DNA from: Desulfobacterales bacterium
GTDB lineage: Bacteria > Desulfobacterota > Desulfobacteria > Desulfobacterales > JAAELO01
Reading direction: 5' to 3'
Assembly: GCA_024226555.1 (NCBI GenBank)
Contig: JAAELO010000352.1
Coordinates: 1-43,913 of the forward strand
DNA: 43,913 nucleotides
In this document: piece after piece, positions 1 to 43,913 of the stretch
Layout: each line of letters opens with the position of its first letter
How positions within the stretch are numbered: the first letter of the stretch is position 1
The notes under the pieces: model-generated
Told to the model about the DNA's origin: nothing
Database searches by the model: none
The model's input: only the letters and a program-made list of their open reading frames with translations
Program-made: the position numbers and the translations under genes

Positions 1-207
1 ATTGAAGGAGAAGTTGTTTTAAAATTTGTTGTAACATCAAAAGGAGATGTCAGCGATATAAAAGTTGTAAAATCTACTCCAAAAGGGGTTTTTGAAAAGA
101 GTGCAATAAGGTGTGTAAGTGCCTGGAAGTTTTCACCTGGGGAATTATCAGGAAGTTCCGTAAACAGTATTTTTGTTGTTCCCTTAAAGGTTAAAACCAG
201 ATTCTGA
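1..207 (+). CDS. TonB family protein, C-terminal fragment
   Basis: The 5' end lies outside the window; 68 residues remain before a TGA stop. The reading frame has the TonB C-terminal pattern: a strand of the type GEVVLKFVV, a turn with KGDV, then a VVKSTP strand, a helix (FEKSAIRCVSAWKFSP) and a final strand ending VVPLKVKTRF. In known TonB proteins this domain reaches across the periplasm to energise outer-membrane receptors. Here only the fold can be read, so it may equally be a TonB-domain protein with another role. Its neighbour downstream is a transposable repeat, then a convergent metal operon. Confidence 0.8.
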   Translation: MEGEVVLKFVVTSKGDVSDIKVVKSTPKGVFEKSAIRCVSAWKFSPGELSGSSVNSIFVVPLKVKTRF

Positions 208-623
208 TTTATACTTTCTAAAAGGAGTTCTTCTTTTTGAAAAATTTGAATAAAAAAAAGCATGGGAAGCATTCGGAAAATGTACATCTCTTAAGAATAA
301 GAATGGCAGAGCATACCTGGGAACCTCTAATAATTAGAATTTTGGATAAAATACAAGGCATTTCAAAAAATAACGAGCCGATTTTATTACAGTTTTTTTT
401 TTAAATAACAAAGTATTTTGCCAAAAGAACAGTTATTAGAGATTCCCACCTGTTAAAAGGATATTGCGCAATAAAAACTGGAAAGAAAAAAGAAGCTTAA
501 ATATCTTTGAAAAAAACTTTAAAATTCAAAGATCAAAAGGAACAGGCAAAAGCTCTCTTAAAATCTTTGAATTTCGAATAGATATTCATCGTTTTGTTTA
601 AGTCTTAACAGTCTATTGTTATT
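208..623. other. Intergenic gap with one repeat element
   Basis: Between the TonB-like stop and the convergent ferredoxin gene. It holds one complete palindromic element (319-447) and, further on, an AT-rich inverted repeat (ATCTTTGAA at 503-511, TTCAAAGAT at 525-533) that could form a weak hairpin. I see no coding sequence. Confidence 0.6.
319..447. mobile_element. Palindromic MITE-like element, copy 1
   Basis: 129 bp starting GGGAACCTCTAATAATTAG and ending AGTTATTAGAGATTCCC. The two arms are imperfect reverse complements along most of their length, so a transcript would fold into one long hairpin. ACCT lies directly on both sides (315-318 and 448-451), a 4-bp target duplication. It carries no coding sequence. 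It is the type copy of a family dispersed throughout the window. Confidence 0.85.
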
Positions 624-1730
624 TCAATTCTTTTTCCGCATCATTTGCATCATAAGCTGTTTTTTTCCATTTTTATCAAGTTTATCTATAAAGCCACGAA
701 GGTCCTTAATATTTGAGATATCGATAAGGCCTGTTTGTAGCATATAATTAATATATTGCTGGTCTGTAACACTGTTTTGCCACACCCCGGATATCCGTGC
801 AGAGATACTTCCACCTAAGAACATCATAATAACTAAAACAGATATCATAACTGGTTTTAAAGCAGCCTTTTTTCCAGGCAGAGATAGCTTTAGAGTATTT
901 TTTTCCGGGCAGGCATCGATGCAACTGCCACAGGCAATGCACTCATCTGAAATTACAGTATTTTGATTGCTAATCACAATATTTGACGGGCATTTTTTAT
1001 CGCACTTGTTGCAGGATGTACAACTTTCTTCATCCCTTCTTATCTTAAAGGGACTTAAAAAACTTAAAAACCCTAAATAAGCACCATATGGACACAAATA
1101 TCTGCACCAGAAATTTTTAATTAAAACAGAAAGAATAAGAATAGCTAAAAATATTGTTAGAGCGAGTGGTGAAATGTTAACAAAAAAATCTAACATTTTG
1201 ATGTCTGAAACTACATTATATGGACTGTATAGAAATTGCTTAATTGCAAAAATATTCATTTTATAAAAAACTGTCCATATAAAAAACAGAAGTAATAAGT
1301 ACTTTATACTGCGTAGAAAATAATCAATAAATCTATTTACCTTCAAACCATTTTTAAAGATTCTGTAATGAATTTTTAATAGAAATTCTGAAATGAATCC
1401 GATTGGACAAACCCAACTGCAAAAACCTTTCTTAACTAACAGAGATATTGCTGTTATTAATCCAAATATAATCAAGCCCGATGGATGGATATCATTAACT
1501 ATTCCGGTCTTCAAAAAATATTTAAGGCTGATTAAAGCGCTTATAGGAAGAAAACCTTCAACCCCGGGTGGCCTTTGTACATCAGGCATCAGACCCATTT
1601 CGAGATAAGATACAAAAGAAGTAAAGTTGTAACCAATAAGAATTATTGTTAACAAAAAACCTAACTGAACAATATTTCTGTTATTTTTATAGCTCTTAAT
1701 TGAAAATATTTGTGATTTTTTATCACCCAT
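624..1730 (-). CDS. NapH/NosR-like membrane polyferredoxin
   Basis: 368 residues. Hydrophobic segments lie near residues 20-42, 83-100, 140-160, 185-205 and 291-310. Two C-x3-CP motifs (C104/C108 and C209/C213) follow membrane segments, as in the Fer4_5 domains of NapH, NosR and CcoG-like proteins. Two ferredoxin motifs follow, C237/C240/C243/C247 and C264/C267/C270/C274, enough for two [4Fe-4S] clusters. The protein probably passes electrons at or across the inner membrane. It is the last gene of a minus-strand cluster with an ABC transporter and periplasmic metal-type proteins, which suggests it reduces a metal or cysteine partner of that system; this is inference. It is not next to the nap genes of this window. 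Start ATG has AAGGA upstream. Confidence 0.8.
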   Translation of the reverse strand: MGDKKSQIFSIKSYKNNRNIVQLGFLLTIILIGYNFTSFVSYLEMGLMPDVQRPPGVEGFLPISALISLKYFLKTGIVNDIHPSGLIIFGLITAISLLVKKGFCSWVCPIGFISEFLLKIHYRIFKNGLKVNRFIDYFLRSIKYLLLLFFIWTVFYKMNIFAIKQFLYSPYNVVSDIKMLDFFVNISPLALTIFLAILILSVLIKNFWCRYLCPYGAYLGFLSFLSPFKIRRDEESCTSCNKCDKKCPSNIVISNQNTVISDECIACGSCIDACPEKNTLKLSLPGKKAALKPVMISVLVIMMFLGGSISARISGVWQNSVTDQQYINYMLQTGLIDISNIKDLRGFIDKLDKNGKKQLMMQMMRKKN

Positions 1731-2074
1731 ATGAAAATCCTTTATAATTATTATTTAAGGAACCTCTAAATAAAAAAGCCACTTCATACCATGAAATGTT
1801 TCAAATTGATAAGAAAAATCATCAGTATCATCTTATAGAGAACCTCTAAAAACTGTCTTTTGAACGAGCTACTGTGTTTTCGAAAAAATATAAGGGAATC
1901 TCTAATAACCTCTCTTTTGCCGAAATACTTTGTTATTACCAAAAAAAAACTGTTGTAAAATCGGTTCGTTATTTTTGGTCATGCTTTGTATTTCTTCCAA
2001 AATTTTAATTATTAGAGGTTCCCTATAATCTGAATTTCAATAAAAAACCTAATTTTTAGAGGTTCCTATATTTA
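1731..2074. repeat. Nested repeat cluster between ferredoxin and ABC genes
   Basis: Three layers can be read. A lone left end starts near 1759 (AGGAACCTCTAAATAA). An older degraded element runs from about 1838 (GAGAACCTCTAAAAACTG) to about 2066 (TTTTTAGAGGTTCC), with TATA on both outer sides. Inside it sits a complete younger element at 1894-2023. No gene is seen. The block interrupts the metal operon and could act as a processing or termination point. Confidence 0.7.
1894..2023. mobile_element. Palindromic MITE-like element, copy 2 (inner, nested)
   Basis: 130 bp from GGGAATCTCTAATAACC to TTATTAGAGGTTCCC. TATAA is present on both sides (1889-1893 and 2024-2028), which fits a 5-bp rather than 4-bp duplication. 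The flanks on either side match the left and right arms of the same family, so this copy jumped into an older copy. Confidence 0.8.
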
Positions 2075-2743
2075 TCAATTGACACACAGGCCATCCTGAA
2101 CCCTGATGATTCTTGTGGCATTCTTTAACATATTCTCATTATGGGTAACCATAATAACTGTTTGCCCCTTTTTGTTCAGGTCGTGCAAAAGATCCATAAT
2201 CTCACTGGATGTTTGTGAATCAAGATTACCGGTAGGCTCGTCTGCTAACAATATTGGTGGATTGTTAACAATTGCCCTTGCGATAGCTACTCTTTCCTGT
2301 TCTCCTCCTGAGAGTTGATCGGGAAGCATTGTTTTTTTATCCGAAAGACCTACCTTTTCAATTACGGAATCAGCCATCTCTTTCTGCTTTTTTTCTTTAA
2401 TACCAGCCACTGCCATTGGAAGTTTAACATTTTCATCCACGGTCAGATATGGAATAAGCTGGAATGATTGGAATATAATCCCTATATATTCACTTCTAAG
2501 GTCTGTTCGCTGCTCACTGGAAAGTCCATAAACATCTAAGGTATCAATCAGAACTTCACCATCGGAGGGTTTGTTTAATCCTCCGATTATAGAGAGCAAT
2601 GTACTCTTACCGGAACCCGATTGCCCCATTATTCCGACAAACTCTCCATCATCAATATGAAAATCCATATGTTTGATGGCAGTAACCTTAGTCCTTTTAC
2701 CATTATAAATTTTACTTATATTATTTACTTCTATCAGATGCAT
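2075..2743 (-). CDS. ABC transporter ATPase, LolD/MacB type
   Basis: 222 residues, the usual length for stand-alone LolD/FtsE-type ATPases. Walker A GQSGSGKST spans 40-48, the signature LSGGE 144-148, Walker B ILLADEP 164-170, and the switch histidine is H201 (VTHN). It pairs with the MacB/FtsX-type permease whose stop lies 15 bases upstream. Transporters of this class usually act as mechanotransmitters on periplasmic substrates, not as classic channels. In Campylobacter a similar set (DUF2318 protein, two permeases, ATPase) is linked to iron uptake with FTR1 and P19. No FTR1 or P19 gene is visible here, so the substrate is undefined. Confidence 0.9.
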   Translation of the reverse strand: MHLIEVNNISKIYNGKRTKVTAIKHMDFHIDDGEFVGIMGQSGSGKSTLLSIIGGLNKPSDGEVLIDTLDVYGLSSEQRTDLRSEYIGIIFQSFQLIPYLTVDENVKLPMAVAGIKEKKQKEMADSVIEKVGLSDKKTMLPDQLSGGEQERVAIARAIVNNPPILLADEPTGNLDSQTSSEIMDLLHDLNKKGQTVIMVTHNENMLKNATRIIRVQDGLCVN

Positions 2744-2758
2744 TAATAAATTCCTTTT

Positions 2759-3931
2759 TTACAAAGCTCTCAGAGCTTCACTTGGATCTAAATTACTTGC
2801 TTTAAAAGCTGGATACAAACTTGCTATAATGCTCAGGGATACAGATAAAACAATCGCTATAATGCTGGTTTCATAGTTTAATCCTGCAAAACTGCTTCCT
2901 TCCATAACAAGAGGTATGAATACTTTTGCTATTAAACAGCCTGTTATATATCCAATAATTCCACCAAGAACTCCAACTACCAATGCTTCAAGAAGAATAA
3001 TCTGCATAACGTGTGCTTTTCTGAAACCTATGGCTCTGAATATTCCTATCTCTCTTGTTCTCTCATTTACAGAACCCATCATTGTAACAAAAACAAGTAA
3101 AGACCCTATAATAACGACTAATACAGCTATTCCAAAAGTAAATGTTTTGAATGTATCAACACTTTGCATCTTGCTCATAACAGATTGCTTCAGTGCTGTG
3201 ACCTTCCCATCGGGAAATTTTTCAGCGATTTGTAAAACCATGTCAGATATGGGACAACCTCTACAGAAAGCAGCAATCTCAACCATTGATATTTTGCCCT
3301 CTTTATTAAGAGCTTTTTGGAAGCTTTTCAAATCTCCAATTATAATGTCATCCTCAGAAGAACCTGATTCTCCTAATACAGCGGTTATCCTGTAATCGAT
3401 TTTTCCTAATTTTACAGTATCTCCCTGGGATAGTTTAAAAACGTTTGCAACATCATTTCCAACCATTATCTCATTAGCTTTTTCAGGAATTTTTCCCTGG
3501 ATCATCCACCAGCTCTTAAGTGATACCTCCTTTTCAAAATCAACACCCATTAAAAGAACATCTTTATTATTAAGTTTTGTTATGCCTAATATTTTAGGTG
3601 CAACACTACCAAGGTTCTTGGAATTCTTAATCTCTTTAATTTTAGGGATATCAGATTCGTTGAACTCTTTGATCTCTAAATTCACTCCACCAACAGTCAT
3701 TCCACCATAGGTAAGAGAAAGAGTATCTGATTTAGGCATTAAAACAATATTGGCTCCAAATTTATTAAGCTTCTCCTCAATATCTCTTCCCATAGATTCA
3801 GAAACAGATAAAAGGGCGACTATTGTAGATATTCCTATTAAAAGTCCAAAAAGAAGAAAAACTATTTTTGCTTTCCGTCTCTTTATGTTGTTAAGGGAGA
3901 TATTATAAAGCTTCAAATTCTTTCTCCTCAT
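2759..3931 (-). CDS. ABC transporter permease, MacB/FtsX family
   Basis: 390 residues. An N-terminal membrane segment (about residues 22-45) is followed by a large periplasmic domain (about 50-260), then three C-terminal membrane segments ending in the family motif PAFKASNLDPSEALRAL. This is the MacB/LolC architecture. The periplasmic domain has an unusual C-x2-C (CRGC, within AAFCRGCPISD), a candidate metal or disulphide site that fits the cysteine-rich neighbours. The gene overlaps the preceding small gene by 29 bases, so the two are translationally coupled. The ATPase follows directly. Confidence 0.88.
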   Translation of the reverse strand: MRRKNLKLYNISLNNIKRRKAKIVFLLFGLLIGISTIVALLSVSESMGRDIEEKLNKFGANIVLMPKSDTLSLTYGGMTVGGVNLEIKEFNESDIPKIKEIKNSKNLGSVAPKILGITKLNNKDVLLMGVDFEKEVSLKSWWMIQGKIPEKANEIMVGNDVANVFKLSQGDTVKLGKIDYRITAVLGESGSSEDDIIIGDLKSFQKALNKEGKISMVEIAAFCRGCPISDMVLQIAEKFPDGKVTALKQSVMSKMQSVDTFKTFTFGIAVLVVIIGSLLVFVTMMGSVNERTREIGIFRAIGFRKAHVMQIILLEALVVGVLGGIIGYITGCLIAKVFIPLVMEGSSFAGLNYETSIIAIVLSVSLSIIASLYPAFKASNLDPSEALRAL

Positions 3932-4340
3932 CCAGAATATTCATACGTCTGTTATGATCCATCCTGTTCAGCAGTATGGGAAAAAAACCTTCCCTTTTAA
4001 CAATTGATTCAAACTGGTCCAGACTATATTGTTCTCTGTTGAATGTTAATGTAAGGCGCATTCCATGGGCTGAAATCTCAACATTTTTAACACCTCTTTC
4101 AAGTTTTACAGATTCAACAATGCGACTTTCCCATGGTTTAGTCTTTTCAAGTTTATAGATAGCATCATCAAGATTTCTACTCCTGAAATGACTTACCGCA
4201 TCCGGTATAAATATAAAACCTGTACTAAAGATGATCAGAAAGGCAAAAACTCCAACAATAAGTTGAAAACTTAAACCTCTTCTTTTAACACCAAGGACTT
4301 TTTCCCGTTTGTCCCTGTATTTTTCTAAATCGTATGACAT
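3903..4340 (-). CDS. Small single-span membrane protein in metal operon
   Basis: 145 residues. A basic cytoplasmic N-terminus leads into one membrane segment (about residues 27-47) and a periplasmic domain. The part around VKLERGVKNVEISAHGMRLTLTFNREQYSLDQFESIVKREGF has the strand-helix-strand rhythm of a ferredoxin-like or HMA fold, but it has no cysteines, so metal binding of the HMA kind is unlikely. I do not recognise a named family. Its 3' end overlaps the permease start, so it is probably a partner or regulator of the transporter. Confidence 0.75.
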   Translation of the reverse strand: MSYDLEKYRDKREKVLGVKRRGLSFQLIVGVFAFLIIFSTGFIFIPDAVSHFRSRNLDDAIYKLEKTKPWESRIVESVKLERGVKNVEISAHGMRLTLTFNREQYSLDQFESIVKREGFFPILLNRMDHNRRMNILDEEKEFEAL

Positions 4341-4392
4341 TTGATATCCTCATAAAATTTATGTTTAATAATATTCAGGAAATATAAAAGCC

Positions 4393-4553
4393 ATCTCAAA
4401 AACAAGATTTTGGTTCAAGTTCAAGGCATTTCAAAGTTTTAAACCGCAGACATACACCGTAGTATGTTGAGAATTTTAAATTTTGACTAACCCCAAAATA
4501 AAAATCTTTGATTTTTATTTTCTTACAATTGGGTCAAAAGATATTTTTGAGAT
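4393..4553. repeat. Second palindromic repeat type, TIR ATCTCAAAAA
   Basis: 161 bp between ATCTCAAAAACAAGATTTTG (left) and GGGTCAAAAGATATTTTTGA followed by GAT (right), giving 10-bp perfect terminal inverted repeats. The internal layout (CAAGGCATTTC in the left arm, GTCAAAAGA near the right end) resembles the GGGAACC family, but the termini differ, so it is either a related family or a diverged copy. I see no clear target duplication. It separates the DUF2318 gene from the rest of the operon. Confidence 0.5.
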
Positions 4554-4558
4554 TACTT

Positions 4559-5008
4559 CTACATAAATTTGCAATACCAGTCATTACTATTTATATCTGA
4601 CATTTTAATGATCAGATTTTTTCCATCGTTTGTTCTGTTTAGTGGTGCAGGATTACATCCACCCTTTACAACATTTATTCTTGTGGATAGAAATTTCATA
4701 CCACAATTATTACAAACCATGTAATCACCGGACTTAGCATAACCTTTACCAGATCTATAGCACACATCACAGGCATCAACAGCTGCTCTGTAAACACCAT
4801 CACTACTCTTCAATACAAAGAATTTCATATCGATATTATTTACCGATTTAACCTGAAAATAGTGAGCATCACCATTGTTAATGGTAGATAATGAGATAGA
4901 TACATTTCCATTTTTTGGTTTAAGAGTTTTATATTTACTGCCAAAAAAGGAGTAACCGGTTGTTGCCGACAAAAGCAGAATAATTGATATAGCTATAATT
5001 TTTTTCAT
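4559..5008 (-). CDS. DUF2318 family Fe-S/metal-binding periplasmic protein
   Basis: 149 residues with an N-terminal signal sequence (MKKIIAISIILLLSATTGYS). The core matches DUF2318: DACDVCYRSGKGY (C80, C83), VCNNCGMKF (C99, C102) and GGCNPAPL (C118). Members are annotated as Fe-S-containing or metal-binding and are found with ABC permeases and ferrous iron transporters. Some are fused to FTR1-like membrane regions; this one is the stand-alone exported form. It is second in a minus-strand operon after the HMA protein and before the transporter. Export and shuttling of a metal ion is the most economical reading. Confidence 0.85.
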   Translation of the reverse strand: MKKIIAISIILLLSATTGYSFFGSKYKTLKPKNGNVSISLSTINNGDAHYFQVKSVNNIDMKFFVLKSSDGVYRAAVDACDVCYRSGKGYAKSGDYMVCNNCGMKFLSTRINVVKGGCNPAPLNRTNDGKNLIIKMSDINSNDWYCKFM

Positions 5009-5053
5009 TTGTAATTCTCCGAATTAATTTTTTTATTTACCATGTATAAAACA

Positions 5054-5102
5054 GGAGGTTCCCAACAAAGTATTTTGCAAAAAGGTCAGTTATTAGAGAT
5101 TT
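5054..5102. repeat. MITE fragment, right arm only
   Basis: GAGGTTCCCAACAAAGTATT continuing to AGTTATTAGAGATT matches the right arm of the dispersed element, preceded by a displaced GAGGTTCCC end. The remainder is missing, which points to internal deletion. It lies between the HMA and DUF2318 genes. Confidence 0.6.
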
Positions 5103-5109
5103 ACACTAT

Positions 5110-5502
5110 TTAATTACCGTAACAACCTTGCTGAGCACTGGTTCCGCAACAGCTTTGCCTTTTTTCCTCAGGGGCCTTTTTAACCTTATTCATATCAAAA
5201 ACATTGGTTGCAATGATCTTAGCCGGATAACCTGTTTTTGTTATGACCTCTTCGATATTTTTTGCATCGAGTGTTTCTTTATGTGCAACATATACTTCAC
5301 CTTTAAAAAGACTTGCTCCCATTTTAAGGAACCCATCAAGTTTCTTTAACTCTTCACTTATCCGGTAAAGGCAACTCCCACATGTAAGTTTACTCACTTT
5401 AAGATCCGTTTTGTAAACAACCTCTTTGGCATTCGCACTTGAAAATAGTAAAATGAGCATAAATATTAAAATAGATTGCTTAATATTTGGATACATTTTC
5501 AT
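5110..5502 (-). CDS. Exported heavy-metal-associated (HMA) domain protein
   Basis: 130 residues with a signal peptide (about residues 8-25, cleavage near SANA). The mature part is one HMA-like domain with the loop LTCGSCLYRI (C41, C44), followed by the expected helix and strands (GEVYVAHKE, TKTGYPAKI). A short cysteine-rich tail has C118, C119 and C127. HMA domains bind Cu(I) or other soft metals through the C-x2-C pair; being exported, this one would act as a periplasmic metal carrier. It is the first gene of the minus-strand cluster and lies just downstream of a good sigma-54 promoter, so its expression likely depends on the NtrC-type regulator encoded divergently. Confidence 0.85.
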   Translation of the reverse strand: MKMYPNIKQSILIFMLILLFSSANAKEVVYKTDLKVSKLTCGSCLYRISEELKKLDGFLKMGASLFKGEVYVAHKETLDAKNIEEVITKTGYPAKIIATNVFDMNKVKKAPEEKRQSCCGTSAQQGCYGN

Positions 5503-5553
5503 TTAGTTTTTCCTTTGTTAGTTTATCCGGTTATATTCAATCTCTGGAGAATT

Positions 5554-5572
5554 ATTACAAAGATTGTGCCAA
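5554..5572 (-). promoter_or_regulatory. Sigma-54 (-24/-12) promoter for the metal operon
   Basis: Read on the minus strand: TTGGCAC, AATCT, TTGTA. This is TGGCAC-N5-TTGT, the spacing and bases expected of a sigma-54 promoter (consensus TGGCAC-N5-TTGC), with the GG and the -12 element intact apart from the last C. Transcription would begin near 5545 and run into the HMA gene at 5502. An NtrC-family activator with an intact GAFTGA loop is encoded 1.3 kb away on the other strand. Confidence 0.75.
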
Positions 5573-5640
5573 AAAAACTGTTTTTATAAGTTACTGATTT
5601 GATGAATAAATTAAGAATTGTCATAATTTATAAATTTAGG

Positions 5641-5681
5641 ATTGTAGAATATTATAAAATAGGTGTAGAATATTCTACAAT
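5641..5681. promoter_or_regulatory. Palindromic activator-binding site (candidate)
   Basis: Contains a perfect 16-bp palindrome, TGTAGAATATTCTACA (5664-5679). A further half-site TTGTAGAATATT lies at 5642-5653, so the whole forms a 13-bp inverted repeat (5641-5653 and 5669-5681). It lies about 95-135 bp upstream of the predicted start of the minus-strand sigma-54 promoter, a typical enhancer position for an NtrC-type activator, and just upstream of the kinase gene. Caution: the right half merges into a fragment of the dispersed repeat (to 5695), so part of the symmetry could derive from it. Confidence 0.55.
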
Positions 5682-5695
5682 TATTAGAGGTTCCC
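5679..5695. repeat. MITE right-end fragment
   Basis: AATTATTAGAGGTTCCC, the terminal 17 bases of the dispersed element, abutting the palindromic site upstream of the histidine kinase gene. The left part of the element is absent. Confidence 0.55.
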
Positions 5696-5720
5696 CTGTC
5701 AAACAAAGTAGGCTTAAATT

Positions 5721-6803
5721 ATGAATAGAGTAAAATATGTTATTCTAATATCACTTGTTATAACAATATCGGCTCTGCACTATTTTACTCCCGGAAACCT
5801 GATGTTTCTCCATAATCTTTACAGTAAATTAAGCTATTTCCCTATTGTATTGGGAGCTGTTTTTTTTGGGATCCGAGGAGGATTGATATTCGCTATCCTA
5901 ACAACACTGGGTTTTACCCCCCATCTGATAATCTACAAAGGTCTGGGTGAAGATGTATATTTAAGTCAGTTTATTGAAATTGGGTTGTATTTCTCCATCG
6001 CCTTAATTGTAGGGTTTATTTCAGGTAAAGAAACATCTCTGAAGAAAAAGTATAAAAAAATATCAGAAGAACTCAACATCTCATATAAAAGATTACATGA
6101 AGAGACTGAGCTTTTGATTGACATAGAGGAACGTTTAAGAAAAAATCAAAAACTATCAGCACTGGGTGAACTTGCTGCATCCATTGCCCACGAGATAAAA
6201 AATCCATTAGCATCTATTAAAGGTGTATCAGAAATAATATCAGATGAGTTTAGAGATGACCATCCAAAAAAGAGTTTTATGGATATAATGGAAAAAGAGA
6301 TTACCAGGCTTGATTCTACAGTATCTGATATGCTTCAGAATTTTGCAGGTAAAGAGGAATATTCAGAAAAAGAGCTTAAATCTTTTCAGGAAATAATTGA
6401 TAGCATTACATCACTTCTTGATGAAAGAATTAATGGGAAAAAAGCAATTGTTAAATTTGATATAGATGACACAATTGATCTTCTTGATTCAAAAAGATGC
6501 TATCAGATCTTTTTTAACTTAATCCTCAATGCCATTGATGCAATCGATGATGAAGGTGAGATAAAAATATCATCTAAAAAAGAGGTTGATAATCTAATAT
6601 TTTCTATTGATGATAATGGCCCTGGAGTTTCTGATGATCAACGTGAGGAAGTATTTAAGCCATTTTATACTGCAAAAAAAGGTGGTACAGGTCTTGGACT
6701 TTCCATATGTAGAAAAATTGCAGAAAGTCTTAATGGTACGATAACTATTAATGAATCCCAATTAGGAGGAGCATCATTTAAAGTGACTCTTCCAGTAAAA
6801 TAA
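5721..6803 (+). CDS. Membrane sensor histidine kinase
   Basis: 360 residues. The N-terminal ~100 residues hold about four hydrophobic segments with very short loops, so the signal is probably sensed in or at the membrane. A short coiled-coil linker (105-145) precedes the dimerisation domain with phosphoacceptor H157 in IAHEIKNPL, then the ATPase domain with an N box (FFNLILNAIDAID), the G1 box DDNGPG and the G2 box GGTGLGLSI. This organisation is typical of the NtrB/ZraS-like kinases that partner NtrC-type regulators. The regulator gene starts 24 bases downstream. Start ATG chosen as it opens the first membrane segment. Confidence 0.9.
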   Translation: MNRVKYVILISLVITISALHYFTPGNLMFLHNLYSKLSYFPIVLGAVFFGIRGGLIFAILTTLGFTPHLIIYKGLGEDVYLSQFIEIGLYFSIALIVGFISGKETSLKKKYKKISEELNISYKRLHEETELLIDIEERLRKNQKLSALGELAASIAHEIKNPLASIKGVSEIISDEFRDDHPKKSFMDIMEKEITRLDSTVSDMLQNFAGKEEYSEKELKSFQEIIDSITSLLDERINGKKAIVKFDIDDTIDLLDSKRCYQIFFNLILNAIDAIDDEGEIKISSKKEVDNLIFSIDDNGPGVSDDQREEVFKPFYTAKKGGTGLGLSICRKIAESLNGTITINESQLGGASFKVTLPVK

Positions 6804-6827
6804 AGTGGCATAAATTAAGGGGAATAG

Positions 6828-8174
6828 ATGAATCAGATATTACTTATAGATGATGATGATAATCTAAGAAAAGTCGCAGCATATAATCTTGAAACCTATG
6901 GTTTTTCGGTCTTGACAGCAGCTTCTGGTAATGAAGGTTTAGAAAAAATAAAAATAAGTAAGCCGGATGTTGTAATTTCTGATGTTAAATTAGGCGATAT
7001 TGATGGGCTTTCCCTGCTTGAAATTATAAAGAGTGATTTTCCAGATCTTCCGGTAATTATAATTACAGCGTTTGGAACGATTGAGATGGCTGTTAAAGCA
7101 ATGAATCAGGGCGCTTTTCACTTCATCACAAAACCATTCGATAGAGATTCTTTAAGGCAAAGTGTTATGAAAGCCCTTGAACATATAAACCTTAAATCAG
7201 ACAATATCACTCTTTCAGAAGAGATAAACAGAATAACCGGGACAAGCGGAATAGTTTCTGTTAACAGTGCTGTTCGTGAGCTTCTTGAAACTGCAAAACT
7301 GGCTGCAGATTCCAATGCATCTATCCTTATCACCGGAGAATCAGGAACAGGAAAGGAACTGCTTGCAAGAGTTATACATGATAATAGTAGAAGAAGTAAA
7401 AGACCTATGCTTGCTGTTAATTGCGCATCAATTCCAGAATCTCTTATTGAAAGTGAACTTTTTGGTCATGTGAAAGGTGCATTTACAGGTGCTGTTAAGG
7501 ACAGAAAAGGTAAATTTATAGCTGCTTCAGGTGGAACGCTCTTTCTTGATGAAATAACTGAATTAAAAATAGATCTCCAGGCAAAATTATTAAGAACTCT
7601 TCAGGAAAGTGAGATAACAAGGGTAGGGTCTGAATTAACAGAAAAGATCGATGTCAGGATTATCAGTGCTGCCAACGTGGATTTTTCTGAAGCTATTCAA
7701 AATGGATTGTTCCGTGATGATCTTTACTATAGGTTGGGAGTAATTCCACTTCATCTTCCACCTCTTCGCGAAAGAAAAGATGATATACCAGGGCTTATTG
7801 AACACTTTTTGAGAACCCTTGATTTTCCTGGAGGGGTTAAATTTAGTGATGAAGCCATATCAGAACTCATGGTTTATGGGTGGCCGGGAAATATCCGGGA
7901 ACTTAAAAATACAGTAGAAAGATGTGTTATCCTTTGTAAAAACAGTATCATTAATAAAGAGGATTTAAGACTATTTCCAATTAAAAAACAGGAAGCACCA
8001 TCGTATATTCCTGAAATACCGGATGAAGGTATTTCACTTGAAGAAGTTGAAAAAAGTCTGATAAAAAAAGCACTTGAAAAAGCGGGTAATAACCAAACAA
8101 AAGCAGCAAAACTTCTTAAAATTCCAAGACATGTTTTGATATACAGACTCGATAAATACAAAATACAGATTTAA
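6828..8174 (+). CDS. NtrC-family sigma-54-dependent response regulator
   Basis: 448 residues. A receiver domain (1-120) has phosphorylatable D52 and the acidic pocket DDDD at 8-11. The AAA+ domain has Walker A GESGTGKE (170-177), the sigma-54 contact loop GAFTGA (217-222) and Walker B-like GGTLFLDE. A Fis-type helix-turn-helix (about 405-448, [21 protein letters not shown]) ends the protein. All features needed to activate sigma-54 promoters are present. It pairs with the upstream kinase. The best target in the window is the sigma-54 promoter at 5554-5572, which would make this a ZraSR-like switch for the metal operon; that link is inference. Confidence 0.92.
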
Positions 8175-8189
8175 TTGGAAAGGTATAAA

Positions 8190-8591
8190 ATGAATTTCAG
8201 GCAAAATTTAAAATACATTAATTTATTGTTACTGATTGTAATAGTCGGATGTTTGAGACCTAACATCTTTTTTGATGAAGATGATATTAAAGAGGTAAGG
8301 TTTGTTACTCACTCATATTCAGAAGTTAAGGGTAAATCTTCAGAAGTAAAAATAATTGACCAAAAACATGTTACAAAATTACTTTCTGTTTTAAGAAAAA
8401 GCAGAAGTGTTGAAAGTTGTAAATGCGTTGGGCGTGAATATTTGGAATTCGAACTTATTAACAACAAGGTTGTATCCTTTCAAATTATTCAAATTCCTGA
8501 TAAAGATAAAATTCTTTTTAAAGACTGGATTACTACTTTCAAAGCAGGTAAAAAAGAGTTACTGAAAGCTCTTAATTTAGGCAGTCGTTAA
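8190..8591 (+). CDS. Small lipoprotein with CxC motif
   Basis: 133 residues. A lipoprotein signal (LLLIVIVGC, lipobox VGC) leads to a short acidic region (FFDEDDIKEV) and a soluble domain with SCKCVGREYLEFEL, a conserved C-x-C. A TTG start at 8175 is possible, but ATG 8190 is preceded by GGAAAGG at a proper distance and opens directly into the signal peptide. It begins just after the regulator stop, so it is cotranscribed. A broken paralogue follows. Function unknown; co-location with a metal operon and the conserved cysteines allow a sensing or binding role. Confidence 0.75.
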   Translation: MNFRQNLKYINLLLLIVIVGCLRPNIFFDEDDIKEVRFVTHSYSEVKGKSSEVKIIDQKHVTKLLSVLRKSRSVESCKCVGREYLEFELINNKVVSFQIIQIPDKDKILFKDWITTFKAGKKELLKALNLGSR

Positions 8592-8612
8592 TTAATATCC
8601 TTGGAGAAAACT

Positions 8613-9147
8613 ATGAAAATAGACATCAGGTTAAGTCTTAAGTACATTCTTTTATTGTCATTTGTATTTCTTATTGGATGTTTGAAACCTAACATATTTT
8701 TTGATGAAGATGATATTAAAGAAGTTAGAATCGTTAATCTATCATTAGGGAACCTCTAATAACTGCTCTTTTGGCGAAATCCTTTGTTATTTCCAAAAAA
8801 AACTGTAATAAAATCGGCTCGTTATTTTTGGAAATGCCTTCTATTTCATCCAAAATTCTAATTATTAGAGGTTCCCATTAATAGAAACAAAAGGTAATCC
8901 TTCAAAAATAAAAATTATTGATAGAAAACATATTCCTGAATTACTTTATATTTTAAGAAAAGGTAAAAGTGTTGAAAGGTGTAAGTGTCCAGGGCATGAG
9001 TATCTGGAATTTGAACTGAATAATAACAAAGTTATATCCTATGAAATTTTAAATTTTTATAAAGACGGAATTGCTTTTCAGGATGGGATTGGTACTTTCT
9101 TAGTAGGAAGAAAAGAACTTCTGGATATACTAAATGTAAACAATTAA
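8613..9147 (+). pseudogene. Paralogous lipoprotein gene broken by a MITE
   Basis: Starts MKIDIRLSLKYILLLSFVFL with lipobox IGC and continues KPNIFFDEDDIKEVRIVNLSL, then enters a repeat element (8748-8876) that gives a premature stop (LGNL*). Coding resumes after the element as IETKGNPSKIKIIDRKH and ends LDILNVNN. Removing the element plus one copy of the ATTA duplication restores a frame that aligns residue for residue with the intact lipoprotein upstream, including the CKC motif. The disruption is therefore a simple insertion. Confidence 0.88.
8748..8876. mobile_element. Palindromic MITE-like element, copy inside lipoprotein gene
   Basis: 129 bp, GGGAACCTCTAATAACTG to TTATTAGAGGTTCCC, flanked by ATTA on both sides (8744-8747 and 8877-8880). 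Its insertion into a recognisable gene defines both the element ends and the 4-bp target duplication exactly. Confidence 0.92.
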
Positions 9148-9152
9148 GAATA

Positions 9153-9288
9153 GGGAACTTTAATAATTAGCAATAAAGTGTATAAATAAAACAAAAATTC
9201 CTTTAGCTTTTTAAATAAACATGGTGTAGACTCTAAAACAGTATCAACTTAAATCTCCAATCAAAATTTTAATTTAAAGGTGGAATGT
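9153..9288. repeat. Degenerate MITE left end and leader of CMD gene
   Basis: GGGAACTTTAATAATTAG at 9153-9170 matches the left terminus of the dispersed element; beyond it the match fades and no right end is seen. The remaining bases lead into the next gene, with the ribosome-binding site AAAGGTGG at 9277-9284. Confidence 0.5.
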
Positions 9289-9606
9289 ATGTATCTTCCA
9301 GATAAATATAAGAATTTTTCATCAGAATACCCTGAGATTTTTCAACTATATAAAGATTTAGGCACAAATGTCAGAGAATCAGGTCCTTTGGATGAAAAAG
9401 CCCAGAACCTGATCAAATTAGGTATCGCTGTTGGCTCAAGCTCAAGAGGTGGTGTTATGTCACATACAAGAAAAGCTCTTGAAAGTGGTTCCACAAAGGA
9501 AGAGATTAAGCATGCTATTCTTCTGGCTTTGTCCACAACAGGTTTTCCCGCAATGATTGCTGCGCTTAACTGGGCAAATGAAGTTTTGGAGAAAGATGGA
9601 AAATAA
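9289..9606 (+). CDS. Carboxymuconolactone decarboxylase (AhpD-like) family protein
   Basis: 105 residues, all one CMD-type helical domain: LDEKAQNLIKLGIAVGSSSRGGVMSHTRKALESGSTKEEIKHAILLALSTTGF. The family framework (helix, histidine H59, G-x-T-x-EEI) is clear. The C-x2-C pair of peroxidase-type AhpD proteins is replaced by SSRG, so it is not a thiol peroxidase. ATG 9289 is preferred over GTG 9280 because AAAGGTGG sits at the right distance. The stop overlaps the FmdE-like gene by 11 bases, so both are coupled. Role unknown. Confidence 0.8.
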   Translation: MYLPDKYKNFSSEYPEIFQLYKDLGTNVRESGPLDEKAQNLIKLGIAVGSSSRGGVMSHTRKALESGSTKEEIKHAILLALSTTGFPAMIAALNWANEVLEKDGK

Positions 9607-10204
9607 AGATGAGTTTGAAACGCTTTTAAAAGGATCTGCCAAAGAACATGGTCACATTTGTCCCGGTCAGGTCATTGGAGTTCGCATGGCTCTTTTAGGT
9701 CTTGATCTTATAGGCCTAAAAGATCCAAAAAATACCAGGGATATAAAAAAAATAATTGTTTATGTAGAGATTGATAGATGTGCAACAGATGCTATTTCAT
9801 ATGTAACAGGTGTAAAGCTTGGTAGAAGGTCTTTAAAATTTAAAGATTATGGAATTATGGCAGCTACATTTATAAACCTTGAAACAAATAAAGCTTTTAG
9901 GGTTCTTTCAACAGAAGAATCGAGAGAGTTAGCTTTAAAGTATACCACATTAGAGACAAATATCCATTCCCGGCAGTTGGAAGCTTATAAGATAATGCCT
10001 CTTTCAGAGCTTTTCGAAGTTACTGAGGTTGAAGTAGATATAAAAGATTCAGATATGCCAGGCCCTTCAAAGTATAAAGCAACCTGTGAAAAATGCGGAA
10101 TCGTTGTGCGGGATGCTAAAGAAGTTATTATTAATAGCCGCACTCTTTGTAATTTTTGTGCAGATCTTGGTTATTATAATGAAAAAAATAGTGTAAAAAT
10201 TTAA
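9596..10204 (+). CDS. FmdE-like (formylmethanofuran dehydrogenase subunit E) protein
   Basis: 202 residues. The N-terminal domain carries the FmdE signature HGHICPGQVIGVRMALLGL, with H18, H20 and C22, then DRCATDAI. The C-terminus has a zinc-ribbon-like CEKCG...CNFC. FmdE proteins accompany molybdenum or tungsten enzymes, and related proteins occur widely in anaerobes without methanogenesis. Here it lies directly before napD and napA, so a role in molybdenum cofactor supply for the NapA enzyme is plausible, though not proven. ATG 9596 is internal to the end of the upstream gene, an 11-base overlap. Confidence 0.85.
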   Translation: MENKDEFETLLKGSAKEHGHICPGQVIGVRMALLGLDLIGLKDPKNTRDIKKIIVYVEIDRCATDAISYVTGVKLGRRSLKFKDYGIMAATFINLETNKAFRVLSTEESRELALKYTTLETNIHSRQLEAYKIMPLSELFEVTEVEVDIKDSDMPGPSKYKATCEKCGIVVRDAKEVIINSRTLCNFCADLGYYNEKNSVKI

Positions 10205-10216
10205 TTATTTTTACAC
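10191..10216 (+). terminator. Weak AT-rich hairpin after FmdE gene
   Basis: GTGTAAAAAT (10191-10200) and ATTTTTACAC (10207-10216) form a 10-bp stem with a 6-base loop that includes the FmdE stop codon. It has little GC and no following T-run, so termination would be inefficient. Confidence 0.35.
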
Positions 10217-10330
10217 TTTCTAATTTAAAACTGTTTTTTATTGTCGAATAAATGACATTAAAATTCAGACCCTTATAGTTCAAAAGCCTTATTAAATAAG
10301 TTTTTATGTTGATTTTTAACTGGTCATTAA

Positions 10331-10347
10331 GTACCATTTTGTGGTAC
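10331..10347. promoter_or_regulatory. Inverted repeat GTACCA-N5-TGGTAC upstream of napD
   Basis: GTACCATTTTGTGGTAC is a perfect 6-bp inverted repeat about 47 bases before the napD start. It may be an operator for the respiratory genes. I see no FNR-type TTGAT-N4-ATCAA nearby. The regulator is unknown. Confidence 0.35.
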
Positions 10348-10393
10348 ATGATTTTCGTTTCAAAATAATTTAACAAATCTAAATGGAGAGAAA

Positions 10394-10621
10394 ATGCCAA
10401 TTTTTAGTTTTCTTGTCTATCCTGAAAAAAACATGAAAGAGACGTTAATCGATGAACTTTCATCAATGGATTACTGTGAGGCGACTCCATCGGATAACGA
10501 AGATGTAGTAATTTTACTAATGGACACACCCGATGAAGAGACAGGTAAAAATCTTATAAACGAAATTAAGGAACTTCCGTCTCTTCAATCATTAAGTTTG
10601 ACCTTCGGACACGTAGATTAG
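10394..10621 (+). CDS. napD: NapD-like chaperone
   Basis: 75 residues with the small ferredoxin-like fold of NapD: first strand FSFLVYPEKN, a helix (KETLIDELSSM), strands CEATPSDNEDVVILLMDTP and a final LSLTFGHVD. NapD binds the twin-arginine signal of NapA and delays export until the molybdenum cofactor is loaded. Position directly upstream of napA supports this. Sequence similarity alone is modest at this size. SD GGAGAG precedes the ATG. Confidence 0.72.
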   Translation: MPIFSFLVYPEKNMKETLIDELSSMDYCEATPSDNEDVVILLMDTPDEETGKNLINEIKELPSLQSLSLTFGHVD

Positions 10622-10760
10622 GGGAACCTATAATTATTAGTTTTTTGGTTGAAATACAGCGTTTATATATCTCTGCGTGAGAAAAAATAAATAGAGTAAA
10701 CAAAATTAAATCGCTTTTGTTTTATTGTAGTTCGGTCAAAAGGCAATTATTAGAGTTTCC
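10622..10760. mobile_element. Degenerate MITE between napD and napA
   Basis: Begins GGGAACCTATAATTATTAG directly at the napD stop and ends GGCAATTATTAGAGTTTCC. The middle still has the GGTTGAAATACA and TTCGGTCAAAAGG blocks of the family. No clean target duplication is left, so it is an old insertion. It separates napD from napA and could lower or segment cotranscription. Confidence 0.7.
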
Positions 10761-10794
10761 TTTTAAAATTTATTATCAATAAAGGAGTGTTGTG

Positions 10795-13110
10795 ATGACT
10801 ATTACCAGAAGAGATTTTATCAGGAAGATGGCTTTAAACAGTGCAGCCGTTGCAGCAACAGCCATGTTTCCAGGAGTAAGTTTCTCTGGCTGGAAGCCAA
10901 ATGACCTGCCAGCTAACTCTATTAAATGGAGAAAAACCCCATGCCGTTTCTGTGGTACAGGTTGTGGCCTCCTCGTAGGTATTTCAGGAAAACGTGCTGT
11001 TGCAGTAAAGGGAGATCCAAACTGTTCTGTTAATAAAGGACTTTGCTGTGTAAAAGGTTATCATTCCGTACAAATTCTTTATGGTAAAGACAGATTTAAG
11101 AATGCATATGTCAGGAAAAATGGCAAATTAGTCAAAACTCCTATTAAAGAAGCTCTTGATATCGTTGCAAAAAAGATGCAGGAATCCATAAAGAAAAAAG
11201 GCAAAGACTCTGTAGCAATCTATGGTTCCGGGCAATGGTCAATACCAGATGGTTATGTTGCATCAAAGTTTTTTAAAGGATGTATCGGGACCAATAATGT
11301 GGAAGCAAATGCAAGACTTTGTATGGCAAGTGCTGTTACAGGTTGCCTGACAAGTTTTGGGCTTGATGAACCAATGGGTTGTTATGAAGACATTGATAAC
11401 GCGAATGTTTTTGTAACATGGGGAAACAATATGGCAGAGATGCATCCGGTACTTTTCTCAAGGATGCTTGCAAACAGAAAGACAAGAAATGATGTTGAAA
11501 TTATTGATCTCACAACACGTATGACCCGCTCCAGTCAGGCTGCTGATAAATCCTTCATATTTAACCCCCAATCCGATTTAGCAATTGCAAATGCAATTTG
11601 TTATGAAATCATTAGAAATGGCTGGGTAAATAAAAGTTTCGTAAAAAAACACGTTTCCTTCCATGAAGGCAAAACCAATATTGGATATGGAACAAAAGAT
11701 CATTTCAAATTTAAAGATAAAGCTAATACAGTTGGTTTTAACGAATATAAAAATTTCTTAAAAGATTATACTCCTGAAAAAGCAGAAATGATTTCAGGCG
11801 TTCCTGCTGAAGATATTAAATATCTGGCAGCCCAGTATGGTAATCCCGAGAAGAAAGTAACCTCTTTCTGGACAATGGGAATGAATCAGCATACAAGAGG
11901 AACATGGATGAATAATCTTGTATATAACATTCATCTTCTCACAGGAAAAATTTCATCTCCCGGAAACAGTCCATTTTCTTTAACAGGTCAGCCAAGCGCA
12001 TGTGGAACTGTTAGAGAGGTTGGAACTTTAACTCATAAGCTTCCACATGGCGTAGTCATGAACAAAAAATCAAGGGAGATGGCTGCAAAAATTTGGGGGG
12101 TTCCTGAAAAAAATATAGATCCTAAACCAACATATCATACCGTTGAGATGTTCAGAGCACTCGACCGGGGCGATATCAATTTTATGTGGATTCAGGTTAC
12201 CAATCCAATGGTTACAATGCCGAATTTAAAACGATATCGGGATGGTGCGAAAAAAGATGGAAGATTTATGGTTGTTTCTGAGATCTATCCAACACCAACG
12301 TCAGATGTTGCAGATGTGATCTTACCTTCAGCACTATGGATTGAAAGAGAAGGTTTTTTTGGAAATTCAGAAAGAAGAACCCAACATAATGATCAGCTCG
12401 TACCAATGCCAGGAGAAGCAATGTGTAACACATGGCAGATCATTCAGGTAGCAAGAAGACTCGGTTTTAAAAAGCAATTTCCATGGAAGCAGGAAAACTA
12501 TATTGAAAATATCTGGAATGAATATACTAAATTCCACGATTCCCCTAAACACAGAATGGCTCCCTATAAAGTATTAAAAGAACGCTCAGGTGTTCAATGG
12601 CCATTTGTTGAAGGAAAAGAAACAAGATGGAGATACAACGGAGAATTCGATCCTGCATGTAAAGACAAAACATGGGATTTCTACGGTAAGAAAGATCACA
12701 AGGCATGGATCTGGTTACGTCCATACGAGCCACCGGCAGAATCTCCAGACAGAAAATATCCTTTCTGGCTTAACACAGGAAGAGTTCTTGAGCACTGGCA
12801 TACAGGTTCAATGACAAGAAGGGTTCCAATTCTACATAAGGCTGTTCCTGAATCCTATGTGGAAATAAATCCTGATGATGCCAAAGATCTTGGAGTAGTT
12901 AATGGCAGCAAAGTTAAGATTATATCAAGAAGGGGTTCCATTGTAATGAAAGCAATGATTAATGGCCGGGGAAACCCTACAAAGGGTCAGGTTTTTGTTC
13001 CCTTCTTCGATGAAAACTACCTTATCAATGAAGTTACTCTAGATGCTTTTTGTCCAATATCCAAGCAGCCCGATTATAAAAAATGTGCTGTAAAACTGGA
13101 GAAAGTATAA
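10795..13110 (+). CDS. napA: Periplasmic nitrate reductase catalytic subunit, NapA type
   Basis: 771 residues. A Tat signal (TRRDFIRK) opens the protein. The [4Fe-4S] ligands are C50, C53, C57 and C85 (PCRFCGTGCG...GLCCVKGY), with the Lys of CVKGY that relays electrons in Nap enzymes. C176 in ANARLCMASAV is the expected molybdenum ligand. Further family blocks are AEMHPVLFSR, GQPSACGTVREVG and the C-terminal LNTGRVLEHWHTGSMTRR. This fits the ~750-residue NapA lacking extra inserts. It would reduce nitrate in the periplasm, although related MGD enzymes with other oxyanion substrates cannot be excluded. ATG 10795, not GTG 10792, has the better distance to AAAGGAG. It overlaps the next gene by one base (TAATG). 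Confidence 0.9.
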   Translation: MTITRRDFIRKMALNSAAVAATAMFPGVSFSGWKPNDLPANSIKWRKTPCRFCGTGCGLLVGISGKRAVAVKGDPNCSVNKGLCCVKGYHSVQILYGKDRFKNAYVRKNGKLVKTPIKEALDIVAKKMQESIKKKGKDSVAIYGSGQWSIPDGYVASKFFKGCIGTNNVEANARLCMASAVTGCLTSFGLDEPMGCYEDIDNANVFVTWGNNMAEMHPVLFSRMLANRKTRNDVEIIDLTTRMTRSSQAADKSFIFNPQSDLAIANAICYEIIRNGWVNKSFVKKHVSFHEGKTNIGYGTKDHFKFKDKANTVGFNEYKNFLKDYTPEKAEMISGVPAEDIKYLAAQYGNPEKKVTSFWTMGMNQHTRGTWMNNLVYNIHLLTGKISSPGNSPFSLTGQPSACGTVREVGTLTHKLPHGVVMNKKSREMAAKIWGVPEKNIDPKPTYHTVEMFRALDRGDINFMWIQVTNPMVTMPNLKRYRDGAKKDGRFMVVSEIYPTPTSDVADVILPSALWIEREGFFGNSERRTQHNDQLVPMPGEAMCNTWQIIQVARRLGFKKQFPWKQENYIENIWNEYTKFHDSPKHRMAPYKVLKERSGVQWPFVEGKETRWRYNGEFDPACKDKTWDFYGKKDHKAWIWLRPYEPPAESPDRKYPFWLNTGRVLEHWHTGSMTRRVPILHKAVPESYVEINPDDAKDLGVVNGSKVKIISRRGSIVMKAMINGRGNPTKGQVFVPFFDENYLINEVTLDAFCPISKQPDYKKCAVKLEKV

Positions 13111-13790
13111 TGAAAAAACCAGATCTTAAAAATTTGAAACTGTTTTTCATATTCTCAGGAGTCTGTACTTTAGCTTTAATAATAGTAGTTTTTATTGGTT
13201 TTTCCTTTAAATCGGAAAAGAACCTTGCAAAAGTAAACAAATATAAGGCTTCTGATTTTGATCATAAAGCAAAACAGTTTTTCGATAAATATAAAGAGGT
13301 AACTCCTTTCTACATGGAAGGTGTTTCAACCAAAAGGACTTTTAATCAATACTATTCTCTAAGGCAATATCCAGGTTCTCCTCCTTATATTACGCATGAA
13401 CAGTTCGATGATAAAGGCGTTCAGCTTGAATGTCTTTCATGTCACGAAAAGGGTGGTTTTGCAAAAGCTATGAAGAATTACACACCTGTAACTCCTCACC
13501 CACAGCACACTTATTGCATTCAATGTCATGTTAAGCCTCAGACTGACAAGCTATTTAAAGGCCATGACTGGGTAAGTGTTAACATACCAAAGCTGGGTAG
13601 ATCTGCACTACCCGGATCACCACCGCCAATTGCTCACTCACTGCAAATGCGTGAAAATTGCATTGCATGTCATGTGGGGCCTGGCACTGTTGTTCCTATT
13701 CGTGTAAATCATACAATGAGAGGAAGTTGCAGGCAGTGTCATGTACCTTTTGAGGTGGAAGGTGTTTTTAAAAGAAAGAACAGTAAATAG
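13110..13790 (+). CDS. Tetraheme cytochrome c with NapB-like C-terminal half
   Basis: 226 residues, anchored by one N-terminal membrane segment (11-31). Heme motifs CxxCH are at 108-112, 136-140, 184-188 and 207-211. The C-terminal half (SPPPIAHSLQMRENCIACH...PIRVNHTMRGSCRQCHVPFEVEG) reads like the diheme NapB. The N-terminal half adds two further hemes. It is thus a four-heme NapB variant, unlike the usual two-heme soluble subunit, and would pass electrons to NapA. It starts within the napA stop (TAATG). Confidence 0.85.
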   Translation: MKKPDLKNLKLFFIFSGVCTLALIIVVFIGFSFKSEKNLAKVNKYKASDFDHKAKQFFDKYKEVTPFYMEGVSTKRTFNQYYSLRQYPGSPPYITHEQFDDKGVQLECLSCHEKGGFAKAMKNYTPVTPHPQHTYCIQCHVKPQTDKLFKGHDWVSVNIPKLGRSALPGSPPPIAHSLQMRENCIACHVGPGTVVPIRVNHTMRGSCRQCHVPFEVEGVFKRKNSK

Positions 13791-13806
13791 GATAGGAGTT
13801 GTTAAT

Positions 13807-14412
13807 TTGAAGAACCTTAAAAAAACAAAGTATTTTTTTGGGATAGTTATCATCACCTTCTTTGCATTCACTGCATTTTCAAGTGAGGGTGTGGTCTCTA
13901 AAATAAAAAATGCCAACAAAAAAACTGATAAGTCCACCGGGATTCACAAATCAATATCCCTGCCTAAAAATGTTGTAAAAGTGAAAGAAGATTATCAGGG
14001 CGGTGTTTTTTATACTAAATCCCGGAAAAGTGAAATAACCAGATATAAATGTAGTTCCTGTCATAAAACGCAAAAGAAAGTAATGAAAAATGCTGCCAAT
14101 ATTACCCATGGTGACATTCAGGTTGTTCATGGTGGAAAAAATAAACTTGAATGTAATACTTGCCACAGTAAAAATGACAGAAACTTTCTTGTAACAGCAA
14201 AAGGAACAAAAGTTGACTTTGATCATGTATACAATCTATGTGGACAATGTCATTTCAGGCAAAAGAAGGATTGGATAGGTGGAGCCCATGGAAAAAGGAT
14301 TACATACTGGGCTGGAGAAAGGGCAGTAAAGAACTGTACTGCTTGTCATAATCCACACTCGCCTCTCTTTAAAAAAAGATGGCCAAAAACATACTCTGTT
14401 CCTCTTAAATAG
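13807..14412 (+). CDS. Tetraheme cytochrome c
   Basis: 201 residues with a signal peptide or membrane anchor (9-26) and four heme motifs: CSSCH 82-86, CNTCH 116-120, CGQCH 145-149 and CTACH 177-181. The spacing and extra histidines (H101, H108, H140, H161) allow bis-histidine ligation, resembling the small NrfH/NapM-type or class III tetraheme cytochromes. TTG 13807 is chosen because AGGAG lies 9 bases upstream and the signal peptide starts there; an ATG at 13741 would lie deep inside the upstream gene. It probably relays electrons between the ferredoxin/NrfD module and the NapB-like cytochrome. Confidence 0.82.
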   Translation: MKNLKKTKYFFGIVIITFFAFTAFSSEGVVSKIKNANKKTDKSTGIHKSISLPKNVVKVKEDYQGGVFYTKSRKSEITRYKCSSCHKTQKKVMKNAANITHGDIQVVHGGKNKLECNTCHSKNDRNFLVTAKGTKVDFDHVYNLCGQCHFRQKKDWIGGAHGKRITYWAGERAVKNCTACHNPHSPLFKKRWPKTYSVPLK

Positions 14413-14429
14413 GATAGGTAGGAAAATCT

Positions 14430-15347
14430 ATGTCTGATAAAAAGAAACAAATCACCAGAAGGTCTTTTCTTAAAACCGCAGCTGCAGCTACAGGTACAGC
14501 TACTATTGCAGGATGCTCCGGAGGCCTCCTTGGAAGTTCAGAGGCATTTGCACTGGAGTTTCAGGAGTACTTCAAAGAGCATTATCGTTTAATGACCGAT
14601 GAAGAGAGAACCGATACAATTGAAAGACTTGAAAGACTATCTGAAATAAAAAAGAATACCACAATTGATATTGATTCTACTAAACCACAGGAAAATGTAC
14701 TCTACGGTTACGCCTTTAATGTAACCAGATGTGAAGGTTTCATGGAGTGTGTTGATGCCTGTGTGAAGGAAAACAATCTGGATCGGGAATCAAAAAACCA
14801 ATATATCCGAATTTTTGAGATGGAAAACGGAGAGATGTTACCGGATCAGGGTGATGGTAAATTTTTTCATCAGGTTCCCAGAAAAGGACATTTTTACATG
14901 GGGGTTCAGTGCTTTCAATGCGAAAACCCACCATGCGTTAAGGCATGTCCCACAAAAGCCACATGGAAAGAGAAAGATGGTATTGTCGTTGTGGATTATG
15001 ACTGGTGCATTGGTTGCAGGTATTGTATGGCAGCATGTCCATACTGGGGACGAAGGTTCAACTGGAACCAGCCTCAGATTCCAAAAAAAGAAGTAAACAA
15101 AAAACAACACTATCTTGGAAATCGCTCACGTGTTCGGGGAATGATGGAGAAATGCACATTCTGTATTCAAAGAAGCAGAAAAGGAAAAGTCACAGCATGT
15201 GTTGAGGCTTGCCCAACAGGTGCAAGGGTGTTCGGTAATCTTCTTGATCCTGATAGTGAGATAAGATTTGTACTTAAAAATAAAAAAGTCTACAGACTTA
15301 AAGAAGATCTGGGTACAGACCCTAAATTTTGGTATTTCAATGATTAA
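14430..15347 (+). CDS. Tat-exported 4Fe-4S ferredoxin, NrfC/HybA/DmsB type
   Basis: 305 residues. A twin-arginine signal (TRRSFLK, 9-15) and a possible lipobox (IAGC) precede four cysteine groups typical of DmsB-family subunits. Groups two to four are complete (CFQCENPPCVKACP, CIGCRYCMAACP, CTFCIQ...CVEACP). Group one reads CEGFMECVDAC: the second cysteine is replaced by Phe, so that cluster would have an altered ligand set. The protein should sit on the periplasmic side and receive electrons from the NrfD subunit encoded next. It lies between the cytochromes and NrfD, as expected for a quinol-oxidising module. Confidence 0.88.
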   Translation: MSDKKKQITRRSFLKTAAAATGTATIAGCSGGLLGSSEAFALEFQEYFKEHYRLMTDEERTDTIERLERLSEIKKNTTIDIDSTKPQENVLYGYAFNVTRCEGFMECVDACVKENNLDRESKNQYIRIFEMENGEMLPDQGDGKFFHQVPRKGHFYMGVQCFQCENPPCVKACPTKATWKEKDGIVVVDYDWCIGCRYCMAACPYWGRRFNWNQPQIPKKEVNKKQHYLGNRSRVRGMMEKCTFCIQRSRKGKVTACVEACPTGARVFGNLLDPDSEIRFVLKNKKVYRLKEDLGTDPKFWYFND

Positions 15348-15361
15348 TAAGGGACAATACA

Positions 15362-16585
15362 ATGGATAAAACAAAATTATTAAAGGGTATTCTGTCATTT
15401 GTTAAAGATATTATTACTTGGAATCTTAAAGGTTCCCGTGCTTATCATATATATCTGCTTGTTTTATTAGGGCTGATCATGGTTGGTGTTTGTGCATATA
15501 TAGTCCAGTTCAGGGAAGGTTTGGCAGTAACAAACATGTCAAATATTGTCTCCTGGGGGTTTTATATATCCAATTTTACTTTTCTTGTTGGAGTTGCAGC
15601 AGCAGCAGTTATGCTGATTTTACCATCATATATATTTAATGATAAAGATCTTCATAAAGTAGTAATTATTGGAGAAGTAGTTGCCGTTGGCGCACTTGTC
15701 ATGTGCATGACCTTCATTTTTGTCGATCTGGGAAGACCTCTTCAGTTCTGGCATCTTGTTCCAGGTCCGGGAGAGCTTAATTTCCCTTCATCAATTTTAT
15801 CATGGGATATAATAGTACTTAATGGATATCTTGTATTAAATGCTATGATTCCGGCATATATACTATATTGCCACTACCAGGGCAAAGAACCTGTTGGGAA
15901 GTATTACAAGCCATTTGTGTTTATCTCGATTGGCTGGGCTGTTGCAATTCACATGGTTACAGCTTTTTTATATCAGGGACTTCCAGCAAGACCATTCTGG
16001 AACAATCCACTAATGGGTCCAAGATTTTTAGCTTCTGCATTTGCAGCAGGACCAGCAATAATTTCATGTGTTCTCTATTTTATTAACAACAGAACCACGT
16101 ATAAAATTGAAGAAGCAATATTTAACAAGCTCAGAATTATCATCGTTTCAGCAGCTGTTATTAACCTGTTAATGCTCTTTTCTGAAATATTTAAAGAGTT
16201 TTATTTTCCCACACATCACAGTCAATCTGCAGTATATCTGTTCTTCGGTCTTAAGGGGCACAACTCTCTTGTTCCATGGATCTGGACAGCAATTGTAATA
16301 AACCTTGCAGGAACAATAGTTTTGGCTGTAAAACCTAAAGAAGGTAAATTCACAGTACCTGCTCTGGTTTTACTAATAATAGGTATCTGGATCGAAAAAG
16401 GGATTGGCCTGATTGTTCCCGGTTTAGTTCCATCACCAATGGGAGAGATCACAAGCTATGCTCCAAGTGGTGTTGAACTTTTAATAACTGTTGGAATTGT
16501 TGGATTGGGAATGTTTGTCATAACAATGCTTTTAAGGCCAGCTCTGATTATTGAACAAAAATATGAAGAGGAACACGGTCACTAA
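15362..16585 (+). CDS. NrfD/PsrC-family quinol oxidoreductase membrane subunit
   Basis: 407 residues with about ten hydrophobic segments spread from residue 30 to 400, the length and layout of the longer NrfD/PsrC group. Recognisable family stretches include VSWGFYISNFTFLVGVAAAAVML, FVDLGRPLQFWHL and SPMGEITSYAPSGVE. Such subunits oxidise menaquinol or ubiquinol and hand electrons to a periplasmic Fe-S partner, here the preceding ferredoxin. With NapA and the two cytochromes it gives a complete path from quinol to the molybdenum site. Confidence 0.9.
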   Translation: MDKTKLLKGILSFVKDIITWNLKGSRAYHIYLLVLLGLIMVGVCAYIVQFREGLAVTNMSNIVSWGFYISNFTFLVGVAAAAVMLILPSYIFNDKDLHKVVIIGEVVAVGALVMCMTFIFVDLGRPLQFWHLVPGPGELNFPSSILSWDIIVLNGYLVLNAMIPAYILYCHYQGKEPVGKYYKPFVFISIGWAVAIHMVTAFLYQGLPARPFWNNPLMGPRFLASAFAAGPAIISCVLYFINNRTTYKIEEAIFNKLRIIIVSAAVINLLMLFSEIFKEFYFPTHHSQSAVYLFFGLKGHNSLVPWIWTAIVINLAGTIVLAVKPKEGKFTVPALVLLIIGIWIEKGIGLIVPGLVPSPMGEITSYAPSGVELLITVGIVGLGMFVITMLLRPALIIEQKYEEEHGH

Positions 16586-16663
16586 ACAGAGGTCGTATAT
16601 ATAATATAAAGGGGGAGCCTGTTATAATTTTAATTCTGGCTCTCTAAAGGGACTGGAGGATTA

Positions 16664-17701
16664 ATGTCTCAGCTTAAAAAAATTAAAGTTGAAGAATCTA
16701 TAGGTTTAACATTAGCTCACGATATAACAGAAATCAGACCTGATGAATTTAAGGGCGTAGCTTTTACAAAAGGTCACACAGTTCAGGAAAAAGATATTTG
16801 CCATCTGATGAAACTTGGAAAAAGGCATCTGTACATTCTTGACCTTGATGAAAACAGGATGCACGAAGATGAAGTTGTTTTAGAACTTGTAAAAGCCCTT
16901 TCTGGTGACGGTATTGCTTACAGCGACAAACCAAAAGAAGGAAAGCTTGAGCTCATAGCAGCCCACGACGGAATAGTAAAAGTTAACGTGGATTCTCTCA
17001 TAAAGCTGAACATGATTCCCGAAGTCATGTGTGCATCAATCCATACAAATACCCCTGTAAAAAAAGGAGATAAGCTGGCAGGAACAAGAGCAATTCCTCT
17101 TGTTGTTGAAAAGCATATTGTAAATGAAGCTCTTGAAGTTATATGTGAAGCTGCCCCCATATTTGAAGTAAAAAAGTATAAGAAAGCAAAAGCAAGGTTA
17201 GTAATAACCGGTAGTGAAGTTTACAATGGACTCATAAAAGACAAGTTTGAGCCAATAGTAAGAAAGAAAATGTTATGTTATGGATCAGAATTAGTTGAAA
17301 CAATAATATTACCAGATGACAGAGAAAGAATATCATCTGCCCTGAAAGACTACCTTGTAAAAGATACAGATCTAATAATAACAACAGGTGGAATGTCAGT
17401 AGACCCGGACGATATTACAAGGTTCGCAATCAAAGATGCTGGTGTGGATAAGCTCTTTTACAGTGCAGCAGTACTCCCCGGAGCAATGATGCAGCTTGCC
17501 TATAAAGGTGATATTCCAATAGTCGGAATCCCAGCCTGTGCACTCTATCACGAAATAACAGTGTTTGACCTGGTTCTCCCAAGACTGCTATCAGGTGAAC
17601 AACCCGATAATACAGATCTTGCTAAACTTGCACACGGCGGCTTATGTCTAAATTGTGACAAATGCACATATCCGGCTTGTTCATTCGGGAAATCTTTGTA
17701 A
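16664..17701 (+). CDS. MoeA-like molybdopterin-binding protein with Cys tail
   Basis: 345 residues. The central and C-terminal part holds an MoCF/MoaB-fold domain: ARLVITGSEVYNGLIKDKFEP, LPDDRERISSAL, DLIITTGGMSVDPDD and the glycine-rich GIPACALYHEITVFDLVLPRLL. The N-terminal part resembles the MoeA beta-rich region (GLTLAHDITEI, HDGIVKVN). The tail CLNCDKCTYPACSFGK has four cysteines, a likely metal site that MoeA of E. coli lacks. Proteins of this shape often sit beside molybdenum oxidoreductases in anaerobes, and a role in cofactor insertion or maturation of NapA is likely. SD GGAGG. Confidence 0.82.
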   Translation: MSQLKKIKVEESIGLTLAHDITEIRPDEFKGVAFTKGHTVQEKDICHLMKLGKRHLYILDLDENRMHEDEVVLELVKALSGDGIAYSDKPKEGKLELIAAHDGIVKVNVDSLIKLNMIPEVMCASIHTNTPVKKGDKLAGTRAIPLVVEKHIVNEALEVICEAAPIFEVKKYKKAKARLVITGSEVYNGLIKDKFEPIVRKKMLCYGSELVETIILPDDRERISSALKDYLVKDTDLIITTGGMSVDPDDITRFAIKDAGVDKLFYSAAVLPGAMMQLAYKGDIPIVGIPACALYHEITVFDLVLPRLLSGEQPDNTDLAKLAHGGLCLNCDKCTYPACSFGKSL

Positions 17702-17743
17702 GCATTTGACCAAATGTCCAGATACACCCTGTAAATACGTGTC

Positions 17744-17763
17744 ATTCCTGCGAAGGCAGGAAT
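17744..17763. terminator. GC-rich hairpin after the nap operon
   Basis: ATTCCTGC GAAG GCAGGAAT, a perfect 8-bp stem with a tetraloop, 43 bases after the last nap-region gene. No T-run follows. It resembles the widespread REP-type hairpins GTCATTCCTGCG...CAGGAATCCAG; a degraded second copy begins near 18013. It may stabilise the 3' end of the transcript or block readthrough. Confidence 0.55.
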
Positions 17764-18275
17764 CCAGGAAGAATTTAAATTTATATTTAATGATAAATAA
17801 GAATTAAGTTTAAAACCAAAACCCTCTGCCGAGGGCCACACTTTTGAAAAGTGTGCAAACAGGTCTTTTATAAAATCTTTAAAAATTAAATAAGAATGGT
17901 TTAATCTTGTTTTCAAGAAGTAGAATCTTCTTAATGGTACTCGACATAGTTAATCTCAATTCATAGTCAGCTATTTTATATTAAGCCTTTAGAGATATTA
18001 GCTCAAACGGTCGTCATTCCAGAACGCTACAAGAAACTTGTTTTTTTGGAGCGTATCAGGAATCCAGGGTTTTTCTTATTCATGATAGCCTTGAAGGCAG
18101 GAATCCATATTATGGGTAAGCGAACAAAAAAAACAAAACCTCCTGCCGGAAGCTAAACTTTTGAAAAGTTTAACAAACAGGTCTTTTATAAAATTTAAAA
18201 AAAATAAGAACGGTTTAATCTTCTTTTCAAGAAATAGAATATTCTTAATGTCTTTGACATAATTAATTCGAATTT

Positions 18276-18310
18276 ATAGGGTGCGTTAACGCCCTACCAA
18301 CGCACCATTT
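18276..18310 (+). repeat. REP hairpin, left flank of transposase gene
   Basis: ATAGGGTGCGTTAACGCCCT followed by ACCAACGCACCATTT. The inner GGTGCGTT and AACGCACC pair into a hairpin. An inverted copy lies at 18994-19029, so the transposase gene is bracketed by inverted REP-like units. Confidence 0.75.
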
Positions 18311-18328
18311 AAAGAATATCAAAGGGAA

Positions 18329-18871
18329 TTATTCACCAAAATCATCAGGATCAAGATCAATACCTCCCCAATCAGGAGAATAAATCCCTTCCTCCACATT
18401 TCTGTGAAATGTTGAAAATTCCCAATCTTTTACATTTTTTACAAGCTTATGTTTTACCGGATTATAATGGATATAATCGAAATGATTATTATAATTTTCC
18501 TGATCTTCAATTCGATGTTCCCAAAAACGTCTTTGCCAAATTGTGGATTCGTTTCTCTTTCTTCTCGAATTGTTCATCCATTCATCCTTATGAAAAAGAT
18601 GTTTAACTTTTCTGGTAAATGTTGATTTAATAATCCTCCACCTTAAAGCAACATCACGATCATTATCTGGCAAAGCCCACAAACAATGCATATGATCAGG
18701 AAGTAAAACCCATGCTTCAATTTTAAATAGATATTTATTTCTCACAAAATTTATAGATTCCCTCAGAGCATTTCGACAGAATGGATCTTTAAAAAGAGGC
18801 CTTCTTCTGAATGTTACAAGGGTAAAAAAATATAAATTCCCTGCTTCTCGGTATCTTCGATAATTCGGCAT
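18329..18871 (-). CDS. REP-associated tyrosine transposase (RAYT, Y1/IS200-like)
   Basis: 180 residues, the standard RAYT length. It opens with NYRRYREAGNLYFFTLVTFRRRPLF, has the metal-binding HUH motif H60-M-H62 in LLPDHMHCLW, the block STIWQRRFWEHRI, and the tyrosine motif FDYIHYNPVKHKLV. RAYTs are single-copy, domesticated relatives of IS200 transposases that cut at REP hairpins. The gene stands alone and is bracketed by inverted REP-like repeats, as expected of an autonomous REP unit. The open frame looks intact, so it may be active. Confidence 0.9.
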   Translation of the reverse strand: MPNYRRYREAGNLYFFTLVTFRRRPLFKDPFCRNALRESINFVRNKYLFKIEAWVLLPDHMHCLWALPDNDRDVALRWRIIKSTFTRKVKHLFHKDEWMNNSRRKRNESTIWQRRFWEHRIEDQENYNNHFDYIHYNPVKHKLVKNVKDWEFSTFHRNVEEGIYSPDWGGIDLDPDDFGE

Positions 18872-18993
18872 GAATAGTTTTATAATATCAGGAAAACATG
18901 ATTACAAGTTTAAACAGATTGAAAACACAAATAAATAGTAATATAAGGATTTAATTTGAAATTCTTTATTTTTAGATTCTCTTAGAATACCTA

Positions 18994-19029
18994 AAATGGT
19001 GCGTTGAGAAAACCGTTAACGCACCCTAT
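18994..19029 (-). repeat. REP hairpin, right flank of transposase gene
   Basis: AAATGGTGCGTTGAGAAAAC followed by CGTTAACGCACCCTAT, the reverse complement of the left unit with a different loop. Its end overlaps the stop codon of the next gene by four bases, so that gene's C-terminus may have been set by the insertion. Confidence 0.72.
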
Positions 19030-19478
19030 ACAGCTAATAGCTCAAATATTGGAAATAGCAGTAAAAACGAGTTGAAAGCGAGTATTTTAGCTTTTTTAGA
19101 AGATATTTTTTGATTTTTTAAACCGAAAAAAATAACCATAATTAATGAGAACTCGATGAGGGAGAAAAAAACTAACAGGATATATAATATGATACCCCAG
19201 ATCTGTTCTGCTGAATTGAATAACTCTGGAAAATTAGTATCCCATGCATATAGTGAAATTACAGCAAGAAGAATAAAGACAGTCAGTATTGATAAAATAA
19301 TATATTCGATTGAGTCAAAAATTTTATCTTTAAATTTAGTATCAAGATTTTTATATTTAACACTTTTTAGATCAAGATTTGATTCATTGGATATTTGGAT
19401 TACTTTTCCACAGGAACATGTGTATTTTCCAGAGACTTTATTCAAAATCGGTTTTTTACAATTTGAGCAAATAGACAT
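19026..19478 (-). CDS. Small zinc-ribbon membrane protein, unknown function
   Basis: 150 residues. The N-terminus has two C-x2-C/C-x-C pairs (CSNCKKPILNKVSGKYTCSCGK) forming a probable zinc ribbon. Three hydrophobic segments follow at about 60-78, 90-115 and 130-148. I recognise no family. The last codons lie at the REP unit, and the protein ends abruptly at a hydrophobic stretch (FPIFELLAV), so it may be truncated. Confidence 0.55.
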   Translation of the reverse strand: MSICSNCKKPILNKVSGKYTCSCGKVIQISNESNLDLKSVKYKNLDTKFKDKIFDSIEYIILSILTVFILLAVISLYAWDTNFPELFNSAEQIWGIILYILLVFFSLIEFSLIMVIFFGLKNQKISSKKAKILAFNSFLLLFPIFELLAV

Positions 19479-20175
19479 AAGCTTAATTCTAATTTATTTA
19501 AATAATTTTGTTTTTTCTTTTATTTATTCAAGTTATTAGCAATAAATTAACCATATTTTTATTCCAGTTTAATAGCAAGGTCGTTATTCTTAAATAAACG
19601 ACAAGTATAATAAGTTTTGATTTCTTATTAAATCCTATTTGTTAAACTTTTTAAAAGTTTAGCCTCTCGGCAGAGGGTTTTGATTTTTTTACTTTCAAGT
19701 TTAGATCTCAATTGATCAAAAATGGTTTAGGTTTATTCGCTTTATAGCGATTTACTATTTTAATTTTTTTTATATCTACTAAGTATCTGCAATGATAGCT
19801 TTTATTACTATTTTACTTATATATAGTTATAATGTATAATTCATTGAATAATACTTGGTTTAACAAAACTACAAACTTGTTTCGAAAAGTAGCAATAAAT
19901 TTTAACTTAACCAAGCTCCTCACTACACTGATTTTGATAATAATAATGTAACATATGCTCTGAAAACATATATTTGGTGTACGTTTTTTCAAGAAATAGG
20001 TGTGCCAATTTTGATATAAAAACACAATTTACTTATGGGAACCTCTAATAATTAGTATTTTGCCAAAAGAACAGTTATTAGAGATTCCATTATAATGATA
20101 ATGACAACAGATTAATATTTCCAGTGATAAACGTAATGAAATCCTGTTATTTTTATTTAGAAGAGGAGAAGGTTA
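19479..20175. other. Long AT-rich gap with repeats
   Basis: No convincing gene. An inverted copy of the CTCTGCCG/AAACTTTT hairpin family lies at 19640-19682 (AAACTTTTTAAAAGTTT then CCTCTCGGCAGAGGG). A shortened MITE is at 20037-20089. The rest is AT-rich. The leader before 20176 has AGAGGAGAAGG as ribosome-binding site. Confidence 0.6.
20037..20089. mobile_element. Short internally deleted MITE
   Basis: 53 bp with both ends (GGGAACCTCTAATAATTAG and AGTTATTAGAGATTCCA), joined at TATTTTGCCAAAAGAAC. TTAT flanks both sides (20033-20036 and 20090-20093). It shows that the two termini alone are enough for mobilisation, or that the deletion followed insertion. Confidence 0.75.
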
Positions 20176-21741
20176 ATGAAAAGGCCAGTTGTATTTTTAT
20201 TTATCAGTTTCGTTTTGTACCTTGGAACTGCCTTGGGAGAGCCTGTACCAAAAAAAGGAGGGGAGCTGTTCATTGCGCAAAATGCAGATGCTGTTTCACT
20301 GGATCCCGCCAGAATAACCGAATCCGAGTCCGGCAAAATATCTGGAAATATCTATGAGGGGCTTGTGGGTTATCATGACGATTCCACCGAGGTACAACCA
20401 AAACTTGCGACTTCCTGGGAAACGTCCAGGGATGGAAAGAAATGGATATTCCATTTGCGCAAGGGGGTTAGATTTCATGACGGGACCCCTTTCAATGCAG
20501 AAGCGGTGGCGTTTTCATTTTTAAGACAAATTGACAAAAAACACGCTTATTATCGGGAATATTCCCCATATTCTGATTTTACGTTTAAATATGTAAAGCA
20601 AGTGAATGTCGTGGATGAGTATACGATAAAAATAATTTTAGATAAAGCATATGCGCCTTTTCTTTATAACCTGGCTATGTCAGCTGCTACGCCAATTATC
20701 AGTCCTACAGCTTTTAAAAAGTGGGGGGATGACTTTGAAAAACATCCTGTGGGGACCGGCCCGTTTAAATTTAAGGAGTGGATTCCAAACAATCGGGTTG
20801 TTCTGGTTGCAAATACAGATTATTGGGGACGTACCCCTTTTCTAAACAAGTTGATTTTTCGTCCGATTACAAATATTTCTACTCGTTTTGAAGAATTTCT
20901 GAGAGGCCGTATTCATGTGATGGATGGAATCGCACCAAAAGATATTCCAAAAATAAAACAAATGCCGGGTGGAAAACTATTTGTGCAACCCGGACTGAAC
21001 ATAGCTTACATTGGGATGAATACTGAGAAGAAGCCCTTTGGCCAGATCAAAGTGAGGAAAGCTATCAATTATGCGATCAACAAACGCAATTTAATCAAGC
21101 TTATTTATAAAAATCTTGCCATACCTGCCAAAAACCCTATCCCCCCTACGATTTGGGGGTATAATGATAATATTGAAGATTATGAATACAGTACCAGAAA
21201 AGCAAAGCAGTTATTAAAAGAAGCGGGATTTAAAAACGGGTTTAAAACGACCCTCTCGATAACGGATATTTCACGGCCATACCTGCCACAACCCAAAAAA
21301 ATCGCAAGAGCGATCAAGTCAAATCTTTCGGCTGTCGGTATCAAAGCAAAAATCGTATCCTATGATTGGAGAACCTATCTAAGAAAGCTCCAAAATGGAG
21401 AACACGACATGTGCTTATCAGGATGGCTGGGAGACAATGGTGATCCGGATAATTTTCTTTATGTACTTCTGGATCAGGACAATTTAATTAAACCCAAATC
21501 CACAAATTTCGCATTTTTTAAATACCAGAGACTTCATGATATTTTGATAAAAGCGCAGCAAATTACTAATAAACAGAAACGTATTAAACTTTACCGCAAG
21601 GCTCAGGAAATTATCCATGACCAGTCACCATGGGTGCCTTTGGCACATGCCCAAAAAATCGCAGCTTTTCAAAAAAAAGTTCATGGGGTTGTTTTTCATC
21701 CAACCGGTATAATACTGTTTCACAGGGCATGGATAGAGTAA
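20176..21741 (+). CDS. Peptide/nickel-type (family 5) extracellular solute-binding protein
   Basis: 521 residues with a signal peptide (1-21, cleavage after LG or GEP). Family-5 blocks are clear: GGELFIAQNADAVSLDPARI, NIYEGLVGY, ATSWETSRDGKKWIFHLRKGVRFHDGTPFNAEAVAFSF, HPVGTGPFKFKEWIPN, the domain hinge, and DMCLSGWLGDNGDPDNFLYVLL. These proteins bind oligopeptides, nickel chelates or sugars for ABC importers. No permease or ATPase gene follows; instead there is a paralogue and a large sensor kinase. A periplasmic sensing role is therefore proposed, as inference. Confidence 0.88.
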   Translation: MKRPVVFLFISFVLYLGTALGEPVPKKGGELFIAQNADAVSLDPARITESESGKISGNIYEGLVGYHDDSTEVQPKLATSWETSRDGKKWIFHLRKGVRFHDGTPFNAEAVAFSFLRQIDKKHAYYREYSPYSDFTFKYVKQVNVVDEYTIKIILDKAYAPFLYNLAMSAATPIISPTAFKKWGDDFEKHPVGTGPFKFKEWIPNNRVVLVANTDYWGRTPFLNKLIFRPITNISTRFEEFLRGRIHVMDGIAPKDIPKIKQMPGGKLFVQPGLNIAYIGMNTEKKPFGQIKVRKAINYAINKRNLIKLIYKNLAIPAKNPIPPTIWGYNDNIEDYEYSTRKAKQLLKEAGFKNGFKTTLSITDISRPYLPQPKKIARAIKSNLSAVGIKAKIVSYDWRTYLRKLQNGEHDMCLSGWLGDNGDPDNFLYVLLDQDNLIKPKSTNFAFFKYQRLHDILIKAQQITNKQKRIKLYRKAQEIIHDQSPWVPLAHAQKIAAFQKKVHGVVFHPTGIILFHRAWIE

Positions 21742-21752
21742 AAAGGTGAATC

Positions 21753-23321
21753 ATGACTAGAATTGTTTTATTATTAAGCTGTTACTTATTTATAAGTTGG
21801 GGCAATATTCTATTTGCACAAAGTGAACCTAAGATGGGAGGAACATTGATCTGGGGTCGCGGGGCAGATTCCGTGACATTGGATCCTTCGATCTCCACTG
21901 ATGGTGAATCCACTAAAGTAATATTTAACATCTTTGAAGGTCTTGTTCGATTTAAAGAGGGTACTACTGAAATTGAACCAGCACTCGCTACATCCTGGAA
22001 AATTGCCAAAGGTAATACGGAATGGATATTTTACTTGCGAAAAGGGGTTCTATTCCATGACGGTAACCCTTTCAATGCCAGTGCCGTGGTATTTTCCTTA
22101 TTAAGACAAATTGATCCTAACCATCCTTATTACCGAAAGGATTTCAGTTCTGCTAAATTTACTTTCAAATATGTAAAGAGCGTTGAAGCTTTAAATGCAT
22201 ATACCGTAAAGATTATTTTGAAAAAACCATTTGCTCCTTTTATTTACAATCTTGCAATGCCTATTGCCGCCCCAATAATAAGTCCGGCTGCATTGAAAAA
22301 ATGGGGAAATAAATTTTCGCTGCATCCGGTTGGAACGGGCCCTTTTATTTTTAAGGAGTGGATACCGAATAAATTAATCGCCCTGGTGAGAAACCCACAT
22401 TATTGGGACAAACCTGCTTATCTGGATAATGTAATTTATAAATCCATCCCGGATAACAAAAGCCGGTTATTGGCTTTGAAAAGCAATGCTATAGATGGAA
22501 TGGACGGCCTGGATCCCAATATGATTAAAGAGATCAAGATGAATAAAAACCTGAGAATGATTAACACCTCAGGTTTCAATATAGGCTATCTATCTATGAA
22601 TATGGAAAAAGCGCCTTTTGATCGCCTAAAAGTCAGGCAGGCTGTCAATCATTCCATCAATAAGCAGAATTTAGTGAAGTTGTTCTACAGGGGACTGGCA
22701 ATTCCAGCCAAAAATCCCATACCACCAACAATGTGGGGATACAATGACGAAATTACTGATTATGAATACAATCCTGAAAAAGCCAGGGCTCTTTTACGAT
22801 CAGCCGGACTACCGAACGGTTTTAAAACCACACTTTGGGTGATGCCGGTTCCACGACCATACATGCCTCAGCCCCGAAAGATTGCCAGAGCTATAAAAGC
22901 GAATCTTTTGGCTGTCGGTATCAAAGCAAAAATAGTATCCCATGATTGGAAAACCTATCTTAAAAAACTCCAAAATGGAGAACACGACATGTGTCTGATT
23001 GGATGGACCAGTGACAATGGTGATCCGGATAATATTCTCTATGTTCTTTTTACTGAAGAAAACGCAGTCAAACCGAAAGCTGAAAACGCTTCTTTTTTCA
23101 GGAATAAAGCGTTAGATGCTCTCCTGAACAAAGCACAGCAGGTTTTTGATAAACAGGAAAGAATTAAGCTTTACCGAAAAGCACAGGAAATCATCCATGA
23201 AAATGCCCCCTGGGTACCGCTGGTCCATACCGATGTAAGCATTGGTATGAGGAAAAACGTTCATGGTATTATCCTGCAACCCAGAGGGATTACTTCATTT
23301 AAAAGGGCGTGGCTTGAATAG
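21753..23321 (+). CDS. Second family-5 solute-binding protein, tandem paralogue
   Basis: 522 residues, signal peptide at 1-22. It is collinear with the upstream protein throughout (GGTLIWGRGADSVTLDPSI, NIFEGLVRF, HPVGTGPFIFKEWIPN, DMCLIGWTSDNGDPDN). Short DNA tracts such as 21345-21365 versus 22916-22936 remain identical although most of the gene has diverged, which suggests tandem duplication with later local gene conversion. Both genes and the kinase are packed within 11-14 bases of each other. Two paralogues with probably different ligands could feed one receptor. Confidence 0.88.
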   Translation: MTRIVLLLSCYLFISWGNILFAQSEPKMGGTLIWGRGADSVTLDPSISTDGESTKVIFNIFEGLVRFKEGTTEIEPALATSWKIAKGNTEWIFYLRKGVLFHDGNPFNASAVVFSLLRQIDPNHPYYRKDFSSAKFTFKYVKSVEALNAYTVKIILKKPFAPFIYNLAMPIAAPIISPAALKKWGNKFSLHPVGTGPFIFKEWIPNKLIALVRNPHYWDKPAYLDNVIYKSIPDNKSRLLALKSNAIDGMDGLDPNMIKEIKMNKNLRMINTSGFNIGYLSMNMEKAPFDRLKVRQAVNHSINKQNLVKLFYRGLAIPAKNPIPPTMWGYNDEITDYEYNPEKARALLRSAGLPNGFKTTLWVMPVPRPYMPQPRKIARAIKANLLAVGIKAKIVSHDWKTYLKKLQNGEHDMCLIGWTSDNGDPDNILYVLFTEENAVKPKAENASFFRNKALDALLNKAQQVFDKQERIKLYRKAQEIIHENAPWVPLVHTDVSIGMRKNVHGIILQPRGITSFKRAWLE

Positions 23322-23335
23322 CGACAATTGACAAT

Positions 23336-26300
23336 ATGAAACTTTCCATCAAAATAAAACTGGTTTCAATCTTTACTACGGTTATTATTGTACCAACGAT
23401 AATCATCACTTTGCTGAACCTGTGGCTCACCAGGGATCGACTTGAAAAGGATCTTCAGGCCGCCAGCGCCAAAGCGCTTAACGATGCTGGTGCTATCCTG
23501 GTCGAATATGCAAATCGTGCGGATAATATTGGAAACCTGCTTTCAGAGATGAGCGAGGTCAGAAAAAATCTGGCCAGTAATGAGGTTCAGGAATTTTTAG
23601 ATAGCAAACACGAACTTTGGTTTAAGGCCATTATCGAAATATACGGAAAGCGACAAAAATCCTTAAGTCGAAGTTACGTTGGAGGAAAAGAGATAGAATA
23701 TTTTTTTACCAGGAAGGATGATCCCATCATTGCAGATACCTTGAATCTGGAAGAGCATTCCGTTTATGCGGTTTTTAAGGGAGGGGGAATAGCATTGAAA
23801 AGCCCGTATCCCATTGTTGATCCTTCAACACTCGAAACAATTGGCGTTGTCATTATCACATATCCGTTCAACATCAGATTATTGCAAGCGATTAAAGTTC
23901 AGGTAAATGCCGAATTGACCTTACAATGGAATTCAAACAGCGATTTTGTCAGTACGATTCAGGCATCCAACGGTAAAATGATTCCTCATTTATGGAAAAC
24001 GGCAATTGTCGATTTCGATACTATAAACAAAATCGCCAAAGATGCACCTGTTAAGCGACATGAATATATCGGATCTGATTTATATGCAACTGCATACACG
24101 CCCCTCAAAGATCACAACGGGCAAACCATCGGCATTCTGTCAGCAGCCGTAAACTCCAATGTTATCAATGAGAGCCAGCGAGATATGCTGCGTGTGCTTT
24201 TTATTGGGTCTGTAGTTGTGTTCATCTTAGCCATCCTCGTAGGATACATCACTGCTCAATCATTTACTAAACCGATTTACCTGTTGGTTTCAGCGATTAG
24301 ATCCATGTCGGAAGGTCATTTGGAAGGACCAGTCAACATCAGGCAAAGGGATGAAATTGGTGTACTTGCCGGGGCCTTCAATGAAATGAGCTCAAAGATT
24401 CAGAAACAACAGAATTCACTGAAAAAGGCAGAAAAAAAATATAGAAGTATTTTTGAAAATTCGGTTACTGGTATTTTTCAGGTTACAGCAAAAGGTCGAT
24501 TATTAAGTGCGAATAATTTTATGTCAACTATGTTTGGATATGCTTCATCTAAAAAGATGATGTCGTTAGTAACTGACTTTGGCATACAATGCCATATAAA
24601 TCCTGAAGATTTTCATAGCATATGCAGGATATCGGAAATAAAGGAACGCATATCAAACATTGAAATAGAATTTCTAAGAAAAGACGGCAGTATATTCTGG
24701 GGTTCAGAAACAATAAGGCCTGTTCATGAAGAGAGTGGAAAAATACTTTATTATGAAGGTATTCTCGTTGACATAACCGAAAGCAAAGAAAAAGAAAAAG
24801 CAAAACGTCTGCAGAAGGCAGCGGAGGAAGAACTTGAAATAGTTGAAGCGGCCACACAGGCAAAAAGTGAATTTTTAGCGAATATGAGTCATGAAATTCG
24901 TACCCCGATGAATGCAATTGTAGGGTTATCCGGACTCGCGTTAAAAACGGAATTAACCTCAAAACAACTGGATTATCTGAAAAAAATAGAATCATCAGCG
25001 GGGTCGCTTCTTAATATTATCAATGATATCCTTGATTTTTCTAAAATCGAAGCCGGTAAAATGGACATGGTGTTTATTGATTTTACTATAGAAGATGTCC
25101 TTGACAACATTACCAGTATAATTAGTCTAAAGGCTGAAGGAAAAGGAATAGAGCTTTTATTCAATATCGAAAATGATGTTCCCAATAACCTTGTTGGCGA
25201 TCCTCTTAGGCTTGGACAGGTTTTAATCAATTTGTCAAACAATGCGGTCAAATTTACTACCACAGGTCAGATTATTGTCAAAGCGGAAGTAATTGATGAC
25301 TCTGAAAATAGAAGCTCTGATCAGATTTTTCTCAGGTTTTCAGTTGAAGACAGTGGTATTGGAATGAAACAAGAACAAATAGTGAATCTCTTTCAGGCCT
25401 TTTCCCAGGTAGATAGTTCCACAACCAGGAAGTATGGCGGTACTGGGCTGGGGCTTACCATTTCAAAACGCCTGATCGAAATGATGGGTGGTAACATCTG
25501 GGTGAACAGTGAATACGGAAAAGGTAGTAAATTCAGTTTTACGACTAAATTTGGATTACAGAAAGCAAAACAGGATGAAGCTAAAATCGAATGTCCTTTA
25601 GATCTTATAAATTTGTCCATACTTGTTGTAGAGAATAACCCCTTTGCAAGAGAAATTCTTTTTGATATGTTGAAATACATGGGGTTTAAGGTTAATCAAG
25701 TCGCATCGGGTGAAGAAGCAATTACCGAAATACGAAATGTTGCTTCAGATGAACCCTATCAGCTTGTGCTGATGAACTATAAAATGCCTGATATGAACGG
25801 TGTTGAAATATCCAAATTTATTGACTCGAATGAAAATCATGCTACTATTCCCAAAATTTTGATGGTACCGTCCTACAGTGAGGAGGGAATTAAAAAAGAA
25901 GCTAAAAAAGCAGGCATAACTTCATTTCTGGTTAAACCCGTTAAACAGTCCAGTCTTTTTGATGCAATTATAAAAGTTTTTAAAAAACCGGTAGACAGCA
26001 AATCTTCCATCATACGAGATTCTTATAAGATTGAAGGCCTGGAGAATATCAGATTTGCAAAACTTCTTTTGGTTGAAGATAATAGAATCAATCAGCAAGT
26101 GGCCACTGAAATCCTTGAAAACCGAGACTTTGAATTGACTGTAGTTGAGAATGGACTGAAGGCTATCGAGTGTGTACACGACAATAGATTTGACGCTGTG
26201 CTTATGGATATTCAAATGCCGGAAATGGATGGATATGAAGCGACTCGTGTTATTCGAAAAGATGATCAATTCAAGGATCTTCCAATTATTGCCATGACAG

Positions 26301-27094
26301 CCCATACTATGGCGGGTGAAAAGGAGAGATGCATCAATGCTGGTATGAACGATCATGTACCAAAACCTATTGATCCCAAATCATTATTTTCCGCCCTGGT
26401 CAAATGGATACCACCCATGGAGTGGTCAATGATAACGAAAAGAGTCGAAAAAACTGATGAAAACGATTCTAAAATCGAATTTCCAGCTCATTTGGCAGGG
26501 CTCAATATAGATTCTGCTTTGAATAAAATTGGCAGAAATAAAAAGTTGTATAAAAAAGTATTAAATGATTTCTATACGGACCATGCTGATTTTTTTGATA
26601 AATTCTCAGAGGCTTATCAAAAAGGCCGATTGGATGAAGCAAAATATTTGATTCACAATATGAAGGGAGTATCCGGAAGTATTGGAGCAGAAGATTTATA
26701 TGAGATTTCCACTGAAATTGACTACTTAATCAAAAATCACCAGTCAGATGAGACAGACATCAAATTCAGACTGCTTGAGAAGGCATGCAGCATAGTGTTT
26801 AATTCCATTCATGATTTTATAGAATCCGATATCGCAAAAGACAGGGATATAAAAGATAATGAACCGGATGTTAATAAACTATTGTCCACATTGAAAAAGA
26901 CTGATGAACTTCTATCACAGTCCTATCCTGAATCTGAGGATCTTTTCGATTCAATAGCAAACGATTTGATATTACTTGGATTTGAAGATCTGTCTAAAAA
27001 AATGGCAGAACAGATTGCTGATTTTGAGTTTGATGAAGCAAGAGAGATATTGTCCGGATTAATGAATGAATTAAAAAGCAAATACAGGAGATAG
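23336..27094 (+). CDS. Hybrid sensor histidine kinase (sensor-HAMP-PAS-HK-REC-REC-Hpt)
   Basis: 1252 residues. TM1 (about 8-28), a periplasmic sensor domain (30-280), TM2 (285-305), HAMP (306-360), PAS (368-480), kinase with H519 in FLANMSHEIRTPMN, ATPase domain (N box NLSNNAVKFT, GGTGLGLTI), two receivers and an Hpt domain (H1107 in HNMKGVSGSIGA). The first receiver has N814 (LMNYKMPDMNG) where the phosphorylated Asp should be and lacks the full acidic pair, so it is probably inactive. The second is intact (D958). It fits a BarA/EvgS-type relay. By eye, base composition is richer in GC up to about 24440 (sensor and HAMP) than from PAS onward. It is packed behind the two binding proteins. Confidence 0.9.
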   Translation: MKLSIKIKLVSIFTTVIIVPTIIITLLNLWLTRDRLEKDLQAASAKALNDAGAILVEYANRADNIGNLLSEMSEVRKNLASNEVQEFLDSKHELWFKAIIEIYGKRQKSLSRSYVGGKEIEYFFTRKDDPIIADTLNLEEHSVYAVFKGGGIALKSPYPIVDPSTLETIGVVIITYPFNIRLLQAIKVQVNAELTLQWNSNSDFVSTIQASNGKMIPHLWKTAIVDFDTINKIAKDAPVKRHEYIGSDLYATAYTPLKDHNGQTIGILSAAVNSNVINESQRDMLRVLFIGSVVVFILAILVGYITAQSFTKPIYLLVSAIRSMSEGHLEGPVNIRQRDEIGVLAGAFNEMSSKIQKQQNSLKKAEKKYRSIFENSVTGIFQVTAKGRLLSANNFMSTMFGYASSKKMMSLVTDFGIQCHINPEDFHSICRISEIKERISNIEIEFLRKDGSIFWGSETIRPVHEESGKILYYEGILVDITESKEKEKAKRLQKAAEEELEIVEAATQAKSEFLANMSHEIRTPMNAIVGLSGLALKTELTSKQLDYLKKIESSAGSLLNIINDILDFSKIEAGKMDMVFIDFTIEDVLDNITSIISLKAEGKGIELLFNIENDVPNNLVGDPLRLGQVLINLSNNAVKFTTTGQIIVKAEVIDDSENRSSDQIFLRFSVEDSGIGMKQEQIVNLFQAFSQVDSSTTRKYGGTGLGLTISKRLIEMMGGNIWVNSEYGKGSKFSFTTKFGLQKAKQDEAKIECPLDLINLSILVVENNPFAREILFDMLKYMGFKVNQVASGEEAITEIRNVASDEPYQLVLMNYKMPDMNGVEISKFIDSNENHATIPKILMVPSYSEEGIKKEAKKAGITSFLVKPVKQSSLFDAIIKVFKKPVDSKSSIIRDSYKIEGLENIRFAKLLLVEDNRINQQVATEILENRDFELTVVENGLKAIECVHDNRFDAVLMDIQMPEMDGYEATRVIRKDDQFKDLPIIAMTAHTMAGEKERCINAGMNDHVPKPIDPKSLFSALVKWIPPMEWSMITKRVEKTDENDSKIEFPAHLAGLNIDSALNKIGRNKKLYKKVLNDFYTDHADFFDKFSEAYQKGRLDEAKYLIHNMKGVSGSIGAEDLYEISTEIDYLIKNHQSDETDIKFRLLEKACSIVFNSIHDFIESDIAKDRDIKDNEPDVNKLLSTLKKTDELLSQSYPESEDLFDSIANDLILLGFEDLSKKMAEQIADFEFDEAREILSGLMNELKSKYRR

Positions 27095-27098
27095 CCTT

Positions 27099-28001
27099 AT
27101 GGATCAACGTATATTAATCGTTGATGATGAAAAGATCATTATAAATATCCTGAGAGGAGCTTTACAATCGGACTATTTAATTCAAGCCACTAAAAACAGT
27201 GACAAAGCTTTGGAAATTGTCGCAGAGTCACCTCCTGATTTGATTCTCCTTGATATTAATATGCCTGGAATGAACGGCTATGAAGTCTGTCAAAAACTGA
27301 AATCTTCTGAGCAAACAAGTGATATACCGATTATTTTTATTACCGCTGCATCCGAAATTGCAGATCAGGTAAAAGGTTTTGAAATGGGAGCAGTTGATTA
27401 TATAACAAAGCCGATTATTCCAGCTATTGTCAAAATAAGGGTTCAGATTCATCTTAAAATGAAAAAACAACAGGATATATTAGCTAATCTTGCTACTATT
27501 GACGGTTTGACCCAAATACCTAACAGGCGACGTTTTGATGATGTTTTTGAAAGAGAATGGAAGAGGGGACAACGCAATGGAAAAACGTTGTCATTGATAT
27601 TAATGGATATTGACCATTTTAAAAAGTTTAATGATAATTATGGCCATCAGGCCGGAGATGATTGTTTAATCAAAGTGGCTGCTGCACTGACATCAGCCTG
27701 TAGGAGAGGCACAGATCTTCTTGCCCGATATGGAGGTGAAGAATTCGTATCAATATTACCAGATACCGATTCTGAAGAAGCTGTTAAAATTGCAGGATTG
27801 ATGAGAAAAAAACTGGAATTAATGAATATTACACATGAATTTTCATCAACCGCTGACTTTGTAACCATCAGTCAGGGGATAGTGTCGATTGTTCCATCAA
27901 AACAATTGACAATAAATCAAGTGATTGAAATGTCAGATTCAGGGCTCTATGAAGCAAAGAAAAGCGGTAGAAACAAAGCTATAGTAAAGACTTTTGATTA
28001 A
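27099..28001 (+). CDS. Response regulator with GGDEF diguanylate cyclase
   Basis: 300 residues. Receiver domain with D52 (LILLDINMPGMNG) and the switch lysine in YITKP. The GGDEF domain has its signature as YGGEEF and a product-inhibition I-site R-x2-D (RGTD) five residues before it, so it should make cyclic di-GMP under feedback control. It probably receives phosphate from the hybrid kinase relay. SD AGGAG lies before the ATG, which is four bases from the kinase stop. Confidence 0.92.
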   Translation: MDQRILIVDDEKIIINILRGALQSDYLIQATKNSDKALEIVAESPPDLILLDINMPGMNGYEVCQKLKSSEQTSDIPIIFITAASEIADQVKGFEMGAVDYITKPIIPAIVKIRVQIHLKMKKQQDILANLATIDGLTQIPNRRRFDDVFEREWKRGQRNGKTLSLILMDIDHFKKFNDNYGHQAGDDCLIKVAAALTSACRRGTDLLARYGGEEFVSILPDTDSEEAVKIAGLMRKKLELMNITHEFSSTADFVTISQGIVSIVPSKQLTINQVIEMSDSGLYEAKKSGRNKAIVKTFD

Positions 28002-28037
28002 AAAGTGAATTACAAAGCAAATACAGGAGATAGTCTT

Positions 28038-29180
28038 ATGGATCAACGCATACTAATCGTTGATGATGAAAAGATCATTATCAATTTCCTAAGAGGCTCT
28101 TTACAGTCAGACTATTTAATTCAAGCCGCAAAAAACAGCGAAAAAGCTCTGAAAATTGCTGCGGAGTCACCCCCTGATTTAATTCTTCTGGATATCATGA
28201 TGCCGAAAATAGATGGTTATGAAGTGTGTAAACGTTTAAAATCTGATGATAAAACAAAAAATATACCTGTCATATTTTTAACTGCAATGAAAGATTCTGG
28301 TTATGAAACCAAAGGTTTGGAGTTGGGAGCTGTCGATTATATAACAAAGCCTATTAACACCGCTATTTTAAAAACAAGAGTAAAGCATCATCTGGAGCGG
28401 GAAGGATATCGAAAACATTTGGAAAAACTTGTTGAAAAGCGGACAGAGGAACTTCGAATTGCCAACAAGGCCAAGGGTGACTTTTTGATGAATATGAATC
28501 ATGAACTCAGAACACCTTTAAATGGTGTGCTCATGGCAGCAGAGTTGATATCGACATGTGAAACAACATATGAATTAAAAGAGGTCCAGGGTATCATCAG
28601 TTCATCCGGCAACTCTCTTTTAAATACCCTGGAACGGATATCCGATTTTACCAGATCAAAAAATGGTGAAATTGAACTTGAATCATTACCTTTTTGTTTA
28701 GATGAGGCGTTATCCGAAATTAATACCAACTTCTTTCATAAAGGAACGAAACTATATTTAAAGCCAAAAATCGATATCGATACTGGAAGTGTTCCCAACA
28801 AATATATCGGCGATGAAGCCCGTATTATCGAAATATTGAACCTTCTTTTGGAAAATGCGGCAAAATTTACAACAAGTGCTGCTGAAGCTACATTAAATAT
28901 TAAAGCTATAGAAAAATCGATGGAAGAAGTTTTATTGGAATTTTCGTTAACCGATAATGGAATCGGAATTGAAGAAGCTGATTTGGAAAAGATTTTTGAA
29001 CCTTTTTTTAAAGTTGATACGTCCCTTACCCGTAAATACGAAGGCATTGGAATCGGACTCTCCATATGTAAACAGCTTGTGGAATTGATGGGTGGGCAAA
29101 TCCGGGTGACAAGTGAATTGAATGAAGGTAGTGTTTTTTCATTCACACTGAAATTAAAACAGGATAAAAAAGATGCATGA
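28038..29180 (+). CDS. Receiver-histidine kinase (REC-HK)
   Basis: 380 residues. Receiver with D52 (LILLDIMMPKIDG), then a short coiled coil (EKLVEKRTEELRIANKAKGD), kinase domain with His in MNMNHELRTPLNG and ATPase boxes NLLLENAAKFT, DNGIGI and GIGIGLSICKQL. It is soluble and has no sensor domain. An upstream in-frame ATG at 28005 exists, but ATG 28038 has the same AGGAG leader as the preceding gene and matches its first residues exactly. The 5' leader and receiver are a duplicate of those of the preceding gene. The kinase likely amplifies or crosses the pathway. Confidence 0.9.
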   Translation: MDQRILIVDDEKIIINFLRGSLQSDYLIQAAKNSEKALKIAAESPPDLILLDIMMPKIDGYEVCKRLKSDDKTKNIPVIFLTAMKDSGYETKGLELGAVDYITKPINTAILKTRVKHHLEREGYRKHLEKLVEKRTEELRIANKAKGDFLMNMNHELRTPLNGVLMAAELISTCETTYELKEVQGIISSSGNSLLNTLERISDFTRSKNGEIELESLPFCLDEALSEINTNFFHKGTKLYLKPKIDIDTGSVPNKYIGDEARIIEILNLLLENAAKFTTSAAEATLNIKAIEKSMEEVLLEFSLTDNGIGIEEADLEKIFEPFFKVDTSLTRKYEGIGIGLSICKQLVELMGGQIRVTSELNEGSVFSFTLKLKQDKKDA

Positions 29181-29220
29181 GAAAATAATTACCTACGGTT
29201 TAAAGGTGATTCCTTTTCCG

Positions 29221-29267
29221 AAAAACGTAGTATTTGATCAAAAGAACATTTATTAGAGATTTCCTTT
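29221..29267. repeat. MITE fragment, right arm
   Basis: AAAAACGTAGTATTTGATCA continuing AAAGAACATTTATTAGAGAT and TTCC resembles the right arm (AAATAACAAAGTATTTTGCCAAAAGAACAGTTATTAGAGATTCCC). The left arm is missing or too eroded to identify. It follows the REC-kinase gene. Confidence 0.5.
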
Positions 29268-29400
29268 TATTAATTTTAATATTGTTGTATTATCAATATT
29301 ACTTGTTTTTGCTTATAATTCAAATAGTTTCAGACCTGTATTGCAAATAAAAAAAACTTTTGTAATTTCAAAAATCACAATTTCTCATCAGGAGATTATT

Positions 29401-30149
29401 ATGAGGAAATGGTTCGTTATATTAAGTATAGTATTGTTTATTTTTCCAGCTAATTCAGAAGAAATTAATGTGGCAACAGAAATTGCCCCCCCTATCAGAT
29501 GAGAGAAAATGGTAAACTTGTAGGGCTCTCTATTGAACTTTTCCATACAATTCAGAAAGAACTGAAGATAAAAAATAGAATACATGTTTATCCCTGGGCA
29601 AGAGCATATAAGCTTGCAACTGTAGAAAAGAACGTTCTAATATTTTCTATAGCCAGAGTTCCTTCAAGAGAGAAACTCTTCAAATGGGCAGGTAAAATAG
29701 TGAGAATTAAACAGGATTTTTACAAATTAAAGTCAAACAAAGATATTAATATTAACTCTATTGAAGATATAAAACCTTTTAGGGTCGGAGTTCCCAGAAA
29801 TGATAGCAGGCATCAGTTTTTAATAAAAAATAATTTTAGAAAAATACATACTGTTATCAGACAACAACAAGCTGTAAAAATGCTATTTAAAAACAGGGTG
29901 AATTTGATTATTGAAGATCCTGCGACTTTGTTTTATCTCACAAAGAAGTCAAACCTCGATCCTTTAAAACTTGAAAATGTATATAGTATTAAAGAGATGG
30001 AGGTTGATCTCTATTTTGCTTTCAGTAAGAAAACATCAGATCATATCGTTAATCAATTTAAATTTGCATTTGAAAAAATCAGGCAAACCAGTGCCTATAA
30101 TAAAATCATGAAAAAATATGGTTTGATAAAGGGAACCTCTAATAATTAG
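29401..30149 (+). pseudogene. Family-3 solute-binding protein with frameshift at a C7 run
   Basis: The signal peptide and first strand (MRKWFVILSIVLFIFPANSEEINVATEIAPP) are in one frame; the rest from MRENGKLVGLSIELFHTIQKEL to KYGLI is in another. The shift falls at seven Cs (29486-29492); one more C would give ...EIAPPYQMRENGK, the normal family sequence. A slippage mutation, phase variation or sequencing error are all possible. The C-terminus is also altered: a MITE inserted after GGTTTGATAAA changes the ending from K-stop to KGTSNN-stop. Stand-alone binding proteins of this type often resemble amino-acid receptors. Confidence 0.85.
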
Positions 30150-30259
30150 GATTTTGAATGAAATACAAGGCTGAGGAAAAAATAACGGGTTGATTTTACT
30201 ACAGTTCTTTTTTTCAAAAACGCAGTAGTTCGCTCAAAAGACAGTTATTAGAGATTCCC
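30131..30259. mobile_element. Palindromic MITE-like element, copy at 3' end of binding protein gene
   Basis: 129 bp, GGGAACCTCTAATAATTAG to AGTTATTAGAGATTCCC, with TAAA on both sides (30127-30130 and 30260-30263). Removing it joins TTG ATA AAG TGA, restoring an older stop codon. The gene now ends inside the element. Confidence 0.9.
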
Positions 30260-30306
30260 TAAAGTGAGTCTGAAATTTGATGTGATGTACTGTTACACAT
30301 TTAAAT

Positions 30307-31044
30307 CTATCTTCTTCGCAAATTTGATATCAGGGAAAATACCCATGGACGAAACCCGATAATAACTCCTGTGCTGTTTCTGTCTTTAAGAGGAAGAAAA
30401 GTATCTTCTTCAGCAAGTGCATTGAATTTTTTAGTAAACTTATCGAGCTCCTTAATTATAATCTTAAGTGATTTTTTTGAGAACTGGCCGGTGGTAAAAA
30501 TAAACCTTTCATTCAGTTCTTTAAAAGAATGGTCAAAAAAATCATCGCTGATCATTTTCTTATAATAATTCCATATCGGACCGTCTATCTTCCATAAAGT
30601 ATTTTTAGAAACCAGTAGTTTGAAATTATTCTCAGGCCGAAGTTCGATTAATTTAAACTTATCAAGTTTTAACATCATTCCGGTGATCTCAATTTCATTG
30701 AAATCATATTCTTCTAATATCAATGATAAAGGCCACCCATGCATTAAAAAGTATAAAAGAGTCATCAGTTTAGGGTTTTCTGCAAGAATTCGTTCCTGTT
30801 CAGTTGTGAGTTCCTGATTTTTTTTATCAATCGATTTTTTATAGAGAAGAGCAAGTTCATAAAAATCAATATCAAGAAAACTGCAAATTTCCTCAACTCT
30901 TTGAAGGGAAATATTCTTTACTGAAAACATTCTTTTGATAGTAGGTTCACTTAAATCAAGCTCATTTGCAAGATCAAGATAAGTGTATCCCTTTAGCTTT
31001 AACTGTTTTTTTAATGTTTCAATTAGTTTTGATGTCTGATTCAT
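30307..31044 (-). CDS. XRE-family transcriptional regulator with C-terminal ligand domain
   Basis: 245 residues from ATG 31044 (upstream alternatives add up to six codons). An N-terminal helix-turn-helix of Cro/C1 type spans about 8-60 (LKLKGYTYLDLANELDLSEPTIKRMFSVKNISLQRVEEICSFL). The ~180-residue remainder has no motif I know; it includes LIELRPENNFKLLVSKNTLW and PLKDRNSTGVIIGFRPW. It diverges from an AbfD-like enzyme gene, and two near-identical palindromic sites lie in the shared control region, so it probably regulates that gene and itself. Confidence 0.82.
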   Translation of the reverse strand: MNQTSKLIETLKKQLKLKGYTYLDLANELDLSEPTIKRMFSVKNISLQRVEEICSFLDIDFYELALLYKKSIDKKNQELTTEQERILAENPKLMTLLYFLMHGWPLSLILEEYDFNEIEITGMMLKLDKFKLIELRPENNFKLLVSKNTLWKIDGPIWNYYKKMISDDFFDHSFKELNERFIFTTGQFSKKSLKIIIKELDKFTKKFNALAEEDTFLPLKDRNSTGVIIGFRPWVFSLISNLRRR

Positions 31045-31069
31045 ATCTTTGCTCACTTTCAAATACCAT

Positions 31070-31090
31070 AAGTATTAATATTTGATACTT
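31070..31090. promoter_or_regulatory. Operator candidate 1 (AAGTAT-N9-ATACTT)
   Basis: An inverted repeat with arms AAGTAT and ATACTT around TAATATTTG, 25 bases upstream of the XRE start on its own strand. A second site with the same core lies at 31158-31180. The AT-rich symmetric form is usual for XRE dimers. Confidence 0.5.
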
Positions 31091-31095
31091 TACAA

Positions 31096-31134
31096 AATAC
31101 ACTTTTTAATTAGATCTTTATAATATAGTGTATT
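31096..31134. promoter_or_regulatory. Inverted repeat AATACACT...AGTGTATT in the shared control region
   Basis: AATACACT (31096-31103) and AGTGTATT (31127-31134) are perfect complements around 23 bases, followed by palindromic TTGTACAA (31133-31140). It could be a further regulator site or a promoter-covering hairpin. Confidence 0.35.
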
Positions 31135-31157
31135 GTACAAATGTAGATAAATTCGTC

Positions 31158-31180
31158 AAGTATTAATTTTTCATATACTC
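31158..31180. promoter_or_regulatory. Operator candidate 2 (AAGTAT-N...-ATACT)
   Basis: AAGTATTAATTTTTCATATA followed by CTC repeats the first 10 bases of candidate 1 and has ATACT as opposing arm. It lies 20-45 bases before the AbfD-like start and could occlude its promoter. Confidence 0.45.
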
Positions 31181-31202
31181 AAATGACAAACCGGAGGTTT
31201 AA

Positions 31203-32642
31203 ATGGCACTTCTAAGAGGAAATGACTATATTGAGAGTCTGAAGAGAATCAACCCGGAAGTATATATCAGAGGAAAAAAAGTAGAAAAAATATACGAACA
31301 TCCAATGTTCCGTCAAACAATAAACCATATTTCAGCAGGTTACGAATTAGCACATGATCCTTTATACAAAGAACAGGCTGTTGTCTTTTCAGAAATATCA
31401 AATGAAGAGATCCCAAGACTTCAAATGCATATTCAAAAAACTAAGGACGATCTGATAAAAAAAGCGATCCTGACAAGAGAAATCAGCTCTCAAAGAATTT
31501 GCTCAGGGTGCATGTCAAATATGCTTTCCGTTACATATGCAATGATTCATGATATAGATTCCATGCATGGAACCGACTACTTCCCGCGATTTGAAAACTT
31601 TATTAAAAGAATTCAAAAGAATGGAGAACTGATTGCATGGGGAATGATGGACCCCAAAGGAGACAGAAAGCTTCCCCCTTCGAAACAACCTGAATCAACT
31701 GATCTTAAAATTGTTGCAAGAAAAAAAGATGGAATAGTGGTAAATGGAGTAAAACTTCATACAACTTTCGCTCCCTGTGCCCATCATGTTGTGGCTGTTC
31801 CATGCAGGGCTCTTTCAGAAGACGATAAAGATTTTGCTGTTTCTTTTGCAGTTCCTATTGACACTCCGGGAATCAAAATGATCGCAAGACCTTCACCTGG
31901 ACCATCTCATGAGGTTTCAATTGAAAGTCCCTTAAGCTCAAAATTTCTTGGTGTTGAAGCAATGACAATATTTGACAATGTCTTTATTCCAGAAGAGAAT
32001 ATTTTTATGTGCGGGCAATGGGATATTGCAGCTAATCTTCCCTTCTATTTTGCTTCTTTGCATAGACAGTCAAAATGTGCATGCAGTGCCGGACATGCCG
32101 ACCTTTTTGCAGGAACAGCAGCTCTTTGCGCTGAAGTAAATGGTCTGGGAACTGAAGTATCCCACATAAGAAACAAAATTACAGATATGATTATGAGTGC
32201 AGAAACCGCATTTGGGTGCAGTCTGGGTTCAGTAGAAACCGGATTCACACATCCATCCGGAGTATATTTTCCAAATGCTGTTATTGCTAATTCAGGGCTT
32301 AATTCGATTCGTTCCTCAATTGGAACACATATTTCACATCTCCACGATATAGCAGGAGGCTTAATAGCTACAATGCCAACTGAAGCAGATTATAATAACC
32401 CTAAATTGAAAAAATATATAGAATCTGCACTGAAAGGAAGCAGTAAATACACAACAGAAGAAAGATTCCGCGCCCTCAATCTGGCGCAGGATCTTGCTGC
32501 TTCAAGGTTAACCGGCACAATATTAGGATTTACAATAAATGCCGCAGGTTCACCCGAAACAAACAGAGTCGTGGTAAACAGGTTGTACGATCTTAAAAAA
32601 AGGGTAGATATTTCTAAACAGATAGCTTCAATTGAAATTTAA
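31203..32642 (+). CDS. 4-hydroxybutyryl-CoA dehydratase / HpaB-family flavoprotein
   Basis: 479 residues, the length of AbfD and HpaB enzymes. It opens like AbfD (NDYIESLKRINPEVYIRGKKVEKIYEHP), has DPKGDR, the flavin region and HRQSKCAC, and ends with TTEERFRALNLAQD and AAGSPE. AbfD holds a [4Fe-4S] cluster through three cysteines and one histidine; here H287 and C294 have the H-x6-C spacing of that enzyme, and C100 and C103 form the other pair, but from remembered sequence the first AbfD cysteine aligns with Ser. It may therefore be a dehydratase with shifted ligands or an HpaB-like relative. Clear SD GGAGG. A divergent XRE regulator adjoins. Confidence 0.75.
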   Translation: MALLRGNDYIESLKRINPEVYIRGKKVEKIYEHPMFRQTINHISAGYELAHDPLYKEQAVVFSEISNEEIPRLQMHIQKTKDDLIKKAILTREISSQRICSGCMSNMLSVTYAMIHDIDSMHGTDYFPRFENFIKRIQKNGELIAWGMMDPKGDRKLPPSKQPESTDLKIVARKKDGIVVNGVKLHTTFAPCAHHVVAVPCRALSEDDKDFAVSFAVPIDTPGIKMIARPSPGPSHEVSIESPLSSKFLGVEAMTIFDNVFIPEENIFMCGQWDIAANLPFYFASLHRQSKCACSAGHADLFAGTAALCAEVNGLGTEVSHIRNKITDMIMSAETAFGCSLGSVETGFTHPSGVYFPNAVIANSGLNSIRSSIGTHISHLHDIAGGLIATMPTEADYNNPKLKKYIESALKGSSKYTTEERFRALNLAQDLAASRLTGTILGFTINAAGSPETNRVVVNRLYDLKKRVDISKQIASIEI

Positions 32643-32673
32643 AAAAGTCATGCCAATTTACAGGGTGTGCATT

Positions 32674-33453
32674 TTATGCACCCACAAATTCATCTTTATA
32701 TTTTTTGTAACCAACAAGAATAAAGACGATATATAAAGCAAATAACAGATAGAAATTATAGAAGATATCTATATAGTGATACCATTTAAACTGGATAAAA
32801 ATATTATAAAACACAGACATTGTTAATAGAAATATTATTGAATGTATAGCTGTAGCAATTTTAGCTAACAACAAGAATGATTTATCTCTTTTTAAATAAT
32901 ATTTAACGGAAAATGCCCATAAAACAGTTAAAATTAGATGAATAAAAGGTGCTAAATCATATAAAAAAACTCTTAAAAAAAGCTCAAAATCACCATCAGC
33001 AATTGAATCAAATAGATATGTTAAATGATGATAAGAGAAATAATAAAAATTTCTAAGAGTCATATACAAATGCATTATAGCGAATGCAATAAGAATTGAG
33101 GAAATATTATTAAAGCTTATTTCCTTTCGTTCTGAATTGTGTGACTTATTTATATTTTTTGTTCGTGGAATTGCTGGTGGTGAATTATAATTTTTATTAC
33201 TTTCTATTCTGTTTTTGTTTTTTAAAGGAATGGGTGGAGGAGTTATATCAGGTACATCTCTTATTCCATTTTCAATGGAAGGTTTTTGAACATAAAGATC
33301 TCTATTACTTTCAATATTCGAAGCTTTATTTATGGAATTTTCACTTTTGGTTTGATCACTTTTTAAAGAGTCATATAAATTATCAGATCTTTTATTAAGG
33401 GCTTTTTTAATTTGTTGCTTTCTTTTATCCTGAATCTCTTTTAATCTATCCAT
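32674..33453 (-). CDS. Four-span membrane protein with charged N-terminal tail
   Basis: 259 residues. The first ~115 are hydrophilic and low in complexity, rich in K, N, S and proline runs (PPPIPLKN). The rest has about four membrane segments at 118-135, 160-182, 195-215 and 228-248. No family is recognised. It converges on the AbfD-like gene with 31 bases between stops. SD GAGGAA precedes the ATG. Confidence 0.65.
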   Translation of the reverse strand: MDRLKEIQDKRKQQIKKALNKRSDNLYDSLKSDQTKSENSINKASNIESNRDLYVQKPSIENGIRDVPDITPPPIPLKNKNRIESNKNYNSPPAIPRTKNINKSHNSERKEISFNNISSILIAFAIMHLYMTLRNFYYFSYHHLTYLFDSIADGDFELFLRVFLYDLAPFIHLILTVLWAFSVKYYLKRDKSFLLLAKIATAIHSIIFLLTMSVFYNIFIQFKWYHYIDIFYNFYLLFALYIVFILVGYKKYKDEFVGA

Positions 33454-33609
33454 AATTCCTCATAAAATTATTTTGTATTATAAGCTCTTTAAAACATCTA
33501 TTTTTAAAAGTAACTTTATCTTTTTCTTTAAAGAAATATCAACTATTTTAAACAATTTATCTCATACTATTAAATAATCAATGTTTGGTAGAGTACTTTA
33601 TGCAATAAA

Positions 33610-33648
33610 AAAGGCAATCTGGATTCCCCATGATTGCCTTTCTTTTTT
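33610..33648 (-). terminator. Rho-independent terminator
   Basis: Stem AAGGCAATC and GATTGCCTT with a 12-base loop, and U-runs on both sides (TTTTTTAT on the minus strand, CTTTTTTT on the plus strand). It lies 22 bases after the stop of the minus-strand gene at 33670-34107 and would end that transcript. Confidence 0.8.
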
Positions 33649-33669
33649 TATGAATTCCAAAGAGGAACT

Positions 33670-34107
33670 TTATTCCTCTGATTCATTTTCATCAATTCTT
33701 GCATCCATAACGACTCTTCCCCAACCACCACATTTAACACCAACATCGCTGCAACTGGTTTTTGAAAAAGCAAGTTTTGCAGGACTTACACCTGCAATCA
33801 TAAGTTCCTGAAGACTTTTAACCAATGCGCCCATTGGAGTAAGTGCAAAAATACATAATTTTTCAGGACTCTCTTTACCGATCAAATTACCCGACATGTC
33901 AAACAAAAAACGATCACCTTTTTTGTACTGACTGGCACAACCATGGGCTTCTGTTATCTCTATGATAATTTTTTTATTTATAATAGCAGGAACCCTTGAG
34001 ATTATTAATTCGTTACTCTTGTTCTCCATAAACATCTTAATATCATCTTCATTGTCATATTTAAGATGACCTTTACAAAACTCTAACATAAATTCGTTTA
34101 CAGACAT
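33670..34107 (-). CDS. TIGR04076-like family protein
   Basis: 145 residues. The central part has the pattern of TIGR04076 proteins: IIIEITEAHGCASQYKKGDRFLFD, KLCIFALTPMGALVKSLQELMIAG and a C-terminal CSDVGVKCGGWGRVVMDARI. The conserved cysteines suggest metal or redox chemistry, but the family's role is unknown. It is single, with its own terminator, and diverges from a GlxA-type regulator across a repeat element. Confidence 0.68.
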   Translation of the reverse strand: MSVNEFMLEFCKGHLKYDNEDDIKMFMENKSNELIISRVPAIINKKIIIEITEAHGCASQYKKGDRFLFDMSGNLIGKESPEKLCIFALTPMGALVKSLQELMIAGVSPAKLAFSKTSCSDVGVKCGGWGRVVMDARIDENESEE

Positions 34108-34149
34108 TTTAATAGCTCCTTTTTGTTAATTTGAATGTTGTTCCCTTAA

Positions 34150-34279
34150 GGGAATCTCAAATAACTGCTCTTTTGGCGAAATACTTTGTTATTTCCAAAA
34201 AAAACTGTAATAAAAATCGGCTCGTTATTTTTGGAAATGCCTTGCATTTCATCCAAAATTCTAATTATTAGAGGTTCCC
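34150..34279. mobile_element. Palindromic MITE-like element between divergent genes
   Basis: 130 bp, GGGAATCTCAAATAACTG to TTATTAGAGGTTCCC, with TTAA on both sides (34146-34149 and 34280-34283). It occupies most of the control region between the TIGR04076-like gene and the AraC/GlxA-type regulator, 42 bases from the former and 94 from the latter. Confidence 0.9.
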
Positions 34280-34373
34280 TTAAGTTTTTTATAGCTTTTG
34301 ATTTAACTTTATGTAAGTGTCATAAACGACAAAAGAAAGCTTGATACCGTCATAAATAAGGGACATTATTAAA

Positions 34374-35354
34374 ATGAAAAAAGTTACGATTCTGGCTCTT
34401 GAAGATGCCTCAGGAACAACAATTACCGGTCCCCTCGATATATTTCATCTGGCAGGTGTGCTATGGAACCACAGTATGAATATCAAGCTTAACCCGCAAT
34501 TTGAGGTTGAGATTGTCACAACTGACGGAAAACCTGCAAAATGCTTGAACAGAGTTTTTATCACACCTCACAAATCAATTGATGAAGTAAAAGAAACTGA
34601 TCTCATTCTTATCTCTTCAATTGTAGATATCGACAAGGCATTGAAAAGAAACGGAGATGCTATTGACTGGCTTCTAAAACATCACAAAAATGGTGCTGAC
34701 ATTGGAAGCGTTTGTACCGGAGCATTTTTTCTTGCTGAAACAGGGTTGCTTGACTATAAAAAAGCAACAACCCACTGGGGATACATTAACGAATTTAGAA
34801 AAAGATATCCTAAAGTAAATTTAATCCCTGAAAGAATGGTTACAGATGAAGGAAGTGTACTTTGTTCAGGTGCATCAAACGCATGTTTTGACCTTTCTGT
34901 TTATCTGGTTGAAAAATATTGTGGTCATGAAATTGCCGTTCAATGTGCAAAGGCTTTTATACATGATATGGGGCGAACTCTTCAAACACCTTATACCGCT
35001 TTTAAATCCCAGAAAAACCACAGTGATGAACTTGTTATTAATATTCAGGCACATATTGAAAACAACTTTAAATCGCCCTTTAAAATTGAAGAAGTATCAA
35101 AAGATTACGGAGTAGGTAGAAGAACTTTAGAAAGAAGATTCAAAACTGCAACCGGAGACAGCCCAACAGCATATTTACAACGGGTCAGAGTTGAGGCCGC
35201 GAAAAGGTTTCTCGAAACCAATAACAAGTCCTTTGAAGAGATAACATGGGATATAGGCTACGAAGAAACCAGCTTCTTTCGAAAAGTTTTTAAAAAGCAC
35301 ACTGGCTTAACCCCCGGCCAATACAAAAGCAAATTTCAGAGAATGGTAATATAA
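34374..35354 (+). CDS. GlxA-type transcriptional regulator (DJ-1/PfpI + AraC HTH)
   Basis: 326 residues. Residues 1-190 form a DJ-1/PfpI-like amidase-fold domain with the GlxA motif SVCTGAFFLAETGLLDYKKATTHW (nucleophile-elbow Cys present). The C-terminal ~100 residues hold two AraC helix-turn-helix units (FKIEEVSKDYGVGRRTLERRFK and SFEEITWDIGYEETSFFRKVFKKHTGLTPGQYKSKF). Such regulators act on catabolic or detoxification genes, often of quaternary amines or amino acids. Its target is unknown; the divergent TIGR04076-like gene is a candidate. Confidence 0.9.
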   Translation: MKKVTILALEDASGTTITGPLDIFHLAGVLWNHSMNIKLNPQFEVEIVTTDGKPAKCLNRVFITPHKSIDEVKETDLILISSIVDIDKALKRNGDAIDWLLKHHKNGADIGSVCTGAFFLAETGLLDYKKATTHWGYINEFRKRYPKVNLIPERMVTDEGSVLCSGASNACFDLSVYLVEKYCGHEIAVQCAKAFIHDMGRTLQTPYTAFKSQKNHSDELVINIQAHIENNFKSPFKIEEVSKDYGVGRRTLERRFKTATGDSPTAYLQRVRVEAAKRFLETNNKSFEEITWDIGYEETSFFRKVFKKHTGLTPGQYKSKFQRMVI

Positions 35355-35390
35355 GGGAACCTCTAATAAATAGTATTTTTATTGAGATTA
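35355..35390. repeat. MITE left-end fragment
   Basis: GGGAACCTCTAATAAATAGT followed by ATTTTTATTGAGATTA. Only the left ~35 bp remain, directly after the stop of the GlxA-type regulator gene and just before the end of the convergent chemotaxis gene. Confidence 0.6.
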
Positions 35391-35414
35391 AGCCGTACCT
35401 CATATTTTATCATT

Positions 35415-36851
35415 TTACTTCCTGTGGAATGTTTTTACCATACCCTCAAGGAGTTCAGCCTCTGATGAGAGAGCTTTCGTAGCAGAAGCAGTTTCCTGAG
35501 CAATGGAAGAATTTTGTGAAACAATATTACTAACCATTGTTAAACCATTATTTACTTCTCCCAAGCTGCTGGTCTGCCTTCCTGATGCTAAACAAATTTC
35601 ACTAACCAGATCATTAGTTTTCCCCACACCATCCTGAATTTCACTAAGAATTACAGCTGTTAAATCAGTGCTTTTAACCCCATTTTTAACCTCAGCTATT
35701 GTTGCCTGAATCAGATTAGTAGTATTGCCGGCTGCTTCAGCACTTCGTGCAGCAAGATTCCGTACTTCTTCAGCAACAACGGCAAAACCTTTACCATATT
35801 TACCAGCTCGTGCAGCTTCCACAGAAGCATTTAAGGCAAGTAAATTAGTCTGAAAAGCTATTCCATCAATTAACTTTACAATTTTTGAAACATTGGAACC
35901 GGCTTTATCAATTTTGTTAATAGATTCTTTCATCTCTTCCATTTGCAGAGCACCTTTATCTACATTACGAAGGGTTTCTGTGGATATTTGTCTCACAAGT
36001 TCTGCATTTTTATTATTTTCTATGGCCTGGGTTTCAATATTATTTAAAGTTAAACTAATTTCTTCAAGAGATGAAGTTTGTGAGGTTGCACCATTTGACA
36101 AATTTTCTCCTGCTTCCGATAAAGAAGAGGTTCCTGTGTTAATCTGTTTTATTACTGAGGTAGCTTCTTCTATTAAATCATCACTTTTCTGACCTATAAT
36201 TAACAGGTTTTCAGATGTTTTTTTTAAATTTTCAACTGCAACCTCTGATTTCAAACGCATTATTTCAGAATATTTCTGTACTTTCTTGCGCATTTTATCA
36301 AAAAGTACACAATACAATAATATAAAAATTATAAGTCCATTGTGAATAATAAGCTGAAAAATATCGATTTGGCCCTCAGTAAAAACTTCCTTAACAGGGA
36401 ACTGAAAACCTGTTGTTTCTATTAAATAGATCCCGGTAACAGCTGATATTGAAAGGACACCCCAGATAATCCCATTGGTTGAACCATTTAAAATCACAGC
36501 GATTACCGGAATTGATGCAAGCCACGATGTATTTGGTGCTGTTACTCCACCAGTGGTTGCACTGAGTAAAACCTGAATAGAGTACATCCCAAATACTATC
36601 ATATTCCCAGTCAGTCTCAATGAACCAATAACTTTTAAAATGAACAGACAAAAAAAACTGTAAAAAACACCTGATAAAATTATATTCCCTCCCCAGTAGT
36701 GACCGAAAACGAAATAGAGGATACTAAAAAGTGAGGCTGCAAAAAAAAGAACAATTGTCATGCCGACTATAAGCTTTACATGTTCATTTTTCTTAGGATT
36801 TTTTTTAAAACGATCGGGCACGAAATAGTTAAAGAGATGAACATTATTCAT
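35415..36851 (-). CDS. Methyl-accepting chemotaxis protein, polytopic membrane type
   Basis: 478 residues. The N-terminal ~190 residues carry about six hydrophobic segments with short loops, so sensing is likely intramembrane and there is no large periplasmic domain. No HAMP domain is evident; a coiled coil (195-230) leads to the signalling region with the hairpin tip [39 protein letters not shown]. It would feed CheA/CheW, which are not in this window. SD AGGTGAG. Confidence 0.88.
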
Positions 36852-36897
36852 AATCTCACCTAAACAGTGGATGATTAACTGAAAAACTATTACTTAA

Positions 36898-37027
36898 GGG
36901 AATCTCTAATAATTAGAATTTTGATCGAAGTACAAGGCATTAGAAAAAATAACGAGGCGATTTTACAACAGTTTTCTTTTTCTAATAACACAGTAATTCG
37001 GTCAGAAAGCAGTTATTCGAGGTTCCC
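36898..37027. mobile_element. Palindromic MITE-like element upstream of chemotaxis gene
   Basis: 130 bp, GGGAATCTCTAATAATTAG to GCAGTTATTCGAGGTTCCC, with TTAA on both sides (36894-36897 and 37028-37031). It lies 46 bases upstream of the receptor start. Confidence 0.88.
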
Positions 37028-37544
37028 TTAAATTATGATAGCTGTTTTTTTAAATATCATTTTAATACCAAAGTAATAATCATTACAACACATAATTGAG
37101 AAAACATGTTATCCAGAATGCTGATAATATTATTAATATTATATTTGTTATCGTGCGGGTCAAAGGTTGTGTGTTTTTAATATCTTCAGATTGACATAAC
37201 TCAGACATATTTATCATATATATTAATATGTTATAAACTAATATGTTTTGAATAAATATCATAATAGTGTAATATGGAGTTATGGGAATCTAATAACTGC
37301 TCTTTTTGCGAAATACTTCGTTATTACCAATAAAAAACTGTAAACTTTATAAAATTAAAGCTTTTTATAAACGAATCATATCGTTATTTTTTGTCATGCA
37401 GAGATTTTATAAAACTAAAAGCTTTTATAAACGCTGTATTTCATCAAAAAATTCTAATTATTAGAGGTTCCCTTATATATTACATGCTCACCATATAAAT
37501 TGAACCCTCGGCCAAGTAAGGTTCTTTAGATGAAAGAGGTAATC
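37028..37544. other. AT-rich gap with a long MITE variant
   Basis: No gene. It carries the 189-bp element at 37284-37472. The first 250 bases are extremely AT-rich with no clear motif. The ribosome-binding site of the next gene is GAGGT at 37535-37539. Confidence 0.5.
37284..37472. mobile_element. Long MITE variant with two internal 30-bp insertions
   Basis: 189 bp, GGGAATCTAATAACTG to TTATTAGAGGTTCCC, with TTAT on both sides (37280-37283 and 37473-37476). Two direct ~30-bp insertions are present, one running TTTATAAAATTAAAGC then TTTTTATAAACG, the other TTTTATAAAACTAAAAGCTT then TTATAAACG. The second occupies the same place in the copy at 42175. Confidence 0.85.
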
Positions 37545-38327
37545 ATGAAAAAAATAAAAGTAGGATTATTTGTGATTATTTTAGGATTGTTTGCATTAAA
37601 TACAATCGCAAAACCCCTCAAAATATCAACAACATACTGGCCACCCTATACTGATGTTGACAATAGGGAACATCCCGGAATTCTTGTCGAGGTTGTTAAA
37701 GAAGTTTTTGCATTAATGATACAGGATATTATTATTTATAATCGGCCATGGAAAAGAGCTCAATATGAAGTCAAACAAGGGCTGGTAGATGCTTTATTCG
37801 GTGCTGCTTATACGGAAGAGCGAAGTACATACAGTATTTATCCTGAAGAATCAATTGGTGGTTTAATGTATGTTTTTTTTATTCTTGAAGAGAAAAAACA
37901 TACTTTTGAATTTAATTCTTATGCAGATCTCAAGGATTTAAACATAGGAGTAGTTGGAGGCGCAGCTGTCACTAAAATAAAGGAATTCAAAGAAGCTGGA
38001 GAAAAATGGAAAAACCTTGATCCTGTAATTGGACAACAATCGATTGAAATGAACCCTTTGAAGCTCCAGGGGAAACGTATCGATTGTTATGCCGATGGTT
38101 TAATGCCCGGATTGGAAATAATAAAAATTCTTGAAAAAAAAGGGAAGTTAATCAAAAAAATTATTCCTTATAAAAAAAAAACAATTAAGGTAACCGAACT
38201 ATATCTTATTTTTAGCAAAAAAGCTGGCTACACAGATAGCACCCTGATTATACAGGAATTTACAAAATACCTTAGGAAGTTTAAAAAAAGTAGAAAATAT
38301 TTAGAAATAATGAACAAATACCATTAA
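37545..38327 (+). CDS. Family-3 solute-binding protein (amino-acid type)
   Basis: 260 residues with a signal peptide (1-22, before AKPLKIS). Opening strand LKISTTYWPPYTDVDNREHPGILVEVVKEVF and later RAQYEVKQGLVDALFGAAYTEERSTY match SBP_bac_3 domains. No permease or ATPase gene is adjacent. ATG 37545 is preferred to 37530 because GAGGT lies six bases upstream and the signal peptide begins there. It lies near a chemotaxis receptor, so it may serve sensing, but that receptor has no large periplasmic domain. Confidence 0.85.
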   Translation: MKKIKVGLFVIILGLFALNTIAKPLKISTTYWPPYTDVDNREHPGILVEVVKEVFALMIQDIIIYNRPWKRAQYEVKQGLVDALFGAAYTEERSTYSIYPEESIGGLMYVFFILEEKKHTFEFNSYADLKDLNIGVVGGAAVTKIKEFKEAGEKWKNLDPVIGQQSIEMNPLKLQGKRIDCYADGLMPGLEIIKILEKKGKLIKKIIPYKKKTIKVTELYLIFSKKAGYTDSTLIIQEFTKYLRKFKKSRKYLEIMNKYH

Positions 38328-38456
38328 ACTGAAGTTGTTTATAAGCTTAGTTTACAGAGTTACGAAACTGCAACATATGTACAGATGCCTGAAACTAACC
38401 AGAAAACAATCCATGATAAATGTTTGAATCTGGAAAATCCGGCAGAGATAATACCA

Positions 38457-38584
38457 GGGAACCTCTAATAATTAGAATTTTTGATGAAAAACAAGGCATA
38501 ACAAAAAATAACGGGTTGATTTTACTACAGTTTTATTTTTGTTATATCTGTGTTTCGCAAAAAGATCAGTTATTAGAGGTTCCC
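38457..38584. mobile_element. Palindromic MITE-like element disrupting a membrane-protein gene
   Basis: 128 bp, GGGAACCTCTAATAATTAG to TTATTAGAGGTTCCC, with ACCA on both sides (38453-38456 and 38585-38588). On the minus strand the element ends the upstream reading frame with GNL-stop. Confidence 0.88.
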
Positions 38585-38867
38585 ACCACTTATACCAAAA
38601 ACTATTGCAGTAACTATCAACACAGATTTCTTATGATTACTGTTTGGGTCGGCAAGAACAAATAATACAGCTGCATATCCCCACCATGCTATAGTTGTGA
38701 GGTGCCCAGGCAAAGCGTAAAACCCTTTTTGTAAACCAATCGCTACCAAATAATTTTGGAATATTATCTCTGCGAAGAAGTCTTATCAATATATATTTCT
38801 CTCCAAGAAATGAGTGCGCTATACCTATAAACACTAACAATGATGCAGCTATTTGATATGTTGAACC
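38573..38867 (-). pseudogene. Decayed membrane-protein gene
   Basis: The minus strand reads GSTYQIAASLLVFIGIAHSFLGEKYILIRLLRRDNIPKLFGSDWFTKRVLRFAW, then shifts frame at a GGG near 38704 and continues HLTTIAWWGYAAVLFVLADPNSNHKKSVLIVTAIVFGISG before meeting the MITE, which supplies GNL-stop. One base too many at the GGG run and an in-frame stop before GST mark it as broken. The sequence suggests a small protein with three or four membrane spans; I do not recognise the family. Confidence 0.75.
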
Positions 38868-39120
38868 TTATGCACCAATAATAAAAACACAAAAAAAGGC
38901 AATCGTATTTTCTCCTAATTGTCTTTTATCCATGTGTCCATAAAATGTATTCTACAAAAGCTACGAAGCTTATCAAAATCGGTTTATCAAACTTTTCAAA
39001 AGTTTGGAACTCAATAGAACAAACATGGTTTAGGTTTGTTCGCTTGCAGAGGACTTGTTTGTTATATATTTTTTGGCATTTATCCTGATTGGTTTGCAAG
39101 TGAATTCTATGCCATTAGTT

Positions 39121-40680
39121 TCATTTTAATCTTTTTCCAAGCTGATAATGGTAAAGAGATGGGACTTTGATTCCTTTTTGGTTAATCCCCTCAATGTAGG
39201 CATTCGGGGAGTAATTGAGTCTGATAGCTGATTTCACTCCTCTTAAGCCTACTAATCTTGCACCTGGAGCATTTTTACAGGATATTTTCAGCCCTTTGTT
39301 TATCGTAATATTCCAGAAAGTATTAAAAAGTCCTGCCACAGGATACCAGTTTTTAGCACCACCGTGACGAAATATCTGAGAACCATCGTTTACAGTGATT
39401 TTGTCAAAAAGATTCTGATGGTTCAGACCGCAATGCTGATCAAGGCGACCTGTCTTAATATGGCCGTTTGAAAATACACAAAGTTTAGCTCCTGTACTTA
39501 AGCTGGGATCATGCAATGCTTCTGATTCAAATTTAAAATTGGTGGTAAGCATTCCATAGGAATTACTAACGTGAACGCTGTAGTGGCTGGTTCTCCCGGT
39601 AACAACAATACTGTCAATTGTTACGTTTTTACATCGACTTGAAAGGACAGCAGCATCAGTATTATGAACCTTAACATCTTTGACCCAGGAATGGGCAAGA
39701 TCCATGAGGTAGAAAGCATTGAATCCATCCTCAATATGGTGGCCTGCATACTTCGTATCAGGAAACTCTATTCTAAAGTGCTCAAAACCAACATTTTTAA
39801 GGTATAGCCTGTGTTTAAGAACAGGAACCCATCTCCCACGCAGATCATGTAACAGAGGTTCCTTGATAATCAATAACTTCCCATTCACTTCTGTTATGGT
39901 CACAGATTGTCTGATCAAAGGTTTTGCCGGACTTTCATACAAGCGCACACCTGTTTTAACAGGATCTTTTCCAATGATGTGCCTAAGAAGAGAACTGTCT
40001 TTACCCTCTTTATTGAACCATTGGATCTCCACAATATCACCAGCTTTGATTTTAGATGGAGAGGAGGCAAGTAGAATCTGATGCTTACCACGCTTTCCAT
40101 TTTTTATTGCATAACGGCCTTTATAACGGGATTTACCCCCATGCAATCCTGTCCAGATAACCCCGCCCATCCATGAAAAAAGCGAATACAGTTTCCCTTT
40201 GACACGCTTGTTATTTTTTATCAGATAGTCTTTATGTCGTTCCAAAGATTTCGGTTGATGCATATCTTTAAGTGGTTTTGGTATGAACATAGTCGTGCCG
40301 TTTACTCCACTTCCCGAGCCTTGTAAAACAAAATTACTTCTTTTGATGAAAAGAACCCGGGTGACAATAAAGCGGCCCTTCGGGAATCTAAGTACAACGG
40401 TTCCCGGCATAGTTTTAGCCGCAGCTATTGCTGTCAAAATAGCAATTGTATCATCTTTATTATCATTTGGAATTGCACCATAATCTTTAACATTCAAAGT
40501 GGGTGTAAGATCTGGAAGTTTCGCCTCGCCCCACTTATAACCAGCATACGAATAATCTGGAAGAAAATCTTTACTATCAGGTTTAAGAATTTGTGGAAAC
40601 CATGTTCTTGAAGATTCTGCATATGAATAATTATTCAGGATACTAAATAGCAAAATAATTATCAGGATTAGTCTTTTCAT
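39121..40680 (-). CDS. Secreted right-handed beta-helix protein, pectate-lyase-3 type
   Basis: 519 residues with a signal peptide (1-22, MKRLILIIILLFSILNNYSYA). Residues 63-140 hold the pectate-lyase-superfamily opening (LNVKDYGAIPNDNKDDTIAILTAIAAAKTMPGTVVLRFPKGRFIVTRVLFIKRSNFVLQGSG), followed by repeated beta-helix strands (HSWVKDVKVHNTDAAVLSSRCKNVTIDSIVVTG). Related proteins are glycan lyases or hydrolases; I see no catalytic residues that decide the substrate. It begins just after the remnant of a MITE, and TAGGT is its ribosome-binding site. Confidence 0.78.
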   Translation of the reverse strand: MKRLILIIILLFSILNNYSYAESSRTWFPQILKPDSKDFLPDYSYAGYKWGEAKLPDLTPTLNVKDYGAIPNDNKDDTIAILTAIAAAKTMPGTVVLRFPKGRFIVTRVLFIKRSNFVLQGSGSGVNGTTMFIPKPLKDMHQPKSLERHKDYLIKNNKRVKGKLYSLFSWMGGVIWTGLHGGKSRYKGRYAIKNGKRGKHQILLASSPSKIKAGDIVEIQWFNKEGKDSSLLRHIIGKDPVKTGVRLYESPAKPLIRQSVTITEVNGKLLIIKEPLLHDLRGRWVPVLKHRLYLKNVGFEHFRIEFPDTKYAGHHIEDGFNAFYLMDLAHSWVKDVKVHNTDAAVLSSRCKNVTIDSIVVTGRTSHYSVHVSNSYGMLTTNFKFESEALHDPSLSTGAKLCVFSNGHIKTGRLDQHCGLNHQNLFDKITVNDGSQIFRHGGAKNWYPVAGLFNTFWNITINKGLKISCKNAPGARLVGLRGVKSAIRLNYSPNAYIEGINQKGIKVPSLYHYQLGKRLK

Positions 40681-40693
40681 TTTTTACCTAATT

Positions 40694-40713
40694 TTTTATT
40701 ATTAGAGGTTCCC
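40694..40713. repeat. MITE end fragment creating a truncated gene
   Basis: TTATTATTAGAGGTTCCC, the last ~18 bp of the element (left-end form on the minus strand). It supplies the stop codon of the VOC fragment. The rest of the element and the gene's 3' part are gone. Confidence 0.7.
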
Positions 40714-40923
40714 CACAGTAATTGTAATACCTTTACCCAAATTACTATCAATTGACGCCCTTGATTCATCTGCAATGCTAAGACAAGATCTTTCATTTAG
40801 TTTGAACTCCACAAACCATTCCTTAGAAGTATTTATCTTAAGGCCAAGCTTTGTTTGGTAAAAGGAAACCATCGCTTTCCATTTTCTACAATATAAAATC
40901 GTGTTGGAAGTTTTAATTTCCAT
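40702..40923 (-). pseudogene. Truncated VOC (glyoxalase-like) protein
   Basis: 73 residues: MEIKTSNTILYCRKWKAMVSFYQTKLGLKINTSKEWFVEFKLNERSCLSIADE..., the first half of a ~120-residue VOC/glyoxalase domain. The frame stops in a MITE remnant (GITITVGNL-stop). The metal-site residues of the second half are missing, so it is probably inactive. ATG 40923 is preceded by AAGGAA. It lies behind the dipeptidase gene and may have formed an operon with it. Confidence 0.78.
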
Positions 40924-40963
40924 TCTTTTTTCCTTTACTTCTTTATCTGATAACACGAACAAT

Positions 40964-42160
40964 TTATTTATCAGGCAGGTTATTCATTAAAAAATTTACA
41001 GAGTTCAGACCCATCACTTTTGATATATCAGTTTTGCTCAAACCTGCCTTTATCAACTCCTGGGTAATTACTGCAATCTCTGAGGTATCAAAAGATGTTT
41101 TCACAGATCCATCAAAGTCAGAGCCAAGCGCTACATGATCCACACCCACGAGATTTATTGCATATTGTATTGATGCTGCAATATTTTTAGGAGATGTGTT
41201 TCCGATAGCTCCCCGCCAGTAACCAATCCCAATTAATCCACCTTTTTTAGCGATCTCTTTCATAAGATCATCGGAAATATTTCTGGGACCTTTATACTTC
41301 CCATACATCCCGGTATGGGAAATAACCACAGGTTTTGTACTTAACTTCAAAACATCTTTAACCACACCAGGAGAAGAGTGAGCAAGGTCAATTATAATCG
41401 ACAACTCATTTAACCTGCGAACAGTTTTACGACCAAAACCGGTTAAACCTCCGCGGGAAACACCATGAAGTGACCCTCCAATTTTATTATCAAAAAAATG
41501 AAGTAAACCCATCATTCTGTATCCGGCATCATACAGAAGCTTTATATTTTCAATTTTACCATCAAGTGCGTGAAGCCCTTCAATCCCCAACATTCCAATA
41601 ACAAACCCGTCTTTACCCTCTTTTTTCAGGGCCTTTCTTTTTGACAATCTACTTTTAAGCTCCTCTTTACTCTTTACCACAAATAATTTCTGAGGTTCTT
41701 CTTCAGCAAATTTGTGAAGCTTTTCTGCCTGATAAAGAGCACGCTCTGTCAGGCTGTTCCAGGTGGAAACAGGCCAGAGTTGAACCACTGAAAGTAAAGT
41801 TATATTATCAAAACCATCTGTATTTCTTTTATAATTCTGGCTCTTGGGAGATTTAGTAACCACTGTAAACATTTGGATAGCAATATTTCCTTCCAAAAGC
41901 CTTGGAATATCCACATGACCATAATTACTTCTTTTGGTTAAATCCCGGGCCCAAAGAAGAGAATCACTATGCCAGTCTGCAATTATTAAATTATCATGAA
42001 TGACTTTGGTTTTTGGAGAGATCATATAAGGTTTATGCTCTACTATCTCATTCTCTGATTTTTCAACCATTGGTTGAATTTTAAATATCAGTAAACAATA
42101 GATAGCAACAATTAGAGTCGTAACAAATAATGTAACAGGCAAGATGACTTGTTTTATCAT
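40964..42160 (-). CDS. Membrane dipeptidase (peptidase M19 family)
   Basis: 398 residues anchored by an N-terminal membrane segment (5-27). M19 hallmarks: DWHSD (H64, D66) as the first metal ligands, the block GIEGLHALDG, IIDLAHSSPG, VISHTGMYGKYKGPRNISDDLMKEIAKKGG and VALGSDFDG. These enzymes hydrolyse dipeptides, including D-amino acid ones, with two zinc ions. The catalytic domain would be outside the inner membrane. SD AAAGGAA. A MITE lies directly upstream at 42175. Confidence 0.9.
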   Translation of the reverse strand: MIKQVILPVTLFVTTLIVAIYCLLIFKIQPMVEKSENEIVEHKPYMISPKTKVIHDNLIIADWHSDSLLWARDLTKRSNYGHVDIPRLLEGNIAIQMFTVVTKSPKSQNYKRNTDGFDNITLLSVVQLWPVSTWNSLTERALYQAEKLHKFAEEEPQKLFVVKSKEELKSRLSKRKALKKEGKDGFVIGMLGIEGLHALDGKIENIKLLYDAGYRMMGLLHFFDNKIGGSLHGVSRGGLTGFGRKTVRRLNELSIIIDLAHSSPGVVKDVLKLSTKPVVISHTGMYGKYKGPRNISDDLMKEIAKKGGLIGIGYWRGAIGNTSPKNIAASIQYAINLVGVDHVALGSDFDGSVKTSFDTSEIAVITQELIKAGLSKTDISKVMGLNSVNFLMNNLPDK

Positions 42161-42174
42161 TTTTTTCCTTTATC

Positions 42175-42336
42175 GGGAATCTCTAATAACTGATCTTTTA
42201 GCTAAATACTGCGTTTTTTCCAAAAAGAACTGTAATAAAACCGGTTCGTTATTTTTTATCAAACAGAGATTTTATAAAACTAAAAGCTTTTATAAACGTT
42301 GAATTTCATCCAAAATTCTAATTATTAGAGGTTCCC
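42175..42336. mobile_element. MITE variant with one 30-bp insertion, upstream of dipeptidase gene
   Basis: 162 bp, GGGAATCTCTAATAACTG to TTATTAGAGGTTCCC, with TATC on both sides (42171-42174 and 42337-42340). It shares the internal insertion AGATTTTATAAAACTAAAAG then CTTTTATAAACG with the copy at 37284. It lies 14 bases upstream of the dipeptidase start, so it covers that gene's promoter region. Confidence 0.87.
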
Positions 42337-42718
42337 TATCATTAATTCTTATTTACTTTCAATGTATATCAAGACATTTTCATATAGTTTTTGCAACTTT
42401 TTAAAATTCCAATTTTGTATAAGTGGATTGATAAATCGTTAATTTTTTACAATGATTGTAGGTCAGGTAGAGCTCTGCGAAACCTGACAATATCTTTTTT
42501 TTTAAATCTGAAACTTTATCTGGAATTAATTGATTAAGCCTCTGGCAGCAAACTTTTTGAAAAAAGTTTGATCAAAAATTTATGGTTATGAAGAATATTA
42601 ATACCTGTAAAAGGGCAAATGAAGACACTAATCTATTACAAAGGATTGTTGACAAAAATATTTTTTTTGTAATAGATTGAACCATTGAACAAATCATTTA
42701 AATGTTCAGGAGTGTCAG
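42337..42718. other. Gap with hairpin and TetR promoter
   Basis: Contains another hairpin-family copy at about 42534-42570 (CCTCTGGCAGC then CAAACTTTTT...AAAAAGTTTG) and the control region of the TetR gene. No gene is seen. Confidence 0.5.
42630..42678 (+). promoter_or_regulatory. TetR gene promoter flanked by a perfect inverted repeat
   Basis: AATCTATTACAAA (42630-42642) and TTTGTAATAGATT (42666-42678) are perfect 13-bp complements. A -35-like TTGACA lies at 42649-42654 inside them, and the right arm holds TAATAG, a possible -10 at a short spacing of 15-16. A dimeric repressor on the arms would block this promoter, as expected for TetR autoregulation. Confidence 0.55.
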
Positions 42719-43303
42719 ATGGATGAAAATAATGAAAAATATCAGCAGATGTTATCAACCTCTTTAGAGTTGTTTGCCAAATTTGGCTACAAGAAAACAA
42801 CTGTTGAAGATGTTGCAACCTCTATAAATATGACAAAAGGCAATCTCTATTTTTATGTGAAAAATAAGAAAGACCTCTACGAAAAAACCATAGATTTTGC
42901 TTTAAATCAATGGAAGGATTTTGTAAACGATGCCGTAAATAAAGAGAAGGATGTTGTTTCAAAATTTCGTATACTGGCTCAAAAATCAATAGAATATATA
43001 GAAAACAACAGAACAGTTCAGACAATTCTAATAAACGATCCTTCCATATTTACACTCTCATCAACTGAAGATCGCTTTTATAATACAAATGTCAGCGCAA
43101 TGAATATCATAAAAAAGATTCTTGAACAGGGAATAGAGGAGAAGATGTTTTTCCCTGTAGATGTAGAACATATTACAGAGTATCTCTTTTCAGTTTATAT
43201 AATGTTCCTGATAAAAAGTTATGTGAAATCTGATAACAGTTCCCTTAAAAAAATGTTTTCTGAAGGGCTGGAACTCACCATAAGAGGTCTTTTATTGAAG
43301 TAA
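42719..43303 (+). CDS. TetR-family transcriptional regulator
   Basis: 194 residues, the normal size. The N-terminal helix-turn-helix is clear (LELFAKFGYKKTTVEDVATSINMTKGNLYFYVKNKKDLYEKTIDFAL). The C-terminal ligand domain has no motif that names an inducer. The gene lies 40 bases before a membrane-protein gene that it likely controls together with itself. SD AGGAG. Confidence 0.9.
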   Translation: MDENNEKYQQMLSTSLELFAKFGYKKTTVEDVATSINMTKGNLYFYVKNKKDLYEKTIDFALNQWKDFVNDAVNKEKDVVSKFRILAQKSIEYIENNRTVQTILINDPSIFTLSSTEDRFYNTNVSAMNIIKKILEQGIEEKMFFPVDVEHITEYLFSVYIMFLIKSYVKSDNSSLKKMFSEGLELTIRGLLLK

Positions 43304-43343
43304 TAACTCAAAGTTAAAACACTCAAATAAAAGGAATAGTGTC

Positions 43344-43913
43344 ATGACAGAATCTACTATTAAGGCCCTAAATGGCCTCAGAGATCTTTCCATGTTAAAA
43401 TGGTACGTAATTCCACTTTTGGCGATAGTTTTTTACATCTATACAAAAGAGATTAAGGAAGCAAAGAAAAGTGGAAACTGGAATGCTGTTCTCGCAGGGC
43501 TAACAATTTTCGGGATCGATTTTTTCAATGAAACCTGGAATGGGTGGGTAATGGTTTTAAGTGAACGATCGGCTTTCTGGACTGCACCCGGAGATACAGC
43601 CCTTAGAACAATGATTGGGTGGAATATTGAAATTATGTTTATGTTCAGTATTATAGGAATTATTTTTTATAATACATTAACAGAAGATAAAGATATTAAA
43701 ATTCTGGGATTACCCGAGAAATGGTTCTGGGCAATTGGTTATTCTGCATTTTGTGTATTTGTAGAGTGTTTCTTAAATATAGGGAACCATCTTATCTGGG
43801 AATACTCGTTCTGGAAACTCTCCTTTGGTGGTGTCTGGCTAATATTTCTTATTGGATATTTCCATTTTTTCTGTGGAGCAATATTTGTTATTACCCGGAA
43901 AGAATTAAAAACC
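43344..43913 (+). CDS. Polytopic membrane protein, 3' end beyond the window
   Basis: 190 residues are visible, all in one open frame: MTESTIKALNGLRDLSMLKWYVIPLLAIVFYIYTKEIKEAKKSGNW..., with about five membrane segments. The second opens with AGLTIFGIDFFNETWNGWVMVL and a later one has CVFVECFLNIGNHLIWEY. No family is recognised. It follows the TetR gene and shares its strand, so it may be the regulated transporter or carrier. SD AAGGA. Confidence 0.7.
   Translation, partial: MTESTIKALNGLRDLSMLKWYVIPLLAIVFYIYTKEIKEAKKSGNWNAVLAGLTIFGIDFFNETWNGWVMVLSERSAFWTAPGDTALRTMIGWNIEIMFMFSIIGIIFYNTLTEDKDIKILGLPEKWFWAIGYSAFCVFVECFLNIGNHLIWEYSFWKLSFGGVWLIFLIGYFHFFCGAIFVITRKELKT

Follow-up and report, generated by a model that had tools for sequence, protein, structure and literature searches.

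Positions 5554–5681 of the window (the whole 43,913-nt stretch of Desulfobacterales DNA analyzed here) most likely act as the regulatory region of a sigma-54 switch that responds to metal, located between two divergent units (Table 1). We estimate at about 0.88 the probability that a metal-sensing NtrC-type two-component system activates the HMA–DUF2318–ABC operon from this region, through a tandem of enhancer sites and a sigma-54 promoter. A first, sequence-only reading had proposed such a link from the window alone. Because the combination of tandem and sigma-54 site recurs before heavy-metal genes in Geobacter-like bacteria, this initial guess is now well supported and can be extended. In particular, the enhancer is sharpened to a tandem of two sites phased at 21 bp, which occurs at a single place in the source genome.

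Table 1 Features of the control region and of the two divergent units.
Feature	Position	Strand	Basis
NapH/NosR-like membrane polyferredoxin (operon membership uncertain)	624–1730	-	Pfam, NCBIfam
LolD/MacB-type ABC ATPase	2075–2743	-	Pfam, NCBIfam
MacB/FtsX-type ABC permease	2759–3931	-	Pfam
Membrane-anchored protein, 145 aa	3903–4340	-	No Pfam or NCBIfam match
DUF2318/FtrD-like protein, CxxC motifs	4559–5008	-	Pfam PF10080
Exported HMA-domain protein, CGSC and Cys-rich tail; leads the target operon	5110–5502	-	Pfam HMA, translation
Predicted -24/-12 sigma-54 promoter, TGGCACAATCTTTGT	5557–5571	-	Sequence; position kept in relatives
IHF-like site AATCAGTAACTTA (tentative)	5587–5599	-	One mismatch to WATCAANNNNTTR; enhancer–promoter gap
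Enhancer site B, near-palindrome TGTAGAATATTATAAA, two mismatches	5643–5658		Sequence; 20–22-bp spacing peak
Enhancer site A, perfect palindrome TGTAGAATATTCTACA, equal to the family consensus	5664–5679		Sequence
Sensor histidine kinase: N-terminal helical membrane domain, HisKA, HATPase	5721–6803	+	Pfam, alignments, model
NtrC-type response regulator: receiver, GAFTGA AAA+, Fis-type HTH with PRHVLIYR	6828–8174	+	Pfam, translation

Promoter and enhancer elements in the window

The putative promoter TGGCACAATCTTTGT, read on the minus strand from 5571 to 5557, lies upstream of the HMA gene and is the sole exact match to TGGCAC-N5-TTGY in the window. It carries the GG and the G of the -24/-12 element at their fixed spacing, and its -12 part ends in TTGT, not TTGC, as is common in the family (T-final in 22 of 70; motif counts were made on 70 matches with ≤4 mismatches). 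When one mismatch was allowed, the window contained four matches against a mean of 3.6 after shuffling, and the promoter taken alone is thus weak evidence. By arithmetic on the -24/-12 spacing, the HMA transcript is predicted to start near 5545, which would leave a 5' leader of ~43 nt ahead of the HMA ATG at 5502.

About 100 bp upstream of this promoter, a palindrome accompanied by a half-site had originally been noted. The palindrome stands, while the half-site gives way to a second near-palindrome (site B), the two sites being 21 bp apart from start to start. Counted from where the -24 element begins, this tandem is located 72–108 bp upstream; relative to a transcription start at 5545, its two sites would be centered near -105 and -126. 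Site B scores at the low end of the family range (PWM 10.5–12.2), with a poor right half. The best other single site in the window by PWM (position 20553, score 16.6) was rejected as a further target, being unpaired and inside a peptide-binding-protein gene; this belongs to a pair of neighboring, tandemly arranged genes at 20176–23321 (+) for ABC proteins of the peptide-binding type that closely resemble each other. Between enhancer and promoter, the window also contains one match, its position assigned by eye, to the IHF motif WATCAANNNNTTR. IHF-like sites were found in 25 of 80 such enhancer–promoter gaps, compared to a mean of 6.35 and a maximum of 17 after shuffling.

Across the 7.69-Mb source genome, the 16-mer TGTAGAATATTCTACA was found once, with ~0.01 occurrences expected from the base composition of the window, and a degenerate tandem (TGNNGAATANTCNNCA, 5 bp, TGNNGAATANTCNNCA, ≤3 mismatches) was also found once, with 0 for the control. 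Single sites with ≤3 mismatches numbered 82, against 74 for the reversed control, which suggests that the regulator probably has one strong target in this genome. A genome search for additional pairs of palindrome and -24/-12 element, as initially suggested, came back empty: the tandem occurs nowhere else, and six other places with two mismatches (L003–L008), searched with their surroundings, displayed no tandem and no convincing sigma-54 site. At one of these (L003), a two-mismatch sigma-54-like site lies 15 bp from the palindrome, too close for a usual enhancer. The genome includes one gene with an RpoN DNA-binding domain.

Conservation of the tandem enhancer across relatives

The family of the source genome contains no other genome. 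Across the phylum, relatives of the N-terminal domain of the kinase were detected (E ≤ 0.001) in 107 of 395 genomes; of the 16 others belonging to its order, only 3 had a match, and a weak one. The stretches surrounding the 35 best relative places were taken, and a scan of named genomes with the domain alignment provided 80 further loci. Most of these came from Desulfuromonadales and Geobacter relatives, some from Chlorobiaceae, including Chlorobium ferrooxidans, and one from a Rhodoferax MAG contig. Including the window, this yielded 116 loci (1,756,281 bases), 115 of which hold relatives of the divergent kinase; since the loci are related and the sets of 35 and 80 partly consist of the same records, counts across them are not independent.

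Upstream of the relatives' sigma-54 sites, a similar tandem was repeatedly seen by manual inspection. A systematic scan (tandem with ≤5 mismatches and 20–22-bp spacing, sigma-54 site with ≤2 mismatches 40–130 bp further on) returned 88 matches in 62 of the 116 loci, and a fully palindromic version of the motif returned 78 matches in 59 loci. When 20 shuffled palindromes were passed through the same scan, 19 yielded 0 matches and one yielded 2. A deduplicated rescan, keeping the best match per place, gave 84 matches, of which 80 were unique, three loci (L051, L077, and L161) each being counted twice for one promoter. Spacing between the two sites (≤3 mismatches, regardless of any promoter) was similarly constrained, with 15 tandems at 20 bp, 27 at 21 bp, and 11 at 22 bp, and never more than two at any other spacing in the range 16 to 69. 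The consensus over 138 sites, computed with the window excluded, was TGTAGAATATTCTACA, i.e., the same as the window palindrome, and the distance from tandem to sigma-54 site in relatives was 51–107 bp, kept across other gene orders.

The tandem was also linked to gene content. For sigma-54 sites with ≤1 mismatch, window excluded, it accompanied 41 of the 43 that immediately precede HMA, DUF2318, TolC, or Met-rich genes and 8 of the 122 remaining ones. The P value of this contrast has to be read with caution, because the loci are related and some of the reference genes had been chosen from loci already known to carry the motif. In the 395-genome sample, the tandem (≤3 mismatches) was detected in 21 genomes, versus 2 for the reversed control; 15 of these 21 belong to the 107 with the kinase domain, and in several of the 21 the site is inside an unrelated gene and looks like chance. 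At loci with a PRH-type regulator, a tandem was nearby in 43 of 88 cases, the other 45 having none in the stretch examined (some stretches are short, or targets may lie elsewhere). For non-PRH regulators the count was 0 of 4, a contrast that says little as one of these four loci (L106) is just cut off by a contig end.

Overall, the DNA elements, their conservation and phasing, and their association with this kinase–regulator family and with metal genes are established by computation. The sigma-54 promoter and NtrC-type enhancer of the sequence-only reading are both upheld as predicted elements, because they recur together beside orthologous kinase–regulator genes, and the proposed link to a metal operon is likewise made probable by the same arrangement upstream of metal genes in relatives.

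Predicted target genes

In the window, the expected HMA, DUF2318, and ABC components of the target operon are all present, and the membership of the polyferredoxin in the transcript is uncertain given the 344-bp gap ahead of its gene. The DUF2318 gene is the sole PF10080 gene found in the source genome. The 145-aa protein had no match in Pfam and NCBIfam searches, and its structure model was unusable (mean pLDDT 48.7). Neither the polyferredoxin nor the 145-aa protein was found in any of the 115 other loci, which makes the operon a local variant to which the polyferredoxin may not belong. Regarding other metal transport functions, the source genome (97.95% complete) contained no detectable FTR1/FetM permease, with the control positive in 4 of 14, and no heavy-metal RND pump (TIGR00914) over cut-off, the best of 20 matches scoring 368.7 bits for a cut-off of 701.45. 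It contains one Cu-type P-ATPase over cut-off, and the tandem is absent at that locus (L187).

Across relatives, a DUF2318 gene was near the kinase in 9 of the 35 best loci, several of them with kinase and regulator in one gene run, and DUF2318 was detected in 38 of the 116 loci (window included), although it is rare in the phylum as a whole, with 49 matches in 44 of 198 whole genomes. Behind the relatives' tandem we identified HMA–DUF2318–permease–ATPase runs, a Met/His-rich periplasmic protein, and TolC-type genes. Gene order varied: at L047, where the kinase is the nearest relative (46% identity), the tandem precedes a TolC gene instead of HMA; at three loci (L087, L088, and L095) it lies at a distance from the kinase gene, and a sigma-54-like site and then an HMA gene again come after it; and at one (L083) it is upstream of a DUF2318-like gene that itself follows a P-type-ATPase-like gene (both assigned by eye). 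Based on Pfam, the genes at a Chlorobiaceae MAG locus (L120) include HMA–DsbD_2–cupredoxin, DUF305, and a P-type ATPase with HMA, and those at L169 an outer membrane efflux protein (OEP) and a CusB-type adaptor with a heavy metal binding domain (HMBD). These copper-type themes suggest that the enhancer targets of relatives handle soft metals, most likely Cu(I) rather than zinc.

Several additional arrangements were observed. Five loci (L053, L055, L057, L127, and L169) contain a small Met/His-rich periplasmic protein and a CusCB-type efflux run, each behind its own enhancer copy, so that in Geobacter relatives one regulator may run two operons. In two related genomes (L092 and L093), the tandem lies at a distance from the kinase gene and precedes a further NtrC-type regulator gene, so that a regulator cascade is possible there. 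Finally, kinase relatives at L068 and L071 sit beside SCO1-like and cytochrome oxidase genes (from translations), another copper-type setting.

The divergent kinase and regulator

The kinase and regulator genes are divergent from the HMA operon, and the anticipated NtrC-type identity of the regulator is borne out by Pfam (receiver, sigma-54 AAA+, and Fis HTH domains) and by a GAFTGA motif in its translation. Upstream of its HisKA and HATPase domains, the kinase has no Pfam family over cut-off in residues 1–144, and no HAMP domain was matched by Pfam. This sensor domain was modeled as all helix, with four helices in order (mean pLDDT 85.2), and the model had no fold match in the PDB at E ≤ 0.001. 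An alignment of 24 sequences (A1) displayed 12 invariant columns, including His20, Tyr21, Thr23, His31, Tyr39, Pro41, His68, and Glu86, and these eight residues were also invariant in 43 other sequences (alignment A2). The peptide pattern used to collect loci favors His31 and Tyr39 in A2, whereas A1 is free of this bias. From this conservation, we infer a candidate soft-metal site in the membrane domain of the kinase.

Other genes of the window were also reviewed. Directly downstream of the regulator, positions 8193–8591 (+) encode a small predicted lipoprotein (lipobox-like LIVIVGC) without a Pfam or NCBIfam match, which may belong to the sensor operon. Farther downstream, a gene run at 9280–14412 (+) includes a carboxymuconolactone decarboxylase family protein (Pfam) and, judging from translations, FmdE-like and NapD-like proteins, a periplasmic nitrate-reductase-like molybdoenzyme, and multihaem cytochromes. 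A look-alike of REP-associated tyrosine transposases is encoded at 18329–18871 (-), also from translation.

Proposed mechanism and alternative explanations

In the mechanism we favor, the N-terminal membrane domain would bind a metal, probably a soft metal like Cu(I), and the kinase thus activated would phosphorylate the NtrC-type regulator. Regulator dimers would occupy both sites, which at 21 bp apart would be on the same DNA face, and the bound regulator would assemble its AAA+ ring. The DNA would loop, perhaps with the help of IHF, and the regulator could then open the sigma-54 polymerase complex at the predicted promoter, turning on the HMA–DUF2318–ABC operon. Binding by this regulator and activation are inferred here, as are the nature of the signal, the metal involved, and the role of the operon.

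The strongest competing view, which we regard as unlikely, accepts the same wiring and questions the signal: the membrane domain would respond to the redox state or to stress at the envelope, and metal genes would be one of the outputs. This would be consistent with a sensor domain lacking a Pfam match over cut-off or a PDB fold match (E ≤ 0.001), with redox-type proteins in the operon (the CxxC-containing DUF2318 protein and the polyferredoxin), and with the nitrate-reductase-like and cytochrome cluster identified from translations downstream of the regulator genes. However, the enhancer targets of relatives are repeatedly metal-export or metal-binding proteins, and three His and one Glu invariant in 24 sequences would make a natural soft-metal site.

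It is less probable still that the window carries an iron-uptake operon under an iron-responsive switch, similar to Campylobacter fetABCDEF, even if its DUF2318 protein, FtsX-type permease, and ATPase resemble fetA–fetD as presented in the available text of PMC10783030. No FTR1/FetM permease was found in the 97.95%-complete source genome, CusB/TolC and P-type ATPase genes, i.e., export functions, are under the same enhancer in relatives, and fetMP–fetABCDEF is described in that text as being under Fur control (PMC10783030).

The palindromes could also serve another regulator, or mainly the autoregulation of the kinase–regulator genes. Site A ends 41 bp from the kinase ATG, and sigma-70-like hexamers overlap the region (5, at most about two standard deviations above a shuffled mean of 2.6, sd 1.5). 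Nevertheless, we consider this very unlikely as the main function, since the 51–107-bp distance between tandem and sigma-54 site is kept in relatives with other gene orders and the tandems of L087, L088, and L095 do not adjoin regulator genes. Autoregulation in addition to control of the HMA operon is quite possible: given the proximity of site A to the kinase start codon, bound regulator could damp or tune its own gene. As for a chance co-occurrence of an AT-rich palindrome and a promoter-like match, the latter is near chance expectation when taken alone, but conservation refutes this explanation (single tandem in the source genome, shuffles, spacing peak, 41/43 versus 8/122, and consensus).

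Returning to the metal-responsive switch, its implications extend beyond the window. Tentatively, and at somewhat less than even odds, the HMA–DUF2318–FtsX-type ABC set may represent an unrecognized Cu(I)-type soft-metal handling or export system. It would use the same sigma-54 enhancer code as Cus-type efflux and would take the place of such efflux in this genome, where no heavy-metal RND pump scored over cut-off, with a kinase that would sense metal through a new kind of membrane domain with three invariant His and one Glu. The analysis provides a regulon definition for metal defense in Geobacter-like bacteria, comprising a binding code, spacing, promoter, and regulator family. The binding code is clear and testable, and the sensor domain offers clear residues for testing.

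Comparison with known systems

The system had initially been described as ZraSR-like. In E. coli, ZraSR pairs an NtrC-type regulator with a HisKA kinase, is linked to metals, and acts on sigma-54 promoters. The window fits this general logic alone: its kinase and regulator differ from ZraSR in sensor domain and target genes, and their NCBIfam scores for ZraS (169.7 bits, cut-off 479) and ZraR (381.3 bits, cut-off 760) were far under cut-off and below those for AtoS and AtoC. CusRS and CopRS control periplasmic copper export, and their regulators are of the OmpR type and use sigma-70. Several of the relatives' enhancer targets are likewise Cus-type (TolC, CusB), but the regulator of the window is NtrC-type.

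Within the literature searched (subscription papers lay outside the search), the exact 16-mer TGTAGAATATTCTACA was in no paper, and no site or sigma-54 metal regulator of this kind was described for Geobacter-like bacteria. For G. sulfurreducens, the available text of PMC7726332 reports that cobalt induces another RND system and reports no CusF. PMC2725144 contains 0 mentions of "copper", "efflux", or "heavy metal", and PMC4641369, PMC3333781, and PMC2825233 contain no passage relevant to the terms searched.

In Campylobacter jejuni, fetABCDEF places a DUF2318 protein beside an FtsX-type permease and an ATPase in iron acquisition, and runs with FetM/FetP and Fur for iron (PMC10783030, available text). 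In contrast, the operon of the window is HMA-led, under predicted sigma-54 control, and in a genome where no FTR1 was found. The DUF2318–ABC module, hitherto studied for iron uptake, is tied here to metal-export genes.

Sigma-54-dependent metal regulators are already known, namely ZraSR and, as described in the available text of PMC3707914, the Myxococcus xanthus two-component system CorSR, which raises copper-tolerance genes and has four putative sigma-54 promoters. The terms "binding site" and "tandem" are absent from the main text of that paper as available (PMC3707914). CorS is presented there as combining a signal peptide and a single membrane helix with a periplasmic sensor region and a HAMP domain (PMC3707914), whereas the kinase of the window has a modeled multi-helix N-terminal membrane domain and no detected HAMP. 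On the target side, the CorSR curA operon encodes a cupredoxin, DUF305, and CopA (PMC3707914, available text), and a cupredoxin, DUF305, and a P-type ATPase are also found among the Chlorobiaceae enhancer targets. In relatives, this enhancer precedes heavy-metal genes, for which copper is the probable metal. CorSR looks nearer in function to the system of the window than ZraSR does.
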